This document shows, one piece after another, positions 1-64,000 of a stretch of DNA of 64,000 nt. Origin of the DNA: Curvibacter sp. GWA2_64_110 (GTDB taxonomy: Bacteria > Pseudomonadota > Gammaproteobacteria > Burkholderiales > Burkholderiaceae_C); assembly GCA_001797315.1 (NCBI GenBank), contig MGPC01000007.1:62001-126000 (forward strand), written 5' to 3'. The notes beneath the pieces were generated by a model that saw only the letters and a program-made list of their open reading frames with translations, was not told the DNA's origin and searched no databases. The position numbers and the translations under genes were made by a program. Numbering within the stretch: position 1 is the stretch's first letter; each line of letters starts with the position of its first letter.

Positions 1-1
1 C

Positions 2-1183
2 GCGACGCTCAATGGCTTGCTGGACTATGCACACAAAGGCAATCCCGAGTATGCCGCGATGCGGGCCGAGGTAGACGCGACGACCCAGCGTATCGAGTCG
101 GCCGGGGCCTTGCCAGACCCGCGTTTCCGTGCCGAACTTCGGGACGTGACCCGCCAGGGGGAGCAATCCCCCATGCTGCTCCCCGGTCAGGTGGGCAGCA
201 CCCGATACCTCCTGATGCAGGAGTTTCCATGGTCCGGCAAGAGGGATCTGAAGCGAAACATTGCCGAGCAGGACGTCGAAGCAGCCCGGGGACGCAGCCA
301 AGGGACCTGGATCGAGATTTCAAGTCGCATCAAGGCTACCTATGCTCGACTCTATCTCCTGTATCGCAGCGAAAAAATCACACGCGAAATCATTGATTTG
401 ATGGCGCGTCTGGAGGGCGTGGCACAGGCCCGTTACGCCGGTGGCCTGGCGGCCCAGCAGGACGTGATTCGGGCCCAGCTAGAGCAGTCTGCCTTGCGCA
501 ATGAACTGATCGCGGTGGAGGTGGAACGGCGACAGCTACAGGCACGTCTGAATGGCTTGTTGGCCAGGCCCGCCGGAGCCCCACTGGCCATGCCGGTGGC
601 ACTGCGGCCCGTGCCATCGCCAGAGCAATTGAACCTCCCCGGACTGGAGGAGCGTGCCCTGGCCCGCAATCCGCAACTCAGTACCGAGGCGTCGCGCATC
701 CGTGCTGCCCAACTGAGCAGGGACCTTGTTCTGAAGAATCGCTACCCCGACATCACGTTGGGTGTTTCTCCCATTCAGTACCAAGGGACTGTGAAGGAAT
801 GGGAGCTGATGATCGAAATGAATATACCGCTGCAGCAGTCATCCCGTCGAGCTCAGGAGAGGGAATCTGAAGCCATGTTGCAGGCAGCCCAAGCGCGTAA
901 GGAGTCTGCCACTTGGCAACTGCTATCTGATCTCTCGGAGAAAGTGGATGCGATCGATGCCGCCCGTCGTACGGAGAGCCTCGTGGTAACCCAATTACTT
1001 CCCCAGTCGGAAGTTACTTATCAGGCGGCCTTGGTGGGATATGAGAACGGCAAGGTGGACTTTGCGACGCTGCTGGATGCCCAGCGGCAGATCCGCAAGG
1101 CTAGACAGAGTCAGCTGGATTCACAGGTGGAGGCGCAACTCCGGCTGGCTGAAATCGAACGAATTATTGGAGAAGATATATGA
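2..1183 (+). CDS. cusC: TolC/CusC-like outer-membrane efflux protein, 5' end outside the window
   Basis: Outer-membrane channel subunit of a tripartite heavy-metal RND efflux pump. The reading frame is open to the left edge, so the start and signal peptide lie outside. About 393 residues are visible. They are rich in long amphipathic helices, as in the OEP/TolC fold: two repeats, each with stretches such as ARYAGGLAAQQDVIRAQLEQ and VGYENGKVDFATLLDAQRQ, the latter typical of CusC-type proteins. The stop overlaps the start of the adaptor gene by 4 nt (ATGA), so the two are translationally coupled. Copper/silver specificity is inferred from the CusB-CusF and CusA neighbours. A closely related metal pump of the same class (Czc) is less likely given the CusF-like tail downstream. 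Confidence 0.85.
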   Translation, partial: ATLNGLLDYAHKGNPEYAAMRAEVDATTQRIESAGALPDPRFRAELRDVTRQGEQSPMLLPGQVGSTRYLLMQEFPWSGKRDLKRNIAEQDVEAARGRSQGTWIEISSRIKATYARLYLLYRSEKITREIIDLMARLEGVAQARYAGGLAAQQDVIRAQLEQSALRNELIAVEVERRQLQARLNGLLARPAGAPLAMPVALRPVPSPEQLNLPGLEERALARNPQLSTEASRIRAAQLSRDLVLKNRYPDITLGVSPIQYQGTVKEWELMIEMNIPLQQSSRRAQERESEAMLQAAQARKESATWQLLSDLSEKVDAIDAARRTESLVVTQLLPQSEVTYQAALVGYENGKVDFATLLDAQRQIRKARQSQLDSQVEAQLRLAEIERIIGEDI

Positions 1184-2808
1184 GTGTCAGGTCCAAATGG
1201 CTGTTCGCCGCCCTGGCCGTCAGTGTTGTGGTCCTCATTGCGCTCGAAGTCCGGTATGGCTTCTTGTACCGAGGTCACAAGCAGCAGCCGGCTGCCGCGG
1301 CGAGTGGGGCAGAAATGCCGAATGCCTCGATGTCCAAGCCCGCCCGCAAACTCCTCTTTTACCGCAATCCGATGGGCTTGCCAGATACCTCTCCCGTGCC
1401 GAAGAAGGATCCCATGGGCATGGACTACATCCCCGTCTATGAGGGGGATGATCAGGAAGACAGTTCGGGTCAGGCGGGTCTGATCAGGATCAGCACGGAA
1501 AAAATCCAGAAGCTAGGCGTGCGGACAGAGGCGGCGCGTGTCCAAAGGTTGGAACGAACGGTTCGTGCGGCGGGACGGGTCGAACCCGACGAGCGCCGGA
1601 TCTACACCATCGCACCTAAATTCGAGGGTTATGTGGAGCGCCTGCACGTGAACGTGACTGGGCAGACAGTGGCCAAGGGTCAGGTGCTCTTAGAGGTCTA
1701 CAGTCCAGAGCTGATCTCGGCGCAGCGTGAGTACCAGATCGCCTTGCAAGGCTTGCAGTCGTCGCAAGGATCTGCGGATTCGGTCCAATCGGGCATGCGT
1801 CGCCTAGCCGATTCCAGCCTACAGCGCTTGCGCAACTGGGATATCTCGGAAGAACAGATATCCCGCTTGACGCAATCAGGAGAAGTCCGTCGCACGCTGG
1901 CATTTCGTTCCCCGGTCCAGGGATTAGTGACGGAGAAAAAGGCCGTGCAAGGCATGCGTTTCATGCCGGGCGAAGCGCTGTACCAAGTCACCGACCTCGG
2001 CGCTGTCTGGGTAGTGGCCGATGTGTTCGAACAGGACATCGGTCTCGTGAATGCGGGCGCTAAAGTCAAGGTGACGATCAATGCCTATCCTGACAAGGCG
2101 TTTTCGGGGACTGTCTCCTATGTCTACCCCACGCTCAATCCGGAGACGCGCACGATCCCCGTGCGCATTGAGCTGTCCAACCCCGGCATGCTACTCAAGC
2201 CGGCTATGTTTGCGCAAATCGAACTATCGGTCGGGACACGCACACAGACAGTGACGGTGCCCAATTCGGCCGTCATCGACAGCGGAACGCGTCAGATCGT
2301 GCTTGTCCAAGTCGGGGAAGGGCGCTTCGAGCCGAGGGAGGTACGTCTCGGCCGGCGCGCCAGCAATGAGGTGGAGGTTTTGGAAGGTGTGCGCAGTGGC
2401 GAATCCGTCGTCGTCTCTGCCAACTTCCTGATTGATGCCGAGAGTAATCTCAAGGCAGCTGTCAGCGGTTTTGGCCACGCGGGCCATGGTGCCAGTACAG
2501 AACCTGGGCAGAAGCCATCGAGCGAGATGCCGAAAGCGGCAACGACAGGTCACCGGGCAGAGGGGGCAATCGAGGCCATCGATCTGAAGAGTGGTACGGT
2601 CGAAATCAGCCATGGTCCGGTGCCCAGCCTCAAATGGCCGGCCATGTCGATGGAATTCGCACTCGCCCATGGCGCCTTGCTGCAGGGCTACAAGGTAGGG
2701 GACATGGTCTCGTTCGAGTTTGTCGAGCGCAAGCCGGGCGAATGGGTGGTAACGGCCGTCCAGCGCGCCTCGCCCGCGCACGACGCCGCCAGGCACAAGA
2801 GCTACTGA
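1180..2808 (+). CDS. cusB: CusB-like periplasmic adaptor of copper/silver RND pump, with heavy-metal-binding domain and CusF-like C-terminal domain
   Basis: Membrane-fusion protein (542 aa) linking the inner-membrane pump to the outer-membrane channel. An N-terminal signal anchor (residues about 5-28) is followed by a heavy-metal-binding domain around residues 53-87 (LLFYRNPMG, DPMGMDYIPVY). Then come the barrel-sandwich/lipoyl and alpha-hairpin segments (about 125-270) and the beta-barrel to about 420. Residues about 465-530 form a CusF-like domain with the motif KWPAMSMEF, in which the Trp and the two Met residues match the Cu(I)/Ag(I) site known for CusF. The metallochaperone is therefore fused to the adaptor instead of being encoded separately. 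The start overlaps the preceding stop, and cusA follows after 13 nt. Confidence 0.92.
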   Translation: MSVRSKWLFAALAVSVVVLIALEVRYGFLYRGHKQQPAAAASGAEMPNASMSKPARKLLFYRNPMGLPDTSPVPKKDPMGMDYIPVYEGDDQEDSSGQAGLIRISTEKIQKLGVRTEAARVQRLERTVRAAGRVEPDERRIYTIAPKFEGYVERLHVNVTGQTVAKGQVLLEVYSPELISAQREYQIALQGLQSSQGSADSVQSGMRRLADSSLQRLRNWDISEEQISRLTQSGEVRRTLAFRSPVQGLVTEKKAVQGMRFMPGEALYQVTDLGAVWVVADVFEQDIGLVNAGAKVKVTINAYPDKAFSGTVSYVYPTLNPETRTIPVRIELSNPGMLLKPAMFAQIELSVGTRTQTVTVPNSAVIDSGTRQIVLVQVGEGRFEPREVRLGRRASNEVEVLEGVRSGESVVVSANFLIDAESNLKAAVSGFGHAGHGASTEPGQKPSSEMPKAATTGHRAEGAIEAIDLKSGTVEISHGPVPSLKWPAMSMEFALAHGALLQGYKVGDMVSFEFVERKPGEWVVTAVQRASPAHDAARHKSY

Positions 2809-2821
2809 AGAGACAAGAACA

Positions 2822-5800
2822 ATGCTCGCCAGAATCATCGATTGGTCGGGGCGTAACCGCTTCCTGATCCTTCTTGCAACCCTGTTCGTCGTCGCGGCCG
2901 GCATCTTTGCGGTGATCCGCACACCGTTGGATGCCCTGCCTGACCTGTCCGACGTGCAGGTCATCGTCTATACAGAGTATCCAGGACAGGCACCGCAGGT
3001 GGTCGAGGATCAGGTTACCTACCCTTTGACAACAGCTATGTTGTCGGTGCCCCGATCCAAGGTGGTGCGGGGGTTCTCCTTTTTCGGCGCCTCTTTCGTT
3101 TACATCATCTTTGAGGACGGAACCGACATCTACTGGGCGCGCTCGCGCGTCTTGGAATACCTCAACTTCGCCGCCGGACGCATGCCCAAGGGCGTGACCC
3201 CGCAGATCGGCCCCGACGCGACCGGCGTGGGATGGGTGTATCAATATGCGTTACTGGCAAAAGACCGTAGCTTGGCCGAATTGCGCAGCCTGCAGGATTG
3301 GTACTTGCGTTATCAGCTGACCAAGGCTCACGGTGTCTCCGAAGTCGCCTCCATCGGAGGCTTCGTTCAGACCTATCAGGTCACGGTCGACCCGGTAAAG
3401 CTACGCGCCTACGGCATACCTCTAAGTCGGATGTCCCAGGTGATCCGCGATTCCAATCGGGACGTGGGCGGACGGGTCATTGAGATGGCAGAGACCGAGT
3501 ACATGGTGCGCGGCAAGGGCTATCTGCGCGGCGTATCTGATATCGAAACCCTGGCGCTACGCAGCGAGAAGGGAACGCCGGTGCTGGTGCGCGACGTCGC
3601 ACGGGTGGAACTGGTACCCGACGAGCGACGCGGCCTGACCGAACTCAACGGCGAAGGTGAGGTGGTTTCCGGCATCGCCATGGCGCGCTACGGCCAGAAC
3701 GCCCTGGAGGTTATCCACAACCTGAAGGAAAAAGTCGCCGAGGTCTCTTCCGGCCTGCCCGCAGGGGTGACGATCGAAGCGGTCTACGACCGCTCCGACC
3801 TGATCCACCGGGCCATCGACACCCTAAAGCGAACCCTGCTGGAGGAGTCGCTCATCGTCGCCTTGGTGTGCGTGGTGTTCCTGTTGCACATGCGCTCGGC
3901 GCTGGTGGCCATCCTCATGTTGCCAGTCGGCGTCCTGATCGCCTTCATCGCCATGCGTCTGCTGGGCATGAACTCGAATCTGATGAGTCTGGGTGGGATT
4001 GCGATTGCCATCGGCGCCATGGTCGATGCCGCCATCGTGATGATCGAGAACGCTCACAAACACCTGGAGCGTCTGCCGCCCGAGCATACGGCCGCCCAGC
4101 GTGCCGATGCCATGCTGGTCGCCTGCAAAGAGGTTGGACCGGCCTTGTTCTTTTCGCTGCTCATCATCACCGTCTCGTTCCTGCCGGTCTTCACCCTGGA
4201 ATCGCAGGAAGGACGGCTGTTCTCGCCTTTGGCTTACACCAAGACATTTGCCATGGCCGGGGCCGCACTGTTGTCCGTGACGCTGGTTCCGGTCCTGATG
4301 ATGTTGTTCATCCGCGGCAAAATCATTCCGGAGGCCAAGAATCCGATAAACCGGTTCCTGATCTGGCTGTACCGTCCCATCATTGCCTGGGTGATGGTAT
4401 GGAAGAAGCTGACGATTGGCCTTGCGCTTCTGGTGTTGGGTATCACCCTCTATCCGGCATCCAGACTCGGTTCCGAATTCATGCCGACGCTCGACGAGGG
4501 TACGCTCTTGTACATGCCGTCCTCGCTGCCCGGCATGTCGATAACAAAGGCAGCCGAGCTGCTGCAGACCCAGAACAAGATCATCAAGAGCTTCCCGGAA
4601 GTGGCCTCCGTGTACGGCAAGGCCGGCCGCGCCAACACGGCGACCGACCCGGCGCCCACCGAGATGTTTGAGACGGTGATCAATCTCAAGCCGTCTTCCG
4701 AATGGCGAGTGGGCCTGACGACCGACAAGCTCATCGCTGAGATGGACAAAGCACTGCAGTTCCCTGGCGTCTCCAATGCTTGGACCATGCCGATCAAGGC
4801 GCGCATTGACATGCTTTCGACCGGCATACGCACGCCGATCGGTATCAAGGTGTTCGGCAAGGACCTGGCCGAGATGGAGCGTTTGGCCAAGGAGATTGAA
4901 GCGGTCGTCAAGACCGTACCCGGAACCAGTTCGGCATTCGCCGAACGCATCACCGGTGGCTACTACCTGAATATCGAGCCTGATCGTCAGCAGCTGGCAC
5001 GCTACGGCCTCAATGTGGGCGAGCTGCAGGAAGTCATCGGCACGGCGCTGGGCGGCGAAATGGTGACTACCACGGTCGAAGGGCGTGAGCGCTTCGGCGT
5101 CACCGTGCGCTATCCGCGTGAGCTGCGCAACGATCCGCAGCAGATCGCGACACAGGTGCTGGTGCCGACGCCGGGCGGCGCCATGGTGCCGCTGGGGCAG
5201 GTGGCGACCCTTTCAATAGCCAAGGGTGCTCCTGGCATTCGGACGGAGAACGCTTTGCTGTCCGCGTATATCTATGTGGATATCCGGGATCGGGACATCG
5301 GCGGCTATGTGGCCGATGCCAAGAAGGCTGTGGCCGAACGGGTCAAATTCCCGCCGGGGTATTACGCAACCTGGAGCGGCCAGTTCGAGTCCATGGAACG
5401 GGCCATCCAGAAAATGAAGGTGGTCATCCCCGTGACGCTGGCGCTGATCTTCCTGTTGCTGTACCTGAACTTCAGGCGTCTCACCGAAACCCTAATCGTG
5501 ATGCTTTCCGTGCCGTTTGCCTTGGTCGGCGGCATCTGGTTGATGTGGCTGCTGGGCTACAACCTGTCAGTTGCCGTGGCCGTGGGCTTCATCGCTCTGG
5601 CCGGGGTGGCGGCAGAGACTGGGGTGGTCATGCTGATCTACCTGGATCATGCTTGGGAAGAGTTGAAGGCTCGGCGCCACGCGGAGGGCAAGACCCCAGG
5701 GGCGGCCGACCTCTATGCGGCGGTGATGGATGGTGCCGTCGAGCGAGTGCGGCCCAAGATGATGACTGTGGTGGCCATCATGGCGGGTTTATTGCCCATC

Positions 5801-5983
5801 ATGTGGGGCAGCGGCACCGGGTCCGAGGTCATGAGCCGTATCGCAGCACCCATGGTGGGCGGCATGGTCTCCTCGACCATCCTCACGCTGGCCGTCATCC
5901 CGGCCATCTATGCCCTGGTGAAGCAGTGGCAACTGCGCCGCGAAATGGATGGTGTATTACCGCTGGAGATAAAGCTGAAATGA
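2822..5983 (+). CDS. cusA: CusA-type heavy-metal RND efflux transporter
   Basis: Inner-membrane proton-driven pump (1053 aa, the normal length for the HME-RND family). It carries two sets of transmembrane segments around two large periplasmic loops. Near the N-terminus is the family signature RTPLDALPDLSDVQVIVYTE. TM4 shows the conserved acidic stretch GAMVDAAIVMIENAHKH, and the second periplasmic half shows MPIKARIDMLSTGIRTPIG, where the methionines fit a Cu(I)/Ag(I) path. It is encoded directly after cusB. Export of monovalent copper or silver from the cytoplasm/periplasm is inferred from family and context. Confidence 0.94.
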   Translation: MLARIIDWSGRNRFLILLATLFVVAAGIFAVIRTPLDALPDLSDVQVIVYTEYPGQAPQVVEDQVTYPLTTAMLSVPRSKVVRGFSFFGASFVYIIFEDGTDIYWARSRVLEYLNFAAGRMPKGVTPQIGPDATGVGWVYQYALLAKDRSLAELRSLQDWYLRYQLTKAHGVSEVASIGGFVQTYQVTVDPVKLRAYGIPLSRMSQVIRDSNRDVGGRVIEMAETEYMVRGKGYLRGVSDIETLALRSEKGTPVLVRDVARVELVPDERRGLTELNGEGEVVSGIAMARYGQNALEVIHNLKEKVAEVSSGLPAGVTIEAVYDRSDLIHRAIDTLKRTLLEESLIVALVCVVFLLHMRSALVAILMLPVGVLIAFIAMRLLGMNSNLMSLGGIAIAIGAMVDAAIVMIENAHKHLERLPPEHTAAQRADAMLVACKEVGPALFFSLLIITVSFLPVFTLESQEGRLFSPLAYTKTFAMAGAALLSVTLVPVLMMLFIRGKIIPEAKNPINRFLIWLYRPIIAWVMVWKKLTIGLALLVLGITLYPASRLGSEFMPTLDEGTLLYMPSSLPGMSITKAAELLQTQNKIIKSFPEVASVYGKAGRANTATDPAPTEMFETVINLKPSSEWRVGLTTDKLIAEMDKALQFPGVSNAWTMPIKARIDMLSTGIRTPIGIKVFGKDLAEMERLAKEIEAVVKTVPGTSSAFAERITGGYYLNIEPDRQQLARYGLNVGELQEVIGTALGGEMVTTTVEGRERFGVTVRYPRELRNDPQQIATQVLVPTPGGAMVPLGQVATLSIAKGAPGIRTENALLSAYIYVDIRDRDIGGYVADAKKAVAERVKFPPGYYATWSGQFESMERAIQKMKVVIPVTLALIFLLLYLNFRRLTETLIVMLSVPFALVGGIWLMWLLGYNLSVAVAVGFIALAGVAAETGVVMLIYLDHAWEELKARRHAEGKTPGAADLYAAVMDGAVERVRPKMMTVVAIMAGLLPIMWGSGTGSEVMSRIAAPMVGGMVSSTILTLAVIPAIYALVKQWQLRREMDGVLPLEIKLK

Positions 5984-6015
5984 GACGGGGGGGTGTCAAT
6001 CGTTGGCAATAGTGC

Positions 6016-6046
6016 TTGACATTGACACGATGGGAAGGTTTACCTT
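6016..6046 (+). promoter_or_regulatory. MerR-family (CueR-like) promoter with 19-bp spacer
   Basis: TTGACA (6016-6021) and TACCTT (6041-6046) are separated by exactly 19 bp, the overlong spacer typical of promoters activated by MerR-family metal sensors. The spacer holds a partial dyad (ACATTGAC ... GGGAAGGT) like CueR boxes. It lies 40 bp before the HMA chaperone gene and would drive the chaperone and P-type ATPase genes. No MerR-type regulator gene is present in the window, so it must act from elsewhere. Confidence 0.65.
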
Positions 6047-6085
6047 ATTGCTTGCGTCAATAAGGACGCCTAACTGGAGAAACTT

Positions 6086-6403
6086 ATGAGCTCGATTGAA
6101 CTGGCAGTAGAAGGTATGACCTGCGGCTCTTGCGCCAACGCGGTGCGCAAAGCGCTGACCCGGGTTCCTGGTGTCGGTCATGTCGATGTGGATCTCGCGC
6201 GAGGACGGGCGACGGTCGCGTCTCTGGATGCAGGGAGCCATCTGCAGGATCTGCTGGACGCGCTGACTGAAGCAGGCTACAAGGGGAAACCCTTTTCGGG
6301 CTCGCCAGCACCCTTGAGCGAAGAATCATCGGGCCCCAGCTCGGGGCATTGCGCCAGCACCAAAGCCAAGCAACGTCAAGGTGGCTGCTGCTGCGGCCAT
6401 TGA
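6086..6403 (+). CDS. Small heavy-metal-associated (HMA, CopZ/MerP-like) protein with Cys-rich tail
   Basis: Cytoplasmic metallochaperone of 105 aa; no signal peptide is visible. Residues 1-70 form the HMA ferredoxin-like fold with the metal site GMTCGSCAN (CxxC). The remainder is a Ser/Pro-rich linker ending in a Cys/His cluster (GGCCCGH), which could be a second metal site. A CTGGAGAAAC ribosome-binding region precedes the ATG. It stands just downstream of the CueR-like promoter and 52 nt before the ATPase. That ATPase has no HMA domain of its own, so this protein probably delivers Cu(I)/Ag(I) to it. This role is inferred. Confidence 0.85.
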   Translation: MSSIELAVEGMTCGSCANAVRKALTRVPGVGHVDVDLARGRATVASLDAGSHLQDLLDALTEAGYKGKPFSGSPAPLSEESSGPSSGHCASTKAKQRQGGCCCGH

Positions 6404-6455
6404 GTGATCTGTCGCGGCGGCGGAATTGTTTTACGACTGAAAGGAAGTTGAAGCC

Positions 6456-8804
6456 ATGGACGAACATGCTCATCACGGACACCATCCTCATGGTGAGGGG
6501 GGTAGGCTTGCCTCGACTTCAACGGCACAGACAGCAGGTTTGAAAGATCCGGTCTGCGGCATGGCCGTCACTGCAAAGTCGGAACACCACCTCAGCCACA
6601 AGGGGCAGAACTACTTCTTCTGCAGTGCGAAGTGCCAAGGCAAGTTCACCGCGGATCCAGAGCGCTACGCAGCGCCGGCCACCACCACCACGGTGGCAGC
6701 CCCGACGCCCACAGGCACGATCTATACCTGTCCCATGCACCCGGAAATTCGGCAGGATCACCCAGGTTCATGTCCGAAGTGCGGCATGACTCTTGAACCT
6801 TTGCTGCCCGAGCTGGAAGAGGAAGAAAACCCGGAGCTCAAGGATTTCCAGCGGCGCTTCTGGTGGACGCTTCCCCTGACGGTGGTCGTGACGGTGTTGG
6901 CCATGTTCGGTCACCAGCTCAATTGGTTCGACATGGCGCGCCAGAGCTGGATCGAACTGGCCCTGTCCCTGCCTATCGTGCTGTGGGCGGGTTGGCCGTT
7001 TTTTGAGCGCGGTTGGCAGTCCGTGCTCAACCGCAGCCCGAACATGTGGACGTTGATCGGCCTAGGCACCGGTGCTGCCTTTCTCTACAGCTTGGTCGCC
7101 ACCATTGCGCCTGAAGTGTTCCCAGCGTCCTTCGTCGCCATGGGGCGCGTAGCCGTCTATTACGAGGCCACCGCGGTCATCATCTCGCTCACGCTGTTGG
7201 GGCAGGTACTCGAATTGAAGGCCCGGTCCCAGACCTCGGCCGCCATCAAGTCGCTCCTGGGACTGGCGCCGAAGACTGCGCGACGTATCCGTGCCGATGG
7301 CTCTGAAGAGGATGTCCCCCTGACCCATGTGCACGTGGGCGACCGGCTGCGCATCCGTCCCGGAGAAAAGGTGCCGGTGGACGGCGTGGTGGTGGAGGGG
7401 AGCAGCGCGGTTGACGAATCAATGCTCACCGGAGAGCCGGTGCCAGTGACAAAGCGGGTCGGCGACAAGGTGATCGGCGCCACCATGAATACTAACGGCG
7501 CCCTGGTCATGACCTCCGAAAAAGTCGGCTCATCGACCATGTTGGCACAGATCGTCCAGATGGTGGCTCAGGCCCAGCGTTCCAAGGCACCGATGCAGCG
7601 CATGGCCGACGTCGTGGCCGGTTATTTCGTACTCATGGTCGTTGCCATTGCGCTGCTGACCTTCTTTGTCTGGGGGTTCTTCGGGCCTCAGCCCAGCTGG
7701 GTCTATGCGCTGATCAATTCGGTTGCCGTCCTGATCATCGCCTGTCCCTGTGCGCTCGGACTGGCGACGCCCATGTCCATCATGGTGGCGACCGGCAAGG
7801 GTGCCACCCGCGGCGTGCTATTCCGCGACGCAGCGGCCATCGAACACATGCGCCGGATCGACACGCTGATCATCGACAAGACCGGCACGCTGACGGAAGG
7901 CCGACCGGCCTTCGACCGCGCGGTTGCGGCGCCTGGTTTCGAGGAAAACGAGGTGTTGCGACTGGCGGCCAGCCTGGATCAGGGCAGCGAGCACCCATTG
8001 GCCGACGCCATCGTGCGTGCCGCCCGCGAGCGGGGCCTTTCTCTGGACAAGCCGGAGCAGTTCGAATCCGGATCCGGCATTGGCGTGCGCGGACTCGTTG
8101 GTGGACGACAGCTGGCGCTTGGGAATACAACCCTGATGCAGCAGATGGGCGTCTCGGTCGATTCACTGGTTCCCCAGGCCGAGGCACTTCGTGCGGAAGG
8201 CGCCAGCGTCATGCATTTGGCGGTTGACGGCCGCCTTGCTGGCCTGTTGGCTGTCTCTGATCCCATCAAGGCCAGCACGCCCGAGGCACTGGCGACCTTG
8301 AAGGCAGCCGGCATGCGCATCGTGATGGCCACCGGCGATGGCCTGACGACGGCCAAGGCGGTCGGTGCCCGCCTGGGGATAGACGAGGTGCATGGTGAAG
8401 TCAAACCGGCAGACAAGCTCATTCTCGTGGAGAAGCTGCAACGCGAGGGCCGGATCGTTGCCATGGCGGGCGACGGCATCAACGACGCGCCGGCGCTAGC
8501 AAAGGCGGATGTCGGTGTCGCCATGGGAACCGGTACCGACGTGGCGATGAACAGCGCGCAGATCACGCTGGTCAAGGGCGATCTGCGCGGGATTGCGGTG
8601 GCACGAACCCTGTCGGAAGACACCGTGCGCAACATGAAGCAGAACCTGATGTTTGCCTTTCTGTACAACGCGTTGGGTATTCCAGTGGCCGCCGGCGTCC
8701 TGTATCCGATAACCGGATGGTTGCTCTCGCCCTTGATTGCCGCGCTGGCCATGAGCTTCAGCTCGGCGTCCGTGATCGGCAATGCCTTGCGCCTTCGGCG
8801 ATGA
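6456..8804 (+). CDS. Heavy-metal (copper/silver) translocating P1B-type ATPase with YHS and metal-binding domains
   Basis: Inner-membrane ATP-driven exporter (782 aa). It begins with a His-rich segment ([15 protein letters not shown]). A YHS domain follows (about 28-72, DPVCGMAV ... YFFCSAKC), then a heavy-metal-binding motif (YTCPMHPEI ... PGSCPKCGM, about 86-112). The core shows TGEP in the actuator domain, the CPC metal site in [13 protein letters not shown], the phosphorylation loop DKTGTLTEG, and the [10 protein letters not shown] hinge. The classical N-terminal CxxC HMA domains are absent and replaced by YHS and His-rich elements, as in SilP/CopA-related pumps. The CPC motif makes Cu(I)/Ag(I) the likely substrate. 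AAAGGAAG lies upstream of the ATG. Its stop overlaps the next start (ATGA). Confidence 0.93.
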
Positions 8805-9289
8805 GACAACAGCGAGAGAGACATGCCGATGCGATGGCGCTGATTCATGCGACGCCTGAGCAGATTTTTGCCAGGCTGGACGACCAACGCCGGCTGGCGG
8901 CACACATGACCAAAGCGTCGTGGATGACCTTGGGCTCGAAATTCAATTGCGAGCTGGATGAGTTTCAGGGGCGTCGTATCGGCTCGATCATCCGAATGAA
9001 CGGACGCATCGCTGGCATTGAACTCGGGCTGGACGAGATCGTGAATGCATATGAGCCGCCTTTGCGCAAGGCGTGGGCTACGCTCGGCGAGCCGCGCCTG
9101 CTTGTCATCGGAGCCTATCGCATGGGCTTTAACCTGGCAGCAGAAGGCAAAGGCGCGCGCTTGCAGGTCTGGATTGACTACCAACTTCCCAGCCGGGCCG
9201 CCCTGAGATGGCTGGGATGGCTGCTGGGCGCAGCCTACGCAGGATGGTGCGTGCGAAAAATGGTTGAAGACGCAAGACGAGGTTTTTGA
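8801..9289 (+). CDS. SRPBCC-family protein
   Basis: Protein of 162 aa whose ATG overlaps the stop of the P-type ATPase, so translation is coupled. The sequence begins [36 protein letters not shown]. The segment [14 protein letters not shown] is typical for the start of SRPBCC (polyketide cyclase/START-like) helix-grip folds, which bind hydrophobic ligands. A hydrophobic stretch near the C-terminus ([15 protein letters not shown]) may contact the membrane. Its role in the metal cluster is unknown. The operon position suggests a link to envelope or lipid damage under metal stress, but nothing in the sequence proves this. Confidence 0.7.
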
Positions 9290-9290
9290 G

Positions 9291-9872
9291 ATGGACGCTT
9301 TCTATCATCGATTCTCTGAGCTATTCGCCCAGCTTGGCCTCTCGCGCGATCCGACCGATATACGTGACTTCATCGAACGGCACTCGCCATTGCCTGCAGA
9401 GAGGCGATTGGAGGATGCAGCGTTCTGGAGCGCCGCCCAGGCGGCTCTTCTCCGCGAGAAGCTGCTGGATGATGCGGACTGGGCAGAAGTCGTGGACCAA
9501 CTGAATGCCGCGCTCCGCCTGGCAGATGCGAGGGCTACGGAACCCATCGTCAGGGTTGTCTGCCTATGCGCGTCGTGGTGTGGTGTCTGTCGAGATTTCG
9601 TGTCTCAGTACCAGGACACGATGCGAGCCACGCCAAGTGTTGTTTTTGACTGGTACGACATTGAAGACGACGTTGAGCGACTAGGTGATGTCGATGTCGA
9701 GAGTTTTCCATGCATTTTGATCGGGGTGCAAGGAGAACCGGTATTCTTCGGTCCGATTACGCCAAACCGAGGCAGTTTGGAACTGCTGATACAGCGGGCA
9801 CCGCATATGGCGCAGCTGCCGCAAAGCCATTTGGATCGAGATCGACTCGCGACTATCCTGCGTATCGAGTGA
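9291..9872 (+). CDS. DUF2789-thioredoxin fusion protein
   Basis: Protein of 193 aa with two parts. Residues about 1-78 match the small DUF2789 family (ELFAQLGL, FIERHSPLPAE, FWSAAQAALLREKLLDDADWAEVVDQL), which normally exists as a stand-alone protein of about 75-80 aa. Residues about 84-185 look like a thioredoxin fold with the redox motif WCGVC (96-100) and a cis-proline-like ESFPC. No signal peptide is visible, so it is probably cytoplasmic. I chose the ATG directly after the preceding TGA (GAGATG), with ACGAGG as ribosome-binding site. A longer frame starting at 9264 would overlap the preceding gene. Co-transcription with the metal exporter suggests repair or reduction of metal-damaged thiols (inference). 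Confidence 0.75.
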   Translation: MDAFYHRFSELFAQLGLSRDPTDIRDFIERHSPLPAERRLEDAAFWSAAQAALLREKLLDDADWAEVVDQLNAALRLADARATEPIVRVVCLCASWCGVCRDFVSQYQDTMRATPSVVFDWYDIEDDVERLGDVDVESFPCILIGVQGEPVFFGPITPNRGSLELLIQRAPHMAQLPQSHLDRDRLATILRIE

Positions 9873-10024
9873 GTCAGTCAAAGAAACGATCAAGCAAGGC
9901 CTTGGCGCCCCCAGTTTTCCGGACGGTTTGCATAGCCCTTGCCTTCTTCTAACTGGAACAGGCAGGAAGTCTATCCAGATGTTGGTGAGGTCAGCTGGAG
10001 GCAACGCAGTAGCCCCGGAGGCGG

Positions 10025-11086
10025 TCACGCCAGCAAGCGCAATACGTTGGCGCTGGTCGTGGCAGTGGCGCGGAAATACCCCAGCACCGTGGCCAGGCTG
10101 TGGTGTCCGGTGAGCGCCATGGTCTCGCCCAGCGGCACGTTCTGGCGTCCGGCCTCGGTCACAAAGCCTGAGCGCAGCGAATGCGCCGAAAACTCCCCCT
10201 CAATGCCGGCAAGGGCACAGCGCGCCTGCACGATGTCACGCACGGCCGCCGGCGACAGCGCCTCGCCCAGATGGCCGCCCTTGCGGATGCGCCGAAAAAT
10301 CGCCCCTGCCGTGATCCCGCTGGCTTGCAACCAGGCCTCCAGTGCCTGCGCGGCGCGACCGACCACCGGCTTGTGGTTCTCCGGCCGGTCCAGGCCGGCC
10401 TGGTTGGTCTTGGAGTAAGCCAGGGTGTAGACATATTCACCCGGGCCCAACCGGTGCAGATGGGCCAGGTCGGCACGCGCCACCTCCGAGCGTCGGCGGC
10501 CGCCGCTGGCCCAGGCAAAAAGGAGGAGGGCGCGATCGCGTCGACCGCGCAGGCTGTCGTCGCAGGTGGCCAGCAGTGCCTCCAGCGGATCGCGGGTGAG
10601 AGCGGCTTTCTTGCGCGGCAAGGCGCCGCGCCGGGCGTAGGCCTTGCGGGTGCGCGACAGGAGCTCGCGCACTTGCGGATCCTGGCACGGGTTCTTCAGT
10701 TCACGCGCCTGGTGCGCCTTGGACAGGACGGCAACCCGATGCACCAGGGTGTTGAGCGCCAGCACGCCGGCCTTGCCCTTGTAGCCAGCGGCCACCAGAG
10801 CCTGGTCGATCTCGGCCGGCAATTCCGACACCAAGCCTTGTTCGGCGCTGCGCTGGGCGTGGTCGACGATGAACTGCAGCACACAGGCCGCTGGCAATGG
10901 CAGCGCGATCTGGCGGCCGTAGCGCAGGCCGTACCAGGCGGCCCAGTAACGCAGGGCGCTGCGGTAGCTGGCCTGGGTGTTGGGTGATTCGCCTTCACGC
11001 AGCAGTTCCAGCACTGCACGCTGGGTCACGGCGGACAGCTCCGTGGGTTGCAGGGCGGGGGTGGAGCGCAGGGCGGGCAGACGCAT
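10025..11086 (-). CDS. tnpS: Tyrosine site-specific recombinase, TnpS-like
   Basis: Site-specific recombinase of 353 aa. A SAM-like core-binding domain spans about residues 15-155 and the catalytic domain about 165-345. The catalytic residues are visible: Arg in GGRRRSEVARAD (about 197-199), HSLR (His302, Arg305), GHHS (His328/329) and the nucleophile Tyr337 in LGYFR. It is divergent from a KfrA-like coiled-coil gene with a 125-bp AT-rich, dyad-containing spacer. In Tn4651/Tn4652-type Tn3 transposons this arrangement is tnpS-rst-tnpT and resolves cointegrates. The call therefore rests mainly on architecture. A plasmid- or integron-like integrase is the alternative. No tnpA is present in the window. 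Confidence 0.75.
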   Translation of the reverse strand: MRLPALRSTPALQPTELSAVTQRAVLELLREGESPNTQASYRSALRYWAAWYGLRYGRQIALPLPAACVLQFIVDHAQRSAEQGLVSELPAEIDQALVAAGYKGKAGVLALNTLVHRVAVLSKAHQARELKNPCQDPQVRELLSRTRKAYARRGALPRKKAALTRDPLEALLATCDDSLRGRRDRALLLFAWASGGRRRSEVARADLAHLHRLGPGEYVYTLAYSKTNQAGLDRPENHKPVVGRAAQALEAWLQASGITAGAIFRRIRKGGHLGEALSPAAVRDIVQARCALAGIEGEFSAHSLRSGFVTEAGRQNVPLGETMALTGHHSLATVLGYFRATATTSANVLRLLA

Positions 11087-11211
11087 GTCGGAGCGGCGGT
11101 GTGTTTTTTTGAAAATTACATATGTGATATGTATGATCTATCACAAAATAGATCGATAGATCACGATAACAATCATTTATCGATGGTAAATATAACCGCT
11201 GGAGTAGGGTG
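11087..11211. promoter_or_regulatory. Candidate rst recombination/regulatory site between tnpS- and tnpT-like genes
   Basis: AT-rich spacer between the divergent recombinase and coiled-coil genes, contrasting with the GC-rich flanks. It contains a dyad GTGATA (11124-11129) / TATCAC (11139-11144) and a second dyad ATCGATA (11152-11158) / TATCGAT (11178-11184). Paired arms of this kind fit a tyrosine-recombinase core plus accessory protein sites, and the region must also hold the two divergent promoters. The recombination function is inferred from similarity in layout to Tn4651. Confidence 0.5.
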
Positions 11212-12189
11212 ATGCAATTGAAAAGTACGAGGGGTGTCCAGCAGGACGATGTGTGGGCCGCCGCCGATGCGCTGATTGCGGAAGGCCTGCGTCCTACCAT
11301 TGAGCGGGTCCGGCAGAAAATCGGCCGGGGCTCGCCCAATACCGTCAGCCCAATGCTGGAAGCTTGGTTCGCAACTCTTGGGCCCCGTTTGGGCGTGGGC
11401 GGCACGAAGGAAGTGGAGGGGGATCTGCCGGCGCCAGGGCGACAGGCCGTGGTCAAGTTGTGGGAGACCGCGCTGCTGTCAACCCGGCAAGTAGCTGTGC
11501 AGGCCATGGAACAGGCACAGCAAACATTGGCCACAGATCGCGCTGCCCTCGAACTCCGGGAAGTCGACTTGGCGCGCCAAGAACAAGTTCTAACGGAACG
11601 GCAGGTTGCCGCTGATGAAGCACTGCAGGTCGCCCGCAGTCAAATTGCTGACTTGGCCACTCGCCTGGACGAATCTCATGTCCTACTGGGCCGGCGCGAC
11701 AGCGAAATCGACGATCTTCGTTCCAGGCTGGAGGTTTTTGAGAGGCAGCGTGATGCAGATCGGCGACAACGCGACGAGGAATCCAGAAGCAATGCCGATG
11801 AGCGGCACCGACTGGAGGAGCGAGCTGCGGCCAGCGAACGGCGGTTACTCGAGGAAGTAGACCGGGGAAGGCAGGAGGCCAAACAGGCCAAGGCGGATCT
11901 GGGTGAGACGGAACGTCGTGCGGAAGCGTCGCGTTTGAGGTTGGAGGCGGCCAACAAGGTCCTAGGCGATAAGCTGCAGGAGACGGAGTTCGAACTCCGG
12001 TCAGTACGTCAGGCGCTGACATCAGCTAATGATCATTCGTCTGAGCTTCGCAGCTTGTTGGACGAACAACGTGCAGCTACAGGCGTGGCCTTGGAGCAGC
12101 TCAATCGACTTTTAGCGAACGCGGTGGCTCACAAAAGATCCGCGGCAGCCGGCGCCAAGCGCAAGACTACGCCGGCCCGTAACGGCTGA
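11212..12189 (+). CDS. tnpT: KfrA-like coiled-coil DNA-binding protein, TnpT-like
   Basis: Protein of 325 aa. Residues about 1-60 resemble the KfrA N-terminal DNA-binding domain (DDVWAAADALIAEGLRPTIERVRQKIGRGSPNTV, a helix-turn-helix of plasmid-type regulators). Residues about 95-300 are an almost unbroken, Arg/Glu-rich coiled coil. In Tn4651-type transposons TnpT has this build and assists TnpS in cointegrate resolution. GGAG lies 7 nt before the chosen ATG. A GTG one codon upstream is possible. The downstream end at about 12190 should approach the transposon terminus, but I see no recognisable terminal inverted repeat, so the transposon is probably truncated there. Confidence 0.75.
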   Translation: MQLKSTRGVQQDDVWAAADALIAEGLRPTIERVRQKIGRGSPNTVSPMLEAWFATLGPRLGVGGTKEVEGDLPAPGRQAVVKLWETALLSTRQVAVQAMEQAQQTLATDRAALELREVDLARQEQVLTERQVAADEALQVARSQIADLATRLDESHVLLGRRDSEIDDLRSRLEVFERQRDADRRQRDEESRSNADERHRLEERAAASERRLLEEVDRGRQEAKQAKADLGETERRAEASRLRLEAANKVLGDKLQETEFELRSVRQALTSANDHSSELRSLLDEQRAATGVALEQLNRLLANAVAHKRSAAAGAKRKTTPARNG

Positions 12190-12217
12190 TGGATGCGGCC
12201 ACTCGCCTGGCCAAAGA

Positions 12218-13333
12218 TCAGTCATAGTCTTCGACTGTGGTGCGCAAGGCAATAACTTCTGCCGCAATGTACCCCGATCGAGGAGGAAAGCCCCCCCAAT
12301 GGACTTTACTGGTGCCTTGTGTAGCTGCTACACGTGCTCCACGCCGGGTAAATGCATTCAAGACAATTGATCGAGGATGCTTTGCATCATCTGCCGGAGC
12401 AGATACAAAAGCAGTCCAAGTTTGTGTGCCATCTGGCTGGATCGGGCCTATCAACTCATTCAGGATTGATGGTCCAACATTGCGACGACTGCCGTGATGC
12501 GGGATTTGCACGAAGCTAAACTGCTGAAGCACAAAGCCTTGTTTTGTTGCATAGTTCTTTGCCCATTGAAGTGCGTTGATACCTGCATCTCCTGTTAGAA
12601 GCAGTCGTTGATTATTACCAATGTCAGCGTATAGAACGACACTACTTTCGTTACTGGCCGACGTGGATCCGCCATCTTTTAATCGTTCATTGGTCCAGCT
12701 TTCCGGGATCCATTTCTGTACTGTTTCAGTGAGTGCGGTTAAAAGATTGGAAAGACCGCTCGGGGCCGCCTTACCGATCCAAATGCCCGCTGCTTCGAGC
12801 GCATCTTGATCGGGTTCAGGGGTTTTCTCAAACTGGGGCAAAAGATGGAGATAGGTGGCTCTTTTGGGAGATAACACCGTAAATGGCCCGATCGCTGAAC
12901 CTTGAAACGGGTAATAGACCTTGCAGTCCGTCGCCCATGCCAAATCCAGGATCTCACTCAAAATATCGTACTCGTCCTTGACCGCCTTAGTAAGGCCGTC
13001 TTTGGTCCATTTTTTATTCTTGAAGAGATGAATCGCCTCCTCGGCTAAGAGCCAAGGAATATGCATCCACAGATTCTCAACGGGAATCTCCTTGAACAGC
13101 TCACGTAAACCTGAAGCATGATCTACATCTGAGTGGGTCAAGACAACATGCTCTATACGCACGTTCGAACCAAACTGCCTCTTGAGATGAGCTACCAAGG
13201 CTTCGCCCGTTGCGGCGGTCCCACCATCCACGACCATCAGCTTGTAGTTATCGACTTCGCCATAGCGCACGACGATGCAATCACCGGCACGACTGGCATC
13301 GCCAACAGCAAGAAACTCAACTTCGCAATTCAT
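12218..13333 (-). CDS. Metallo-beta-lactamase-fold hydrolase (ComEC/Rec2 C-terminal-like)
   Basis: Soluble protein of 371 aa with the metallo-beta-lactamase signature THSDVDH (66-72) and later metal ligands in LTGDAG and IPHHGSRRN. This pattern matches the ComEC-type MBL domains, which act on nucleic acids or nucleotides. Substrate here is unknown. The start is fixed by AAGGAGG 8 nt before the ATG at 13333. The frame remains open upstream only because of the adjoining IS21 end. The IS begins 58 bp upstream of the ATG, so the native promoter or an upstream operon partner has been lost. Related MBL genes occur beside E1/E2/JAB genes in predicted bacterial ubiquitin-like operons (family knowledge), which fits the JAB fragment on the other side of the IS. 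Confidence 0.75.
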   Translation of the reverse strand: MNCEVEFLAVGDASRAGDCIVVRYGEVDNYKLMVVDGGTAATGEALVAHLKRQFGSNVRIEHVVLTHSDVDHASGLRELFKEIPVENLWMHIPWLLAEEAIHLFKNKKWTKDGLTKAVKDEYDILSEILDLAWATDCKVYYPFQGSAIGPFTVLSPKRATYLHLLPQFEKTPEPDQDALEAAGIWIGKAAPSGLSNLLTALTETVQKWIPESWTNERLKDGGSTSASNESSVVLYADIGNNQRLLLTGDAGINALQWAKNYATKQGFVLQQFSFVQIPHHGSRRNVGPSILNELIGPIQPDGTQTWTAFVSAPADDAKHPRSIVLNAFTRRGARVAATQGTSKVHWGGFPPRSGYIAAEVIALRTTVEDYD

Positions 13334-13391
13334 GGCCCAGGCCTCCTTCAGTTGCGCTAAGCGCCAGTGCGTTTCCGTTTGGCTGGCAATG

Positions 13392-13419
13392 TGTTGCCGC
13401 CGACCGAAAACTGACCACC
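13392..13419 (+). repeat. IS21 left terminal inverted repeat
   Basis: The left end starts TGTTGCCGCCG and ends in the conserved inner block CTGACCACC. It pairs with 15970-15997 (reverse complement TGTCGGCGCCG ... CTGACCACC): the inner 9 bp are identical and the outer 19 bp are about two-thirds identical. Confidence 0.85.
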
Positions 13420-13505
13420 TAGCCGCATAAGTGCCGATCCAAAATTGACCAGGGTGTTCCACTGGCCTGCTGAAAGATTCAGCAGGAGAGACAGAGGTGA
13501 TCACC

Positions 13506-15029
13506 ATGGACTTGATAGGCAAGGTCAGGCGCATGAAGTTGCGCGACCAACTCTCCAACAGCGAAATCGCAAAGCGCACGGGACTCTCGCGCAACACGGT
13601 CAAGAAATGGCTGAAGGCGCCCGGCGATGTCATTCCCCGGTACCGACGGCAAAGCAGCGACGGCAAGCTCACCCCGTTTGAGGGCACCCTGGAGCAGGCG
13701 CTCAAGGCCGATGCCCGGCGGCCCAAACATGCCAGGCGCAGCGGTCGTGCCCTGTTTGCCCAGATCCAGGCTCAGGGTTACCGAGGCGGCTACAGCCGGG
13801 TGACCGACTTCATCCGGGCCTGGCGACAGGAGTTTGCCAAGAACCCTGCCAAGGCATTCGTTCCGATGAGCTTTGAGCTCGGGGAGGCGTTCCAGTTCGA
13901 CTGGAGCGAAGAAGGCTTGCTCATCGGTGGCGTGTACCACCACATGCAAGTGGCACACCTCAAACTGTGTGCCAGTCGGGCCTTCTGGCTGGTGGCCTAT
14001 CCCAGCCAGGGCCACGAGATGCTGTTCGATGCCCATACGCGCAGCTTCCATGCGCTGGGCGGTGTCACGCGCCGCGGCATCTACGACAACATGAAGACTG
14101 CCGTGGACAAGGTCAAGAAGGGCAAGGGGCGCATTGTCAACGCCCGCTTCAACGCCATGTGCAGCCACTATCTGTTTGATGCGGACTTCTGCAACGTAGC
14201 TTCTGGCTGGGAGAAAGGCGTGGTGGAGAAAAACGTGCAGGACAGCCGCCGGCGCATCTGGATCGAGGCTGGCACCAAGCGCTTCGGCACCTTCACCGAA
14301 CTCAATGCCTGGCTGGGCGAACGCTGCCGCGCCATCTGGGCCGATACCGAACACCCCGAGCAAAAGCAGTTCACGGTCGCCGAGATGCTGGAGTTGGAGC
14401 GAGACCACCTCATGAGCATGCCCGAGCCCTTCGATGGCTATGTGGAGAAACCGGCTCGCGTGAGCAGCACCTGCCTGGTGGCGGTGGCGCGCAACCGCTA
14501 CTCGGTGCCTTGCGAGTGGGCCGGGCACATGGTGAGCACCCGTCTGTATCCGAATCGCGTGGACGTGGTGGCGCAAGACGCGGTGGTTGCCAGTCACACC
14601 CGGCTGTACACCCGTGGACAGACCAACTACGACTGGCAGCACTACATCGAGCTGGTGCAACGCAAGCCAGGGGCACTGCGCAATGGCACACCGTTCCTGG
14701 ATCTGCCCACGCCACTGCTGCGCTTGCGCCAGTCGCTGTTGCGTCATGTGGGTGGAGACAGAGTCATGGCCCAGGTCTTGGCCGTGGTGCCGCAGGCTGG
14801 TCTGGAGTCGGTGCTGGTGGCCGTGGAGTTGGTGCTCGAAGGGGCGTCCCCGAGTGGGGCCATCAGCGTGGAGCATGTGCGCAATGTGCTGGCCCGGCTC
14901 AATAGCCCGCAAGCACCCGAGCAGGCCGAGACAGCACTGCAACTTACACATGTACCGGTGGCCAACACCGCACGCTATGACCGGCTGCGCCCGACCAACT
15001 TGGACGGCATGGGGGTGAGCCATGCGTGA
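13506..15029 (+). CDS. istA: IS21-family transposase IstA
   Basis: Transposase of 507 aa. The N-terminal helix-turn-helix ([20 protein letters not shown]) binds the terminal repeats. The DDE catalytic core is visible as Asp in FQFDWSEEG, Asp in GIYDNMK and Glu in GVVEKNVQ. The C-terminal part is the Mu-transposase-like beta-barrel. I chose the ATG at 13506 because GAGGTG lies 7 nt upstream; an ATC-ATG extension of three codons is less likely. It overlaps istB by 8 nt, the coupled arrangement usual in IS21. Confidence 0.95.
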
Positions 15030-15855
15030 TGCACAGAGAGATGTACTGACAGAACTCAAGTCCTTGCGGCTGCACGGCATGGCCAGCGCCTGGGCTGATC
15101 TGGTTGAGCAAGGCGGTGGCGGCAAAGAGTTGGAATCCTCGCGCTGGCTGGTGGAGCACCTGCTGCAAGCCGAAGATGTGGATCGGCACCTGCGCTCCAT
15201 TGCCCACCAGACCAAGGCGGCCCGCTTCCCCATCCACCGGGACCTGGCGGGGTTCGACTTCGAGGTGTCGCCGGTGGACAAGGCGCTGATCCAGCGATTG
15301 GCCGACCTGTCGTTTACCGACGATGCGCAGAACGTGGTGTTGATTGGTGGGCCGGGGACTGGCAAGACGCACCTAGCCACGGCACTGGGCATCTCCGGTC
15401 TGACGCATCACCGAAAGCGGGTGCGGTTCTACTCCACGGTTGATCTGGTCAATGCCCTGGAGCAGGAGAAAGTCAAGGGCAAAGCGGGAGGGATCTGCTT
15501 GGGATTGATGCGCATGGATCTGGTGATCCTGGACGAGCTGGGCTACTTGCCCTTCAGTCAGGCTGGTGGGGCCTTGCTGTTCCATCTGCTGTCCAAGCTG
15601 TACGAGCACACCAGCGTCTTGATCACGACCAACCTGACGTTTGCAGAGTGGTCCAGTGTGTTCGGGGACGCCAAGATGACCACGGCATTGCTGGATCGTC
15701 TGACCCATCACTGCCACATCGTGGAGACGGGCAATGAGTCCTACCGGTTCCGGCACAGCACCCATGAAGCCAAGGGACGGATCAAGACCAGGGAGCAGAG
15801 CAGAAAAAGCGTGCCCCGGCAGAACAACCTGGGCAGCGATTCAGAGCAGTCATGA
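15022..15855 (+). CDS. istB: IS21-family helper ATPase IstB
   Basis: AAA+ ATPase of 277 aa that, in this family, assembles on target DNA and activates IstA. Walker [12 protein letters not shown] and Walker [11 protein letters not shown] are intact, followed by sensor and arginine-finger regions ([26 protein letters not shown]). Length is normal. About 140 bp of element end follow, holding the right terminal repeat. Confidence 0.95.
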
Positions 15856-15969
15856 AGACTGACACAACTACCAACAAGGAGACCGAAATACCAGCTTGAG
15901 GCTTATAGTTATACACAGTCAGCGTTCAAACCGCTGGCATTAGCCCCTGGTCAAAATTGGATCGGCACA

Positions 15970-15997
15970 GGTGGTCAGTATTGAATCGGCGCCGACA
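15970..15997 (-). repeat. IS21 right terminal inverted repeat
   Basis: Right end of the element, ending GGCGCCGACA at 15997. Its reverse complement starts TGTCGGCGCCG and carries CTGACCACCT like the left end. A GTG-initiated chimeric frame runs from inside this repeat into the adjacent JAB fragment. Confidence 0.85.
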
Positions 15998-16177
15998 GAC
16001 AGCATGGGCTATCTGCACTACATCGGCACATGGCACAGCCACCCAATGGGCGGTCCGCATTCGCCACTGGACCGCGAAACACTCAGCGCGATTGCTGGCT
16101 TTGCCCCCGGTCTACCCATTGTGTCGTTGGTCTGGAAACCGGACGGCTTGGTATGCGAAGTAGATCGCCGCAGATGA
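15998..16177 (+). pseudogene. 3' remnant of a JAB/MPN-domain (JAMM) peptidase gene, truncated by IS21
   Basis: The frame begins at the IS border and encodes the C-terminal 59 residues of a JAB1/MPN protease. The zinc motif GTWHSHP followed by SPLD six residues later is a perfect HxHPx6SxxD JAMM signature. The upstream glutamate and the rest of the fold are missing, so the product is not active. The family cleaves ubiquitin-like modifiers or isopeptide bonds. This was a second JAB gene, separate from the JAB-ThiF fusion at 19942-21276. Its ATG at 16004 has no ribosome-binding site. Confidence 0.85.
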
Positions 16178-16201
16178 TGATGCGTCTGACGAATTTCGAC
16201 A

Positions 16202-16669
16202 ATGGACATTGAACTTATGCAACTCCAACACTTACTGCCTCAAATCACACCGCTTGCCATCGAATGGGCCCAGGCAAGATCAGCTGAGATCCTGGCGGTC
16301 GGTGAATCCCTGACCCCCGCAGAGATTGAACTCGCCCGTCAGATGGGTGTAAATCGACCCGAGCTGGTACGACTGCTGATGGTCGACCGGCTGCCAATGC
16401 CTGAATCCCCGATGCTTGCCCAGGCCGCTATGGGCACCGGTCTGCTGGGACCTGGAATCGTTGGTCTGACCCTTGGCTACGGCATCTACATTTGCCGAGG
16501 CCACCGGACCACTCAGCTCGTGTCCCACGAATGCAGACACGTTTATCAGTACGAGCAAGCCGGCTCGATCGGAGCTTTCCTGGGTGTCTATCTGCAGCAG
16601 ATCGCTCAGCACGGCTATGCCCAGGCTCCGTTGGAAATTGACGCTTACAGCCACCAAATCACAGCCTGA
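16202..16669 (+). CDS. Putative HExxH zinc metalloprotease-like protein
   Basis: Protein of 155 aa with a zincin motif VSHECRHVYQYEQAG (His109, Glu110, His113) after a hydrophobic segment (about 76-97, GTGLLGPGIVGLTLGYGIYIC) that may be membrane-associated. No known family is recognised with certainty. It begins 24 nt after the stop of the JAB remnant on the same strand, so the two probably formed one operon before the IS inserted. The start is uncertain: ATG at 16202 or at 16217, neither with a good ribosome-binding site. It may now be silent, or be read from the IS. Confidence 0.6.
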   Translation: MDIELMQLQHLLPQITPLAIEWAQARSAEILAVGESLTPAEIELARQMGVNRPELVRLLMVDRLPMPESPMLAQAAMGTGLLGPGIVGLTLGYGIYICRGHRTTQLVSHECRHVYQYEQAGSIGAFLGVYLQQIAQHGYAQAPLEIDAYSHQITA

Positions 16670-16770
16670 TCCTGGGTGACGAACTTGATTAATCTTGGCT
16701 GAGCGGCCTGGGTTTCATATCGGAGGATGGCACAAAGATTACTTAAGCTTCCTATGGCCGAGTCCCATCT

Positions 16771-17070
16771 TTATTCGTTCGAGGGGAACTCACCTCCATG
16801 TACCTCGGGACGAAATGACGCGAGCTGGGCGTCCAATGACGTCTGGGCATGCGTCACCCTAAGCCAAGTGCCCAGGGTGTCACGCAAACAAGGTTCGCAC
16901 AAATCCAGGTCGACCCGATTGCCATCACCAAAAATTGAGTCATAACCGGCATTGAAGCCGATCGATGTCATTCTGTGGAAGTCGAATCCGCCACGCTCAG
17001 CCATGCTGCCACATCGATCGCACTTGATCTGATGGACCACGCTCACCGTTTCAATGGTCTTGAGTTGCAT
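16771..17070 (-). CDS. Hypothetical small zinc-ribbon-like protein
   Basis: Protein of 99 aa, not recognised. Two CxxC pairs (CDRCGS near residue 17 and CEPCL near 61) suggest a single zinc-binding treble-clef or ribbon. No signal peptide or membrane segment is seen. The start MQLKTIETVS was chosen because GAGGAAG lies about 5 nt before this ATG; a 13-residue longer version has no such site. It has its own upstream region (17071-17240) and is not obviously tied to its neighbours. Confidence 0.55.
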   Translation of the reverse strand: MQLKTIETVSVVHQIKCDRCGSMAERGGFDFHRMTSIGFNAGYDSIFGDGNRVDLDLCEPCLRDTLGTWLRVTHAQTSLDAQLASFRPEVHGGEFPSNE

Positions 17071-17244
17071 TTGTCTTCCTCGCAAGTAACTCTTCATATC
17101 ATCCGCCATCTTGTGAGTAGCTTGGAGAATTTTGCTTTGAAGAGTTGCCTTTTACCTGGTCAAAAAATGAGAGAAGACCGTACAGAAGGTTGTGACACAA
17201 ACGTATAGAAGTTTATTAAGGCTGCTTTTCTTGCAGGGGGCCTG

Positions 17245-17293
17245 ATCGGACATTTTCCCTTCACAGAATGGGACATTTTCCCTTCGCCGGATG
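17245..17293 (+). repeat. Two tandem copies of a CATTTTCCCTTC repeat
   Basis: Copy A (17245-17262) reads ATCGGACATTTTCCCTTC and is followed by ACAGAATG. Copy B (17270-17293) reads GGGACATTTTCCCTTC then GCCGGATG. Further copies lie at 17674-17696 and 23124-23149 in the same orientation. Clustered copies at element edges look like remains of transposase-binding sites from an insertion sequence that is no longer complete. The element cannot be named from this. Confidence 0.7.
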
Positions 17294-17388
17294 CTGAGAG
17301 CAACGACACTGGTCGTTCAGTCATCCGGTCAATATTTCCCAAGGCCTATATCGCCCATGTCCGTGTGTTGCGTTGTACGGCAATTGCA

Positions 17389-17580
17389 ATGGCGGATATG
17401 ACTTGGTTTGATGACTACTACAACATCGCCAAGCCTGAATTCATCAAGAACTACTGGATGGGCAAGGCTCACCCAACAACGCCTCGACCCGAGGTCCTGG
17501 TAAACGGAGTGATCGAATTCACCGATCCCGAACAACTCATGCATATCAGGAAACACGGGGCAAGACTCGGGCAAGGCTAA
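17389..17580 (+). CDS. Short hypothetical ORF between repeat copies
   Basis: Frame of 63 aa from ATG 17389 (MADMTWFDDYYNIAKPEFIKN). An upstream GTG/TTG start at 17365 is also possible. The composition looks protein-like (aromatic, Asp/Lys-rich, HPTTPRPEVLVNGVIEF), but I recognise no family and see no ribosome-binding site. It lies between copies B and C of the CATTTTCCCTTC repeat and could be a gene fragment trapped by transposition. On the opposite strand an 81-aa frame overlaps it and looks less natural. Confidence 0.3.
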   Translation: MADMTWFDDYYNIAKPEFIKNYWMGKAHPTTPRPEVLVNGVIEFTDPEQLMHIRKHGARLGQG

Positions 17581-17673
17581 GTTACGCAGGATCCAGCCAG
17601 TCGATCACTGGCTTGGCCGGACAATTCCTTCGTTGGAGGGCCGTTTCCCTATAGTTGTCTAAACGAGAAGGGG

Positions 17674-17696
17674 GGGCATTTTCCCTTCGCCGGATG
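17674..17696 (+). repeat. Third copy of the CATTTTCCCTTC repeat
   Basis: GGGCATTTTCCCTTC followed by GCCGGATG, preceded by a G-run. It sits 74 bp downstream of the last gene of the ubiquitin-like operon. The remaining bases between 17581 and 17769 show no gene. Confidence 0.65.
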
Positions 17697-17769
17697 CTTG
17701 CGGTCCTGAGAGGTATTTCAAAATCCTACAGGGGGAAGACCGCCATGAAACATCGGCATCCCGAAAGCT

Positions 17770-18300
17770 CTAGCCTGGCCTGCGGAAAGCGCCACGCATC
17801 TGACCAACACCTTCGACCAAGGCTCCGGCTTTGACCAAAAGCCGACATGCGTCTAGGACGTCCCATGGTATCTCACTCAGAGCGTCGGCCGCGTCGGGAA
17901 ACCGAACGAACCCGGTCAGCGGCCAACGCGAGATCAACTCCTGAGCCAAGGCGGTCAGTTCTCGGGCTTCATATGGCGAAGCAATGTCTTCTTCAACCTT
18001 GCCAAAGAGATAGATCTGATTGCGGCGAAGAATAAAGTGGCTTTCGCAGCCGGTGTCTCTCCATACCGATGGAAACAAAGAAGTTCCTGTCTTCGCATCC
18101 TGGTAAAGGCGCCAAGCCTTTCCAGCTCGGGCATCTAGATTGACTGGAATGTCTTCACCGCATCCGCAAGGGCAACGAATCAGCAACCAGCGCGGCACTC
18201 CGCGCGCGATCAGCATTCCTTCGCCGGGTTTGGTCAGCATGCTGGCGACCGCCGCGCGATTCTCGACGACGCCCTTCTGAATGAACGGAATAACTTTCAT
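17770..18300 (-). CDS. DUF6527-like zinc-binding protein of the Ubl operon
   Basis: Last gene of the operon, 176 aa. The N-terminal half contains IRCPCGCGED (Cys43, Cys45, Cys47) and, later, GCESHF (Cys85, His88), together a plausible zinc site. This Cys pattern matches DUF6527 proteins, which are commonly encoded next to multiubiquitin/E2/ThiF genes (family knowledge). The helical C-terminal half (about 105-176) shows nothing further. Biochemical role is unknown; in such operons it could be a substrate, an E3-like factor or an effector. It starts 12 nt after the preceding stop. Confidence 0.75.
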   Translation of the reverse strand: MKVIPFIQKGVVENRAAVASMLTKPGEGMLIARGVPRWLLIRCPCGCGEDIPVNLDARAGKAWRLYQDAKTGTSLFPSVWRDTGCESHFILRRNQIYLFGKVEEDIASPYEARELTALAQELISRWPLTGFVRFPDAADALSEIPWDVLDACRLLVKAGALVEGVGQMRGAFRRPG

Positions 18301-18312
18301 CCTCGATACAGG

Positions 18313-19938
18313 TTACGCCTCTTTCGAGAGCGATTCAAAAATTCTTTCCGCCAGGACCATGGCCATAGCCCGAAGGTCTTCACGAGTGAGTCGCCCTTCG
18401 ATAGTGACCTTGTCTTTGAGAACTTCAGGGTTGCAGGCTTTCTTGGCAAGAATACATGCAAGAGTCCATGCATACTGATGGGGACGTTGCTCCATCGGCT
18501 GCGCGTGCAGCCGGATTTGCCGAACGCAATCAAAGTACCAACTCGATCCATCTCTGGGATGGCAGGATAGCAGCTCTCCGTTGAGCGCCTTCGACGAGTA
18601 AAGTCCACCGACCGACTCCAATACCCTTTCGGCGCTTCGCCGATCACCGACGAAGCCGTCAACAAAAAGTCCAGCTTCGAGAGATGCCGCATCAAACACC
18701 ACTGGCTTGTCCGTCTCAATTTTCTCAAAGTCAATAATGATGGCATCGGTGCCGCGGACGAGCACGTTGGTCGCATGCATGTCGCCGTGAACCACCCCCA
18801 TCAGCACAGGGCGTGAATCGAGAGCATTAAATTTCTCGTGAAGCTCTTCAAGATTCAGCACGGCCCCGAACCGTAACATTCTGTCGCGGCGGTGTTTAGG
18901 GACTTCAGCAGGGAAGATCAGGCCGAGTGTATCTGGGAGGTTCCGCTGTTCGACTCTGGCGCCACTGCGCCACGAGGCGATGGTCGTACTGAATAGATTA
19001 CCGACGGCTGCTGCTGCGCGGCCGTCGCGGGCACAATCTCTCAACGCCTCGGCACCAATGACGTAGTCACTGACGAGTATGCCCATCTTGTGGCCCAAGG
19101 CGCACCGATCGAGCTTGAGTCGTGGGCCGAGATGAAAAGGAATATGACCCAATGCCGATTCCCGATAATTGCTGTACTCTTTCACGATGTCTTTTCGCTC
19201 TCCGAGCTTCACAAAGTACATGTAGGGCCATTGCGTCGGAATCACATTGCCCCGTAATTCGGCTAGTACGCGATACGTTCCAGCACCCGACATGCCGTTG
19301 CTGAGAGGAATGAGATCGACCTTTTTGCAGTCGTGAAATGCCCTCTGCACCAATAGTTCGCCTTCGGCGGTGAGTGGAATATCTTCGTCGCTTTCGAGAA
19401 GCATTTCTACTTTGGTATCGACATTGGGAGCGAATCCTGCAGGGTTGTTCTTGATCGTGTTGGCCATGCCGCGCCAATCGCATGGATTTTCTACGACGTA
19501 AACAAAGGGGCTATATGTGAAATTGTCAAATGACGTTCTCGCGCCGACGAACTCACTGCGCTCTGCTTCGTTCAGCGAATATTCGTGGACGGGGAGGTTC
19601 AGTTCCTTAATCGCATTGACAACATAACGGCGCCTGTAGTTTCCATCCACACTAGGTAGTTGAGGCAGATGCTGCACATAGACCCGACAGTCATGAGCCA
19701 ACAAGGTGCTCGCAAATCTTTCGAGCACACTATAAATTTGTGTTGGCTTGTCTTCCGCTTGAAAGAAAAGAACCGAGTCGATCTGCTGTAGGACGCCAGG
19801 CTCCAGCAGTCGCGATTCGTCAAGTGGCTCGACCGTAAAGCCTCGAGATTCAAACTCTCCGCTGATGCCTTGGGGAAGCGGCCCCACATACGAAATCTTC
19901 GCTCGGATCGGCGGCGGAACGAAAGTGGAGATTGTCAC
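18313..19938 (-). CDS. APH/protein-kinase-fold protein of unknown role in the Ubl operon
   Basis: Protein of 541 aa. The C-terminal two-thirds resembles aminoglycoside-phosphotransferase-like kinases: a glycine loop NGMSGAGTYRVL (about 214-225), a candidate ATP-binding Lys in YFVKLGE (Lys244), the catalytic loop VVHGDMHATNVLV (His384, Asp386, Asn391) and the metal-binding IDFE (about 402-405). The first 200 residues (VGPLPQGISGEFESRG, VLFFQAEDKPTQIYSVLERF) look like an alpha/beta, receiver-like domain that I cannot name. No membrane segments are seen. It starts 3 nt after the E1 stop, so it is an integral operon member. It could phosphorylate a protein, nucleotide or small molecule as effector or regulator of the conjugation system. 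Confidence 0.7.
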   Translation of the reverse strand: MTISTFVPPPIRAKISYVGPLPQGISGEFESRGFTVEPLDESRLLEPGVLQQIDSVLFFQAEDKPTQIYSVLERFASTLLAHDCRVYVQHLPQLPSVDGNYRRRYVVNAIKELNLPVHEYSLNEAERSEFVGARTSFDNFTYSPFVYVVENPCDWRGMANTIKNNPAGFAPNVDTKVEMLLESDEDIPLTAEGELLVQRAFHDCKKVDLIPLSNGMSGAGTYRVLAELRGNVIPTQWPYMYFVKLGERKDIVKEYSNYRESALGHIPFHLGPRLKLDRCALGHKMGILVSDYVIGAEALRDCARDGRAAAAVGNLFSTTIASWRSGARVEQRNLPDTLGLIFPAEVPKHRRDRMLRFGAVLNLEELHEKFNALDSRPVLMGVVHGDMHATNVLVRGTDAIIIDFEKIETDKPVVFDAASLEAGLFVDGFVGDRRSAERVLESVGGLYSSKALNGELLSCHPRDGSSWYFDCVRQIRLHAQPMEQRPHQYAWTLACILAKKACNPEVLKDKVTIEGRLTREDLRAMAMVLAERIFESLSKEA

Positions 19939-19941
19939 GGC

Positions 19942-21276
19942 TCAATCCTGTCTCGCAAACAGGGGCTGCCGATCGCCGCGGGCGAGGGCTCCCTTGAGGG
20001 AACAGATGAAGCAATCTGGGCTAGATTTGACCGCTACCGACCGCAACTTGGGGCCCTTCGCGTCATAGACCAAGTGCCTTGCCTCCCCAGGGACCTCGGT
20101 GACAATGTTAAGAAGCATCGTCACAGCCATGGAGACCATGGTGCTGTTCAGGGAGATAACGGATGGGGCGGGCTCGCGAGCGCCTGGAATGTAGGGATCC
20201 AGCTTCCGCTCCTGCTCGCTCATCATGTCGCGACGGATCTCCTCAGGGTTCAGGAGACCGCTGCACCATAGACACCCATGGCCTGGACTCAATAGCTGGA
20301 CCCGTCCATAGATCCCGGTGACTGCCCCCTCTGAAGAGGTAATGGTAGATCCCATGTCGATACAGGGAATCAGGTATTGATACGCGACTTGTTGAAATAC
20401 CGAGCGGCTGCCGTGCGAATCTGTGCAGCCAAAAATGATGTCCACAGTGGTTAGCTGTTTCGCAATTGCAGAGCGACAGACATCGCCGACAATCGTTTGC
20501 ACGCGAACTTGGCTTGAAAAGTCCTGCATGTAACGGCGTGCGATCTCGACCTTGGGAGTACCGATATCCGATTCACGGGCTGCGACGACACGATTAAGGT
20601 TCGTCTGCTCCAGCGTATCAGGGTCGAGCAGCAAAAAGTCACGGACTCCGAGGTGCACCAGTTGTTGTGCCAAGACGGATCCAGTACCGCCAAGGCCGAC
20701 AATGGCAACACGGAGTTTTTGAATCGCTTGCTGACCTGCAAGTCCGAACGCGCGGATCTGCCTGTCATATTGCTCGATCTGAGTATCGCATGAGGTGGAC
20801 GGATCGAACTCTACGACGCGGCGATTACCAACAGAGACGACACGCATCTCCCGGGACGATCCCAACTCTCGAGCGTGTAGTCCCCCTGGACTGAGAACCA
20901 GCGCCCCATGCGCACCGGTAAGCCCCCGCCTTGACAAGAAGTCAGCCAAGACACGCTCGCCCTCGTCATCCGTGGCAGAAAACTCTGGGGGGTAAGGGGC
21001 GAGATGGCTATGAACAAATACCAGCTGTAGCTTCTCGTTACGAGCCTTCTTGGTCACTCGGGCGACATACGCCGGCGAAAGTTGAGCAAATGTTTTTGTT
21101 TGAGAGAGATAGTCCTCGAGCTCGGGCAGGTGAATTTCTCGCACAACAAGACTGGAGGAATCACCACGCCCGAGGGCTGGTGCCGCAAGCAATATAGCGC
21201 AGCGCTCGACGTCATATCCGACGAGGTTAGTCCGCAGGACCTCCAGGTCATTAACTGTGATGCGAATTTCGCTCAT
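19942..21276 (-). CDS. JAB-ThiF fusion: deconjugase plus E1-like activating enzyme
   Basis: Protein of 444 aa with two enzymatic parts. Residues about 1-150 are a JAB/MPN metalloprotease with an intact JAMM motif: HSH (His89, His91), then SATD (Ser100, Asp103), and an upstream Glu in VVREIHL. Residues about 165-420 are a ThiF/MoeB/E1 adenylyltransferase: GLGGTGS nucleotide loop (194-200), LLLDPDTLEQTNLNR (Asp218-Arg229), Lys242 in TPKVE, GCTDSHGSR (Asp286), and zinc Cys pairs CLWC (335/338) and CFIC near the C-terminus. It should adenylate the Ubl C-terminus and may also trim or remove it. ATG 21276 overlaps the E2 stop by 4 nt; a longer frame lacks support. Confidence 0.88.
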   Translation of the reverse strand: MSEIRITVNDLEVLRTNLVGYDVERCAILLAAPALGRGDSSSLVVREIHLPELEDYLSQTKTFAQLSPAYVARVTKKARNEKLQLVFVHSHLAPYPPEFSATDDEGERVLADFLSRRGLTGAHGALVLSPGGLHARELGSSREMRVVSVGNRRVVEFDPSTSCDTQIEQYDRQIRAFGLAGQQAIQKLRVAIVGLGGTGSVLAQQLVHLGVRDFLLLDPDTLEQTNLNRVVAARESDIGTPKVEIARRYMQDFSSQVRVQTIVGDVCRSAIAKQLTTVDIIFGCTDSHGSRSVFQQVAYQYLIPCIDMGSTITSSEGAVTGIYGRVQLLSPGHGCLWCSGLLNPEEIRRDMMSEQERKLDPYIPGAREPAPSVISLNSTMVSMAVTMLLNIVTEVPGEARHLVYDAKGPKLRSVAVKSSPDCFICSLKGALARGDRQPLFARQD

Positions 21277-21677
21277 CGGGCAGGCATTAGGCGACGCATG
21301 ATCACGTTGAAGTACGTGATCAAAGCGTCCTTGTTCGGATTCCAGCTTTGAAGGTGCCACGAAAACCAGGTCGTGGAGCGGCCGGGCTTCACATCGCTAG
21401 GAATCGGATTTGAGTCATTTGAAGCCTGCGGAGTACTACCATTTGCGAGACGTAGGCCCGCTGGTTCGACCCAAAAGCAATCAGGCTGTGCAGCAGGGTA
21501 ACCAGGCGGCGCAAAGAAGATGACTTTCGCGTTATCGCGATTCCATCCCTGCTCCTTGAGGTCGACGTTTTCGACCTCAACGAGGATCCCCCCATTTCCT
21601 AGAGGCGTGAAGGTCGGATTTGCGTACCCTGCGTCTTTGCAGAATTTGATGAATTCGTCCTGATGCGCTTGCATCAT
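21273..21677 (-). CDS. E2-like ubiquitin-conjugating protein (prokaryotic E2 family E-like)
   Basis: Protein of 134 aa with an E2/UBC-like layout: strand-rich NGGILVEVENVDL, AKVIFFAPPGYPAAQPDCFWVEP (the P-x-P turn of UBC folds), and the C-terminal WFSWHLQSWNPNKDALITYF helix typical of prokaryotic E2 family E. The canonical HPN motif is absent. Only two cysteines exist, Cys13 and Cys67, and Cys67 in PDCFW is the only one in a plausible fold position, so the catalytic residue is not settled. Its start (ATGATG) overlaps the Ubl stop and its stop overlaps the E1 start, giving tight stoichiometric coupling. Confidence 0.8.
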   Translation of the reverse strand: MMQAHQDEFIKFCKDAGYANPTFTPLGNGGILVEVENVDLKEQGWNRDNAKVIFFAPPGYPAAQPDCFWVEPAGLRLANGSTPQASNDSNPIPSDVKPGRSTTWFSWHLQSWNPNKDALITYFNVIMRRLMPAR

Positions 21678-21919
21678 TTGCTCCCGAAGGTTGCTGGCGG
21701 CACGGCGTAGAAGTGGTGGGGAGGGGTGCCAATAGTGATGGACTCCCCGTCGGAGATCATTCGATCGGGATCATTGCCGTGGGCTTCAAGAAACAGCTGG
21801 TAGTTCGCCGGAACTTGAGCGATGACCTTGATTTCGCCTCCGTTCAAGCTCGTTTTTTCCGTTTCGTACTTCTTGTTGTCGACGAAGAAGTGGTTGGGGT
21901 GTGGCTTGGCATTGCTCAT
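21674..21919 (-). CDS. Ubiquitin-like modifier (multiubiquitin-domain protein, single domain)
   Basis: Protein of 81 aa with one beta-grasp-type multiubiquitin domain: HFFVDNKKYET, GGEIKVIAQVP, YQLFLEAHG, the acidic SDGESITIG and the typical end HHFYAVPPATFG. The family ends in ATFG. Here Gly79 is followed by Ser-Lys, so the modifier is probably made as a precursor that needs cleavage after Gly79. The JAB domain of the E1 fusion is the obvious candidate. Most relatives contain several tandem domains; this one has a single domain. Both ends overlap neighbouring genes by 4 nt (WYL regulator upstream, E2 downstream). Confidence 0.87.
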   Translation of the reverse strand: MSNAKPHPNHFFVDNKKYETEKTSLNGGEIKVIAQVPANYQLFLEAHGNDPDRMISDGESITIGTPPHHFYAVPPATFGSK

Positions 21920-22851
21920 GACGTAGCACCTTTCTCGTTGGGGGGGACTATTGATTTCGACACAGGGATCTTCCGGGCGGCGTCGAGGACTTCGCTGAGG
22001 CCTTCACGATTAACCAGCGCCAGTGGCTGGGCCGCTGGAGGTTCATTTGTCTCGCGGTCAAGCTGCAGCTGACGCAACAGATAGAAGACAAGGGCCTTGC
22101 GGCAAGTCAGATTCAATCGGCCAGACGACATCCCGAAGTCCACCTCGATGGCGGCCCGTTGCTCAGGTGTGAGGCCGTCCCTGGGCTTGACGATGACATC
22201 AACGGTGGAGTGCCACCATTGGTCGGTGGCTGGGTCAACCGTCGCGGGTCTAGTCGCCACAACGCGTTGAATGCGGGAGAAGACGAAGTCTCTGAAGTCT
22301 TGGTTCTCTGAACACCAAGCCCGAACGTGCCACCTAAACCCGTCAAATGCGATTGCGTGTGGGGCAATCCAGCGAACGGTCGCGGTCGGACGACGCATTG
22401 ATTGGTATTGAAGCTCAACCTCTTCGCGGTCGCGGATGGCCCAGAGTATGCGGATCAGTGTCTCGGTGGGAATCGGGCGCGTTGGATAACGAACCAAGTC
22501 ATAGGGCGGCATCCAGCCGAGGAACGAAGCTGACGCAGCGATGGTTCCGGACGCTAAGCCGGACAACTGGTTCAGATACGCATGTGCATCTGCTCGTGTC
22601 ATAGCCGGCTTGAAACCAGCGCGTACGCGGTATGTCTTTTGGTTCTTGTCGTATTCGAGGTTGTCCGGCGCCAAGTCGATATACCTAGCCAAGTCTGCCG
22701 ACGCCTGCTGGGTCGAGATTCCGAAGAAATCAACCAACTCACCACGATTAACCGTGCCTTCCCACAACAACCGGAAGTCGATGAACTCAAGGCGGCGTTC
22801 AGCACCCCAACGAGTGGAGGGTTGTTTTGCTGTCGTCGCTTCGGATTTCAC
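21916..22851 (-). CDS. WYL-domain transcriptional regulator (BrxR/CapW-like)
   Basis: DNA-binding regulator of 311 aa. It has an N-terminal winged helix (RRLEFIDFRLLWEGTVNRGELVDFFGISTQQASADLARYIDL), a WYL domain with EVELQYQSMRRP, IAPHAIAFDGFRWHVRAWC and FRDFVFSRI, and a C-terminal extension. This is the size and order known for BrxR and CapW, ligand-responsive repressors of BREX, CBASS and other phage-defence operons. The start is a GTG. It is the first gene of the operon, overlapping the Ubl gene by 4 nt, so it probably represses its own promoter and the whole system. The activating ligand is unknown. Confidence 0.87.
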   Translation of the reverse strand: MKSEATTAKQPSTRWGAERRLEFIDFRLLWEGTVNRGELVDFFGISTQQASADLARYIDLAPDNLEYDKNQKTYRVRAGFKPAMTRADAHAYLNQLSGLASGTIAASASFLGWMPPYDLVRYPTRPIPTETLIRILWAIRDREEVELQYQSMRRPTATVRWIAPHAIAFDGFRWHVRAWCSENQDFRDFVFSRIQRVVATRPATVDPATDQWWHSTVDVIVKPRDGLTPEQRAAIEVDFGMSSGRLNLTCRKALVFYLLRQLQLDRETNEPPAAQPLALVNREGLSEVLDAARKIPVSKSIVPPNEKGATS

Positions 22852-22878
22852 AATGAGTCCAATAAGTAGATCAATCTA

Positions 22879-22899
22879 GTTTATGGACATATGGTAAAC
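22879..22899. promoter_or_regulatory. Candidate operator of the WYL regulator
   Basis: Inverted repeat GTTTA (22879-22883) / TAAAC (22895-22899) around an 11-bp centre that includes CATATG. It lies 28-48 bp upstream of the GTG of the WYL regulator, in the only promoter-sized gap of the operon. It is a plausible autoregulatory site. The identification rests on position and symmetry only. Confidence 0.45.
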
Positions 22900-22985
22900 C
22901 ATTTCGGACGCTGGTGCAAGCGAGTCGGCTTTGGCGCAGATCGGCCTGTACGCCAGGTTAATCGCAACCGGTGCTTTTAGAACCC

Positions 22986-23033
22986 AAAAACCCCTTCATA
23001 AGACAGCCAAGGCAGCCTTATGAAGGGGTTTTT
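22986..23033. terminator. Bidirectional rho-independent terminator
   Basis: A perfect 17-bp stem (AAAAACCCCTTCATAAG pairing with CTTATGAAGGGGTTTTT) encloses a 14-nt loop. Each strand ends in a T5 run. It lies immediately after the 3' end of the tRNA-like gene and between it and the WYL promoter, so it terminates the minus-strand tRNA transcript. Confidence 0.88.
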
Positions 23034-23034
23034 G

Positions 23035-23121
23035 CGGAGAGTGCGGGATTCGAACCCGCGAAGGGCCTAAACCCTCGGCAGCTTATCAAGCTGCTGTCAT
23101 AAGCCACTCGACCAACCCTGG
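23035..23121 (-). tRNA. Class II (serine-like) tRNA with GAU anticodon and mismatched acceptor 5' end
   Basis: An 87-nt cloverleaf is visible on the minus strand. D-stem GTC/GAC encloses a GAGTGG loop typical of tRNA-Ser. The anticodon arm is GCAGC-TTGATAA-GCTGC, giving anticodon GAU. A long variable arm (GAGGG ... CCCTT) follows, then T-arm GCGGG-TTCGAAT-CCCGC, acceptor ACTCTCC and discriminator G. The acceptor 5' strand CCAGGGT pairs at positions 3-7 but not at 1-2 (C-C twice). The CATTTTCCCTTC repeat begins 2 bp beyond that end, so the first bases were probably replaced by an insertion. The long variable arm and G73 are SerRS identity elements, whereas GAU reads Ile codons. It may be a pseudogene or an unusual mobile-element tRNA. 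Confidence 0.65.
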
Positions 23122-23123
23122 AA

Positions 23124-23149
23124 ATCGGACATTTTCCCTTCGCCGGATG
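23124..23149 (+). repeat. Fourth copy of the CATTTTCCCTTC repeat, abutting the tRNA 5' end
   Basis: ATCGGACATTTTCCCTTC followed by GCCGGATG. The left part is identical to copy A (17245-17262) and the right part to copy B (17270-17293). It lies 2 bp beyond the 5' end of the tRNA-like gene, on the far side of the ubiquitin-like operon from the other copies and in the same orientation. Confidence 0.75.
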
Positions 23150-23236
23150 ATTAGTGACCACCTGTCAGGAACTCTATTTGTACTGAATTTTGAACAGGAT
23201 TGCCAGCATTGCAGCTGTCAGTTGACCATCAACCGT

Positions 23237-23557
23237 TCAATTTGGAATTGGCGCTGGCCATGCTTCATCCAAAGCTGCCAAGAAATGGCCATTGGTCAGC
23301 CATAGGCGTGCGGCGCTAACCAGGAGTTCTATGTCCAGAAGGGGCCGTGACCATGAGTTGCCGACGGGTACAAGTCCGTGACCATGGCTCAACCATACGT
23401 CCTGGTCTGGAGGGGGAATGGCCAGCGCCACACCTAGTTGCTGGTCAAATCCAGTGTAGTCGGCCAGCGAACCGGTTTTCCGCACACCGGCTAGGGGGCT
23501 GGTTTTTTCTTCAGTATTGAACTTGACATAATATACATCGTATAAATTAATGTACAA
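23237..23557 (-). CDS. Hypothetical protein or gene remnant at the island border
   Basis: Frame of 106 aa with ATG at 23557. No family is recognised. The C-terminal two-thirds (FDQQLGVALAIPPPDQDVWLSHGHGLVPVGNSW, ARLWLTNGHFLAALDEAWP) looks like genuine protein, while the first 20 residues come from an AT-rich stretch and may be a random upstream extension. No ribosome-binding site is clear. It lies between the accessory region and the first core gene and could be a decayed mobile-element gene. Confidence 0.3.
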   Translation of the reverse strand: MYINLYDVYYVKFNTEEKTSPLAGVRKTGSLADYTGFDQQLGVALAIPPPDQDVWLSHGHGLVPVGNSWSRPLLDIELLVSAARLWLTNGHFLAALDEAWPAPIPN

Positions 23558-23629
23558 ATCGTGGGCACCAAAAAATCACGACAACCGCGCACCCCGCACG
23601 GGCTGGCAAGATGCCGCTCCAGACCGTGC

Positions 23630-24289
23630 CTACCACTGCCCACGCGGCTGGCGGGCGCGGACGAAGGCAGCAATGATGTCGGCCGATTCCTGGCGGTTGG
23701 CGCGCTGGGCGAAGTCGATCGCCGTCAGGCCGAGATCGTTCTTCAGCAAAGGGTCGGCGCCGGCCTCCAGCAGCAGTTTGACGGCCGACGGCGTGCCGTA
23801 CATGGCGGCCATCATCAAGGGCGTGCTGCCGTTGGGCGACGCGGCGTCGATGTAGGCATGGTGTTCCAGCAGCAGGTTCATGATCTGCAGATGGCCGGCG
23901 GTGGCGGCGTAATGCAGCGGCGTCCAGCCCGATTTGTTGACATCGGCATCCTTGTCCAGCAACTGGCTGACGATCTCGGTCATGCCCTTGATCGAGGCAA
24001 TCATCAAGGGACTTTCATCCTGCCGGTTGCGCACCTCGACATTGGTCTTGGGCCAGGCCAGCAAGACGGCAATGACCTTCGGTGCTGGACTGCGCAATGC
24101 CAGCATCAGGCCATGCTCGCCTGCGGGATTGGGCGTATTGGGATCAAAACCGCGCTGCAACAGGCTGCTCACGGCCGGTGCGTCATCGCGGGCGACTGCC
24201 GTGAAAAAATCCTCATAAGAGCCTGCATTTGAAATTGAATATCCAATAAAAACAATTAGATAAACAATATTTTTAAAGTAATTTCTCAT
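23630..24289 (-). CDS. Ankyrin-repeat protein with signal peptide
   Basis: Protein of 219 aa. Residues 1-22 form a signal peptide ([20 protein letters not shown]), so it is exported to the periplasm or is a surface protein. Residues about 25-210 contain five to six ankyrin repeats, recognisable from [25 protein letters not shown] and [26 protein letters not shown]. Ankyrin repeats mediate protein binding; the partner is unknown. The ATG overlaps the tatD stop by 4 nt, so it is the last gene of the mltG-tmk-holB-tatD operon, a position it often has in related betaproteobacteria. Confidence 0.88.
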
Positions 24290-25080
24290 TGAAATTCAGG
24301 GCGAAACAGGGTGTCGAAATTGCGGCTGGTGGCCTCGGCGATGGTTTCCAGCGGGCACTGCCGCAGTTCTGCCAGCTGCCGTGCCACATACGGTACGTAG
24401 GCCGGGTTGTTGGTCTTGCCGCGGTACGGTACGGGCGCCAAGTAGGGGCTGTCGGTCTCGATCAGCATACGGTCCAACGGCACGAACGCCGCCACATCGC
24501 GCAGGTCCTGCGCGCTTTTGAACGTCAGGATACCGGAAAACGAGATGTAGAAACCCAGATCCAGCGCCGCCCGCGCCACCTCGGCGGTTTCGGTAAAGCA
24601 GTGGAAGACACCGCCGGCACTGCCGGCTGAGCCGTCCTCCCCCTCCTCCTTCAGGATGTCCAGCGTATCGGCCGAGGCGCTGCGGGTGTGGATCACCAGC
24701 GGCTTGGCGAGTTGCCGTGCGGCATGGATGTGGGTACGAAAACGCTCGCGCTGCCAGGCCATGTCTGCCACCGTGCGTTCGCCCAGGCGGTAGTAGTCCA
24801 GCCCGGTTTCACCGATGCCGATCACGCGCGGCAGGGCACCGCGGCCGATCAGGTCCTCCAGCGACGGCTCGGTCACGCCTTCGTTGTCGGGGTGCACGCC
24901 CACGGTAGACCAGAAGTTGTCGTATTCCAGCGCCAGCGCATGGACGTCGGGAAACTCCTCCAGCGTGGTGCAGATGCACAGGGCGCGCGTCACCTGGGCC
25001 TCGGCCATGGCCTGCCGGATTTGCGGCAACTCGGCACGCAGTTCGGGAAACGTCAGGTGGCAGTGGGAATCGGTAAACAT
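24286..25080 (-). CDS. tatD: TatD-family metal-dependent DNase
   Basis: Metal-dependent hydrolase of 264 aa. The N-terminal DSHCHL supplies the first metal-binding histidines. GETGLDYYR provides the conserved Glu, HTR and FHCFTE supply further histidines, and [11 protein letters not shown] supplies the catalytic Asp. Family members degrade DNA 3'-5' and are linked to DNA quality control. The normal length and the operon position after holB support the call. Confidence 0.95.
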
Positions 25081-25086
25081 GAATAA

Positions 25087-25257
25087 TCAGTCAATAACAA
25101 GGACGTGGGCACCGCTGCCGAGTGATATCAGCGTCTGGGGCCCGCCGTCGGACAGAACACGCAGGCTCCGCATGGCGTCGATCTTGCGCTTCAAGATGCC
25201 GCCCTTCCTTGATCGCCAGGTGGGTGACGCAGGGACAGAAAGAGGCCGGTGCTTCAC
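25087..25257 (-). pseudogene. Probable pilZ remnant with large internal deletion
   Basis: Between holB and tatD many betaproteobacteria carry a type IV pilus pilZ gene of about 115 codons. Here only 190 bp remain. On the minus strand one frame gives THLAIKEG, close to the N-terminus of such PilZ proteins. The next frame gives GILKRKIDAM and, further on, SDGGPQTLI, like their C-terminus. This fits deletion of the central c-di-GMP/PilZ fold with a frame change. A 56-aa frame (GTG 25257 to TGA 25087) could still be translated. The homology judgement is from memory of the family and is uncertain. Confidence 0.4.
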
Positions 25258-25270
25258 GCCTGGGCCGCAC

Positions 25271-26266
25271 TCAGGGCTTTGAGTTTAGGGCGATTCTCGC
25301 CCGGCTCACAAGGTCTTCCAGCATCAGGCCGCTGTTGAACGGATGCTCCGCCGTGCGGCTGGCCGCCGCCAGTTCCTGCGCCCAGGCGCTCAGGGCCGCC
25401 AGCGAGCTGGCCTGCGGCAGCTCAGCGACGTCAAAAAACCGCGGTGCTGCACCGGACTGGCGCGCCAGCAGGTCATGACAGAGCTTGTGCAAGGCATCGA
25501 TCAGCTGGGGTGGCGTCCAGTCCTTGAGTGCCCCCACCTCGCCGCGCGCCACGGCACGCGGCAGGGCGCTCCAGCTTTTCGGGTCGCGCCCCGAAGCGGC
25601 AAAACGCAGCGCGTCTTCCGGCCGCCCACCGGCGGCGCGCAGCAGGATAGGCGCACCCTGGTCCGGCACACCCTGCGCCTGCAGCCAGGCCTGTGATGCC
25701 GCCGCATCGGGCCAGTGCATGGTGTGCCCCAGGCAGCGGCTGCGGATGGTCGGCAGCAACAGGTGAGCGGCTTCGCTCGCCAGCACGAAACGCACATCGC
25801 CGGCCGGCTCCTCCAGCGTCTTGAGCAGCGCATTGGCGGTGACGTTGTTCATGCGTTCGGCCGGGAACACCAGCACCGCCTTGCCGCGCCCGCGCGCGCT
25901 GGTGCGCTGGGCGAACTCGATCGCGTCGCGCATGGCTTCGATGCGGATTTCCTTGCTCGGCTTGCGCTTTTTCTCGTCCAGCTCGGCCTGCACCTTTTCG
26001 TCCAGCGGCCAGCCCAACTCGAGCATGGCCACTTCAGGCATCAGCACACAGAGGTCGGCATGGGTGTGCACGTCGATGGCGTGGCAACTCGGGCAATGGC
26101 CACAAGCCCCCTCCTCGCTGGGGTTTTCGCACAGCCAGGCCCGCACCAGGGACAAGGCCAACTCGTACTGTCCCAGGCCGGACGGGCCTTGCAGCAGCCA
26201 GGCATGGCCACGCTGCGCCAGCAACTGGCGGCTTTGCCGGGCGATCCAGGGAGCCGGCGTGCTCAT
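25271..26266 (-). CDS. holB: DNA polymerase III subunit delta'
   Basis: Clamp-loader subunit of 331 aa. The AAA+ fold begins with [18 protein letters not shown], a P-loop-like GPSGLG in which the Walker lysine is replaced (Gln), normal for the non-ATP-binding delta' subunit. A zinc cluster CGHCPSCH follows, then [20 protein letters not shown] and the SRC motif TIRSRC that contributes to ATP hydrolysis by neighbouring subunits. ATG 26266 overlaps the tmk stop by 4 nt. Confidence 0.93.
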
Positions 26267-26928
26267 GACAACCAGCCTCGCGACTGGACGGTCGCCAGCA
26301 CGTCCTGCCAGACCGCATCCCTGCTCTGGTTGGCCTCGATACGGGCAAAGCGCTGCGGCGCGGCGGTTTGCCGCTGGGCATAGCCGGCGGCAACGCGGCG
26401 GAAAAACTCGACCGGCTGCGCCTCGAACTTGTCCGGCACCCGGGCCGAAACCAGACGCTGGGCCGCAATAGTGGGGTCCAGGTCGAACCAGAGCGTCAGA
26501 TCGGGCTCGCGCAGCAAGGGCGCGCCCGCCGGCGTCACGGTCTGCACCCAGCGTTCCAGTTGGGCCAGCACGACCAGATCGAAGCCGCGGCCGCCACCCT
26601 GGTAGGCAAAGGTGGCGTCGGTGAAGCGGTCGCACAGCACCACCTCGCCGCGCGCCAGCGCCGGCTCGATCAGCTGTTGCAGATGGTCGCGCCGGGCAGC
26701 AAAGACCAGCAGAGCCTCGGTCATGGCGTCCATCGGGTCGTTGAGAACCATGGTGCGCAGCTTCTCGGCCAGCGGCGTGCCACCGGGCTCGCGCGTGAGC
26801 GTGACGCGGCGGCCCTGGGCGCGCAAAGCCTGCGCCAGGCCTTCGATATGGGTCGATTTGCCGGCGCCGTCGATGCCTTCGAAACTGATGAAGATGCCGC
26901 CTTGGCCGCTGCTCATGCCGGTGTTCAT
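26263..26928 (-). CDS. tmk: Thymidylate kinase
   Basis: dTMP kinase of 221 aa, making dTDP for DNA synthesis. It shows P-loop [14 protein letters not shown], the DR motif [32 protein letters not shown] and the lid region. Two starts are possible 12 nt apart (26928 or 26916). The first was taken as it follows the mltG stop by 4 nt. It is part of the mltG-tmk-holB operon. Confidence 0.95.
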
Positions 26929-26932
26929 GCTT

Positions 26933-27916
26933 CTATTGTCCACGTTGGTACTTGTTGACGGCGCGGTTGTGCTCATCCAGTGTGGCACTGAACTGGCTGC
27001 TGCCGTCGCCGCGTGCCACAAAGTAGAGTGCCTTGCTCTGTGCCGGCTGCACCGCGGCCAGCAGTGCGGCCTTGCCCGGCATGGCGATCGGGGTGGGTGG
27101 CAGGCCGGCGCGGGTGTAGGTGTTCCAGGGCGTGTCGGTCAGCAGGTCGCGCCGGCGCAGGTTGCCGTCGAATTGCGTCCCCAGACCGTAGATCACTGTC
27201 GGGTCGGTCTGCAGCATCATGCCGATGCGCAAGCGGTTGCTGAAGACGGCCGAAATCATGGCACGGTCGCTCGGGCGCCCGGTTTCCTTCTCGACGATGC
27301 TGGCCAGGGTCAGGGCCTCGGCCGGGCTGCGCAGCGGCACGTCGGCGGCGCGCTGGCGCCAGGCCGCATCCAGTTGCCGGTCCATGGCCCGCAGGGCGCG
27401 CTGCAGCACGGCCAGATCGCTGCTGCCCTTGGCGTAGGTGTAGGTGTCGGGAAAGAAGCGCCCTTCCGGGTGCAGCCCCGGGCGACCCAGCTTTTGCATG
27501 ATCAAATCATCGCTCAGACCCCGTGTTTCCTGCCGGAGCTGCTCTGCTTTTGAGAGCGCCTCGCGCACTTGGAGGAAACTCCAGCCTTCCACCAGCGTGA
27601 GGGCGCGCAGGGCTTCTTCGCCGCGCACCAGTTTGCGCAGCAGGCTGCGCGGCGTCGTGCCGGCGTTGATTTCATAACTGCCGGCGCGGATTTCGCGCGC
27701 ATGGCCGGACAGGCGAAACCACCAGTACAGCAGCGTCGGGTCGGCCTGCACGCCGGCATCCACCGCGGCCTGCGCCACACCGCGCGCCGAGGTGCCGGGT
27801 TCGATGGCCAGATCGACCGGGTCGCCGGACAGGCCCAGCGGCTGATTCAACCACCAGGCAGCGCTACCAGCGAACACACCGGCCGCGACAAGCAGCCCCA
27901 CAAACCAGATACGCAC
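26933..27916 (-). CDS. mltG: Endolytic murein transglycosylase MltG
   Basis: Inner-membrane lytic transglycosylase of 327 aa that cleaves nascent peptidoglycan and sets glycan strand length. An N-terminal membrane anchor ([20 protein letters not shown]) is followed by a LysM-like/YceG domain. The catalytic core has the conserved [13 protein letters not shown] (catalytic Glu) and [12 protein letters not shown], then [15 protein letters not shown]. It is the first gene of the operon and divergent from ygfZ, an arrangement usual in betaproteobacteria. Confidence 0.95.
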
Positions 27917-27962
27917 AGCCCTACTTCCTCCACGAGATTGATGGACGATGATAATTCAGCCC

Positions 27963-28892
27963 ATGAGCGATTCACTGAACGGTTCCCTGCAAGGTGTTGC
28001 CCCCTTGCCCCATCTCGGCGTCATCCGCGCCGAAGGCGAAGACGCCGCCAAGTTCCTGCATGGCCAGCTGACGCAGGACTTTGCCCTGCTCGGCCTGTCC
28101 GAAGCGCGGCTGGCCGCCTTCTGCTCGGCCAAGGGCCGCATGCAGGCCAGCTTCATCGGCTTCAAGCGCAGCCACAGCGAAATCCTGCTGCTTTGCAGCC
28201 GCGACCTGCTGACGCCAACCCTCAAGCGCCTCTCCATGTTCGTGCTGCGCGCCAAGGTCAGACTCAGCGATGCCAGCGCTGATTTCGCCCTTTATGGCCT
28301 GGCGGGCAATGCTATTAAAAATGTAGCACCCGTCGCACCATCGGCGTGGTCCAAGACCGATTCAGGCACCATAACGCTGGTTCGCCTGTACCCGGCCGAC
28401 GGCGTGCCGCGCGCGCTGTGGGTCGCCCCGGCAACCGAGGTGCCCCCCGCCGGCAACACCTTGAGCCTGGACGCCTGGCTCTGGAGCGAGGTGCGCAGCG
28501 GCGTAGCCACCGTGACGGCGCCGATTGCCGAAGCCTTTGTGCCGCAGATGCTCAATTACGAGTCGGTCGGCGGCGTCAACTTCAAGAAGGGCTGCTATCC
28601 GGGCCAGGAGATCGTGGCGCGCAGCCAGTTTCGCGGCACACTGAAACGCCGAGCCTACCTGGCGCACTGTACGGCCCCGCTGCAAACCGGCGCCGAGGTG
28701 TTCGACCTTGCCGATACCACCCAGCCCTGCGGCACCGTGGCACAGGCGGCAGCGGCACCCGGCGGCGGCTTTGATGCCATCGTCTCGCTGCAAATCAGTG
28801 CGGCGGTCGGCCCGGGGCTGCGGCTGGGCCAGGCCGATGGCCCGGCCATCGAGCTGCTGCCCCTGCCCTACCCCTTGCTGGAGGACATCTGA
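27963..28892 (+). CDS. ygfZ: Folate-binding YgfZ/GcvT-like protein
   Basis: Tetrahydrofolate-dependent iron-sulphur cluster repair/assembly factor, about 309 aa. The family signature KGCYPGQEIVARSQFRG is present, with the single Cys of the motif that distinguishes YgfZ. The N-terminal domain contains LHGQLTQDFALL, as in GcvT-type folds. The start is either ATG 27963 (MSDSLNG) or an in-frame ATG 15 nt upstream; neither has a strong ribosome-binding site. It diverges from mltG. Confidence 0.92.
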   Translation: MSDSLNGSLQGVAPLPHLGVIRAEGEDAAKFLHGQLTQDFALLGLSEARLAAFCSAKGRMQASFIGFKRSHSEILLLCSRDLLTPTLKRLSMFVLRAKVRLSDASADFALYGLAGNAIKNVAPVAPSAWSKTDSGTITLVRLYPADGVPRALWVAPATEVPPAGNTLSLDAWLWSEVRSGVATVTAPIAEAFVPQMLNYESVGGVNFKKGCYPGQEIVARSQFRGTLKRRAYLAHCTAPLQTGAEVFDLADTTQPCGTVAQAAAAPGGGFDAIVSLQISAAVGPGLRLGQADGPAIELLPLPYPLLEDI

Positions 28893-28911
28893 CGCCTCCG
28901 GGCAGATTCGG

Positions 28912-31122
28912 CTAGCGGAGTTTCGACTGATAGGGTTGCGGAATGGCTTGCCGCACCTGCTCCCTGAACGGTACAGGCGTCGCATCCAGTGCCAACTGGA
29001 AAGCCTGTTGTGCCCGGGCCTCATCGTGCAGCTCGGGGCGGGCATACAGCTGGCCGAGCTTGTACCAGCTGTCCACCGCCAGCTTCGGCCAGCGGCGGCC
29101 GCGCTGCTGCAGCGCCTCGATCGCCAGATCCCAGTCCCGGGTGCGCAAGCCCAGCAGGTAGGCATTGTTGACCAGGTCAAGTTCTACCTGCGCCAGTTGC
29201 AGATAGGTACGGCTCAGCTGGGCTGCCTGGACTTCCTGCCCGCTTCGTGCCAGCAGCAGTACCTCGAGTGAGCGCACGACCGGCGCCTGCGGCTGGATGG
29301 CCCGGGCCCGCTCGTAATAAGCCCGGGCCTTGTCCAGCTCACCGGTCTGTGCATAAGCCATCGACACATTGGCCAGCAATGCCGCCACCTGCGGCCGCGA
29401 TGCCACGACGGACTCCCAGATCCAGCGCGCATTGCGCCAGTCGCCCCAGCGCACCAGCTCATCGGCCACCATCGGCGTGATCTTGCGGTAGTGCGGATTG
29501 ATGGCGATGCCCTCACGCACCAGCCGCAGTATCTCGGCTTTGCGAACCTCATGCCGCGGGTTCATCGGGTCGCCGGACTGGTTGATGCCGATCGCGAGCT
29601 TGAGTGCCCCCACCAGGCGCGACTCGCAGGCTGCGGCCTGTAGCGAGATCCAGACCGTCAGTGCCATGCAGGTTGTCAGCAGCACCAGCATGACTTGGAC
29701 CAAGCGCGGCCGCCACGGCAGGCTTGGGGTCCATGAATGGCGTTGCCCCTGTGCAAGCCGCAGATCCGACACCCCCAGAATGGCCAGGCACAGGGCAAAC
29801 AACGCGCCGGTGCTGGCCAGGCGCCAGGGAAAACCGGCATTGCTCACCAGCAGGAAGGCCAGCAAGGCGGCCAGCGTCATGGCACGCCAAGGCGCTTCCT
29901 GGCCGCCTGGATCGCGCCGGCCAAGGCGCCAGGTCACCCAGGCGGCACGCAGCAGATAGCCCGCCAGGGCCAGCAGAAACACCCAGCCGACCAGGCCGTA
30001 TTCGGCCAGCAGCTGGAGGATTTCGTTATGGGCGTAGTAATCGGTTTCAAGCTGGGTGCCCTGGGTCTGGTAGGGCGGAATCGCCACTTCCCACGCACCC
30101 GCACCGACCCCGATGAGCGGGTGGTCGGCCATGAGGCGGCCGGTCGCCTGCCACATGGCCAGACGGAAGCTGGCGGAGCCGGAGGTGTACTCGCTCCACT
30201 GCCCTAACGACCGAAGACGCATCAGCGACCGTTCGGGCCCCGTGTCCCCCAAACGTTCCGCCAGCAGTGCGGGATTGCGGGTCTCGATCGAGCCCAGCCC
30301 GAACACCGTTCCCAGCAGGATCAGCACTGCCAGCAGTTTCTGGAAACGACGCCATCCAGGGAATTCAAAGCAGTCGCGGTAAAGAAACAGGATGACCGGC
30401 AATACCAGTAGCAACAGCAAGGCCGCAACCAGAGCGGAACGGGTGCCCGTCATCAGAACCGCCAGCAGGTTGAAGGCGGTGGTGAAGACCCGCAGCGCAA
30501 CCTGCTCGGTGCCACGCGCCTGAGCCGCCAGCAGCACCGAAAACGGCAGGGTGCTGACGACGAACTCGGCAAAAAAATTCCGGTTGACGAATGTGGAAGC
30601 CGGGATCGCAGCCTGGGGGAAGAGGCGGAAATCGAACCAGAATTGCAGCGCAACCCAGAGCGAGGCCAGCACGGCTCCCCAATGGATGCCTGTCGCCAGC
30701 AGGGGCAGACGCTCCAGGCTCAAGGTATTCAGTCCGACCCACAGCAGCAGGGCAAACACAAACCAGCGCACCGCCTCCACGGCAGCCAGGTAGGTATGCG
30801 CCCAGGCCATGCTGCCCAGGGAATACACCATCAACAGCAGCGGCAACCAGAGCAGGCCGTGCCATTGCATGGCCTCGTTGCGTTGCCGGTGCTGCCACAG
30901 CAGCAGCCAGGCCGCGCCCAGCGTACCCAGCGCCACCATCATGGACTTCAAGGTGTCCTGCAGGATGTACTCATGTGGCACGCCCACGGCCGGCACCAGC
31001 AGCATCAGGGCCGCCAGCAGCAAGACCACACCATCGCCCGGACGCAGCGGCAAGGACGCATGAAAGGCGCCCCAACCAGACCTCCGGACGCTGGCCGGAG
31101 ATTCTTGGGTGGTTTCGCTCAT
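28912..31122 (-). CDS. O-antigen ligase/PglL-type O-oligosaccharyltransferase-like membrane protein
   Basis: Polytopic membrane protein of 736 aa. About 11-12 transmembrane segments occupy residues 30-460, with a large periplasmic loop (LIGVGAGAWEVAIPPY ... ETDYYAHNEILQLLAEYGLVG) whose HNE motif matches Wzy/WaaL/PglL ligases. The C-terminal 200 residues form a soluble Wzy_C_2/TPR-like domain (ALLANVSMAYAQTGELDKARAYYERARAIQP). PglL enzymes transfer lipid-linked glycans to pilins and other proteins. The target here is unknown. MSETTQES at 31122 is taken as start because it overlaps the upstream gene by 4 nt (ATGA). Confidence 0.85.
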   Translation of the reverse strand: MSETTQESPASVRRSGWGAFHASLPLRPGDGVVLLLAALMLLVPAVGVPHEYILQDTLKSMMVALGTLGAAWLLLWQHRQRNEAMQWHGLLWLPLLLMVYSLGSMAWAHTYLAAVEAVRWFVFALLLWVGLNTLSLERLPLLATGIHWGAVLASLWVALQFWFDFRLFPQAAIPASTFVNRNFFAEFVVSTLPFSVLLAAQARGTEQVALRVFTTAFNLLAVLMTGTRSALVAALLLLLVLPVILFLYRDCFEFPGWRRFQKLLAVLILLGTVFGLGSIETRNPALLAERLGDTGPERSLMRLRSLGQWSEYTSGSASFRLAMWQATGRLMADHPLIGVGAGAWEVAIPPYQTQGTQLETDYYAHNEILQLLAEYGLVGWVFLLALAGYLLRAAWVTWRLGRRDPGGQEAPWRAMTLAALLAFLLVSNAGFPWRLASTGALFALCLAILGVSDLRLAQGQRHSWTPSLPWRPRLVQVMLVLLTTCMALTVWISLQAAACESRLVGALKLAIGINQSGDPMNPRHEVRKAEILRLVREGIAINPHYRKITPMVADELVRWGDWRNARWIWESVVASRPQVAALLANVSMAYAQTGELDKARAYYERARAIQPQAPVVRSLEVLLLARSGQEVQAAQLSRTYLQLAQVELDLVNNAYLLGLRTRDWDLAIEALQQRGRRWPKLAVDSWYKLGQLYARPELHDEARAQQAFQLALDATPVPFREQVRQAIPQPYQSKLR

Positions 31123-32006
31123 GCCATCTGCCCCGCCAGGGGCTTGACCATCTCGATATGGGGAATGCCCGCCTCGTCGAACGGCGCCCCCCGCGGCACA
31201 AAACCTTCGCCGGCGTAGAACCCTTCGGCACTGCGCTGGGCATGCAGCATCACATCCCGATCGCCGCGCTGTTCGGCGGCCTTCAGCAATACCTGCAGGA
31301 TGTCCCGTCCCAGTCCGGCACCGCGCAGCACACGGCTGACCGCCATGCGGCCGATCCGGCCCACGCCGGGTGCGTGCAGCAGCAGCCGGCCGGTGGCCAG
31401 CGGCATGCCCAGGCGGTTGTAGGCCACCGCGTGGACAGCGCTCGCGTCGGCTTCGTCCCACTCCAGCTCGACCGGGACGCGCTGCTCCTGCAGAAAGACT
31501 TCGGTGCGCACTTGCCGCGCGCCCTCCGCCAGCTCGGACCAGGCACCGAGCCGGATGTCGACCATGGTCTCACCCGCCTCAAAGCCGCTCAGTACATCTC
31601 TCAAGGCCGATGGCACCGGCTTGGAGGTCTGCGTCGCCGGATCGGCGAACACATAAAGCAGTTCGCCCGCGACCAGCAGTTGCTCGCCCAGAAAGACGCC
31701 GCCGGTGAACTGGATCGACGAGTTGCCGATGCGTGCACAGGTCAGGCCGATGTCGAGCAGGTCGTCGTAACGGGCCGAAGCGTGGTATTCCAGGGTCGAC
31801 TTCTTCACATACAGATCACCGCCGAGCCGCTGCATGGACGCCTCATACGGCAAGGCCAGCGCACGCCAGTAGTCGCTGATGGCCGTGTCGAAATACATCA
31901 GGTAGTGGGCGTTGAAAACGATCTTCTGCATGTCCACCTCGGCCCAGCGCACGCGCAGGCGGTGGATGAAACGGAAGTCGGCACGGGTTGGCAGAGTCTT
32001 GTGCAT
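31119..32006 (-). CDS. YbgC-like thioesterase fused to a GNAT acetyltransferase
   Basis: Protein of 295 aa with two parts. Residues about 10-140 are a 4-hydroxybenzoyl-CoA/YbgC-type hotdog thioesterase (RVRWAEVDMQKIVFNAHYLMYFDTA, with the conserved Asp). Residues about 155-290 are a GNAT acyltransferase (FLQEQRVPVELEWDEAD, GRIGRMAVSRVLRGAGLGRDIL with the acetyl-CoA pyrophosphate loop). The domains normally occur as separate proteins, so it may couple acyl-CoA hydrolysis and acyl transfer. It lies 2 nt after the upstream hydrolase gene and overlaps the downstream ligase gene. Confidence 0.85.
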   Translation of the reverse strand: MHKTLPTRADFRFIHRLRVRWAEVDMQKIVFNAHYLMYFDTAISDYWRALALPYEASMQRLGGDLYVKKSTLEYHASARYDDLLDIGLTCARIGNSSIQFTGGVFLGEQLLVAGELLYVFADPATQTSKPVPSALRDVLSGFEAGETMVDIRLGAWSELAEGARQVRTEVFLQEQRVPVELEWDEADASAVHAVAYNRLGMPLATGRLLLHAPGVGRIGRMAVSRVLRGAGLGRDILQVLLKAAEQRGDRDVMLHAQRSAEGFYAGEGFVPRGAPFDEAGIPHIEMVKPLAGQMA

Positions 32007-32008
32007 GG

Positions 32009-32968
32009 TCAATGGGTCCCGAAGGCGTGTTTCAAGGCGCGCGCCGCATCGGCATGCGCCTGCAAGGCTTGCGGAATGGCACGTCCCATCTTGATGAACT
32101 CGTGCACCACGCCGCGGTAGATCTCCAGGTCGACCGGCACGCCGGCCAGCCGCAGCCGGTCGGCGTACATCACGCCCTCGTCCACCAGCGGATCGCATTC
32201 GGCCAGCCCGACCCAGGCCGGTGCCACGCCGTCGACGTCCGGCGCGTTGAGTGGCGAAAAACGCCAGTCATCGCGGTCGGCCGGCGAGTTGATGTAGTGG
32301 TTGAAGAAATAGGTGATATGCGGCTCCTCCAGCACGAAACCTTTCTCGAAGGTCTTGTGCGAAGGCGTGTCCTGGTGCGCGGCGCAACCCGGGTAGAACA
32401 GCAGCTGCAGCGCCAGCGGCAGGCCGGCATCGCGCGCCAGCAGCGCACAGACGATGGCCAGCGTGCCGCCGGCGCTGTCGCCACCGACAGCCAGCCGCCG
32501 GCTGTCCACCTTCAGTGACTTGCCCTGGCCGGCCAGCCACTGCACGGCATCCCAGGCGTCATGCGCGGCGGTCGGGAACTTGTGTTCCGGCGCCAGGCGG
32601 TAGTCCACCGACACCACCGCGCATTGAGCCAGGTGGCTCAGGTGCCGGCACAGGCTGTCGTGCGTGGCCACGCTGCCCACCGTGAAGCCGCCACCATGGA
32701 AATAGACCAGCAAAGGCAACTGCACGTGATCCGGTGCGTACAAGCGGGCGGCGATGGTGCTGCCGTCGCGCACCGGAATGGCCAAGTCTTCGACCCGCGC
32801 CAGCTTGTGCGGCGGGATGTCCAACACGCTGGCGCCGGCCTCGTAGGCGGCCCGGGCTTGCTGGGCCGTCAGGGCATGCATCGGCACATGGTTGGCGCGC
32901 GCCATACGCTCCAGCACGTGGTGCATGGCTGGCGTGAGCAAGGCACGCGGGTTGCGTTGGTGACTCAT
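32009..32968 (-). CDS. Alpha/beta hydrolase of the hormone-sensitive-lipase family
   Basis: Carboxylesterase of 319 aa. The oxyanion-hole motif YFHGGGF, the nucleophile elbow GGDSAGG, the acid in ECDPLVDEG and the His in GVVHEFIKMG form the family's complete Ser-Asp-His triad. It resembles bacterial HSL/family IV esterases active on short acyl esters. No signal peptide is visible. It is the first gene of a three-gene operon with the thioesterase-GNAT fusion and the ligase, and diverges from the alcohol dehydrogenase. Confidence 0.9.
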   Translation of the reverse strand: MSHQRNPRALLTPAMHHVLERMARANHVPMHALTAQQARAAYEAGASVLDIPPHKLARVEDLAIPVRDGSTIAARLYAPDHVQLPLLVYFHGGGFTVGSVATHDSLCRHLSHLAQCAVVSVDYRLAPEHKFPTAAHDAWDAVQWLAGQGKSLKVDSRRLAVGGDSAGGTLAIVCALLARDAGLPLALQLLFYPGCAAHQDTPSHKTFEKGFVLEEPHITYFFNHYINSPADRDDWRFSPLNAPDVDGVAPAWVGLAECDPLVDEGVMYADRLRLAGVPVDLEIYRGVVHEFIKMGRAIPQALQAHADAARALKHAFGTH

Positions 32969-33037
32969 GGAAGGCGAATTGCTTGCTAAAGTGGCAGGAC
33001 AAGAATTTTTGATCGTACACCGAGGAGACAAGGCCCC

Positions 33038-34174
33038 ATGGCACTCATCTACTACATCACCCAGGTCCAGTTCGATTTTGGCGCCGTCCAGCTGCTGAAA
33101 CAGGAGTGCGAGCGCAGCGGCATCAGCCGTCCGCTGATCGTGACGGACGCCGGCGTGCGCGCCGCCGGCCTGCTGCAAAAGGCGCTCGATGCCCTGCCCG
33201 GCATGAACGCCGCCGTGTTCGACCAGACCCCGTCCAACCCGACCGAGGCCGCCGTGCGCGCTGCCGTGGCTGTTTACCAGGCGAACCAGTGCGACGGCCT
33301 GATCGCGCTGGGCGGTGGCAGCTCGATCGACTGCGCCAAGGGCGTGGCGATTGCCGCCACGCACGACGGTCCGCTCAAGACCTACGCCACCATCGAGGGC
33401 GGCTCACCGAAGATCAGCGAGCGCGTGGCGCCGCTGATCGCCGTCCCAACCACGGCCGGCACCGGCAGCGAGGTGGCGCGCGGCGCCATCCTCATCGTGG
33501 ACGACGGCCGCAAGCTCGGCTTCCACTCCTGGCACCTGGTGCCTAAGACCGCCATCTGCGACCCCGAACTCACATTGGGCCTGCCGCCGAAGCTGACCGC
33601 CGCCACCGGCATGGATGCCATCGCCCACTGCATGGAAACCTTCATGGCCGCGCCCTTCAACCCGCCGGCCGACGGCATTGCGCTGGACGGGCTGCAACGG
33701 GCCTGGGCCCACATCGAACGCGCCACGAAAGACGGCAGCGACCGCGAGGCGCGCCTGAACCTGATGAGTGCCTCCATGCAGGGCGCCATGGCGTTCCAGA
33801 AGGGGCTGGGCTGCGTGCATTCCCTGAGCCACAGCCTGGGCGGGGTCGACCCGCGCCTGCACCATGGCACGCTCAACGCCATGTTCCTGCCGGCGGTGAT
33901 CGCCTTCAATGCCGGAGCTGAATCGGTGCAGAAGGAAAACCGCCTGTTCCGCATGGCCCAGGCCATGAACCTCGACTCCGCAGGCGACATCGGCGACGCA
34001 ATCAAGGACATGAACGCCCGCCTCGGCCTGCCCAGCGGCTTGCGCGACATGGGTGTGACGGAGAGCCTGTTCGACAAGGTCATAACCGGCGCCCTGGCCG
34101 ACCACTGCCACAAGACCAATCCACGCCTGGCCAGCGAGGCCGACTACCGCAACATGCTGCAGCAAGCCATGTGA
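33038..34174 (+). CDS. Iron-containing (group III) alcohol dehydrogenase
   Basis: NAD(P)-dependent dehydrogenase of 378 aa. The Rossmann part contains LIALGGGSSIDCAKGVA (family GGGS motif), then PTTAGTGSEV. The metal-binding part shows TGMDAIAHCMETF and, later, SLSHSLGGVDPRLHHGTLNAMFLP, with His ligands for Fe2+ or another divalent metal. AGGAGA precedes the ATG. Substrate is unknown. The relatives oxidise short alcohols, 1,3-propanediol, lactaldehyde or maleylacetate. Confidence 0.92.
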   Translation: MALIYYITQVQFDFGAVQLLKQECERSGISRPLIVTDAGVRAAGLLQKALDALPGMNAAVFDQTPSNPTEAAVRAAVAVYQANQCDGLIALGGGSSIDCAKGVAIAATHDGPLKTYATIEGGSPKISERVAPLIAVPTTAGTGSEVARGAILIVDDGRKLGFHSWHLVPKTAICDPELTLGLPPKLTAATGMDAIAHCMETFMAAPFNPPADGIALDGLQRAWAHIERATKDGSDREARLNLMSASMQGAMAFQKGLGCVHSLSHSLGGVDPRLHHGTLNAMFLPAVIAFNAGAESVQKENRLFRMAQAMNLDSAGDIGDAIKDMNARLGLPSGLRDMGVTESLFDKVITGALADHCHKTNPRLASEADYRNMLQQAM

Positions 34175-34177
34175 TGT

Positions 34178-34204
34178 GAACCGCTCCCGGCCTGGAGCGG
34201 GTTC
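34178..34204. terminator. Hairpin between convergent genes
   Basis: GAACC-GCTCC and GGAGC-GGGTTC form a stem of about ten pairs with one bulge and a 6-nt loop. It sits between the ends of the alcohol dehydrogenase and the lipoprotein gene. No long T-run follows, so termination efficiency is doubtful. Confidence 0.45.
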
Positions 34205-34213
34205 AGGCCCGGT

Positions 34214-34375
34214 TTACTTCAACAGGCAGTGCTTGGCGTAGTCGGCCGCTTCATTGGCCGTCCAGTCGCCCTTGGGCTTTTCCTGCATATTGGTACACCA
34301 CTGTTTGCTGCCAACCTCGGGCGCGCAGGCGGCCAGGAAGGTGATGGCAATCAGACCTGTCAGCAGTTTTTTCAT
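34214..34375 (-). CDS. Small DUF3012-type lipoprotein
   Basis: Protein of 53 aa with a lipoprotein signal peptide (MKKLLTGLIAITFLAAC; lipobox LAAC with Cys17). The mature part (APEVGSKQWCTNMQEKPKGDWTANEAADYAKHCL) matches the DUF3012 family, small outer-membrane or periplasmic lipoproteins of unknown function with two Cys that could form a disulfide. GAGGAG 6 nt before this ATG fixes the start. Confidence 0.82.
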   Translation of the reverse strand: MKKLLTGLIAITFLAACAPEVGSKQWCTNMQEKPKGDWTANEAADYAKHCLLK

Positions 34376-34394
34376 GGGTAGCTCCTCGTTCACA

Positions 34395-35522
34395 TCACAA
34401 AGCTTGCACCTGCCCCAGGTCCGGCTTGGCCAGCCAGGCCTGGAACTCATCCGCCAGCTGCTGGCTCATCTGCACCGCTGTACCCCAGGCCTTGACGCGG
34501 CCGGCCAGATCGTTGCCGTAGTGCGTGAAGTCATTGCGGTCGGGCAGCTTGCCGTTGGGCAGGGTCTTGATCCATTGCGGGTCGGGTGCCAGCAGCACCA
34601 TGGTATCCAGGTGGTGCGTGGCATGGTGGCGCCATGTCAGGCCTTTGTCGAGCCAGCCCGGCACCACTGCCTGCTGGAAGTGCGGGTATAGAACCAAGCC
34701 TTTTTGGCCTCCAGCCCTTTCCCCATCTGCGCCGGCAGCTTCCAAATTGATAGCATTCGGTGCCGCTGCGTAATTGAGATGCAGGTGGTAATCGGTGATG
34801 CCGCCATCCCAGTAGGCGCCGGGCGGGGCGCCGGCAATGTGTTGCACCGCCCTCAGCACGAAAGGAATGGAACAGCTGGCCTGCAAGGCGGCCATGAAGT
34901 TGGCTTCGCTCAAGGCGACCCGGCGCGTGCGGTAGTCGCCGGTGGCGAATGGCAACTCGGCGCCCGGCGTGGAAAACACCACGCGCTCCAGCCAGGCCCC
35001 CATGGCCTTGCGGTGGACCGTGTTGCTGAGAAAGGCGCCGAGATAGCCCAGCGGCGTGCGCAGCCCGTGCTCGCGCCCGAGCAGGTGGCGGCCGCGCGAG
35101 GTGAGGATGTGCAGCCGATAGCGCGGGTGGTTCAGGACTTCCTGCACACGCCCGCCGTAGAAGGCCTGCAGGTTCTGGCCAAACTGCTCGCTGACCCGTT
35201 CGGGCGGCGGGCGCTTCTGCCCCGGCTGCAACTCGTAGTGCTGGTGGATGTAGTCATGCTCCAGGCGCTCGAAGGCGGCCACCGGCTCCTGCAGACAGGC
35301 GGTGGCCATGCGCCAGGCACCGATCGAGGCGCCCACCAGATCAACGGGATGCGTCGTCGAGGCCAGCCAGTTGCCGAAAATGAACCGGTCGAGCGCGCCC
35401 AGGATCAGGCCCTTGGGGCCACCGGCCGCGGCCGGAATGGTCGTCACATCGCGGGCCTGCAGGCCCTGCTGTTCCAGGTGCCGCCGGGCCTGCGGGCCGG
35501 CGTAGATGCGAAGCGCTTTCAT
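34395..35522 (-). CDS. Patatin-like phospholipase
   Basis: Serine lipid acyl hydrolase of 375 aa. An oxyanion glycine loop AAAGGPKG (about 32-39) replaces the usual GGGxxG. The nucleophile motif is GASIGAWR and the catalytic dyad Asp lies in YWDGGITDYH. No signal peptide is seen, so it is probably cytoplasmic or peripheral to the membrane. Substrates are likely phospholipids, by family. The ATG at 35522 was chosen as the first codon consistent with the family N-terminus (MKALRIYAGPQARRHL). It lies 19 nt upstream of the lipoprotein gene on the same strand. Confidence 0.82.
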   Translation of the reverse strand: MKALRIYAGPQARRHLEQQGLQARDVTTIPAAAGGPKGLILGALDRFIFGNWLASTTHPVDLVGASIGAWRMATACLQEPVAAFERLEHDYIHQHYELQPGQKRPPPERVSEQFGQNLQAFYGGRVQEVLNHPRYRLHILTSRGRHLLGREHGLRTPLGYLGAFLSNTVHRKAMGAWLERVVFSTPGAELPFATGDYRTRRVALSEANFMAALQASCSIPFVLRAVQHIAGAPPGAYWDGGITDYHLHLNYAAAPNAINLEAAGADGERAGGQKGLVLYPHFQQAVVPGWLDKGLTWRHHATHHLDTMVLLAPDPQWIKTLPNGKLPDRNDFTHYGNDLAGRVKAWGTAVQMSQQLADEFQAWLAKPDLGQVQAL

Positions 35523-35557
35523 GGGGACGATCGGAAAAAGAAGGCTGGCGCCAGGCA

Positions 35558-36364
35558 TCAGGAATAGGCCGACCAGTCGAACGGATCCTGCTGCAGCACC
35601 ATGTCGATGTCCAGCCCCAGCACATCGCCCACTTCGCCGGGAAAGGTCACGGCCATGGCCCGTTCGCTGAGGTTTGCCTCGCGGGCGCGGGTACGCCAGG
35701 TGGCCAGGTGGATGACGCCGGCCAACGGCTCGTAGACATGGCTTTCAAACGGCGCGTACTGGTGCTCCAGCGCATCGACGATGGGCAGCGGAAACTGCCA
35801 GCGCCGGACATAGGCGGCCCCGACCTGGGCATAGCTGTAGCCGAACTGCTTGAACTCGGCGCGGGCGCGCTTGATGTCCAGCGGCGGCACCTCCTTGTCC
35901 AGCGGCGCAATCTCGGCCGGCATGCCGAGATGCATGACCAGCTCGCCCACCGCGTGGATCAGGCCACAGGTGAAGGCCGCACCCTGGTTCTGCCGCACCA
36001 CGCCGGCCAGCGAACGCGACAGCTTGGCCACATTCAGGCTGTAGGCCCAGAACTGCTGCAAATGGATGCCCGGTACCGCCTTGAGTGAGGCGGCTGTTGC
36101 GGCCTCCGCCGCCATGGCGCGGATATGGGGCAGGCCCAGAATGGCCAGCGCCTCGGGCACGCTGTTGACCTTGCCGGAAAGCTTGAAAAGCGGCGTGTTG
36201 GCCGCCTGCAGCAGGCGCGTGGTCAGGGCCAGGTCGGTACTGATGAGCTGGGAGACCTTGCGCAGGTCGGGCTCCTCGCGGTCGAGTTCGCCGAGCAGCA
36301 GCGCAATGATCCGGGGAATGCTGGGCAGCACGATGGACTGCGCCAGCAAGGCGCTCAGCTCCAT
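35558..36364 (-). CDS. HDOD-domain signalling protein
   Basis: Protein of 268 aa made almost wholly of an HDOD domain: LPSIPRIIALLLGEL, LRKVSQLISTDLALTTRLLQAANTPLF, VNSVPEALAILGLPHIRAMA and CGLIHAVGELVMH. HDOD proteins are non-hydrolytic relatives of HD phosphohydrolases and act in c-di-GMP or stress signalling, often as binding platforms. The classical HD pair is absent, as usual. AGGGTCG lies before the ATG at 36364. It is convergent to nothing and lies between the patatin gene and tex. Confidence 0.9.
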   Translation of the reverse strand: MELSALLAQSIVLPSIPRIIALLLGELDREEPDLRKVSQLISTDLALTTRLLQAANTPLFKLSGKVNSVPEALAILGLPHIRAMAAEAATAASLKAVPGIHLQQFWAYSLNVAKLSRSLAGVVRQNQGAAFTCGLIHAVGELVMHLGMPAEIAPLDKEVPPLDIKRARAEFKQFGYSYAQVGAAYVRRWQFPLPIVDALEHQYAPFESHVYEPLAGVIHLATWRTRAREANLSERAMAVTFPGEVGDVLGLDIDMVLQQDPFDWSAYS

Positions 36365-36456
36365 GACGACCCTCCCCGTTGATTGTTGTTCCTGCGCATG
36401 GCGCAATTATGGCCTGCCGACCATCCCGGGGCAGGCCCCGCCTCCGCCCGCCGGCT

Positions 36457-38784
36457 TCAGCGTTTGAGCTTGGCGAAGGCGGACGCCATGGCCGACTGCG
36501 GCGCCGGCTCATTGGCGCGGCGCGGCTGCTGACCCCGCCCGGCCCCTTCGAACCGATTCTCGCGCGGTCCATCGCGCCGCGCCGGTGCGGCATCCAGCTT
36601 CATGGTCAGGCTGATGCGCTTGCGCGCCACATCGACCTCCAGCACTTTCACCTTGACGATGTCGCCGGTCTTCACCACTTCGCGCGCATCGTTGACGAAC
36701 TTGTTCGACAGTTGGCTCACATGCACCAAACCGTCCTGGTGCACGCCCAGGTCGACAAAGGCACCGAACTGGGCCACGTTGCTGACCGTGCCTTCCAGCA
36801 CCATGCCCTCCTGGAGATCCTTGATGTCGTCCACGCCCTCGTTGAAGCGCGCCACCTTGAAGTCCGGACGCGGATCGCGCCCCGGCTTTTCCAGTTCGCC
36901 CAGGATGTCCTTGACCGTGATGACGCCGAACTGCGCGTTGGCAAACAGCTCGGGCTTGAGCGTCTTGAGCATGTCGGCGCGCCCCATCAGCTCGGCCACC
37001 GGCTTGCCGGTCCTGGCCATGATCTGCTCCACCACCGGATAGGTTTCCGGGTGCACGCCGGTCATGTCCAGCGGGTTGTCGCCGTCGCGGATGCGCAGGA
37101 AACCGGCGCTCTGCTCGAAGGTCTTGGCACCCAGGCCGGTGACCTTGAGCAGGTCCTGCCGGCTCTTGAAGGCGCCATTCGATTCGCGCCAGCGCACCAC
37201 CGCCTTGGCCACGCCCCCTGACAGACCCGACACGCGCGACAGCAGCGGCACGCTGGCGGTGTTGAGATCAACGCCGACCGAGTTCACGCAGTCTTCCACC
37301 ACGGCGTCCAGCGTGCGCGCCAGCTCGCTCTGGTTGACGTCATGCTGGTACTGGCCGACGCCGATCGATTTGGGGTCGATCTTCACCAGTTCGGCCAGCG
37401 GGTCCTGCAGCCGGCGCGCAATGCTGGCGGCACCGCGCAGGCTCACATCCACATCGGGCATTTCCTGCGACGCGAATTCGCTGGCGGAATAGACCGAAGC
37501 ACCGGCTTCGCTCACCACCACCTTCTCGATCGGGCGCTCGGCCTTGGCCGCGAGCTTGATCAGGTCGGCCGCCAGCTTGTCGGTCTCGCGGCTGGCGGTG
37601 CCGTTGCCAATCGCAATCAGGTTCACCCCATGCTTCTCGCACAGCTTGGCCAGCGTGTACAGGGAACCCTCCCAGTCGCGTTTGGGTTCATGCGGGTAGA
37701 CGGTGGCGGTTTCCACCAGCTTGCCGGTGGCATCGACCACCGCCACCTTGACGCCGGTGCGGATGCCCGGGTCCAGGCCCATCACCACACGTGGGCCGGC
37801 AGGCGCCGCCAGCAGCAGGTCGCGCAGGTTGTCGGCAAACACCTTGATGGCCACCTTCTCGGCCTCCTCGCGCAGGCGGGCGAAGAGGTCGCGCTCGGTC
37901 GACAGATTGAGCTTGACGCGCCAGGTCCAGGCCACACACTTGCGCAGCAGGTCGTCGGCCGGCCGCCCCTGGTGGCTCCAGCCCAGATGCAGGGCGATCT
38001 TGCCCTCGGCCAATGACGGCTTGCCGGGCTCCGGTTCCACCGGCAATACCAGCTTGGCATCGAGAATGTCTTGCGCGCGGCCGCGGAACACGGCCAGTGC
38101 GCGGTGCGACGGCACGCGTCCGATCGGCTCGTCGTAGTCGAAATAGTCGCGAAACTTGGCCACGTCGGGGTTGTTTTCGTCTTTGCCGTCCATCAGGCGG
38201 CTCTTGAACAGGCCTTCGCTCCACAGCCACTCGCGCAGCCCCTGCACCAGCGCGGCATCTTCGGCCCAGCGTTCCGACAGGATGTCGCGCACGCCGTCGA
38301 GCACGGCGGCTACGGTGGTGAAGTCGTCGCCGGCCTCGGTCGTCTCGGGCTTGACGAAGGCCTCGGCTTCTTGCGCCGGGTTGAGCGTCGGATCGGCAAA
38401 CAGCTTGTCGGCCAAGGGCTCGATGCCGGCTTCGCGCGCGATCTGCCCTTTGGTACGGCGCTTGGGCTTGAAGGGCAGGTACAGGTCTTCCAGCTCCTGC
38501 TTGGTGGCGGCGGCATGCAGGGCCGCTTGCAGTTCGGGCGTGAGCTTGCCCTGCTCTTCGATGCTCTTGAGAATGGCTTCGCGCCGCTCGGTCAGCTCGC
38601 GCAGATAACCCAGGCGGTATTCGAGTTCACGCAACTGCGTGTCGTCCAGCCCTTCGGTGGCTTCCTTGCGGTAGCGGGCGATGAAGGGGACGGTGGCTCC
38701 TCCGTCGAGCAAGGCCACGGCGGCCGCAACCTGTCTGTCCAGTACCCGGAGTTCCTGCGCGATCTGCGCGATGATTTTCTGCAT
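36457..38784 (-). CDS. tex: Tex-family transcription accessory/RNA-binding protein
   Basis: Cytoplasmic nucleic-acid-binding protein of 775 aa, the normal length. It shows an N-terminal helical Tex domain (VPFIARYRKEATEGLDDTQLRELEYRL), a YqgF/RuvX-like fold (VVMGLDPGIRTGVKVAVVD), tandem helix-hairpin-helix (GVDLNTASVPLLSRVSGLSGGVAKAVV) and a C-terminal S1 domain (EGMVLEGTVSNVAQFGAFVDLGVHQDGLVHVSQL). The tail is Arg/Pro-rich. Tex is implicated in transcription-associated processes and RNA decay. It is a single gene in its own transcription unit here. Confidence 0.96.
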   Translation of the reverse strand: MQKIIAQIAQELRVLDRQVAAAVALLDGGATVPFIARYRKEATEGLDDTQLRELEYRLGYLRELTERREAILKSIEEQGKLTPELQAALHAAATKQELEDLYLPFKPKRRTKGQIAREAGIEPLADKLFADPTLNPAQEAEAFVKPETTEAGDDFTTVAAVLDGVRDILSERWAEDAALVQGLREWLWSEGLFKSRLMDGKDENNPDVAKFRDYFDYDEPIGRVPSHRALAVFRGRAQDILDAKLVLPVEPEPGKPSLAEGKIALHLGWSHQGRPADDLLRKCVAWTWRVKLNLSTERDLFARLREEAEKVAIKVFADNLRDLLLAAPAGPRVVMGLDPGIRTGVKVAVVDATGKLVETATVYPHEPKRDWEGSLYTLAKLCEKHGVNLIAIGNGTASRETDKLAADLIKLAAKAERPIEKVVVSEAGASVYSASEFASQEMPDVDVSLRGAASIARRLQDPLAELVKIDPKSIGVGQYQHDVNQSELARTLDAVVEDCVNSVGVDLNTASVPLLSRVSGLSGGVAKAVVRWRESNGAFKSRQDLLKVTGLGAKTFEQSAGFLRIRDGDNPLDMTGVHPETYPVVEQIMARTGKPVAELMGRADMLKTLKPELFANAQFGVITVKDILGELEKPGRDPRPDFKVARFNEGVDDIKDLQEGMVLEGTVSNVAQFGAFVDLGVHQDGLVHVSQLSNKFVNDAREVVKTGDIVKVKVLEVDVARKRISLTMKLDAAPARRDGPRENRFEGAGRGQQPRRANEPAPQSAMASAFAKLKR

Positions 38785-38921
38785 GACTCTACGAACCGCC
38801 GGTCAGTTGCCGGCTCATCAAAACGAAACGAAGTCCGCGAGTGTGCCACAGAGCGGCAAGGCCGATTCCGGGCCAGTTGCCCTGGCGCGCAGAGAGAGAA
38901 CGGCAGCAGGACGCCTGGGGC

Positions 38922-39758
38922 TTAGAAGCAGATCCGGCCGTCGTCCTGTCGGCGTGCCGACTGGCGCCGGTCAATACCGTCCCAGTGGCGGCGCCGGTCG
39001 GCGGCAGCCGGATTGCCGCGCCGATCCACTGCCACGTTGATTTGGAGTTCCAGAACCACCTCCGGTTTGCGGGCTGGCCGCGCCCGCCCGCCGACGGCAA
39101 AGCGGAAGGGAGCAAAACCCGTGTCGTCGCTGGCGCGGGTACTGCGCCGTTCACCCAAGTGGGACTGCCCATAGGCGGCCACCGCCTCGATCCAGGCCTG
39201 ATCGGCACGCTGAATGATCTGCGCCAGTTCAGGCACGTCATTCAGGAGGAAAAAGTGGTGATAGCCCGTGGTGTCGATACTGCGGGCCAGGTCCTGCCGG
39301 TTGCGATCCGGGACGTACATGCGCTCGCTCCAGGCTTTGAAATTCATGCCGGCCAGCATCCGAGGCGAACGATGGGCATTCAGCAGCAGCGGCTTGCAGA
39401 TGTTCTGGATGAAGGCCTGGTAGGCCTGATCAAAACCGCGCGCCACAAGATCGAACGCCTGGCCGGTGCTTCCCAGTTCGGCAGACAGTTCCCGATAGGC
39501 CGACAGCATGAGCGCGCACATGCCCAATGCCGTGTAGGACTGCGAATCGGGCAGTGCATGGCATTGCGCATTGAACAGCGCTTGGGCTGTCTGGCAGACC
39601 CGTGGCATGAGTCGCCGAGCGTCGGCCTCACGGCGCTGGTCGAGTTCGGCATTCAGTGAACGCAAAAAACTCCCGGCCCACGCATTGGCGGTTGAACTTT
39701 GAAATGACACCTTGACAGCTGGCAGCGCTGGCAATTCTTCGCAGGCAGACGTGTTCAT
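38922..39758 (-). CDS. Hypothetical protein, possibly an ATC-hydrolase-like fold
   Basis: Protein of 278 aa. The central region (about 60-205) is helical (LGMCALMLSAYRELSAELGSTGQAFDLVARGFDQAYQAF, YHHFFLLNDVPELAQIIQRADQAWIEAV) and loosely resembles L-2-amino-thiazoline-4-carboxylic acid hydrolase-like proteins. I am not sure of this. The C-terminal 80 residues are Arg-rich and probably disordered (RRGNPAAADRRRHWDGIDRRQSARR). It is divergent from a FeeM-like acyltransferase gene, sharing a 299-bp promoter region, which suggests common regulation. GTGTTCATAG gives the ATG at 39758; a longer frame of 15 codons is less likely. Confidence 0.6.
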   Translation of the reverse strand: MNTSACEELPALPAVKVSFQSSTANAWAGSFLRSLNAELDQRREADARRLMPRVCQTAQALFNAQCHALPDSQSYTALGMCALMLSAYRELSAELGSTGQAFDLVARGFDQAYQAFIQNICKPLLLNAHRSPRMLAGMNFKAWSERMYVPDRNRQDLARSIDTTGYHHFFLLNDVPELAQIIQRADQAWIEAVAAYGQSHLGERRSTRASDDTGFAPFRFAVGGRARPARKPEVVLELQINVAVDRRGNPAAADRRRHWDGIDRRQSARRQDDGRICF

Positions 39759-40057
39759 AGGTAATGCCCTCAGCTGATGTGTTGAGCCAGGACGGGCTGT
39801 CACATTCTTTTACATATTTCAAGTCACGCTCTGCAGCTTGTCAATACGTCTTGCCGATTGCCGGCCAGTCAGGCCTCATAACCGTTCACCTATTTTCAGT
39901 TTTGCAGGATTCGCCGGTTGTGTCAGTGAAATTCCTACACGAGATTCAGACAAATTCCGACTTAAGTTTGTAGGACAAAAACCTACAGTGGCTGTGGATT
40001 TATCCAGGATGCAGGCCCTTCGCCTGTTGTGTTCAACCTAAATCATCAGCAGCCATC
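39759..40057. promoter_or_regulatory. Divergent promoter region with a TGTAGG/CCTACA dyad
   Basis: No gene is visible in this 299-bp AT-richer region between divergent genes. It holds an inverted repeat TGTAGG (39969-39974), a 7-nt spacer and CCTACA (39982-39987), and a single further CCTACA half-site at about 39931. The symmetry and size suit a LuxR/NarL-type response-regulator or other dimeric regulator site upstream of the acyltransferase gene. The regulator is not identified. Confidence 0.5.
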
Positions 40058-40852
40058 ATGAAACACCCGACCAAGCTTACCGCGCCATCATCACAGTACG
40101 CTGACCAACAGACACCTCATTTAGCAGGCACTGGCCTTGCCTCACGCCAGACCACAGAATACCTGCCCTTCATCATTCGACCGATACGCGATCAGGGAGA
40201 CTTGCGAAAAGCCCTTGAAGTCCGGCATGCCGCGTATGCGCGTCACATGCCATTGTTTGCGGATGCCCTCCGATCACCGGAAGCCGACGATTTGGAGGAC
40301 GACGTCATGATCTTGCTGGCGGAGTCCAAATTGGATGGATCGTCATTAGGGTCGGCACGTATTCAAAACAACCTGCACAGACCGCTGAATTTGGAGCAAT
40401 CTGTGGATCTGCCGCCCTGGTTGAAGGAGAAAAGGCTTGCGGAAGCGCGCCGCTTGAGCGTTGCCCCCGGTAGTCCGGGCCGACTGGTCAAGATGGCCCT
40501 CATCAAGGCCTGCTTGATGTATAGCTTTGCGAACCAACTTCAATGGTCCGTGCTGGCGGCAAGGCCACCGCTTGATCGATCCTATGAAAAACTGTTGTTC
40601 CGCGATCTGCTGGAAGGCGAGACTTTCATTCCCTTGCCCCGAGAAAACAACGTTCCCCATCGGGTACTCGGATTGGACATGGAAAACCTCGAGGCCGCTT
40701 ATACGCAAGCCCAGCATCCTTTGCTGGGGTTCTTCTGCCATACACGCCACCCTGACATCCATGTCGGCAACGGGCAGGCCATCAAGGCTGAGCCGTCGAT
40801 CGCGCCATCGACATACACGATGACGAAGCCATCCATGCGCGCCTGGGCTTGA
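40058..40852 (+). CDS. FeeM-like N-acyl amino acid synthase / GNAT-fold acyltransferase
   Basis: Protein of 264 aa. Residues about 35-230 match FeeM/acyl-homoserine-lactone-synthase-like GNAT proteins: IIRPIRDQGDLRKALEVRHAAY, a typical acyl-carrier binding start, then AEARRLSVAPG and LIKACLMYSFANQLQWSVLAA. FeeM-type enzymes join an acyl chain from ACP to an amino acid, giving signalling or surfactant-like molecules. The N-terminal 35 residues are low-complexity. The GGDEF-EAL gene starts 129 nt downstream on the same strand, so both could be co-transcribed. Product is not predictable. Confidence 0.72.
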   Translation: MKHPTKLTAPSSQYADQQTPHLAGTGLASRQTTEYLPFIIRPIRDQGDLRKALEVRHAAYARHMPLFADALRSPEADDLEDDVMILLAESKLDGSSLGSARIQNNLHRPLNLEQSVDLPPWLKEKRLAEARRLSVAPGSPGRLVKMALIKACLMYSFANQLQWSVLAARPPLDRSYEKLLFRDLLEGETFIPLPRENNVPHRVLGLDMENLEAAYTQAQHPLLGFFCHTRHPDIHVGNGQAIKAEPSIAPSTYTMTKPSMRAWA

Positions 40853-40981
40853 TACAAGCCGGCCTAGCCCCCGCTTGGCGCTGGATCGCGTTATCCTACG
40901 GCACCGACGGGGGTGGTATTCGCCACGAGAAAAACAGCAGGCCCCAAACAAAGAATCACGGCGCATAGAGGAATCATTTTT

Positions 40982-43966
40982 TTGAGTCGAATCACCCCGA
41001 TACGCAAGCTCCGGACAGGATTGCTTCAAGACGCCCTGAAATGGGTGCCAGATGCCCTTGCGTTTTTTGCCATTCCTCTTGCAATCACCCTGCTCTCTCT
41101 GGCAGCCCTGCTGTTCTGGGAGGATCTCTATACCACCAAAGCCGACAAGTCGTTGGAACTGCATGTACTGATCCAGACAGACGGTGAGATGACGATCCTG
41201 CAAGCTCAGCAGAAGCTACCGCAGGCACCCGTCACAAGGTACTTCAATCCACATCTTTCTGAGCGTCCGGTGTGGTTCAGTTTTGATCTGCCCCCGGCTG
41301 GAGGCACTTTATCCACCGTTGAGTTTCCTTCGCGTCATGCCGTTGATATGACCTGCTGGAATGCCGCCACGCTGGAACCACTTGGTTCCTCAAAAAGCCT
41401 GAATCCACACGAAAGCCTGTACCGCGTCAAAGCCGGCTACGGCTTGAAGTTGGACGGGCAGGAACGGCAAGTTATTTGCCGAAGCTCATTCAGTGGCCCC
41501 GCTCGCTTGAGCGCAAACCTATGGTCCACCGACCAACTGGACATCGCCAGTCGAGACTTCCATCGAAAATCAGGGTTGCTCGATGGCGGCATGCTGGTCC
41601 TGGTGGTGTTCGTCGTCATCACCGCCTTGATCTATCGCCAACCCCTGAACATCATCTTCGCAGCCTGGTTGATCGTGACCCTGAGGGTCAGCGCCACCTC
41701 TGCCGGATGGGATGAGCAATGGCTCAACCATGCGATCCCTGACGAGTGGCTATCGACCGGGCGATCCCTGACGCGTGCTGCCTGGGGGCTTTTGACCATC
41801 ACCCTGTTCAAGAACCTGTTTCGAACACACCTCGCCAACCCGTACGCCAAGATGGCCGTTCTCATCGGGCAATGGCTATGCATCGGCTTGTTTGTCGCCG
41901 CCATCGTGCTGCCCCGCAGCACTTTTCTGACAGCGATGTGGATGATCGGCGGGCTCTTGTTGCCACTGATGCTCCTGGGTTTGCTGGCCATCGTCTACAA
42001 GACGCGATCAAGGGCGGCGTTCCTGTATGGGGCATCCTTGGCGGTAACCCTCCTATCCAGCTTGTTCGAGATCGTTGCCGCAGCCTATGGCACCAAAGGT
42101 ATAGACAACTCTGCCAACAGCGTCGCCGTGGCATTTGCATCCAGCCTGCTGGCCTCACTTGCCATTTCGGAGCAAATCCGGCAGGAACACCAGCAACGCC
42201 TGGCCGCCCAGGCGAAATTGCAGCACACCTACGATGTCATGCCGATCGGGCTGTTCACGCTGGATCTGCAGGGCAACTTCATGAGTGCGAATCCGGCCAT
42301 GCACAAGATGCTGGGACGTTATGTGCTTCGAAGAGGCCACAATTCGTGGGAGCAGTATTTCAACAACGGCTCCTGGATGGCCCTGTACCAGTTGCTCAAG
42401 CAGCAGCGGGAGGGTGAAATCGAGGTCCGCAGTGCAGACCGGCCACCTCAAGAAAAAAACCGGCGCTATCTGGTCAAGGCCACGCTGGTGCACGACAAGA
42501 TCGAAGGCTCGCTGCAAGATGTGACGGAGAAATCGCTGGCCGCCGACGAGCTGGGTTTCCTGGCCAACAACGATTCACTGACCAAGGCGCTGAACCGGCG
42601 TGGCATTGAGGAAGTGTTCAACCATGCCATTGCCTCGTTGGATGAAAACCAGTCGCTGGCCATGGCCTATCTGGACCTGGACCGTTTCAAGCTCATCAAC
42701 GACCTTTACGGCCACAACACAGGCGATGAAATCCTGCGCCAGGTCTGTCAGCGCGTCATGGGTCTGCTGTCGGGCGGCATGCGCATGGGCCGCATCGGTG
42801 GCGACGAATTCGTCGTCCTGCTGCCCGATACCAAGATGCCACTGGCTCCCGTGATTTGCCGCGGCATTGTGGACCGCATCGACAACACGCCCTACCGGGT
42901 CGGCGACAAGGCGTTTCATGTCCGGGGGTCCATCGGACTGATCGAAGTCTCCCGTGGCACCCCGCTCAAGGATGCCATTTCCACCGCAGATCGCGCCTGC
43001 CGCGAGGCCAAGGCCGGCCACGGCAAGGGGCTGGTGGTCTACGAACTCGACGCCCCGGCGTTCCTGGAACATCAGGCCGAAATCCGCCTGGTCGAACGCC
43101 TGTCGGGCAGCAATGCGCTGGAGGGACTGTTTGTCGAGATGCAGCCCATCATGTCGCTGACACGCCCGAATGATTCGCTGAATTTCGAGGTGCTGTTGCG
43201 CATGCGTGACCGGGTCGGCAAGCTGATTCCGGTCAACCGCCTGATTGCGGCGGCTGAACACAGCGGACGCATGAGCATGATCGACCGCTGGGTGCTTTCC
43301 ACGACGCTGGCCTGGCTCGACCAGCACCGCGCGCGCCTGCAGAAAACGCAGTTTGTGTGCGTCAACCTCAGCGGCTCCTCACTGAACGACGAGGAGTTCA
43401 TGCAGGAAGTGTTCGACATGCTGCGCCACAACAGCCATGTGGTCGGGTTCCTCAGCATCGAAATCACCGAAAGCGTGGCCCTGCACGACCTGAGCAATAC
43501 GCGCCGCTTCATCGACAAGGTGCGCGGTTATGGCGCCCGGGTGGCGCTCGACGATTTTGGCGCCGGTTACACCTCGTTCTCCTACATCAAGGAACTGCCG
43601 GCCGACCTGCTCAAGATCGACGGCAGCTTCATCGTCAACATGAACCAGCATCCGGCCAATGTCTCGATCGTGGAGGCCATCGTCAATCTGGCGCGCAACC
43701 TGGGCATGAAGACCGTCGCCGAATGGGCCGAGGATGCCGCTACGGTCGAGACGCTGGCCGAGATCGGGGTGGACTATGTGCAGGGCTTTGTGGTCGCCCG
43801 CCCGCAGCCTCCGGAACGGCTGCTGGAGGCGGCTTCAGCCGCCAGCTTCATCCAGGATGAGAAACTGCTGCAACTGCTTCAGTTGATGGGACAGCCCGGT
43901 GATCCGCTGGGCAGGGTTGACCTGATCCTGGAAGACACCGACGTCCCGCGCCGAAAGGTGCACTGA
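40982..43966 (+). CDS. Membrane-bound sensor diguanylate cyclase/phosphodiesterase (7TM-PAS-GGDEF-EAL)
   Basis: Inner-membrane c-di-GMP signalling protein, 994 aa from a TTG start at 40982 that has AGAGGAA 8 nt upstream; a GTG at 40913 would add 23 residues. It has one N-terminal TM (LAFFAIPLAITLLSLAALLFW), a periplasmic domain of about 150 residues and seven TM segments (about 205-400, 7TMR-DISM-like). A PAS domain (YDVMPIGLFTLDLQGNFMSANPAM) follows. The GGDEF domain has an intact RIGGDEFVVL. The EAL domain has FEVLLRM in place of EALLR, plus intact DDFGAGYTSFSYIKELPADLLKIDGSF. The E of EAL is retained, so phosphodiesterase activity remains possible. Confidence 0.9.
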   Translation: MSRITPIRKLRTGLLQDALKWVPDALAFFAIPLAITLLSLAALLFWEDLYTTKADKSLELHVLIQTDGEMTILQAQQKLPQAPVTRYFNPHLSERPVWFSFDLPPAGGTLSTVEFPSRHAVDMTCWNAATLEPLGSSKSLNPHESLYRVKAGYGLKLDGQERQVICRSSFSGPARLSANLWSTDQLDIASRDFHRKSGLLDGGMLVLVVFVVITALIYRQPLNIIFAAWLIVTLRVSATSAGWDEQWLNHAIPDEWLSTGRSLTRAAWGLLTITLFKNLFRTHLANPYAKMAVLIGQWLCIGLFVAAIVLPRSTFLTAMWMIGGLLLPLMLLGLLAIVYKTRSRAAFLYGASLAVTLLSSLFEIVAAAYGTKGIDNSANSVAVAFASSLLASLAISEQIRQEHQQRLAAQAKLQHTYDVMPIGLFTLDLQGNFMSANPAMHKMLGRYVLRRGHNSWEQYFNNGSWMALYQLLKQQREGEIEVRSADRPPQEKNRRYLVKATLVHDKIEGSLQDVTEKSLAADELGFLANNDSLTKALNRRGIEEVFNHAIASLDENQSLAMAYLDLDRFKLINDLYGHNTGDEILRQVCQRVMGLLSGGMRMGRIGGDEFVVLLPDTKMPLAPVICRGIVDRIDNTPYRVGDKAFHVRGSIGLIEVSRGTPLKDAISTADRACREAKAGHGKGLVVYELDAPAFLEHQAEIRLVERLSGSNALEGLFVEMQPIMSLTRPNDSLNFEVLLRMRDRVGKLIPVNRLIAAAEHSGRMSMIDRWVLSTTLAWLDQHRARLQKTQFVCVNLSGSSLNDEEFMQEVFDMLRHNSHVVGFLSIEITESVALHDLSNTRRFIDKVRGYGARVALDDFGAGYTSFSYIKELPADLLKIDGSFIVNMNQHPANVSIVEAIVNLARNLGMKTVAEWAEDAATVETLAEIGVDYVQGFVVARPQPPERLLEAASAASFIQDEKLLQLLQLMGQPGDPLGRVDLILEDTDVPRRKVH

Positions 43967-43994
43967 CTCTTGCGCCGTCGAAGGCGCATCGACT

Positions 43995-44900
43995 TCAGGC
44001 CGCACGCAAGGCGCGGCGCAATTCCTCGCCCAGTTCAGGCTTGTGCGCAAACGGGTCGGTCGGGTTGCGCGCCTGCACGATGTCTTCCAGCCGCGTCTGC
44101 ACCGCGCCGATGGCCTTGGGGTGGCTGTAGATGTAGAACTGGTTGGCGGCGATGGCATCGAATACCTTGTGCGCCACCTCGGTCGCCGTCACCTTGCCGG
44201 AACTCACGGCCTTGTCACTCATGGCCTGGCCGATCAGCTGGCTGCGCGTCGGCTTGGCGGCGGACAGATCCCCTGGGCGATTGCGCTCGCTCTGATGGAT
44301 GCCCGTCGGCACGAAGTACGGGCACAACACCGAGGCGCCGATCTGATCGGTCACCAGTGCCAGATCCTGGTACAGGGTTTCGCTCAAGCTCACCACCGCG
44401 TGCTTGCTCACGTTGTAGACGCCCATATTGGGTGCGTTGAGCAGACCGGCCATGCTGGCCGTATTGACGATGTGTCCCTGGTAAGCCGGGTCTTTTTTGG
44501 CGGCTTCGAGCATCATGGGCGTGAACAGGCGCACGCCGTGGATCACGCCCCAGAGGTTGACGCCCAGCACCCAGCGCCAGTCCTGCACCGAGTTTTCCCA
44601 CACCAGGCCGCCAGCGCCGACGCCCGCGTTGTTGAAGACGAAATGCGGCGCACCGAAACGCTCCTGCACCCGCTGCGCCAGATGCTCCATCTGGGTCGCA
44701 TCCGATACATCGACCTGCAAGGCCAGCACCTCGACGCCGGCGGCCGTCATCTCGGCCGCGGCCTGGTTGAGCGCGTCCTGTTGCACGTCCGCCAACACCA
44801 GCTTCATGCCCAGGCGTGCACCGATACGGGCGCACTCCAGGCCGAAGCCGGAACCGGCGCCGGTCAGCACGGCGGTCTTGTTTTTGAAATCACTGATCAT
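43995..44900 (-). CDS. Short-chain dehydrogenase/reductase
   Basis: NAD(P)-dependent SDR of 301 aa. It has cofactor loop TGAGSGFGLE, NNAGVGAGG, catalytic Ser in NTASMAGL and Tyr-Lys in YNVSKHAV. It is the last gene of the minus-strand acyl-CoA cluster, 16 nt after the AidB-like gene, so it probably oxidises or reduces a hydroxyl or keto group of a fatty acid or related compound. MISDFKNK was chosen as start (CAT at 44898-44900). Substrate is not predictable. Confidence 0.9.
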   Translation of the reverse strand: MISDFKNKTAVLTGAGSGFGLECARIGARLGMKLVLADVQQDALNQAAAEMTAAGVEVLALQVDVSDATQMEHLAQRVQERFGAPHFVFNNAGVGAGGLVWENSVQDWRWVLGVNLWGVIHGVRLFTPMMLEAAKKDPAYQGHIVNTASMAGLLNAPNMGVYNVSKHAVVSLSETLYQDLALVTDQIGASVLCPYFVPTGIHQSERNRPGDLSAAKPTRSQLIGQAMSDKAVSSGKVTATEVAHKVFDAIAANQFYIYSHPKAIGAVQTRLEDIVQARNPTDPFAHKPELGEELRRALRAA

Positions 44901-44916
44901 CTTGTCGTCCTCGTTG

Positions 44917-46557
44917 TCATGCAGGCAGGGCGCGCTGCAAAATCTTGTCGAAAGCCGTATCGGCGCCCAGACTGCCGAAGGTATGGCCCCAGTTGCCTGC
45001 CAGGCGCGAATCGCAGAAGGCAGCAAACACCTCGGCCGGCGCACTTTGTGCCAGCAGTGCCGCCTGCACCGCCAACGCCACGTCCTGTGCCAGGCGCCGC
45101 GCTTCGATCTCGCTGGCCATCGCCTCCACTCGCTGCGGCAGGCTCTGCGCCAGGCGGTCGAGCGCCGCGTGCATGCCCTTGGCGGGCAACAGTTCTGCCG
45201 CCAAGGCGTTGGCAACATCGCCCTTGCGCAAAGCCCGCAGCAGGTCCAGCGCCATGATGTTGCCGGCGCCTTCCCAGATCGAGTTGACCGGCATCTCGCG
45301 GTAGATGCGCGCCATGACGCCCTCGCCACCCTCCTCCACATAGCCGTTGCCGCCCAGGCATTCCATTGCCTCCTGGGCAAAGTAGCTGCCGCGCTTGCAG
45401 ATCCAGAACTTGGCGATCGGCGTCAGCAGGCGTGCCATGAGTTGCTCATGCGCCTCGTTCTGATGGTCAAATGCACGCGCAAGCCTTATGGATAAAGCGC
45501 AAGCCGCTTCACTTTCGATAGCAAGATCGGTCAGCACATTGCGCATCAGGTCATGCTCGACCAGGCGCTTGCCGAAGGCCTGGCGCTGGCGCGTGTGATG
45601 CAGCGCCAGAGTCAGCGCCTGGCGCATCAACCCGCTGGTGCCCAGGGCGCAGTCCAGCCGCGTCATGGTGCCCATCTCCAGAATCTGCGGCACGCCACGC
45701 CCTTCCTCGCCCACCAGCCAGGCAGTGGCCTGCACGAACTCCACCTCGGAGCTGGCATTGGCCTTGTTGCCCAGCTTGTCCTTCAGGCGCTGAATGTACA
45801 GCGGGTTGAGCGACCCATCGGGCAGCACACGCGGCAGGAAGAAGCAGCTCAGGCCCGCCGGCGCCTGCGCCAACACCAGAAAGGCATCGCACATCGGTGC
45901 CGAGAAAAACCACTTGTGTCCGGTCAACCGGTAGCGCTGGCCCCAGGCATCGCTGCCGTCCGGCACGGCCTGCGTGGTATTGGTGCGTACGTCCGAGCCG
46001 CCCTGCTTCTCCGTCATGCCCATGCCCATGGTCACGCCCAGCTTCTGGCCATACGGCTTGAGTACCGGGTCATAGGCGCGGCTGGTCAGGCGCGGGCCCC
46101 ATTCCGCATAGATCGCCTCGTTACGACGCAGCGCCGGTGTCGCGGCGTAGGTCATGGAGATCGGGCACAGGATGGACGGCTCCAGCTCGGTGAACAGCAT
46201 GAAGCCCGCCGCCCGCAGCATGTGGGGCGAACCACTCTGGCCTGCCCAGGGTGTGCCATGCAGGCCGGCATCCACCGCTGCACTCATCAACGCGTGGTAG
46301 CTCGGGTGGAACTCCACCTGGTCGATGCGCCGGCCGAAGCGGTCATGGCTGCGCAGCTGTGGCGTGTGCACATTGGCCAGCCGCGCATGGGTCTGCATGG
46401 CCGGCGCTCCCAGTTCTGCCCCCAGCGCCTGCAGCGCGGCCGTGTTCAGTTGCGGTGCGTTGAGCCTCAACGCATCCTTCAGCGGCGGGTTGGTCTCGAA
46501 CAGGTTGTAGCCCACCAGCGGTTCAGGCTGGTTGAAGACTTCATGGGTGGCGTGCAT
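44917..46557 (-). CDS. aidB: AidB-like acyl-CoA dehydrogenase
   Basis: Flavoprotein of 546 aa, close to the 541 aa of E. coli AidB. The N-terminus THEVFNQPEPLVGYNLF and MGMTEKQGGSDVRTNTT, HKWFFSAPMCDAFLVLAQ, CFFLPRVLPDG, KLGNKANASSEVEF and REMPVNSIWEGAGNIMALD are strongly like AidB. AidB binds FAD and DNA and is linked to the adaptive response to alkylation, with weak isovaleryl-CoA dehydrogenase activity. Here it lies in a catabolic operon, so an acyl-CoA oxidation role is equally possible. AAGGAGG precedes the ATG at 46557. Confidence 0.88.
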   Translation of the reverse strand: MHATHEVFNQPEPLVGYNLFETNPPLKDALRLNAPQLNTAALQALGAELGAPAMQTHARLANVHTPQLRSHDRFGRRIDQVEFHPSYHALMSAAVDAGLHGTPWAGQSGSPHMLRAAGFMLFTELEPSILCPISMTYAATPALRRNEAIYAEWGPRLTSRAYDPVLKPYGQKLGVTMGMGMTEKQGGSDVRTNTTQAVPDGSDAWGQRYRLTGHKWFFSAPMCDAFLVLAQAPAGLSCFFLPRVLPDGSLNPLYIQRLKDKLGNKANASSEVEFVQATAWLVGEEGRGVPQILEMGTMTRLDCALGTSGLMRQALTLALHHTRQRQAFGKRLVEHDLMRNVLTDLAIESEAACALSIRLARAFDHQNEAHEQLMARLLTPIAKFWICKRGSYFAQEAMECLGGNGYVEEGGEGVMARIYREMPVNSIWEGAGNIMALDLLRALRKGDVANALAAELLPAKGMHAALDRLAQSLPQRVEAMASEIEARRLAQDVALAVQAALLAQSAPAEVFAAFCDSRLAGNWGHTFGSLGADTAFDKILQRALPA

Positions 46558-46585
46558 GGTGACCTCCTTGCCGCACCTGGGGCGC

Positions 46586-47602
46586 TCAGATCAGCTTGAC
46601 CAGTTGCTTGCCGAAGTTCTTGCCTTTAAGCAGGCCCAGGAAAGCTTCGGGGGCCGCCTCGATGCCTTGAGCAACCGACTCGCGCGGCCGCAGCTTGCCG
46701 GTGGCGACCAGCGTGCCCAGTTCCTTGAGCGCCTCCGGCCAGACTTCCATGTGCTCGCTGACGATGAAACCCTGCACCTTGAGCCGGTTGACCAGGATCA
46801 ACGCCGGGTTGGCCAGCGGCAGCGGCTGGCCGTCATAGCCGGCGATCATGCCGCACACCGCGATGCGGCCATGCGCATTCATGCGCAGCAGCACGGCGTC
46901 GAGCACCATGCCGCCGACGTTCTCGAAGTAGCCGTCGATGCCGTTCGGGCAGGCCTGCTTGAGCGCTTTCGCCAGCGAGTAGGCGTCCTTGTGCTCCTTG
47001 TAGTCGATGCAGGCATCGAAGCCGAGCTCGTTCACCACATAGTCGCACTTGTCCTTGCCACCGGCGATGCCGACCGCGCGGCAGCCGCGCGCCTTGGCCA
47101 GCGCACCGTAGGCGCTGCCCACCGCGCCGGCGGCGGCGCTCACCACCACGGTATCGCCCGCCTTGGGGTCGATGATCTTCACCAGGCCGTACCAGGCCGT
47201 CACGCCGGGCATGCCTACCGCGCCGAGGTAATGGCTCAGCGGCACGTGCGTGGTGTCGACCTTGCGCAAGGCGCCGGGTTGCGAGGCATCGACCACGCTG
47301 TACTCCTGCCAGCCGCCCATGCCGACCACCTGGTCGCCGACGCTGAACTTCGGATGGCGGCTTTCCACCACCTCGCCGACGGTGCCACCGATCATCACCT
47401 CGCCCAGGGGCTGCGGCTGGGCGTAGCTCTTGCTCTCGTTCATGCGGCCGCGCATGTAGGGATCCAGGCTCAGGTAGTGGTGGCGCACCAGCACCTGGCC
47501 GTCCTGCAGCGCAGGCGTCTCGGCGCTGACAAACTTGAAGTTGCTGGTGCTGGCTTCGCCTTGCGGGCGGTTGTCGAGCAGGATCTGGCGATTGGTAGGC
47601 AT
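46586..47602 (-). CDS. NADP-dependent MDR-family oxidoreductase (CurA/YncB-like)
   Basis: Zinc-free medium-chain reductase of 338 aa. HHYLSLDPYMRGRM and IGGTVGEVVES are typical of the leukotriene B4 dehydrogenase/CurA subgroup. The nucleotide loop is SAAAGAVGS, followed by VGIAGGKDKCDYVVNELG, which fits NADPH. Family members reduce the C=C bond of enones or enoyl compounds. It lies between the AidB-like and PaaI-like genes on the same strand with a short gap, as part of the acyl-CoA cluster. Confidence 0.9.
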   Translation of the reverse strand: MPTNRQILLDNRPQGEASTSNFKFVSAETPALQDGQVLVRHHYLSLDPYMRGRMNESKSYAQPQPLGEVMIGGTVGEVVESRHPKFSVGDQVVGMGGWQEYSVVDASQPGALRKVDTTHVPLSHYLGAVGMPGVTAWYGLVKIIDPKAGDTVVVSAAAGAVGSAYGALAKARGCRAVGIAGGKDKCDYVVNELGFDACIDYKEHKDAYSLAKALKQACPNGIDGYFENVGGMVLDAVLLRMNAHGRIAVCGMIAGYDGQPLPLANPALILVNRLKVQGFIVSEHMEVWPEALKELGTLVATGKLRPRESVAQGIEAAPEAFLGLLKGKNFGKQLVKLI

Positions 47603-47622
47603 GGTATTTCTCTCTTTATCAA

Positions 47623-48057
47623 TCAGTCGGTGGAAATGACGTTCAGCGCGTTGCTGCCCTTGGGGCCGGTGGGCAGGCGCTTGACGTACTTGAAGGTGCC
47701 GGTGGCATGGGCGCAGGCCTTGCCCTCGGCGTCATAAATCGTGGCCTCGGTGAAGGCCAGGGTGGCGGTGCGGTGAATCAGACGTCCCTTGCCGGTGAGC
47801 TTGCCGCGCGCGGCCTGCATGAAGCTGGTCTTCATCTCGATGGTGACCACCCCCATGTCGGGCTGCACGCTGCGCGCTGCCGTGGCCATGGTGACGTCCA
47901 TCAGCGTCATGCTGGCGCCGCCATGCGTGACGGCAAAGGAGTTCAGGTGCTCGGGCTGGGGCTCGTAATGAAGCTCGGACTGCCCATCCTCAAAACGCTC
48001 CAGGGTGAAACCCAGATGCTCGACGAAGGGAATGCGGACGCCAAAAGGAATACTCAT
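47623..48057 (-). CDS. PaaI-type hotdog thioesterase
   Basis: Acyl-CoA thioesterase of 144 aa. The hotdog fold signature HGGASMTLMDVTMATAA follows the conserved EHLNSFAVTHGG. The C-terminal part (IHRTATLAFTEATIYDAEGKACAHATGTF) completes the domain. It probably releases free acids from CoA esters within the pathway, restoring CoA. MSIPFGVRIP was chosen as start. Its upstream region to the SDR gene holds the Comamonad-type repeat. Confidence 0.88.
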   Translation of the reverse strand: MSIPFGVRIPFVEHLGFTLERFEDGQSELHYEPQPEHLNSFAVTHGGASMTLMDVTMATAARSVQPDMGVVTIEMKTSFMQAARGKLTGKGRLIHRTATLAFTEATIYDAEGKACAHATGTFKYVKRLPTGPKGSNALNVISTD

Positions 48058-48121
48058 ATCAAACCATCTGCATGTCACCGAAAAGGTGGCACGCGTGCAA
48101 AAGAACAAACCGGGGAACGCC

Positions 48122-48200
48122 GCAGAACCGGCTTCGCCGGGCCGCTGGCGTTGCCCCCTTGAGGGGGGAGGCGGCCACACGAAGTGGGCCCGCAACGGGG
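48122..48200 (+). repeat. GC-rich intergenic repeat, copy 1
   Basis: It shares GAACCGGCTT, GCCGGGCCGCTGG and GCCCCCTTGAGGGGG in the same order with copy 2 at 57791-57862. Hairpins (CCGGC ... GCCGG and CCCCCTTGAGGGGG) are visible. It lies between the thioesterase and SDR genes. I associate such repeats with Comamonadaceae genomes, where they resemble REP-like dispersed elements. Confidence 0.75.
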
Positions 48201-48211
48201 GGGAGCATGCT

Positions 48212-49003
48212 CTACCCTCCAGTCACGCAGCTCACGCCACCGTCAACGGCCAGCCACTGGCCGGTGATGTGCTTGCCGGCATCCGAAGCAAAAAGCACAC
48301 ACAGGCCCTTGAGGTCCTCGTCATCGCCCAGCCGGCGCAATGGTGCATGCTCCTTGAGCTTGTCCTCGCCCCAGGCCTCCAGCGTGCCGGCCGTCATCTT
48401 GCTTGGGAAAAAGCCCGGGCAGATGGCGTTGACGTTGATGCTGTACTTGCCCCACTCCGCCGCCAGCGCGCGGGTGAAGTTGATCACCGCGCCCTTGGAA
48501 GTGTTGTAGGCAATGGTGGTCATCTGCGGCGGGTTGCCGCCCAGGCCGGCAATCGAGGCCACGTTGATGATGCGGCCCGACTTACGGGCAATCATGCTCT
48601 TCTTGCCGATCACCTGGCTCAACAGAAAATAGCCGCGGATGTTGAGGTTCATCACCTTGTCCCAGGCCTCGATCGGGTGGTCTTCGGCTGGCGCACCCCA
48701 GGCGGCGCCGGCGTTGTTGACCAGGATGTCCACGTCGCCCATGCGCTGCATCGTCTCATCGGCCAGACGGTGGATGTCGGCTTCCTTGGCACAGTCGGCC
48801 GCAACCCAGCGCGCATCGATACCGGCGGCCTGCAGGTCGGCCACGGCCACCTCCAGTTCGTCCGCCTTGCGGGCACTCAGCATGATGCGGGCGCCGGCCT
48901 CGCCCAGGGCATGGGCCATCTGCAGCCCCAGGCCACGTGAGCCGCCGGTCACCAGGGCCGTCTTGCCCTTCAGGTCAAACAATTGTTGGATGGTTCGTGT
49001 CAT
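48212..49003 (-). CDS. Short-chain dehydrogenase/reductase
   Basis: NAD(P)-dependent SDR of 263 aa. It has cofactor loop VTGGSRGLGLQ, NNAGAAWG, catalytic Ser in NVASIAGL and YNTSKGAV, then the ICPGFFPSKM loop. It resembles 3-hydroxyacyl or gluconate-5-dehydrogenase-like SDRs, and in this operon a 3-hydroxyacyl-CoA or similar alcohol is a plausible substrate. It lies 15 nt after the small membrane protein gene. Confidence 0.9.
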   Translation of the reverse strand: MTRTIQQLFDLKGKTALVTGGSRGLGLQMAHALGEAGARIMLSARKADELEVAVADLQAAGIDARWVAADCAKEADIHRLADETMQRMGDVDILVNNAGAAWGAPAEDHPIEAWDKVMNLNIRGYFLLSQVIGKKSMIARKSGRIINVASIAGLGGNPPQMTTIAYNTSKGAVINFTRALAAEWGKYSINVNAICPGFFPSKMTAGTLEAWGEDKLKEHAPLRRLGDDEDLKGLCVLFASDAGKHITGQWLAVDGGVSCVTGG

Positions 49004-49018
49004 GGTTTGTCTCGCTCT

Positions 49019-49234
49019 TTAGTTTCGGTTGTTCGGTGTTTCGTTCAGTCGTGAGCGCACATAGATCAGCAGCACGCCGATGGCGACGAAGACGCCGCCC
49101 ACGCTCTGGATGCTGCCGGCCAGTTCTGCATCCGTGCGAGCCAGAAAGATGCCGAGCACAATGGCCAGCAGGCCGCCGTAGATGCAGATCCATACCAGCC
49201 GCTGTATCCACATCAAGGTGGATTTCGATGCCAT
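49019..49234 (-). CDS. Small hypothetical membrane protein
   Basis: Protein of 71 aa with two predicted transmembrane helices (LVWICIYGGLLAIVLGIFLA and GSIQSVGGVFVAIGVLLIYV). No known domain is recognised. The start ATG (49232-49234) shares one base with the acyl-CoA dehydrogenase stop (TGATG), so it is translated with the operon. Similar small two-TM proteins often accompany acyl-CoA dehydrogenases in Burkholderiales, from memory. Confidence 0.75.
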   Translation of the reverse strand: MASKSTLMWIQRLVWICIYGGLLAIVLGIFLARTDAELAGSIQSVGGVFVAIGVLLIYVRSRLNETPNNRN

Positions 49235-51057
49235 CAGAACGCTTCCTCCGGGAAATCGGCGCAGGTCAGATCGCGCGCCTGCACCACATTAAGCCAGGCG
49301 TCGATTTTCGGCAATTCGTAACGGAAGAAAAAGCGGGCGACGAGCAGGCGGCCCTGATTGGCCAGGTCTGATGCTGCGCCGAGTGCCGTCAGTGCCACGT
49401 CCAGCCAGATCCAGGCCAGCACGGTGTGGCCAAAGGCCTGCATGTAGGGCACGGCATTGGCCAGCGCCTCGGTCGGATTCCCTGTGGACCAGGCCGCACG
49501 CGTGGCCGCACCCACCTGTTGCAGCGCCTGCTCCAGTTGGTCGGCAAACGCCAGCAGCTCCGGATGCTTGCGGGCCCGATCGATGGTGGTACCGATGCGG
49601 TCGGCCAGCAAGGCCAGGCCGCTGCCGTTTTCCATCAGCACCTTGCGCCCCAGCAGATCCAGCGCCTGGATGCCGTGCGTACCCTCATGGATCATGTTCA
49701 GCCGGTTGTCGCGCCAGTACTGCTCGACCGGGAAGTCGCGCGTGTAACCATAACCGCCGTGGATCTGGATCGCCAGCGAGTTGGCCTCCAGGCACCACTC
49801 GCTGGGCCAGCTCTTGGCGATCGGCGTCAGCACCTCCAGCAGCAGGCGGGCTTCGTCGGCCGCTTGCACCGGACCGGTGTGCTGCTCATCCACCAGGCGG
49901 GCGCAATACAAGTTCAACGCCAGCGCGCCTTCGCAATACGCCTTCTGAGCCAGCAGCATGCGCTTGACGTCGGCGTGCTCGATGATGCGGATCTGCCCCT
50001 GGGTCGCGTCCTTGCCTGCAGGGCCGATGGGTCGCCCCTGCGGCCGGTTCTTCGCGTAATCAAGGCTGGCGTGGTAGCCGGCCATGCCCAGCATGGTGGC
50101 TGCCATGCCGATGCCGATACGTGCCTCGTTCATCATGTGGAACATGCAGCGCAGGCCCTGGCCGGGCTCGCCGACCAGATAGCCGATGGCCCCCGAAGTA
50201 CCACGCACCGGGTACTTGCCCTCGCCGAAGTTCAGCAGCGTGTTGGTGGTGCCGCGCCAGCCGCATTTGTGGTTCAGGCCGGCCAGCGCCACGTCGTTGC
50301 GCTCGCCCGTCAGATGCCCTTGCGCGTCCACCAGCTTCTTTGGCACGATGAAGAGCGAAATGCCGCGCGTACCGGGAATCGTCTTGCCGTCCGGCCCGGG
50401 AATCTTGGCCAGCACCAGGTGGATGATGTTTTCAGTCAGCTCATGTTCGCCGGCCGAAATCCACATCTTGTTGCCCTTGAGGCGATAACGCGGCCCGAGC
50501 GGATCGGATGCGAAATCATCGCCGTCCGGCACCGCGCGCGTGGCGATGTCGCTCAGGGACGAGCCGGCCTGCGGCTCGGAGAGGCACATGGTGCCGGAGA
50601 AGCGGCCGGCAAATTCGTGCTTCGCGAACACGTCTTTTTGCAATGGCGTGCCGTGCGCCATCAGGAGGTTGGCATTGCCGGCCGTCAACAGACCGGAGCC
50701 GATGCTGACCGAGGCCATGGCAAAAAAGGAGTTGGCCGCCGCCTCCACCGTGTAGGGCAGTTGCATGCCGCCCATCTCGTAGTCCTGCGCGGCGCTCAGC
50801 ATGCCCGAAGCGGCATAGGCCTTCTGCGCCTCGTAGGTGGCCTGCGGCAGGATGACCTGCTCACCGTCGAAGCGCGGCTCCTCGGTGTCGACGATGCGGT
50901 TGAACGGTGCGTACTTCTCACGTGCAATACGCTCGCAGGTTTCCAGCACGGCGTCGAAGGTCTCGCGCGAGTGATCGGCAAAACGGGTGCGCTGGTCCAG
51001 CGCTGCGGCATCAAGCCACTGGTAAAGCAGGAACTCAAGTGTCTGGCGATAGCTCAT
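49234..51057 (-). CDS. Acyl-CoA dehydrogenase with C-terminal extension (DmdC-like)
   Basis: Flavoprotein of 607 aa. It belongs to the longer acyl-CoA dehydrogenase family with an extra C-terminal domain, of which DmdC (3-methylmercaptopropionyl-CoA dehydrogenase) is the named member. Core motifs include MCLSEPQAGSSLSDIATRA, GNKMWISAGEHELTENIIHLVLAKI, VALAGLNHKCGWRGTTNTLLNFGE and IQIHGGYGYTRDFPVEQYWRDNRLNMIHEGTHGIQ, which holds the catalytic-region Glu. Substrate is unknown. MSYRQTLEFL at 51057 is taken as start, 4 nt after the thioesterase stop. Confidence 0.88.
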   Translation of the reverse strand: MSYRQTLEFLLYQWLDAAALDQRTRFADHSRETFDAVLETCERIAREKYAPFNRIVDTEEPRFDGEQVILPQATYEAQKAYAASGMLSAAQDYEMGGMQLPYTVEAAANSFFAMASVSIGSGLLTAGNANLLMAHGTPLQKDVFAKHEFAGRFSGTMCLSEPQAGSSLSDIATRAVPDGDDFASDPLGPRYRLKGNKMWISAGEHELTENIIHLVLAKIPGPDGKTIPGTRGISLFIVPKKLVDAQGHLTGERNDVALAGLNHKCGWRGTTNTLLNFGEGKYPVRGTSGAIGYLVGEPGQGLRCMFHMMNEARIGIGMAATMLGMAGYHASLDYAKNRPQGRPIGPAGKDATQGQIRIIEHADVKRMLLAQKAYCEGALALNLYCARLVDEQHTGPVQAADEARLLLEVLTPIAKSWPSEWCLEANSLAIQIHGGYGYTRDFPVEQYWRDNRLNMIHEGTHGIQALDLLGRKVLMENGSGLALLADRIGTTIDRARKHPELLAFADQLEQALQQVGAATRAAWSTGNPTEALANAVPYMQAFGHTVLAWIWLDVALTALGAASDLANQGRLLVARFFFRYELPKIDAWLNVVQARDLTCADFPEEAF

Positions 51058-51061
51058 GTCG

Positions 51062-51523
51062 TCATTCCGTTGTCGCTTGCGGCAATGCTGCGATCGTGCC
51101 CTGCGCCACGGCACAGAGTTTTTCTACCCCGTCCTTCAGCACGAAGACGTCGCAGCGGCACACCGCCTGACTCTTGCCATGGTGGACCGCATGGGCGCGC
51201 GCAATGAGACGTTCACCCACGGCAGGGCGCACATAGTTGATCTTGAATTCGGAGGTCACCACCGGCACCCGCATGGCGGTACCGCCGGCATAGGTCAGCG
51301 CGTTGTCGGCCGCGTAACTGACCACGCCGCCATGCACAAAACCGTGCTGCTGACGGATCGAGTCGCTGACCGGCACGTGCAGTTCGCACCGGCCCGGCGA
51401 GAGCGCCTGCAACTCGGCGCCGATCAGCACGCTAAAGGCCTGCCTGGCCAGCACCTCGCGCCCCATCGCCAGAAAGGTTTCGGGTGAAACCGTCGGCGAC
51501 CACGGGACGTCCGGGCTGTTCAT
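51062..51523 (-). CDS. PaaI-type hotdog thioesterase
   Basis: Thioesterase of 153 aa. The hotdog signature QQHGFVHGGVVSYAADNALTYAGG is present, followed by SEFKINYVRPAVGERLIARAHAVHHGKSQAVCRCDVFV. It is the second such enzyme in this cluster and lies between the thiolase and the acyl-CoA dehydrogenase. MNSPDVPW at 51523 was chosen as start, 7 nt after the thiolase stop. The role is CoA-ester hydrolysis by family. Confidence 0.87.
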   Translation of the reverse strand: MNSPDVPWSPTVSPETFLAMGREVLARQAFSVLIGAELQALSPGRCELHVPVSDSIRQQHGFVHGGVVSYAADNALTYAGGTAMRVPVVTSEFKINYVRPAVGERLIARAHAVHHGKSQAVCRCDVFVLKDGVEKLCAVAQGTIAALPQATTE

Positions 51524-51530
51524 GGCAAGC

Positions 51531-52706
51531 TCAGAGCACCTCGAACACGCCGGCCGCGCCCATGCCGCCGCCGATGCACATGGTGACCACAACGCGCTTG
51601 GCTTTGCGGCGCTTGCCTTCGATCAGTGCATGGCCAGTCAGGCGCTGGCCGCTTACGCCATAGGGGTGACCCAGGGCGATGGCGCCGCCGTTGACGTTGA
51701 GACGATCGGCCGGGATGCCCAGCTTGTCACGGCAGTACAGCACCTGCACGGCAAAGGCTTCGTTGAGTTCCCACAGGTCGATGTCACCGACCTTCAGGCC
51801 CAGCTTGGACAGCACTTTCGGAATGGCGAACACCGGGCCGATCCCCATTTCATCGGGCTCACAGCCTGCAACGGCAAAGCCGAGGAAACGGCCCAGCGGT
51901 TGGAGACCGCGCTTGGAAGCCAGCTCTTCGCTCATCACCACGCAGGCGCCGGCACCATCGGAGAACTGGCTGGCGTTGCCGGCCGTGATCAGGCCGCCCG
52001 GCAGCGCCGAGCGCAAGCCGCTGATGTTGTCCTTGGTCGTACCTTCACGCGTGCCCTCATCCTTGGACACCGTCACCTCCTTGGTGATCAGGCCCAGCGT
52101 CTTGTCGGCAATGCCGGCGGTCACGGTGATCGGCGCAATCTCGGCGTCAAACAGACCGCCAGCCTGGGCGGCGCAGGCTTTCTGCTGGCTGGCCGCACCG
52201 TATTCGTCCATGGCGTCGCGGCTGATGTTGTAGCGCTTGGCCACCATCTCGGCCGTCTCCAGCATGGACCAGTAGATCTCGGGCTTGGTCTTGGCCAGCG
52301 AAGGATCGCGCAGCATGTGCTGGTTCATCTCCTGCTGCACGCAGGAAATGCTCTCCACGCCACCGGCCACATAAACATCGCCCTCGCCGGCAATGATGCG
52401 CTGGGCCGCCAGCGCAATGGTCTGCAAACCGGAGGAGCAAAAGCGGTTGACCGTCATGCCGGAGACGGTGACCGGGCAGCCGGCCTTGAGCGCAATCTGG
52501 CGTGCGATGTTGGCCCCCGTAGCGCCCTCGGGGTTGGCACAGCCCATGAGCACGTCCTCGACCTCGGCAGCCTCGATGCCGGCACGCGCAATGGCGTGCT
52601 GCACGGCATGGCCACCCAGGGTGGCGCCATGGGTCATGTTGAAGGCGCCCTTCCAGCTCTTGGCCAGGGGGGTGCGTGCGGTGGAAACGATAACGGCGTT
52701 CGTCAT
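51531..52706 (-). CDS. Acetyl-CoA C-acyltransferase (thiolase)
   Basis: Degradative thiolase of 391 aa that cleaves 3-ketoacyl-CoA to acetyl-CoA and a shortened acyl-CoA. The nucleophile Cys lies in [12 protein letters not shown], the second-half catalytic residues in [17 protein letters not shown], and the C-terminal Cys in [13 protein letters not shown]. It is encoded 23 nt downstream of the fadB-like gene, forming the usual beta-oxidation pair. The length is standard. Confidence 0.94.
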
Positions 52707-52729
52707 TTCAAATTCTCCAGGTCTGCGGC

Positions 52730-54832
52730 TCAGCCGTTGAATGTCTTGCCTTCAGCCACGAGACGGGCCAAAAGCGGTGCGGGTTGCCAGAATTGGGCAT
52801 CGTCGAGCGGGTTCTGCGCAAAACGCTTCATGCTCTGCGCCACGTTGAACAGACCCACGGTGTCGGCGTACTGCATCGGGCCACCGCGGTGGATCGGGAA
52901 GCCGTAGCCGGTGAGATAGACCATGTCGATGTCGCTGGCGCGGGAAGCAATGCCTTCTTCCAGAATGTGAGCGGCTTCATTGACCAGCGAGTACACCAGG
53001 CGCTGCACGATCTCTTCATCGGAAATCTTGCGCGGCGTGATACCCATCTCCTTGCGGTGCTTCTCGACCATGTCCACCACCAGCTGGCTGGGGATGGCGT
53101 CGCGCTTGCCCGGCTTGTAGTCGTACCAGCCGGCACCGGTCTTCTGGCCAAAGCGGCCCAGCTCGCACAGCAGGTCGGCCGTCTTGCTGTATTTCATGCC
53201 CGGCTTTTCCTGGTAGCGGCGCTTACGGATGGCCCAGCCAATGTCGTTGCCGGCCAGGTCGCCCATGCGGAACGGGCCCATGGCAAAACCGAACTTCTCG
53301 ATCGCCTTGTCGACCTGGGCCGGGGTGCAGCCCTCCTCCAGCAGGAAACCGGCCTGGCGGCTGTACTGCTCGATCATGCGGTTGCCGATGAAACCGTCAC
53401 AGACGCCGGAGACGACCGCCGTCTTCTTGATGGTCTTGGCCACCGACATGACCGTGGCCAGCACGTCCTTGGCGGTCTTGGCGCCACGCACCACTTCCAG
53501 CAGCTTCATCACATTGGCAGGACTGAAAAAGTGCAGGCCGACCACGTCCTGCGGCCGCTTGGTGAAGGAAGCAATCTTGTTGACGTCCAGCGTCGAGGTG
53601 TTGGAGGCCAGGATGGCACCGGGCTTCATGACCTCGTCCAGCTTCTTGAACACGGCTTCCTTGACGCCCATTTCCTCGAATACGGCCTCGATCACGAGGT
53701 CGGCGTCCTTGAGGTCGTCGTAGTTCAGCGTGGTCGACAGCAACGCCATGCGCTGCTCATACTTGTCTTGCTTGAGCTTGCCCTTGCCGACCTGCGCTTC
53801 GTAGTTCTTGCGGATGGTGGCGATGCCGCGGTCCAGCGCCTCCTGCTTCATCTCCAGCATCTTGACCGGGATGCCAGCATTGAGGAAGTTCATGGTGATG
53901 CCGCCACCCATGGTGCCGGCACCGATCACGGCAACCGACTTGATCTCGCGTTTCGGCGTGTCTTCCGGCACGTCCGGGATCTTGGAGGCGGCGCGCTCGG
54001 CCGCGAAGAGGTGGCGCAGCGCCCGGCACTCGGGCGTCCACATCAGGTTGATGAAGATCTCTCGCTCGAACACCATGCCGTCGTCAAACTTCTTCTTGGT
54101 GGCGGCTTCCACCGCGTCGACGCACTTGGCCGGGGCCGGGAAGTTCTTCGCCATGCCCTTGACCATGTTGCGCGCGAACTGGAAGTAGGCATCGCCCTGC
54201 GGGTGCTTGGCGGGCAGGTTGCGCACCAGCGGCAGCGGACGGATGTCGGCTTTCTCGCGCGCCAATGCCAGCGCCTCGTCCAGCAAGGTCTCGGCCGACT
54301 TGGCCATCTTGTCGAACAGCTTCTGTCCCGGCACCATGGCCAGCATTTCGCTGGGTACGGGCTCGCCGCTGACGATCATGTTCAGCGCGGGCTCCACACC
54401 CAGCGCGCGCGGCAGACGCTGCGTGCCGCCGGCACCCGGAATCAGGCCCAGCTTCACTTCCGGCAACGCGATCTTGCAGCCGGGAGCGGCAATGCGGTAG
54501 TGGCAACCCAGCGGCAGCTCCAGGCCACCGCCCATGGCGATGGTGTGCATGGCCGCCACGACGGGCTTGGCAGAATTCTCGACCGCCAGGATCACGCTCA
54601 ACAGATTGGGTTCCTGCAAGGCCTTCGGCGTGCCGAACTCCTTGATGTCGGCGCCACCGGAGAACGCCTTGCCGGCGCCGGTGATGACGATGGCCTTGAT
54701 GGCGGCGTCGGCATTGGCACGTTCCAGGCCATCGGTGATGCCTTTGCGGGTGTCGTAACCCAAGCCATTGACGGGGGGATTGTTCAGCGTGATCACGGCC
54801 ACATCGCCGTGTACTTGGTATTCAGCGCTCAT
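52730..54832 (-). CDS. FadB/FadJ-like bifunctional enoyl-CoA hydratase / 3-hydroxyacyl-CoA dehydrogenase
   Basis: Beta-oxidation multifunctional enzyme of 700 aa. The N-terminal crotonase domain (1-190) shows [16 protein letters not shown] and [15 protein letters not shown] (oxyanion hole) with the catalytic acidic region [20 protein letters not shown]. From about 295 the NAD-binding domain follows with [21 protein letters not shown], and catalytic [15 protein letters not shown]; the C-terminal HAD domains include [14 protein letters not shown]. It hydrates enoyl-CoA and oxidises L-3-hydroxyacyl-CoA. It is transcribed from a promoter carrying the palindrome at 54861-54872. Confidence 0.93.
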
Positions 54833-54860
54833 GCTTGCGTTCCTCGGGTTTCTGAAAATA

Positions 54861-54872
54861 GAACGGTCGTTC
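54861..54872. promoter_or_regulatory. TetR-type palindromic operator upstream of the fadB-like gene
   Basis: Perfect palindrome GAACG-GT-CGTTC, 28 bp upstream of the start codon. Such 12-bp, CG-rich palindromes are typical of TetR-family repressors of fatty-acid or CoA-ester catabolism (FadR/PsrA/PaaR-like boxes). The regulator is not encoded in the window. It likely controls fadB, thiolase and the downstream genes. Confidence 0.6.
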
Positions 54873-54954
54873 GATTTTGGATTTTAAGAGCTTTGTGTTG
54901 CAGCGCAATACACACTTGTCGCGGGAGGGACAAACCTGTCGGAGCAGGCCTGCC

Positions 54955-55650
54955 TCAGACCTCCAGCCACTCCTTGCGCGTGTAGGCATCGTTGCGCAGG
55001 CTCTCGGGCGTGCCTTCGAACACGATGCAGCCGTGCCCCATGACCAGGGTGCGGTCGGAAATCGCCATCGCGATGGTGAGCTTCTGTTCGATCAGCAGCA
55101 CGGAGATCCCGCGTGCCTTGAGCTTCTTGAGGTACTCGCCCACCAGTTCCACGATCTTGGGTGCCAGGCCTTCGGTCGGCTCGTCGATGATGACCAGATC
55201 CGGGTCGCCCATGAGGGTGCGGCACAGCGTCAGCATCTGCTGCTCGCCGCCCGACAGCACGCCTGCTTCGGTGTGCTGCCGCTCCTTCAGGCGCGGAAAC
55301 ATGGCGTACATGTCGTCGAAGCTCCAGCGGCCGCTCTTGCCTGCCCTCTTCTGGCCCAGCAGCAGGTTCTGCTGCACGGTCAGCTTCGGGAAGATGTCGC
55401 GGTTCTCCGGCACGTAGCCCAGCCCGAGGTGGGCAATCTCGAAGGTCTTGCGGCCCTGAATGTCCTGCCCTTTCCACCGCACGCTGCCTTCGCAGTCCAC
55501 CAGACCCATGATGGCCTTGGCCGTGGTGGAGCGTCCCGAACCGTTGCGTCCCAGCAGGGCAACGATCTCGCCGGGCTGGACACCAAAGTTCACGCCATGC
55601 AGCACATGGCTCTTGCCGTAGAAGGCATGCAGATTTTCTACCTGTAGCAT
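54955..55650 (-). CDS. livF: LivF-type ABC transporter ATP-binding protein with Arg in Walker A
   Basis: Cytoplasmic ATPase of 231 aa for a branched-chain amino acid-type (HAAT) importer. The Walker A reads GRNGSGRSTTAK, so the invariant Lys is Arg40. Signature LSGGEQQML, Walker B LVIIDEPTEGL and the switch His region (LLIEQKL) are intact. LivF subunits with such an Arg are known to me in Burkholderiales, but this affects ATP binding. The gene follows livG by 2 nt in the same operon. In this gene context the substrate may be a carboxylic acid instead of an amino acid. Confidence 0.92.
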   Translation of the reverse strand: MLQVENLHAFYGKSHVLHGVNFGVQPGEIVALLGRNGSGRSTTAKAIMGLVDCEGSVRWKGQDIQGRKTFEIAHLGLGYVPENRDIFPKLTVQQNLLLGQKRAGKSGRWSFDDMYAMFPRLKERQHTEAGVLSGGEQQMLTLCRTLMGDPDLVIIDEPTEGLAPKIVELVGEYLKKLKARGISVLLIEQKLTIAMAISDRTLVMGHGCIVFEGTPESLRNDAYTRKEWLEV

Positions 55651-55652
55651 CC

Positions 55653-56435
55653 TCAATGTCCTCCGGCCTGGGCATCGGCAACCGCCGAGCCGAGATAGGC
55701 CTCTTGCACCTTGGCATTGGCACGCACGGCCTCGGGGGTGTCGAAGGCAATCACTTCGCCATAGACCACCACCGCGATCTTGTCGGCCAGGCCGAACACC
55801 ACCCCCATGTCGTGCTCCACCGTCAGCAGGGTCTTGCCTTCTGTCACTTCGCGGATCAGATGGATGAAACGCGAAGTTTCGCTCCTGCTCATGCCGGCGG
55901 TGGGCTCGTCGAGCAGGATCACGCTGGCGCCGCCGGCAATGGTGACCCCAATCTCCAGTGCGCGCTGTTCGGCATAGGTCAGATTCACGGCCAGCACGTC
56001 GCGTTTCTTGTCGAGCCGGATCATTTCCATCAGTTGCTCGGTGCGGTCGTTGGCGTCTTCCAGATCGGCCAGAAACTTGAAGAAAGTGTAGCGGTAGCCC
56101 AGGCTCCACAGCACCGCACAGCGCAGGTTCTCGAACACACTGAGCTTGGGGAAGATGTTGGTGATCTGGAAGCTGCGCGACAAGCCCATGCGGTTGATTT
56201 CGTAGGGTTTCCTGCCGTCGATACGCTGACCGTGCAGCAGCACCTCTCCGCTGCTGGGGCCAAAGCGGCCGCTGATGAGGTTGAACAGCGTGGACTTGCC
56301 GGCGCCATTGGGGCCGATCACGGCCACCCGCTCGCCGGCCTGCACTGCCAGGTTGACGCCACGGATGATTTCGGTCTTGCCGAAGCTCTTGCGGACATCC
56401 TTGAGCTCCAGGGCCATGGTTCGAGAATCGCTCAT
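55653..56435 (-). CDS. livG: LivG-type ABC transporter ATP-binding protein
   Basis: Second ATPase of the importer, 260 aa. Walker A is the standard GPNGAGKSTLFN, Walker B VILLDEPTAGM, and the switch EHDMGVVFG. The signature is variant: LTYAEQRALEIG in place of LSYGxQRxLEI. The start overlaps the livM stop by 4 nt. As one subunit has a normal Lys and the other (LivF) an Arg, only one of the two sites may hydrolyse ATP at full rate. Confidence 0.93.
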   Translation of the reverse strand: MSDSRTMALELKDVRKSFGKTEIIRGVNLAVQAGERVAVIGPNGAGKSTLFNLISGRFGPSSGEVLLHGQRIDGRKPYEINRMGLSRSFQITNIFPKLSVFENLRCAVLWSLGYRYTFFKFLADLEDANDRTEQLMEMIRLDKKRDVLAVNLTYAEQRALEIGVTIAGGASVILLDEPTAGMSRSETSRFIHLIREVTEGKTLLTVEHDMGVVFGLADKIAVVVYGEVIAFDTPEAVRANAKVQEAYLGSAVADAQAGGH

Positions 56436-57721
56436 AGCGTCTCCCTCCGCTTGATTTCTTTCTCGATGTCTTCCTGAACCTCACCCCACTCGCGCACGAA
56501 CTGGCGGCGGCACAGTTCGAACAGTCCCAGGCCGGTCAGCAGGACAAAGACAGCACCGAACCAGTGGTCCAGGCTGCTGGTGTTGAACTCGATCCCGACG
56601 AACCTGAGCGTCGACCCCATGGCGGCATTGAGTTGCAGGTGATAGACCATCTCGATCATCACGGCCGCCCCCAGCAGCACCACCAGCGCCGACACGCCAA
56701 GCGCCAGATAGCTCACCCACAATCGCCGCAACAGCCCGAAGGACGCCACGCGCAGGTTCATCATGATCAGGCTGGCGATGCCGCCCGGTGCGTACATCAC
56801 CATGAAGAGGAAGATCAGCCCCAGGTACAGCAGCCAGGCCTTGGTGAACTCCGACAGCAGCACGAAGGCAATCACCATCAGAATGCCGCCCAGGATGGGA
56901 CCGAAGAAGAAGGTGGCACCGCCCAGGAAGGTGAACAGCAGGTAGGCCCCGGAACGGCCCGTCCCCACCACCTCGGCCGTGACGATCTCGAACAGCAGAC
57001 TGCCCAGACCGCCGGCGATACCGGCAAAGAAGCCGGAGATGATGAACGCCAGGTAGCGCACACGCTGCGTGCTGTAGCCGATGAACTCCACCCGTTCCGG
57101 GTTGTCGCGCACGGCATTCAGGATGCGGCCCAGCGGCGTACGCGTGAAAGCGAACATCAAGGCCACGCAAACGAAGGTGTAGACCGCGATCAGGTAATAG
57201 ATCTGCGTGGCCGGTCCGAACGTGATGCCGAAGAACGGCTGCCCGGTCACCCGGTTGCCCGACACCCCGGCCTCGCCGCCGAAGAACTCGGAGAACATGA
57301 GCGACATGGCAAACACCAGTTCGGCCACGCCCAGCGTGATCATGGCAAAGGGCGTGCCGGATTTGCGTGTCGTGACATAACCGAACAGCACGGCAAAGGC
57401 CAGGCCGGCAAAGCCGCCGATGATGGGCAGCAGGCTCACGGGAATCGGCAGCGCCCCCTGGCTAACCAGGTTCAGCGCGTGGATGGCCATGTAGGAGCCC
57501 AGGCCGGAGTACACCGCATGGCCGAAGCTCAGCATGCCGCCCTGCCCCAGCAGCATGTTGTAGGACAGGCAGGCAATGATGGCAATGCCCATCTGCGACA
57601 GCATGGTCACCGACAGGCTGCTGGTGAAGACCTTCGGTGCCAGCAGCAGGATCAGGGCAAACAGGCCCCAGATGATCCAGCGTCCGACGTTGTAGGGTTT
57701 GAATTCGTAATACTGCTTCAC
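56432..57721 (-). CDS. livM: LivM-type ABC transporter permease
   Basis: Inner-membrane permease, about 429 aa, with 9-10 hydrophobic segments. Family features are NMLLGQGGMLSFGHAVYSGLGSY and TPLGRILNAVRDNPERVEFIGY (the loop that couples to the ATPase). A C-terminal extension of about 100 residues with two more TM helices (YLALGVSALVVLLGAAVMIEM, FGAVFVLLTGLGLFEL) is longer than in E. coli LivM. The start is a GTG (MKQYYEFKPY) preceded by GGAAATC. An alternative GTG is seven codons upstream. Confidence 0.9.
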   Translation of the reverse strand: MKQYYEFKPYNVGRWIIWGLFALILLLAPKVFTSSLSVTMLSQMGIAIIACLSYNMLLGQGGMLSFGHAVYSGLGSYMAIHALNLVSQGALPIPVSLLPIIGGFAGLAFAVLFGYVTTRKSGTPFAMITLGVAELVFAMSLMFSEFFGGEAGVSGNRVTGQPFFGITFGPATQIYYLIAVYTFVCVALMFAFTRTPLGRILNAVRDNPERVEFIGYSTQRVRYLAFIISGFFAGIAGGLGSLLFEIVTAEVVGTGRSGAYLLFTFLGGATFFFGPILGGILMVIAFVLLSEFTKAWLLYLGLIFLFMVMYAPGGIASLIMMNLRVASFGLLRRLWVSYLALGVSALVVLLGAAVMIEMVYHLQLNAAMGSTLRFVGIEFNTSSLDHWFGAVFVLLTGLGLFELCRRQFVREWGEVQEDIEKEIKRRETL

Positions 57722-57790
57722 TTTGCGATTTCCATTGCACACTGTTCCAGCAAAGACGGTTGCATGACACGATGCAAACCAAGAGCTACC

Positions 57791-57862
57791 GCGGAACCGG
57801 CTTTGCCGGGCCGCTGGTAGCGCCCCCTTGAGGGGGTAGCGCCGAAGGCGCCTCGGGGGTGT
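57791..57862 (+). repeat. GC-rich intergenic repeat, copy 2
   Basis: It shares GAACCGGCTT, GCCGGGCCGCTGG and GCCCCCTTGAGGGGG with copy 1 (48122-48200) in the same order and orientation. A second dyad (GCGCCGAAGGCGCC) follows. It fills the livH-livM gap, inside an operon. Confidence 0.75.
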
Positions 57863-57869
57863 TTCATGT

Positions 57870-58904
57870 TCATTCCTCCCGCGTACCCAGCAAACCCTTG
57901 GGCCGGAAGATCAGAATCAGGACCAGGAACAGATAAGGCAGGATGGGCGCCACCTGCGACAGCGTCAGCTTGATGACCGAGTTGGCCTTGAGCGCATCAC
58001 TGAGCTCGATGCCCGTCTGCTGCGCCAGCGTGATCAAGGAATAGTCGAAGGCCACGGCAAAGGTCTGGATCACGCCGATCAGCACCGAGGCCAGGAAAGC
58101 GCCCGACAGCGATCCCAGACCGCCCACCACCACGACCACGAAGATGACCGAGCCGACCGTGCCCGCCATGGCGGGTTCGGTCACGAAGGTGCTGCCGCCG
58201 ATCACGCCGCCCAGGCCGGCCAACGCGGCACCAGCACCGAACACCAGCATGAAGACCCGCGGCACGTTGTGCCCCAGGGCCTCGGTCATTTCCGGGTGCG
58301 TCAGCGCCGCCTGGATCACCAGGCCGATACGGCTGCGCGTCAGCAGCAGCCACAACGCCACCAGCATGCACAGTGCTACCGTCATCATGAAGCCACGCGT
58401 GGCTGGAAACGGCGAGCACACCACCTGGACCGCGGCATCGGCCGCCTGGCACATCTCCGCCGGTGCGCCCCCCCAGACCAGGCTCAGGCCCTGCAGGGAA
58501 TGGTGAATCAGGGTGAACATCGGCCCCTGCAGCATGTCGGGCGGACGGAACTCCACCGCGGTGCGCCCCCAGACCAGCTGCACCAGCTCCAGGATGATGT
58601 AGGACAGGCCGAAGGTGATCAGCAGCTCGGGCACATGGCCGAACTTGTGCACCTTGCGCAGGGCCAGCCGCTCGAACATGGCCCCCAGTGCTCCGACCAC
58701 CAGCGGCGCGACCACCAGGCCAGGCCAGAAACCGACCAGACCGGCCACCGAATAACCGATATAGGCGCCCAGCATGTAGAAGCTGGCGTGGGCAAAATTG
58801 AGCACACCCATCATGCTGAAAATCAGCGTGAGTCCGGAACTGAGCATGAACAGCAGCAGCCCGTAGCTCAAGCCGTTGAGCATGGAGATGATGAAGAACT
58901 CCAT
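57870..58904 (-). CDS. livH: LivH-type ABC transporter permease
   Basis: Inner-membrane permease of 344 aa with eight or more TM helices. The N-terminus MEFFIISMLNGLSYGLLLFMLSSGLTLIFSMMGVLNFAHASFYMLGAY is the family signature (the NFAHG-like turn). The coupling loop is RSRIGLVIQAALTHPEMTEALGHNVPRVF, and the C-terminus ends FRPKGLLGTRE. Start ATG at 58904 is clear. A hairpin between livK and livH may reduce its expression relative to the binding protein. Confidence 0.93.
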   Translation of the reverse strand: MEFFIISMLNGLSYGLLLFMLSSGLTLIFSMMGVLNFAHASFYMLGAYIGYSVAGLVGFWPGLVVAPLVVGALGAMFERLALRKVHKFGHVPELLITFGLSYIILELVQLVWGRTAVEFRPPDMLQGPMFTLIHHSLQGLSLVWGGAPAEMCQAADAAVQVVCSPFPATRGFMMTVALCMLVALWLLLTRSRIGLVIQAALTHPEMTEALGHNVPRVFMLVFGAGAALAGLGGVIGGSTFVTEPAMAGTVGSVIFVVVVVGGLGSLSGAFLASVLIGVIQTFAVAFDYSLITLAQQTGIELSDALKANSVIKLTLSQVAPILPYLFLVLILIFRPKGLLGTREE

Positions 58905-58987
58905 TTGGAAAAACCTTCTGTGTCTGCGATGCAGACGTCAATACATGTCCACCGGGATTGTCAACGCCCTCCCGGGCAGGCAAAAAC

Positions 58988-59021
58988 AAGGGCCCGACCG
59001 CCTTGCACCAATCGGGCCCTT
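58988..59021 (-). terminator. Attenuating terminator between livK and livH
   Basis: A perfect 10-bp stem (AAGGGCCCGA / TCGGGCCCTT) with a 14-nt loop. On the minus strand it is followed by GTTTTTG. It stands after the livK stop and before livH, where such structures let the periplasmic binding protein be made in excess over the permeases. Confidence 0.8.
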
Positions 59022-59044
59022 ACGCTTGTCGCTCCCGTTCAGAT

Positions 59045-60277
59045 TCAGGGGCGCTTCATCTGGCAGCTGGTCGGCGTGCTGGCGATGTAGGCCGGGAATT
59101 CCTTCACCAGGGCCAGCGTCATGCCGGTGTTCTCCGGGCTATAAGGGAACTTCTTGTCCGCCTTTTGCCAGACCGTCAGGTACAGCGGCTGCTGCAGCTG
59201 GTGGTCGGTCTTGCGCATCTCGACTTCGCCGTTGTAGCTCTTGAACTTCAGGCCTTCCAGCGCGGCCGCCACCTTGAGCGGATCGGTCGACTTGGCCTTG
59301 GCCATCGATTCACCCAGCGCCGTGAGGATGTGGATCACCGAACCGGTGTAGAAGTCGTCCTTGAACTTGGCCTTGTACTCGGCCTGCCACTTGCCCATGT
59401 CGCCACCCATGTTGTAGTGGTTGTAGGACACCTGGAACACCCGGCCGGCACCGCCCGTGCCCAACGCCGTCGGCGTGCCGGACACGCCGGTGTAGTAGGT
59501 GAAGAACTTGCCGGTATAGCCGCCTTCGTTGGCCGCCTTGATCAGCAGCGCCAGGTCGGAACCCCAGTTGCCGGTGATCACGGTGTCGGCGCCGGAAGCC
59601 TTGATCTTGGCGATGTAGGGTGCGAAATCGCGCACCTGGGCCAGCGGGTGCAGGTCTTCGCCGACGATTTGCACATCCGGGCGCTTGCGTGCCAGGTTTT
59701 CCTTGGCGAACTTGGCCACCTGATGGCCGTGCGAATAGTTCTGGTTGAGCAGATAGACTTTCTTGACGTCCTTCTGGTCCTTCATGAAGGTGGTCAAGGC
59801 TTCCATCTTCATGGAGGTGTCGGCATCAAAGCGGAAGTGCCAGTAGCTGCACTTGCTGTTGGTGAAGTCCGGGTCCACGGCCGAGTGGTTCAGGTAGATC
59901 ACTTCCTTGCCGGGGTTGCGCTCATTGTGCTTGTTGACCGCATCGATCAGGGCGCCGGCGACGGAGGATCCGTTGCCTTGCGTGATGTAGCGCACACCCT
60001 GGTCGATCGCCGCCTTGAGCTGGTTCAGGCTTTCGGCCGGGCTGAGCTTGTTGTCCAAGGCAACGATTTCGAATTTCACGCCGGCCGGGTTGCCCGCACC
60101 GCTGAACTTGTCGGCAAAGAACTGGAAGCTCTTGACCTGGTTGGAGCCGACCGGCGCCATCAGGCCGGACAGCGGATCGATCCAGGCGATCTTGACGGTC
60201 TCGCCCTTCTGGGCAAAAGCGGCGCCGGCGAAGGCCAGGGCAGCCGAGGCTGCGACGATTTTCACGGTGAACTTCAT
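59045..60277 (-). CDS. livK: LivK-type periplasmic substrate-binding protein
   Basis: Periplasmic binding protein of 410 aa with a Sec signal peptide (MKFTVKIVAASAALAFAGAAFAQ, cleaved after AFA). The type I periplasmic fold is typical of HAAT proteins: VKIAWIDPLSGLMAPVG, YITQGNGSSVAGAL, VYLLNQNYSHGHQVA and DTVITGNWGSDLALLIKAANEGG. By its neighbourhood (CoA ligase upstream, beta-oxidation downstream) the ligand may be a carboxylic or aromatic acid; the sequence does not show which. ATG with GAGGAGACA upstream. Confidence 0.92.
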   Translation of the reverse strand: MKFTVKIVAASAALAFAGAAFAQKGETVKIAWIDPLSGLMAPVGSNQVKSFQFFADKFSGAGNPAGVKFEIVALDNKLSPAESLNQLKAAIDQGVRYITQGNGSSVAGALIDAVNKHNERNPGKEVIYLNHSAVDPDFTNSKCSYWHFRFDADTSMKMEALTTFMKDQKDVKKVYLLNQNYSHGHQVAKFAKENLARKRPDVQIVGEDLHPLAQVRDFAPYIAKIKASGADTVITGNWGSDLALLIKAANEGGYTGKFFTYYTGVSGTPTALGTGGAGRVFQVSYNHYNMGGDMGKWQAEYKAKFKDDFYTGSVIHILTALGESMAKAKSTDPLKVAAALEGLKFKSYNGEVEMRKTDHQLQQPLYLTVWQKADKKFPYSPENTGMTLALVKEFPAYIASTPTSCQMKRP

Positions 60278-60400
60278 CAAATGTCTCCTCGTTGTCAAAA
60301 CAGGGCCAGCGTACAGGGATTCGCGCCGCCAGTCGCTAGGGATTGCCCTAAAGAGCTATCGCATTTGCGACTCGCGGCCCGTGTTGTCCCCACCCGCCAT

Positions 60401-62044
60401 TCAGGTATTGGGCAGCTTGTAGTCCTTGAGCACTTCGCGCAGCTTGGCCTTGAGCATCTTGCCGGTGGCGCCCAGCGGGATCGCATCGACAAAGACCACG
60501 TCGTCCGGGATCTGCCACTTGGCGGTCTTGCCCTCATAGAACTTGAGCAACTCCTCGCGCGCCACCTCGGCGCCGGGCTTCTTGACCACCACCACCACCG
60601 GGCGTTCGTCCCATTTCGGGTGCTTGACGCCGATGCAGGCCGCCATGGCCACCGCCGGGTGGGCCACCGCGATGTTCTCGACGTCGATCGAGCTGATCCA
60701 CTCGCCACCGGACTTGATCACGTCCTTGCTGCGGTCGGTGATCTGCATGTAGCCGTCGGCGTCGATGGTGGCCACGTCGCCGGTCGGAAACCAGCCATGG
60801 CCCTGGGCATCCTTGATCAGCGGATCGCCGCCCTCGCCCTTGAAGTACTCGCCCAGGATCCACGGTCCGCGCACCAGCAGGTCGCCATAGGCCTTGCCGT
60901 CCCAGGGCAACTCCTGGCCGTCGCCGTCGACGATCTTCATGTCGACCCCGAAGATGGCGCGCCCCTGCTTGAGACGGATCTTCATCTGCTCGCTCTCGGG
61001 CATCGTCAGGTGCTTGTTCTTCAGCGTACAGAGCGTACCCAGCGGGGACATCTCGGTCATGCCCCAGGCATGCAGCACCTCCACGCCGTAGTCCTCGCGG
61101 AAAGCCGCGATCATGGCCGGCGGGCAGGCCGAGCCGCCGATCACCGTGCGCTTGAGAGTGGAGAACTTCAAGCCGCCCGGCTTCATGTGGCCCAGCAGCA
61201 TCTGCCAGATGGTCGGCACGCCGGCAGCGTAGCTCACGCGTTCGGCCTCGATCAGCTCGTAGATCGACTTGCCGTCCAGCGCCGGGCCGGGGAACACCAG
61301 CTTGCAGCCGGTAAGCGCCGCGGAGTACGGAATGCCCCAGGCGTTGACGTGGAACATGGGCACCACCGGCAGCACCGAGTCGCGGGCGCTCAGGCACATG
61401 ACGTCCGGCAGCGCGGCCGCGTAGGCGTGCAGGATGGTGGAACGGTGGCTGTAGAGCGCCGCTTTCGGGTTGCCCGTGGTGCCGCTGGTGTAGCACATGC
61501 TGGAGGCGGAGTTCTCGTCGAACTCGGGCCAGTGGTACTGCTCGGACTGGGCGCCGATCCAGGCCTCGTAGCTCTTGAGGCCGGGAATGCCGGTGTCGGC
61601 CGGCAGCTTGTCGGCATCGCACAGTGCCACCCAATGCTTCACGGTGCTGCACTTGGCATGCACCGCCTGGATGAGCGGCAGGAAAGTCATGTCGAAGCAC
61701 AGCACCTGGTCTTCGGCATGGTTGGCGATCCAGGCAATCTGCTCCGGGTGCAGGCGCGGGTTGATGGTGTGCAGCACACGGCCGGAGCCGCTGACGCCGA
61801 AATACAGTTCCAGGTGGCGGTAGCCGTTCCACGCCAGCGTGGCGACGCGGTCACTGAACTGCAGCTTGAGCGCATCCAGCGCATTGGCCACCCGGCGCGC
61901 ACGCGCCGCAACGTCCCGGTAGGTGTAGCGGTGGATATCGCCCTCGACCCGGCGCGACACGACTTCGGCATCGCCGTGGTGCCGCTCGGCAAATTCGATG
62001 AGGGAAGAAATCAGCAGGGGTTGGTTTTGCATCAGTCCCAACAT
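60401..62044 (-). CDS. AMP-forming acyl-CoA ligase (medium/long-chain, AlkK-like)
   Basis: Acyl-CoA synthetase of 547 aa that activates a carboxylic acid with ATP and CoA. It has the P-loop-like [19 protein letters not shown], the motif [49 protein letters not shown], and the catalytic Lys in [15 protein letters not shown]. It resembles AlkK-type medium-chain and fatty acyl ligases. The start ATG 62044 has AGGAG 8 nt upstream. It is the first gene of the large catabolic cluster and divergent from the Crp/Fnr-type regulator. Confidence 0.92.
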
Positions 62045-62238
62045 GGACACATCTCCTGGTTGTCAAACTCGTCTTCATTTCGGGCATGGCTGGCGAGCGC
62101 ATCCCTTGGCCGGAGTATCGCTCCGGTTGCGACGCCGAATATGGCATCGACGCAGCTTGCGCGCAATCTCTGTCGCCCGGCTGACACCTTCTTGGTAGAA
62201 ACCCCTAATTCACGCGCGGACTGCAGCACAATCGCACC

Positions 62239-62928
62239 ATGCTTTGCGATGCACGACTCCTGGCCCGGCACTTCCTGGCCACCCAACCCTGGTTCAACGC
62301 GCTCGACGCTGCCAGTCAGGCGCAGCTGACACAGCGGGTCGAAGTGCTCCAGGCCGGCAAAGGGCAGACCGTGCTGGGCGCCGGCGAGCCGGTACAGGGC
62401 TGGTACGCCGTGCTGAGCGGCCTGGTCAAGCTGCAGACCGAGGCAGCCGATGGCCGCCGCTCGGCCTTCATCGGCGTGCCCGACGGCGAATGGTTCGGCG
62501 AGGGCTCGGTGCTCAAGGAAGAACGGCGGCGCTATGCCGTGGTGGCCCTGCGCGACAGCTGGCTGATGTGCCTGCCGCGCGATGTCTTTACCGAACTGCA
62601 GCAGGGCAACCTGCGTTTCAACCAGTACCTGGTGCAGCACTTCAACATGCGGCTGGGACAGGCCATGACGCTGATCGAAGCCAGCCGCATCCGTGCCCCC
62701 GAGCACCGCGTGGCGCTGTACCTGAGCCGCCTGTTCTGGCGCAGCACCCGCCGCCTGTACCTGACGCAGGAAGAACTTGGCACCCTGGTCGGCCTGTCGC
62801 GCCAGACCGTCAACCGCGTATTGCGCCAGCTCGCCGAGCGCGGCATTGTCTCCAGCGACCTCGGCCGGGTTGTCATCCTCGACGATGCGGCACTGGGCCG
62901 CTACCTTGAGGAAACCGCCTCGACCTGA
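62239..62928 (+). CDS. Crp/Fnr-family transcriptional regulator
   Basis: Regulator of 229 aa. The cyclic-nucleotide-binding-like beta-barrel occupies residues 25-130 ([38 protein letters not shown]). A dimer helix follows, then a winged helix with [30 protein letters not shown]. The Cys cluster of Fnr is absent, so it is not an oxygen sensor of that type. Divergent position makes control of the acyl-CoA ligase promoter plausible, with CoA esters, cAMP or another ligand as signal (inference). Confidence 0.9.
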
Positions 62929-62987
62929 AGCCGGCCACGATAGCCCTTCAGGCGACAGGCCCGAAGGCTCTGCGGGACAATGCCGGC

Positions 62988-64000
62988 ATGACTGTTGAGA
63001 CTCCCGCCGCGCCGCAGGTGACCAGCGGGCTGCGCTGGCACCACCGCTTTGCCGCCCTGGGACCGGATTTCCATACCCGGCTCATGCCCACGCCCCTGCC
63101 CGCCCCCTACTGGGTCGGACGCAGCAACGCCGTGGCCGGCGCGCTGGGCCTGTCGCCAGACTGGCTCGCTTCCGACGCCGCCTTGGCGGTCTTCACGGGC
63201 AATCAAGGGCTCGAAGGCAGCGTGCCACTGGCCACGGTCTACAGCGGCCACCAGTTCGGCGTCTGGGCTGGCCAGCTCGGCGACGGCCGTGCCCTGCTGC
63301 TGGGCGAAACCGAAGGCGGACTGGAAGTGCAGCTCAAGGGGGCAGGACGCACGCCCTACTCACGCATGGGCGACGGCCGCGCCGTGCTGCGCTCCAGCAT
63401 CCGCGAATTTCTGGCCAGCGAGGCCATGCACGCGCTGGGCGTTCCGACCACGCGCGCGCTGTGCGTCACGGGCTCGGACGCGCCGATCCGCCGCGAGACC
63501 ATCGAAACCGCCGCCGTGGTGACACGGGTGGCGCCGAGCTTCATCCGCTTCGGCCATTTCGAGCATTTCGCCTACAGCGGCCAGCACGAACAGTTGCGCC
63601 AGCTGGCCGATTTCGTCATCGACAGCTTCTACCCCGCCTGCCGCCCTACGGACAAGTTCGCGGGCAATCCCTATGCCGCCCTGCTGGAAGCGGTGAGCGA
63701 GCGCACTGCCGCCATGGTGGCGCAGTGGCAGGCGGTGGGCTTCTGCCACGGCGTGATGAACACCGACAACATGAGCATCCTGGGCCTGACGATCGACTAC
63801 GGCCCGTTCCAGTTTCTGGACGCCTTCGACCCGGCCCACATCTGCAACCACTCCGACACCCAGGGCCGCTATGCCTATAACCGGCAGCCCAACATCGCCT
63901 ACTGGAACCTGTTCTGCCTGGGGCAGGCGCTGCTGCCGCTGATCGGCGAGCAGGAACTGGCACTGGCGGCACTGGAGTCCTACAAGACCGTGTTCCCGGC
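62988..64000 (+). CDS. selO: Protein adenylyltransferase SelO, 3' end outside the window
   Basis: Pseudokinase-fold AMPylase. The visible 337 residues (of roughly 480-500 for the family) show [23 protein letters not shown], the ATP-binding [21 protein letters not shown], and [28 protein letters not shown], the flipped catalytic loop with Asn/Asp metal ligands. SelO transfers AMP from ATP to Ser/Thr/Tyr of redox proteins and is protective against oxidative stress. The selenocysteine/Cys near the C-terminus is beyond the window. Start ATG 62988 is 59 nt after the Crp/Fnr gene. Confidence 0.93.

What the first reader, a model, noticed from the sequence alone, without database searches (positions are those of the whole stretch)
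17770..22851. Compact ubiquitin-like conjugation operon with a WYL defence-type regulator and an unassigned kinase-like gene
Six adjacent minus-strand genes encode regulator, Ubl modifier, E2-like, JAB-ThiF (protease-E1), an APH-kinase-like protein and a DUF6527-like zinc protein. The first four overlap by ATGA, the others are 3-12 nt apart. Ubl/E2/E1/JAB operons in bacteria are known (Bil-type, CBASS Cap2/Cap3, multiubiquitin clusters). A WYL first gene of BrxR/CapW size points to phage defence. The kinase-like member and the JAB-E1 fusion in one operon are not, to my knowledge, part of a characterised system. Its position on mobile DNA supports a conflict role (inference).
Basis: partly seen in the sequence, partly recalled or inferred. 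Interest (0 to 1): 0.92.

Follow-up and report, generated by a model that had tools for sequence, protein, structure and literature searches.

The report
Bacterial ubiquitin-like operon with a kinase
This is a six-gene bacterial operon of the known "Bub" ubiquitin-like kind, under a CapW-type repressor, from a branch that carries an extra, apparently active kinase whose role is unknown.

Summary
Most of it is a known kind. Ubl, E2, JAB-E1 and DUF6527 form the class 6e operon of Iyer 2006, now called Bub. The JAB-E1 matches solved Citrobacter BubCD (3.8e-34), so that fusion is characterised. The WYL protein is a CapW (4.6e-71).

The fifth gene is the new part: an APH-fold/TCAD9 phosphotransferase. 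In an 86-row E1 tree one clade of 49 rows has it in 45; of 37 rows outside, one has a different TCAD9 protein nearby. Catalytic residues are invariant in 39 of 39 aligned sequences. Its divergence tracks that of E1 (r = 0.90). DUF6527 has a long winged-helix tail in 46 of 48 clade copies. The kinase is missing from four clade rows (about three losses) that keep the conjugation core, so I read it as an accessory effector or regulator. Substrate and phage phenotype are untested. Ye 2026 and Gong 2025 were not held, so the novelty of the kinase clade is provisional.

The parts
22867..22878 (-). palindrome TAGAT-TG-ATCTA upstream of the first gene; candidate CapW operator
   Evidence: 12/12 match, first base 27 nt before the GTG start; 12/12 or 11/12 in 6 of 14 WYL upstream regions checked (window, L024, L026, L029, L030, L032), not in the other 8; pattern chosen after seeing the sequences
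21916..22851 (-). WYL repressor of CapW/BrxR type
   Evidence: S. maltophilia CapW 7tb6 E=4.6e-71, BrxR 7t8k 7.3e-52; WYL 8.1e-14
21674..21919 (-). single-domain ubiquitin-like modifier (BubA-type), ends PPATFG-SK, so two residues would have to be trimmed to expose Gly
   Evidence: PF14452 1.7e-5; tails
21273..21677 (-). E2-like protein (BubB-type) with Ser in F-S-W-H where a few outlying E2s have Cys
   Evidence: PF14462 5.3e-12; weak match (0.015) to Citrobacter BubB; alignment
19942..21276 (-). JAB peptidase fused to E1-like ThiF domain (BubCD-type)
   Evidence: Citrobacter BubCD 9ea4 E=3.8e-34; JAMM residues; ThiF 7.4e-41
18313..19938 (-). kinase: variable N-terminal alpha/beta domain plus APH-fold/TCAD9 phosphotransferase with intact catalytic residues
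   Evidence: K244, E254, H384, D386, N391, D403 invariant in 39 of 39 aligned; AlphaFold2 pLDDT 89.7; Foldseek: maltokinase, methylthioribose kinase, APH
17770..18300 (-). DUF6527 zinc protein in a long form with C-terminal winged helix
   Evidence: PF20137 1.8e-17; C43, C47, C85, H88 invariant in 43 of 43 aligned; pLDDT 93.8; no match at E <= 0.001; several winged-helix proteins among weak hits, 1qbj Zalpha TMt 0.83 over 65 columns, E 0.12; 88 residues after the zinc motif
17670..17701 (.). repeat flanking the operon on the low side; resembles an insertion-sequence end; similar copies at 17244 and 17267
   Evidence: family D1 (78% to reference)
23123..23154 (.). matching repeat flanking the operon on the high side
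   Evidence: family D1 (91% to reference) and inverted pair I4 with 15967-15991 at the end of the IS21-like element

Best explanation
It is a Bub (bacterial ubiquitination-like) operon of a distinct clade that carries its own kinase. Shown by sequence: the operon content, catalytic residues, CapW identity, the kinase clade, and the long form of DUF6527. Inferred: CapW holds the whole operon off from the palindrome in front of it and lets go when DNA damage makes single-stranded DNA. The JAB part trims the Ubl tail (-SK) to expose Gly. The E1 part adenylates the Ubl and hands it to the E2, which attaches it to target proteins; the JAB part can also remove it. The kinase is an accessory effector or regulator that works with this cascade, either phosphorylating a target or being switched by Ubl attachment. 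It is not a core conjugation enzyme, because Bub operons outside the clade lack it and it seems to have been lost about three times while the core was kept. DUF6527 with its winged helix probably acts as a zinc adaptor that ties the complex to nucleic acid or to a target.
For: BubCD match 3.8e-34; BubB weak match 0.015; gene order of Iyer 2006 class 6e; CapW match 4.6e-71 and palindrome. Kinase in 40 of 45 genome-contig loci with E1 at about 40-60% identity (L024-L068) against 1 of 35 with E1 below about 38% (L069-L103). E1 tree: clade of 49 rows (support 99/86), 45 with kinase. Kinase and E1 distances r = 0.90 over 38 loci, 0 of 1000 shuffles as high. Catalytic residues invariant in 39 of 39 aligned kinases. 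Long tail (80 residues or more after the zinc motif) on 46 of 48 DUF6527 copies of the clade, the four kinase-less rows included, against 11-26 residues in the 23 copies measured outside it. A second Ubl lies directly before the kinase in 6 loci.
Against: No biochemical or phage data. The E2 match to BubB is weak. The substrate of the kinase is unknown; the solved structures that it resembles include small-molecule kinases, which would need no link to the Ubl. Losses are inferred from four rows (L052/L056, L054, L057). The long DUF6527 tail is not a mark of the whole clade: the two early-branching rows L104 (= L014) and L009 have 11 and 46 residues. The palindrome pattern was picked by eye and is absent from 8 of 14 WYL upstream regions; a promoter scan found no sigma-70-like site.
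Confidence: 0.72

Rival explanations
1. The kinase is a free-standing small-molecule or antibiotic phosphotransferase that hitch-hikes beside a Bub operon, with no functional link.
For: Best folds are maltokinase, methylthioribose kinase and aminoglycoside phosphotransferases; mobile surroundings.
Against: Fixed place between JAB-E1 and DUF6527, or after a second Ubl; 45 of 49 rows of one E1 clade; distances co-vary with E1, r = 0.90. Of 5 of 398 genomes with a match to the kinase profile, the 3 strong matches lie beside Bub genes; the 2 weak ones lie inside open frames of 1471 and 1495 aa without Bub genes in the short stretches held.
Confidence: 0.1
2. The kinase phosphorylates a component of the cascade itself (Ubl, E2 or JAB-E1) and gates conjugation, a bacterial counterpart of ubiquitin phosphorylation.
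For: Intact catalytic residues; co-inheritance; second Ubl next to the kinase in 6 loci.
Against: No Ubl residue separates the kinase clade from other Bub Ubls at the thresholds used; conjugation cores persist without the kinase.
Confidence: 0.25
3. The kinase is the toxic effector (abortive infection), and Ubl attachment or removal by JAB switches it on or off, as Cap2/Cap3 do for CD-NTases in type II CBASS (recalled).
For: Accessory position and repeated loss, CapW control as in other immune operons; CBASS genes about 4 kb away on two Bradyrhizobium plasmids.
Against: No toxicity data; no CD-NTase in the operon; kinase loss leaves otherwise intact operons.
Confidence: 0.3

Closest known systems
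Bub operons (Gong 2025; Ye 2026, neither read) = Iyer 2006 class 6e 'polyUbl' operons
   Same: Ubl, E2-fold protein without the conserved Cys, JAB-E1 fusion, zinc protein; CapW among the neighbours
   Different: extra APH/TCAD9 kinase; DUF6527 with a long tail; clade-specific E2 residues PDCFW and WFSWH where others have mostly PDMFW/PDMFY and RWSRH or RFSRH
Synechocystis 6803 pSYSX multiubiquitin cassette (PMC4963859, passages read)
   Different: no kinase; HTH + ImmA/IrrE genes instead of CapW
CapW/BrxR WYL repressors
   Same: nearly full-length match to CapW of known structure
   Different: DNA and inducer binding of this one untested
TCAD9 / APH-type kinases of VMAP ternary systems (eLife 2020, PMC7159879, passages read)
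   Same: Pfam TCAD9 (E up to 1) in 34 of 34 scanned kinases; [quoted passage not shown]
   Different: the partners here are Bub genes; vWA, MoxR or VMAP partners were not searched for

Membership tests
Bub / Iyer class 6e operon | Ubl of the Multi_ubiq family | tested here: met
   PF14452 1.7e-5, 25.4 bits against cut-off 24.5
Bub / Iyer class 6e operon | E2-fold protein lacking the conserved Cys | tested here: met
   Prok-E2_E 5.3e-12; Ser in F-S-W-H where BubB aligns W-S-R-H; no Cys in that column
Bub / Iyer class 6e operon | JAB fused to E1 (BubCD) | tested here: met
   3.8e-34 to BubCD over residues 17-386; JAMM residues kept
Bub / Iyer class 6e operon | metal-binding protein with a C-x3-C and later Cys/His signature | tested here: met
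   PF20137 1.8e-17; C43, C47, C85, H88 invariant in 43 of 43 aligned
Bub / Iyer class 6e operon | covalent Ubl conjugation | not testable with these tools
   needs biochemistry
CapW | sequence of CapW/BrxR type | tested here: met
CapW | palindromic operator at its own promoter (recalled) | tested here: inconclusive
   perfect palindrome in the window, but pattern chosen after inspection and present in 6 of 14 regions
active APH-fold kinase | Lys, Glu, H-G-D-x4-N and Asp catalytic residues (motif recalled) | tested here: met
   K244, E254, H384, D386, N391, D403 invariant in 39 rows, G385 in at least 90%; fold; activity itself untested
Bil | Bil-type E2 with catalytic Cys and separate E1 and JAB proteins (recalled) | tested here: not met
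   JAB and E1 fused, E2 without the Cys
type II CBASS | CD-NTase in the operon and E1-E2 fusion Cap2 (recalled) | tested here: not met
   no CD-NTase among the six genes; E2 separate
anti-phage system | protection against phage | not testable with these tools
   no assay; literature says not demonstrated for Bub

The most novel reading that the evidence does not exclude
A bacterial ubiquitin-like pathway with a dedicated kinase: phosphorylation and ubiquitin-like conjugation wired together in one stress-induced operon, with the kinase acting on the cascade, or being switched by Ubl attachment, to arrest or protect the cell.
Probability: 0.45. Interest if true: 0.85.

Novelty: new variant of a known kind. 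Interest (0 to 1): 0.6.

Why it matters
Kinase and ubiquitin signals are interlocked in eukaryotes; a compact bacterial operon in which a kinase travels with a complete Ubl, E2, E1 and peptidase set would make the logic of such coupling testable with five small genes. It also gives Bub, whose biological output is unproven, a candidate effector or regulator, and offers a natural contrast: related operons with and without the kinase.

Tried and rejected
Uncharacterised JAB-E1 fusion: rejected, it is BubCD. CBASS and Bil membership: rejected on gene content. Phage-borne origin: no kinase match at 1e-5 in 50,697 phage records, and none of 86 pattern matches in viral contigs was confirmed as an E1 relative. 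Ubl residues specific to the kinase clade: none at the thresholds used. Ubl against PDB by sequence: best hits are TAL-effector repeats with no stretch significant on its own, taken as chance; a multi-ubiquitin protein and BilA scored 0.28 and 0.43. Homology of the kinase's N-terminal domain to response-regulator receivers: suggested by the predicted alternating strands and helices and by a true receiver domain in the related L087 protein, but Pfam listed no receiver among the families of 34 kinases and no direct test was made. Long DUF6527 tail as a mark of the whole clade: I held this at first; one search shows that two early-branching rows lack it. Defence-island enrichment: 98 of 117 selected flanking proteins from 33 loci were scanned without a control set, so no enrichment is claimed. 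Promoter scan: no sigma-70-like site found at 17300-23200.

Rows dropped before counts: 14 of 100 loci with an E1 hit were left out of the E1 tree as duplicates, fragments or short stretches (L001, L002, L003, L008, L011, L012, L013, L015, L016, L020, L027, L036, L066, L100). The kinase alignment holds 39 sequences, 38 of them from the 54 kinase frames in 51 loci and one from L104; the rest were fragments, broken frames, duplicates, near-duplicates or the L087 protein. Several loci outside the clade sit on short contigs, so a missing kinase there is not always assessable.
Full report
OBSERVATION. The six genes are there as described. Each is an open frame from start to stop with the expected family match. 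The three ATGA overlaps and the gaps of 3 and 12 nt suggest one transcription unit.

WHAT THE CORE IS. The JAB-E1 protein matches Citrobacter BubCD of known structure (9ea4, 3.8e-34, residues 17-386), and the E2 matches Citrobacter BubB weakly (0.015). The set of Ubl, E2-fold protein without Cys, JAB-E1 and metal-binding protein is the fifth operon type (row 6e) of Iyer et al. 2006 (PMC1779556; passages and section 14 read). The EMBO J 2026 paper (PMC13373217; passages read) says that Bub was defined in Gong 2025 and Ye 2026, that 219 of 544 Bub operons are associated with CapW or CapH+CapP, and that protection against phage has not been demonstrated. Those two source papers were not held, so I have not read them.

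REGULATOR. The WYL protein is a CapW (7tb6, 4.6e-71; BrxR 7.3e-52). A palindrome TAGAT-TG-ATCTA lies at 22878-22867, its first base 27 nt before the start codon. A perfect match occurs upstream of WYL in L024, L026, L029 and L030 as well, and 11 of 12 in L032; it is not found in the other 8 of 14 regions, and the pattern was chosen after inspection. WYL precedes Ubl on the same strand in 10 of the 45 loci L024-L068 and in the window, and is divergent in four (L049, L057, L062, L063). That WYL repressors sense single-stranded DNA is the title of a paper seen only in a reference list.

THE KINASE IS A CONSERVED MEMBER OF ONE BUB CLADE. In plasmids the kinase has matches in 13 records. I opened 7 of the 13. 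Six show Ubl, (E2) ThiF, phosphotransferase, DUF6527 in this order; E2 is not annotated in two of them but is found there by profile, and in one (L008) E1 and kinase are each split over two frames. The seventh is a fragment with phosphotransferase and DUF6527. The other six records, near-copies of the first, show adjacent ThiF, phosphotransferase and E2 names. Of 208 plasmid records with an E1 match, the 60 listed fall into 13 at 41-50% identity (12 kinase-bearing records and a Roseomonas fragment broken by insertion sequences) and 47 at 27-33%; the three that I opened from the latter lack the kinase.

The genome scan with an E1 alignment kept 80 of 135 relatives. These counts include near-duplicates such as L026/L027 and truncated contigs; L066, one of the five without kinase, also has an incomplete E1. 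The 45 loci come from records titled as Alpha-, Beta- and Gammaproteobacteria, Gemmatimonadetes, Geothrix, Limisphaerales, FCPU426 and Cyclobacteriaceae among others (some of these groups named from genus by recall); a Deinococcus plasmid adds one more group.

In the E1 tree (86 rows, 14 dropped beforehand) one clade of 49 rows (99/86) holds 44 rows with kinase; L014, at first too short to tell, has kinase and DUF6527 once extended (L104), making 45 of 49. L052 and L056 (sister rows), L054 and L057 lack it, which reads as about three losses. Outside, 1 of 37 rows (L087) has a related protein, separated from E1 by two genes: a receiver-TCAD9-winged-helix protein without the HGD motif in its translation. 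Kinase and E1 distances correlate at r = 0.90 over 38 loci, with 0 of 1000 shuffles as high. A profile search of 398 genomes gave matches in 5: 3 strong ones, all beside Bub genes, and 2 weak ones inside open frames of 1471 and 1495 aa without Bub genes in the short stretches held. A single-sequence search of 369 genomes gave 2 matches, both beside Bub genes.

TWO LAYOUTS. Of the 40 kinase-bearing loci in L024-L068, 31 have E1, kinase, DUF6527; six (L047, L050, L053, L059, L060, L065) have E1, DUF6527, a second Ubl, kinase; three end before DUF6527. L031 and L058 carry two DUF6527 genes.

WHAT THE KINASE LOOKS LIKE. At E up to 1, Pfam gives TCAD9 in 34 of 34 and APH in 33 of 34 kinases. K244, E254, H384, D386, N391 and D403 are invariant in 39 of 39 aligned sequences. 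The AlphaFold2 model (34 rows, pLDDT 89.7, pTM 0.88) matches maltokinase, methylthioribose kinase and aminoglycoside phosphotransferases (best E 2e-8; TM-scores by target length 0.33-0.59 in the 50 rows shown). The N-terminal part varies much (11-37% identity to the window in 24 stretches of 134 codons compared) and is predicted as alternating strands and helices.

OTHER CLADE MARKS. DUF6527 has a C-terminal tail of 80-113 residues after the zinc motif in 46 of 48 copies of the clade; the two early-branching rows L104 and L009 have 11 and 46 residues, so the kinase appears to be older than the tail. In 23 copies measured outside the clade the tail is 11-26 residues; in 3 more the motif was not found. 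The model of the window's copy (pLDDT 93.8) has no match at E 0.001 or better, but winged-helix proteins recur among the weak hits (Zalpha 1qbj, TMt 0.83 over 65 columns, E 0.12). E2 has PDCFW and WFSWH where other Bub E2s have mostly PDMFW/PDMFY and RWSRH or RFSRH. A Ser in [FW]-S-x-H is kept in most Bub E2s aligned, and three outlying E2s (L079, L087, L096) have Cys in that column. I infer that this Ser is the acceptor residue; that is not tested here.

MECHANISM. Shown: gene content, residues and co-inheritance. Inferred: CapW release by DNA damage (stated for CapW), tail trimming of the Ubl, adenylation, transfer, removal by JAB. The kinase is most likely accessory to conjugation, because the Bub operons seen outside the clade lack it and it seems to have been lost without loss of the core. 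Whether it acts on the cascade, is controlled by it, or phosphorylates something else is open.

SETTING. The window has a phage integrase at 10025-11086, KfrA at 11209-12189, a metal efflux set at 17-8804, a metallo-beta-lactamase-fold protein at 12218-13726 that matches PADLOC candidate PDC-M48B (6.4e-98), an IS21-like element at about 13392-15997 (istA/istB-like frames, named from recall; ends) and repeats on both sides of the operon. On two opened Bradyrhizobium plasmids CBASS genes lie about 4 kb away. This fits mobile or conflict DNA but proves no defence role.

VERDICT. Known kind (Bub), new variant (kinase clade). In the held papers I found no mention of a phosphotransferase in these operons (searches; passages), but none of those searches used the word phosphotransferase and the two primary Bub papers could not be read.

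Noticed in passing
L067:3879-7262, L064:2956-6375, L048:3264-6731, L052:3285-6722 and others: A UvrD helicase with PDDEXK nuclease (GajB/RTasHel-like in PADLOC) sits directly upstream of the Ubl in one subclade, including three of the four kinase-less rows (L052, L054, L056); partial copies also precede two other Bub loci (L011, L012).
   Followed up: partly
23034-23121: ARAGORN calls a tRNA-Ile (GAT) of 88 nt; its last 27 nt match a stretch at a tRNA-Ser (GGA) elsewhere in the genome at 96%, so it may be a rearranged tRNA at an integration site.
   Followed up: partly
17244-17298, 17670-17701, 23123-23154: Repeats like an insertion-sequence end flank the operon on both sides.
   Followed up: partly
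12218-13726: Metallo-beta-lactamase-fold protein matching PADLOC candidate PDC-M48B; its open frame runs into the IS21-like element.
   Followed up: no
L087:4149-6200: Receiver-TCAD9-winged-helix protein near an outlying Bub locus whose E2 has Cys at the Ser position; its TCAD9 part lacks the HGD motif.
   Followed up: partly
L047, L050, L053, L059, L060, L065: A second Ubl gene lies directly before the kinase in the alternative layout.
   Followed up: partly
L031:10859-12115, L058:10913-12057: Two DUF6527 genes in tandem after the kinase.
   Followed up: no
L104:3048-3503, L009:8857-9450: Early-branching kinase-bearing loci whose DUF6527 lacks the full tail, suggesting that the kinase came before the tail.
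   Followed up: partly
L079, L087, L096: E2 proteins with Cys in the column where most Bub E2s have Ser, a possible Cys-Ser swap of the acceptor residue.
   Followed up: no
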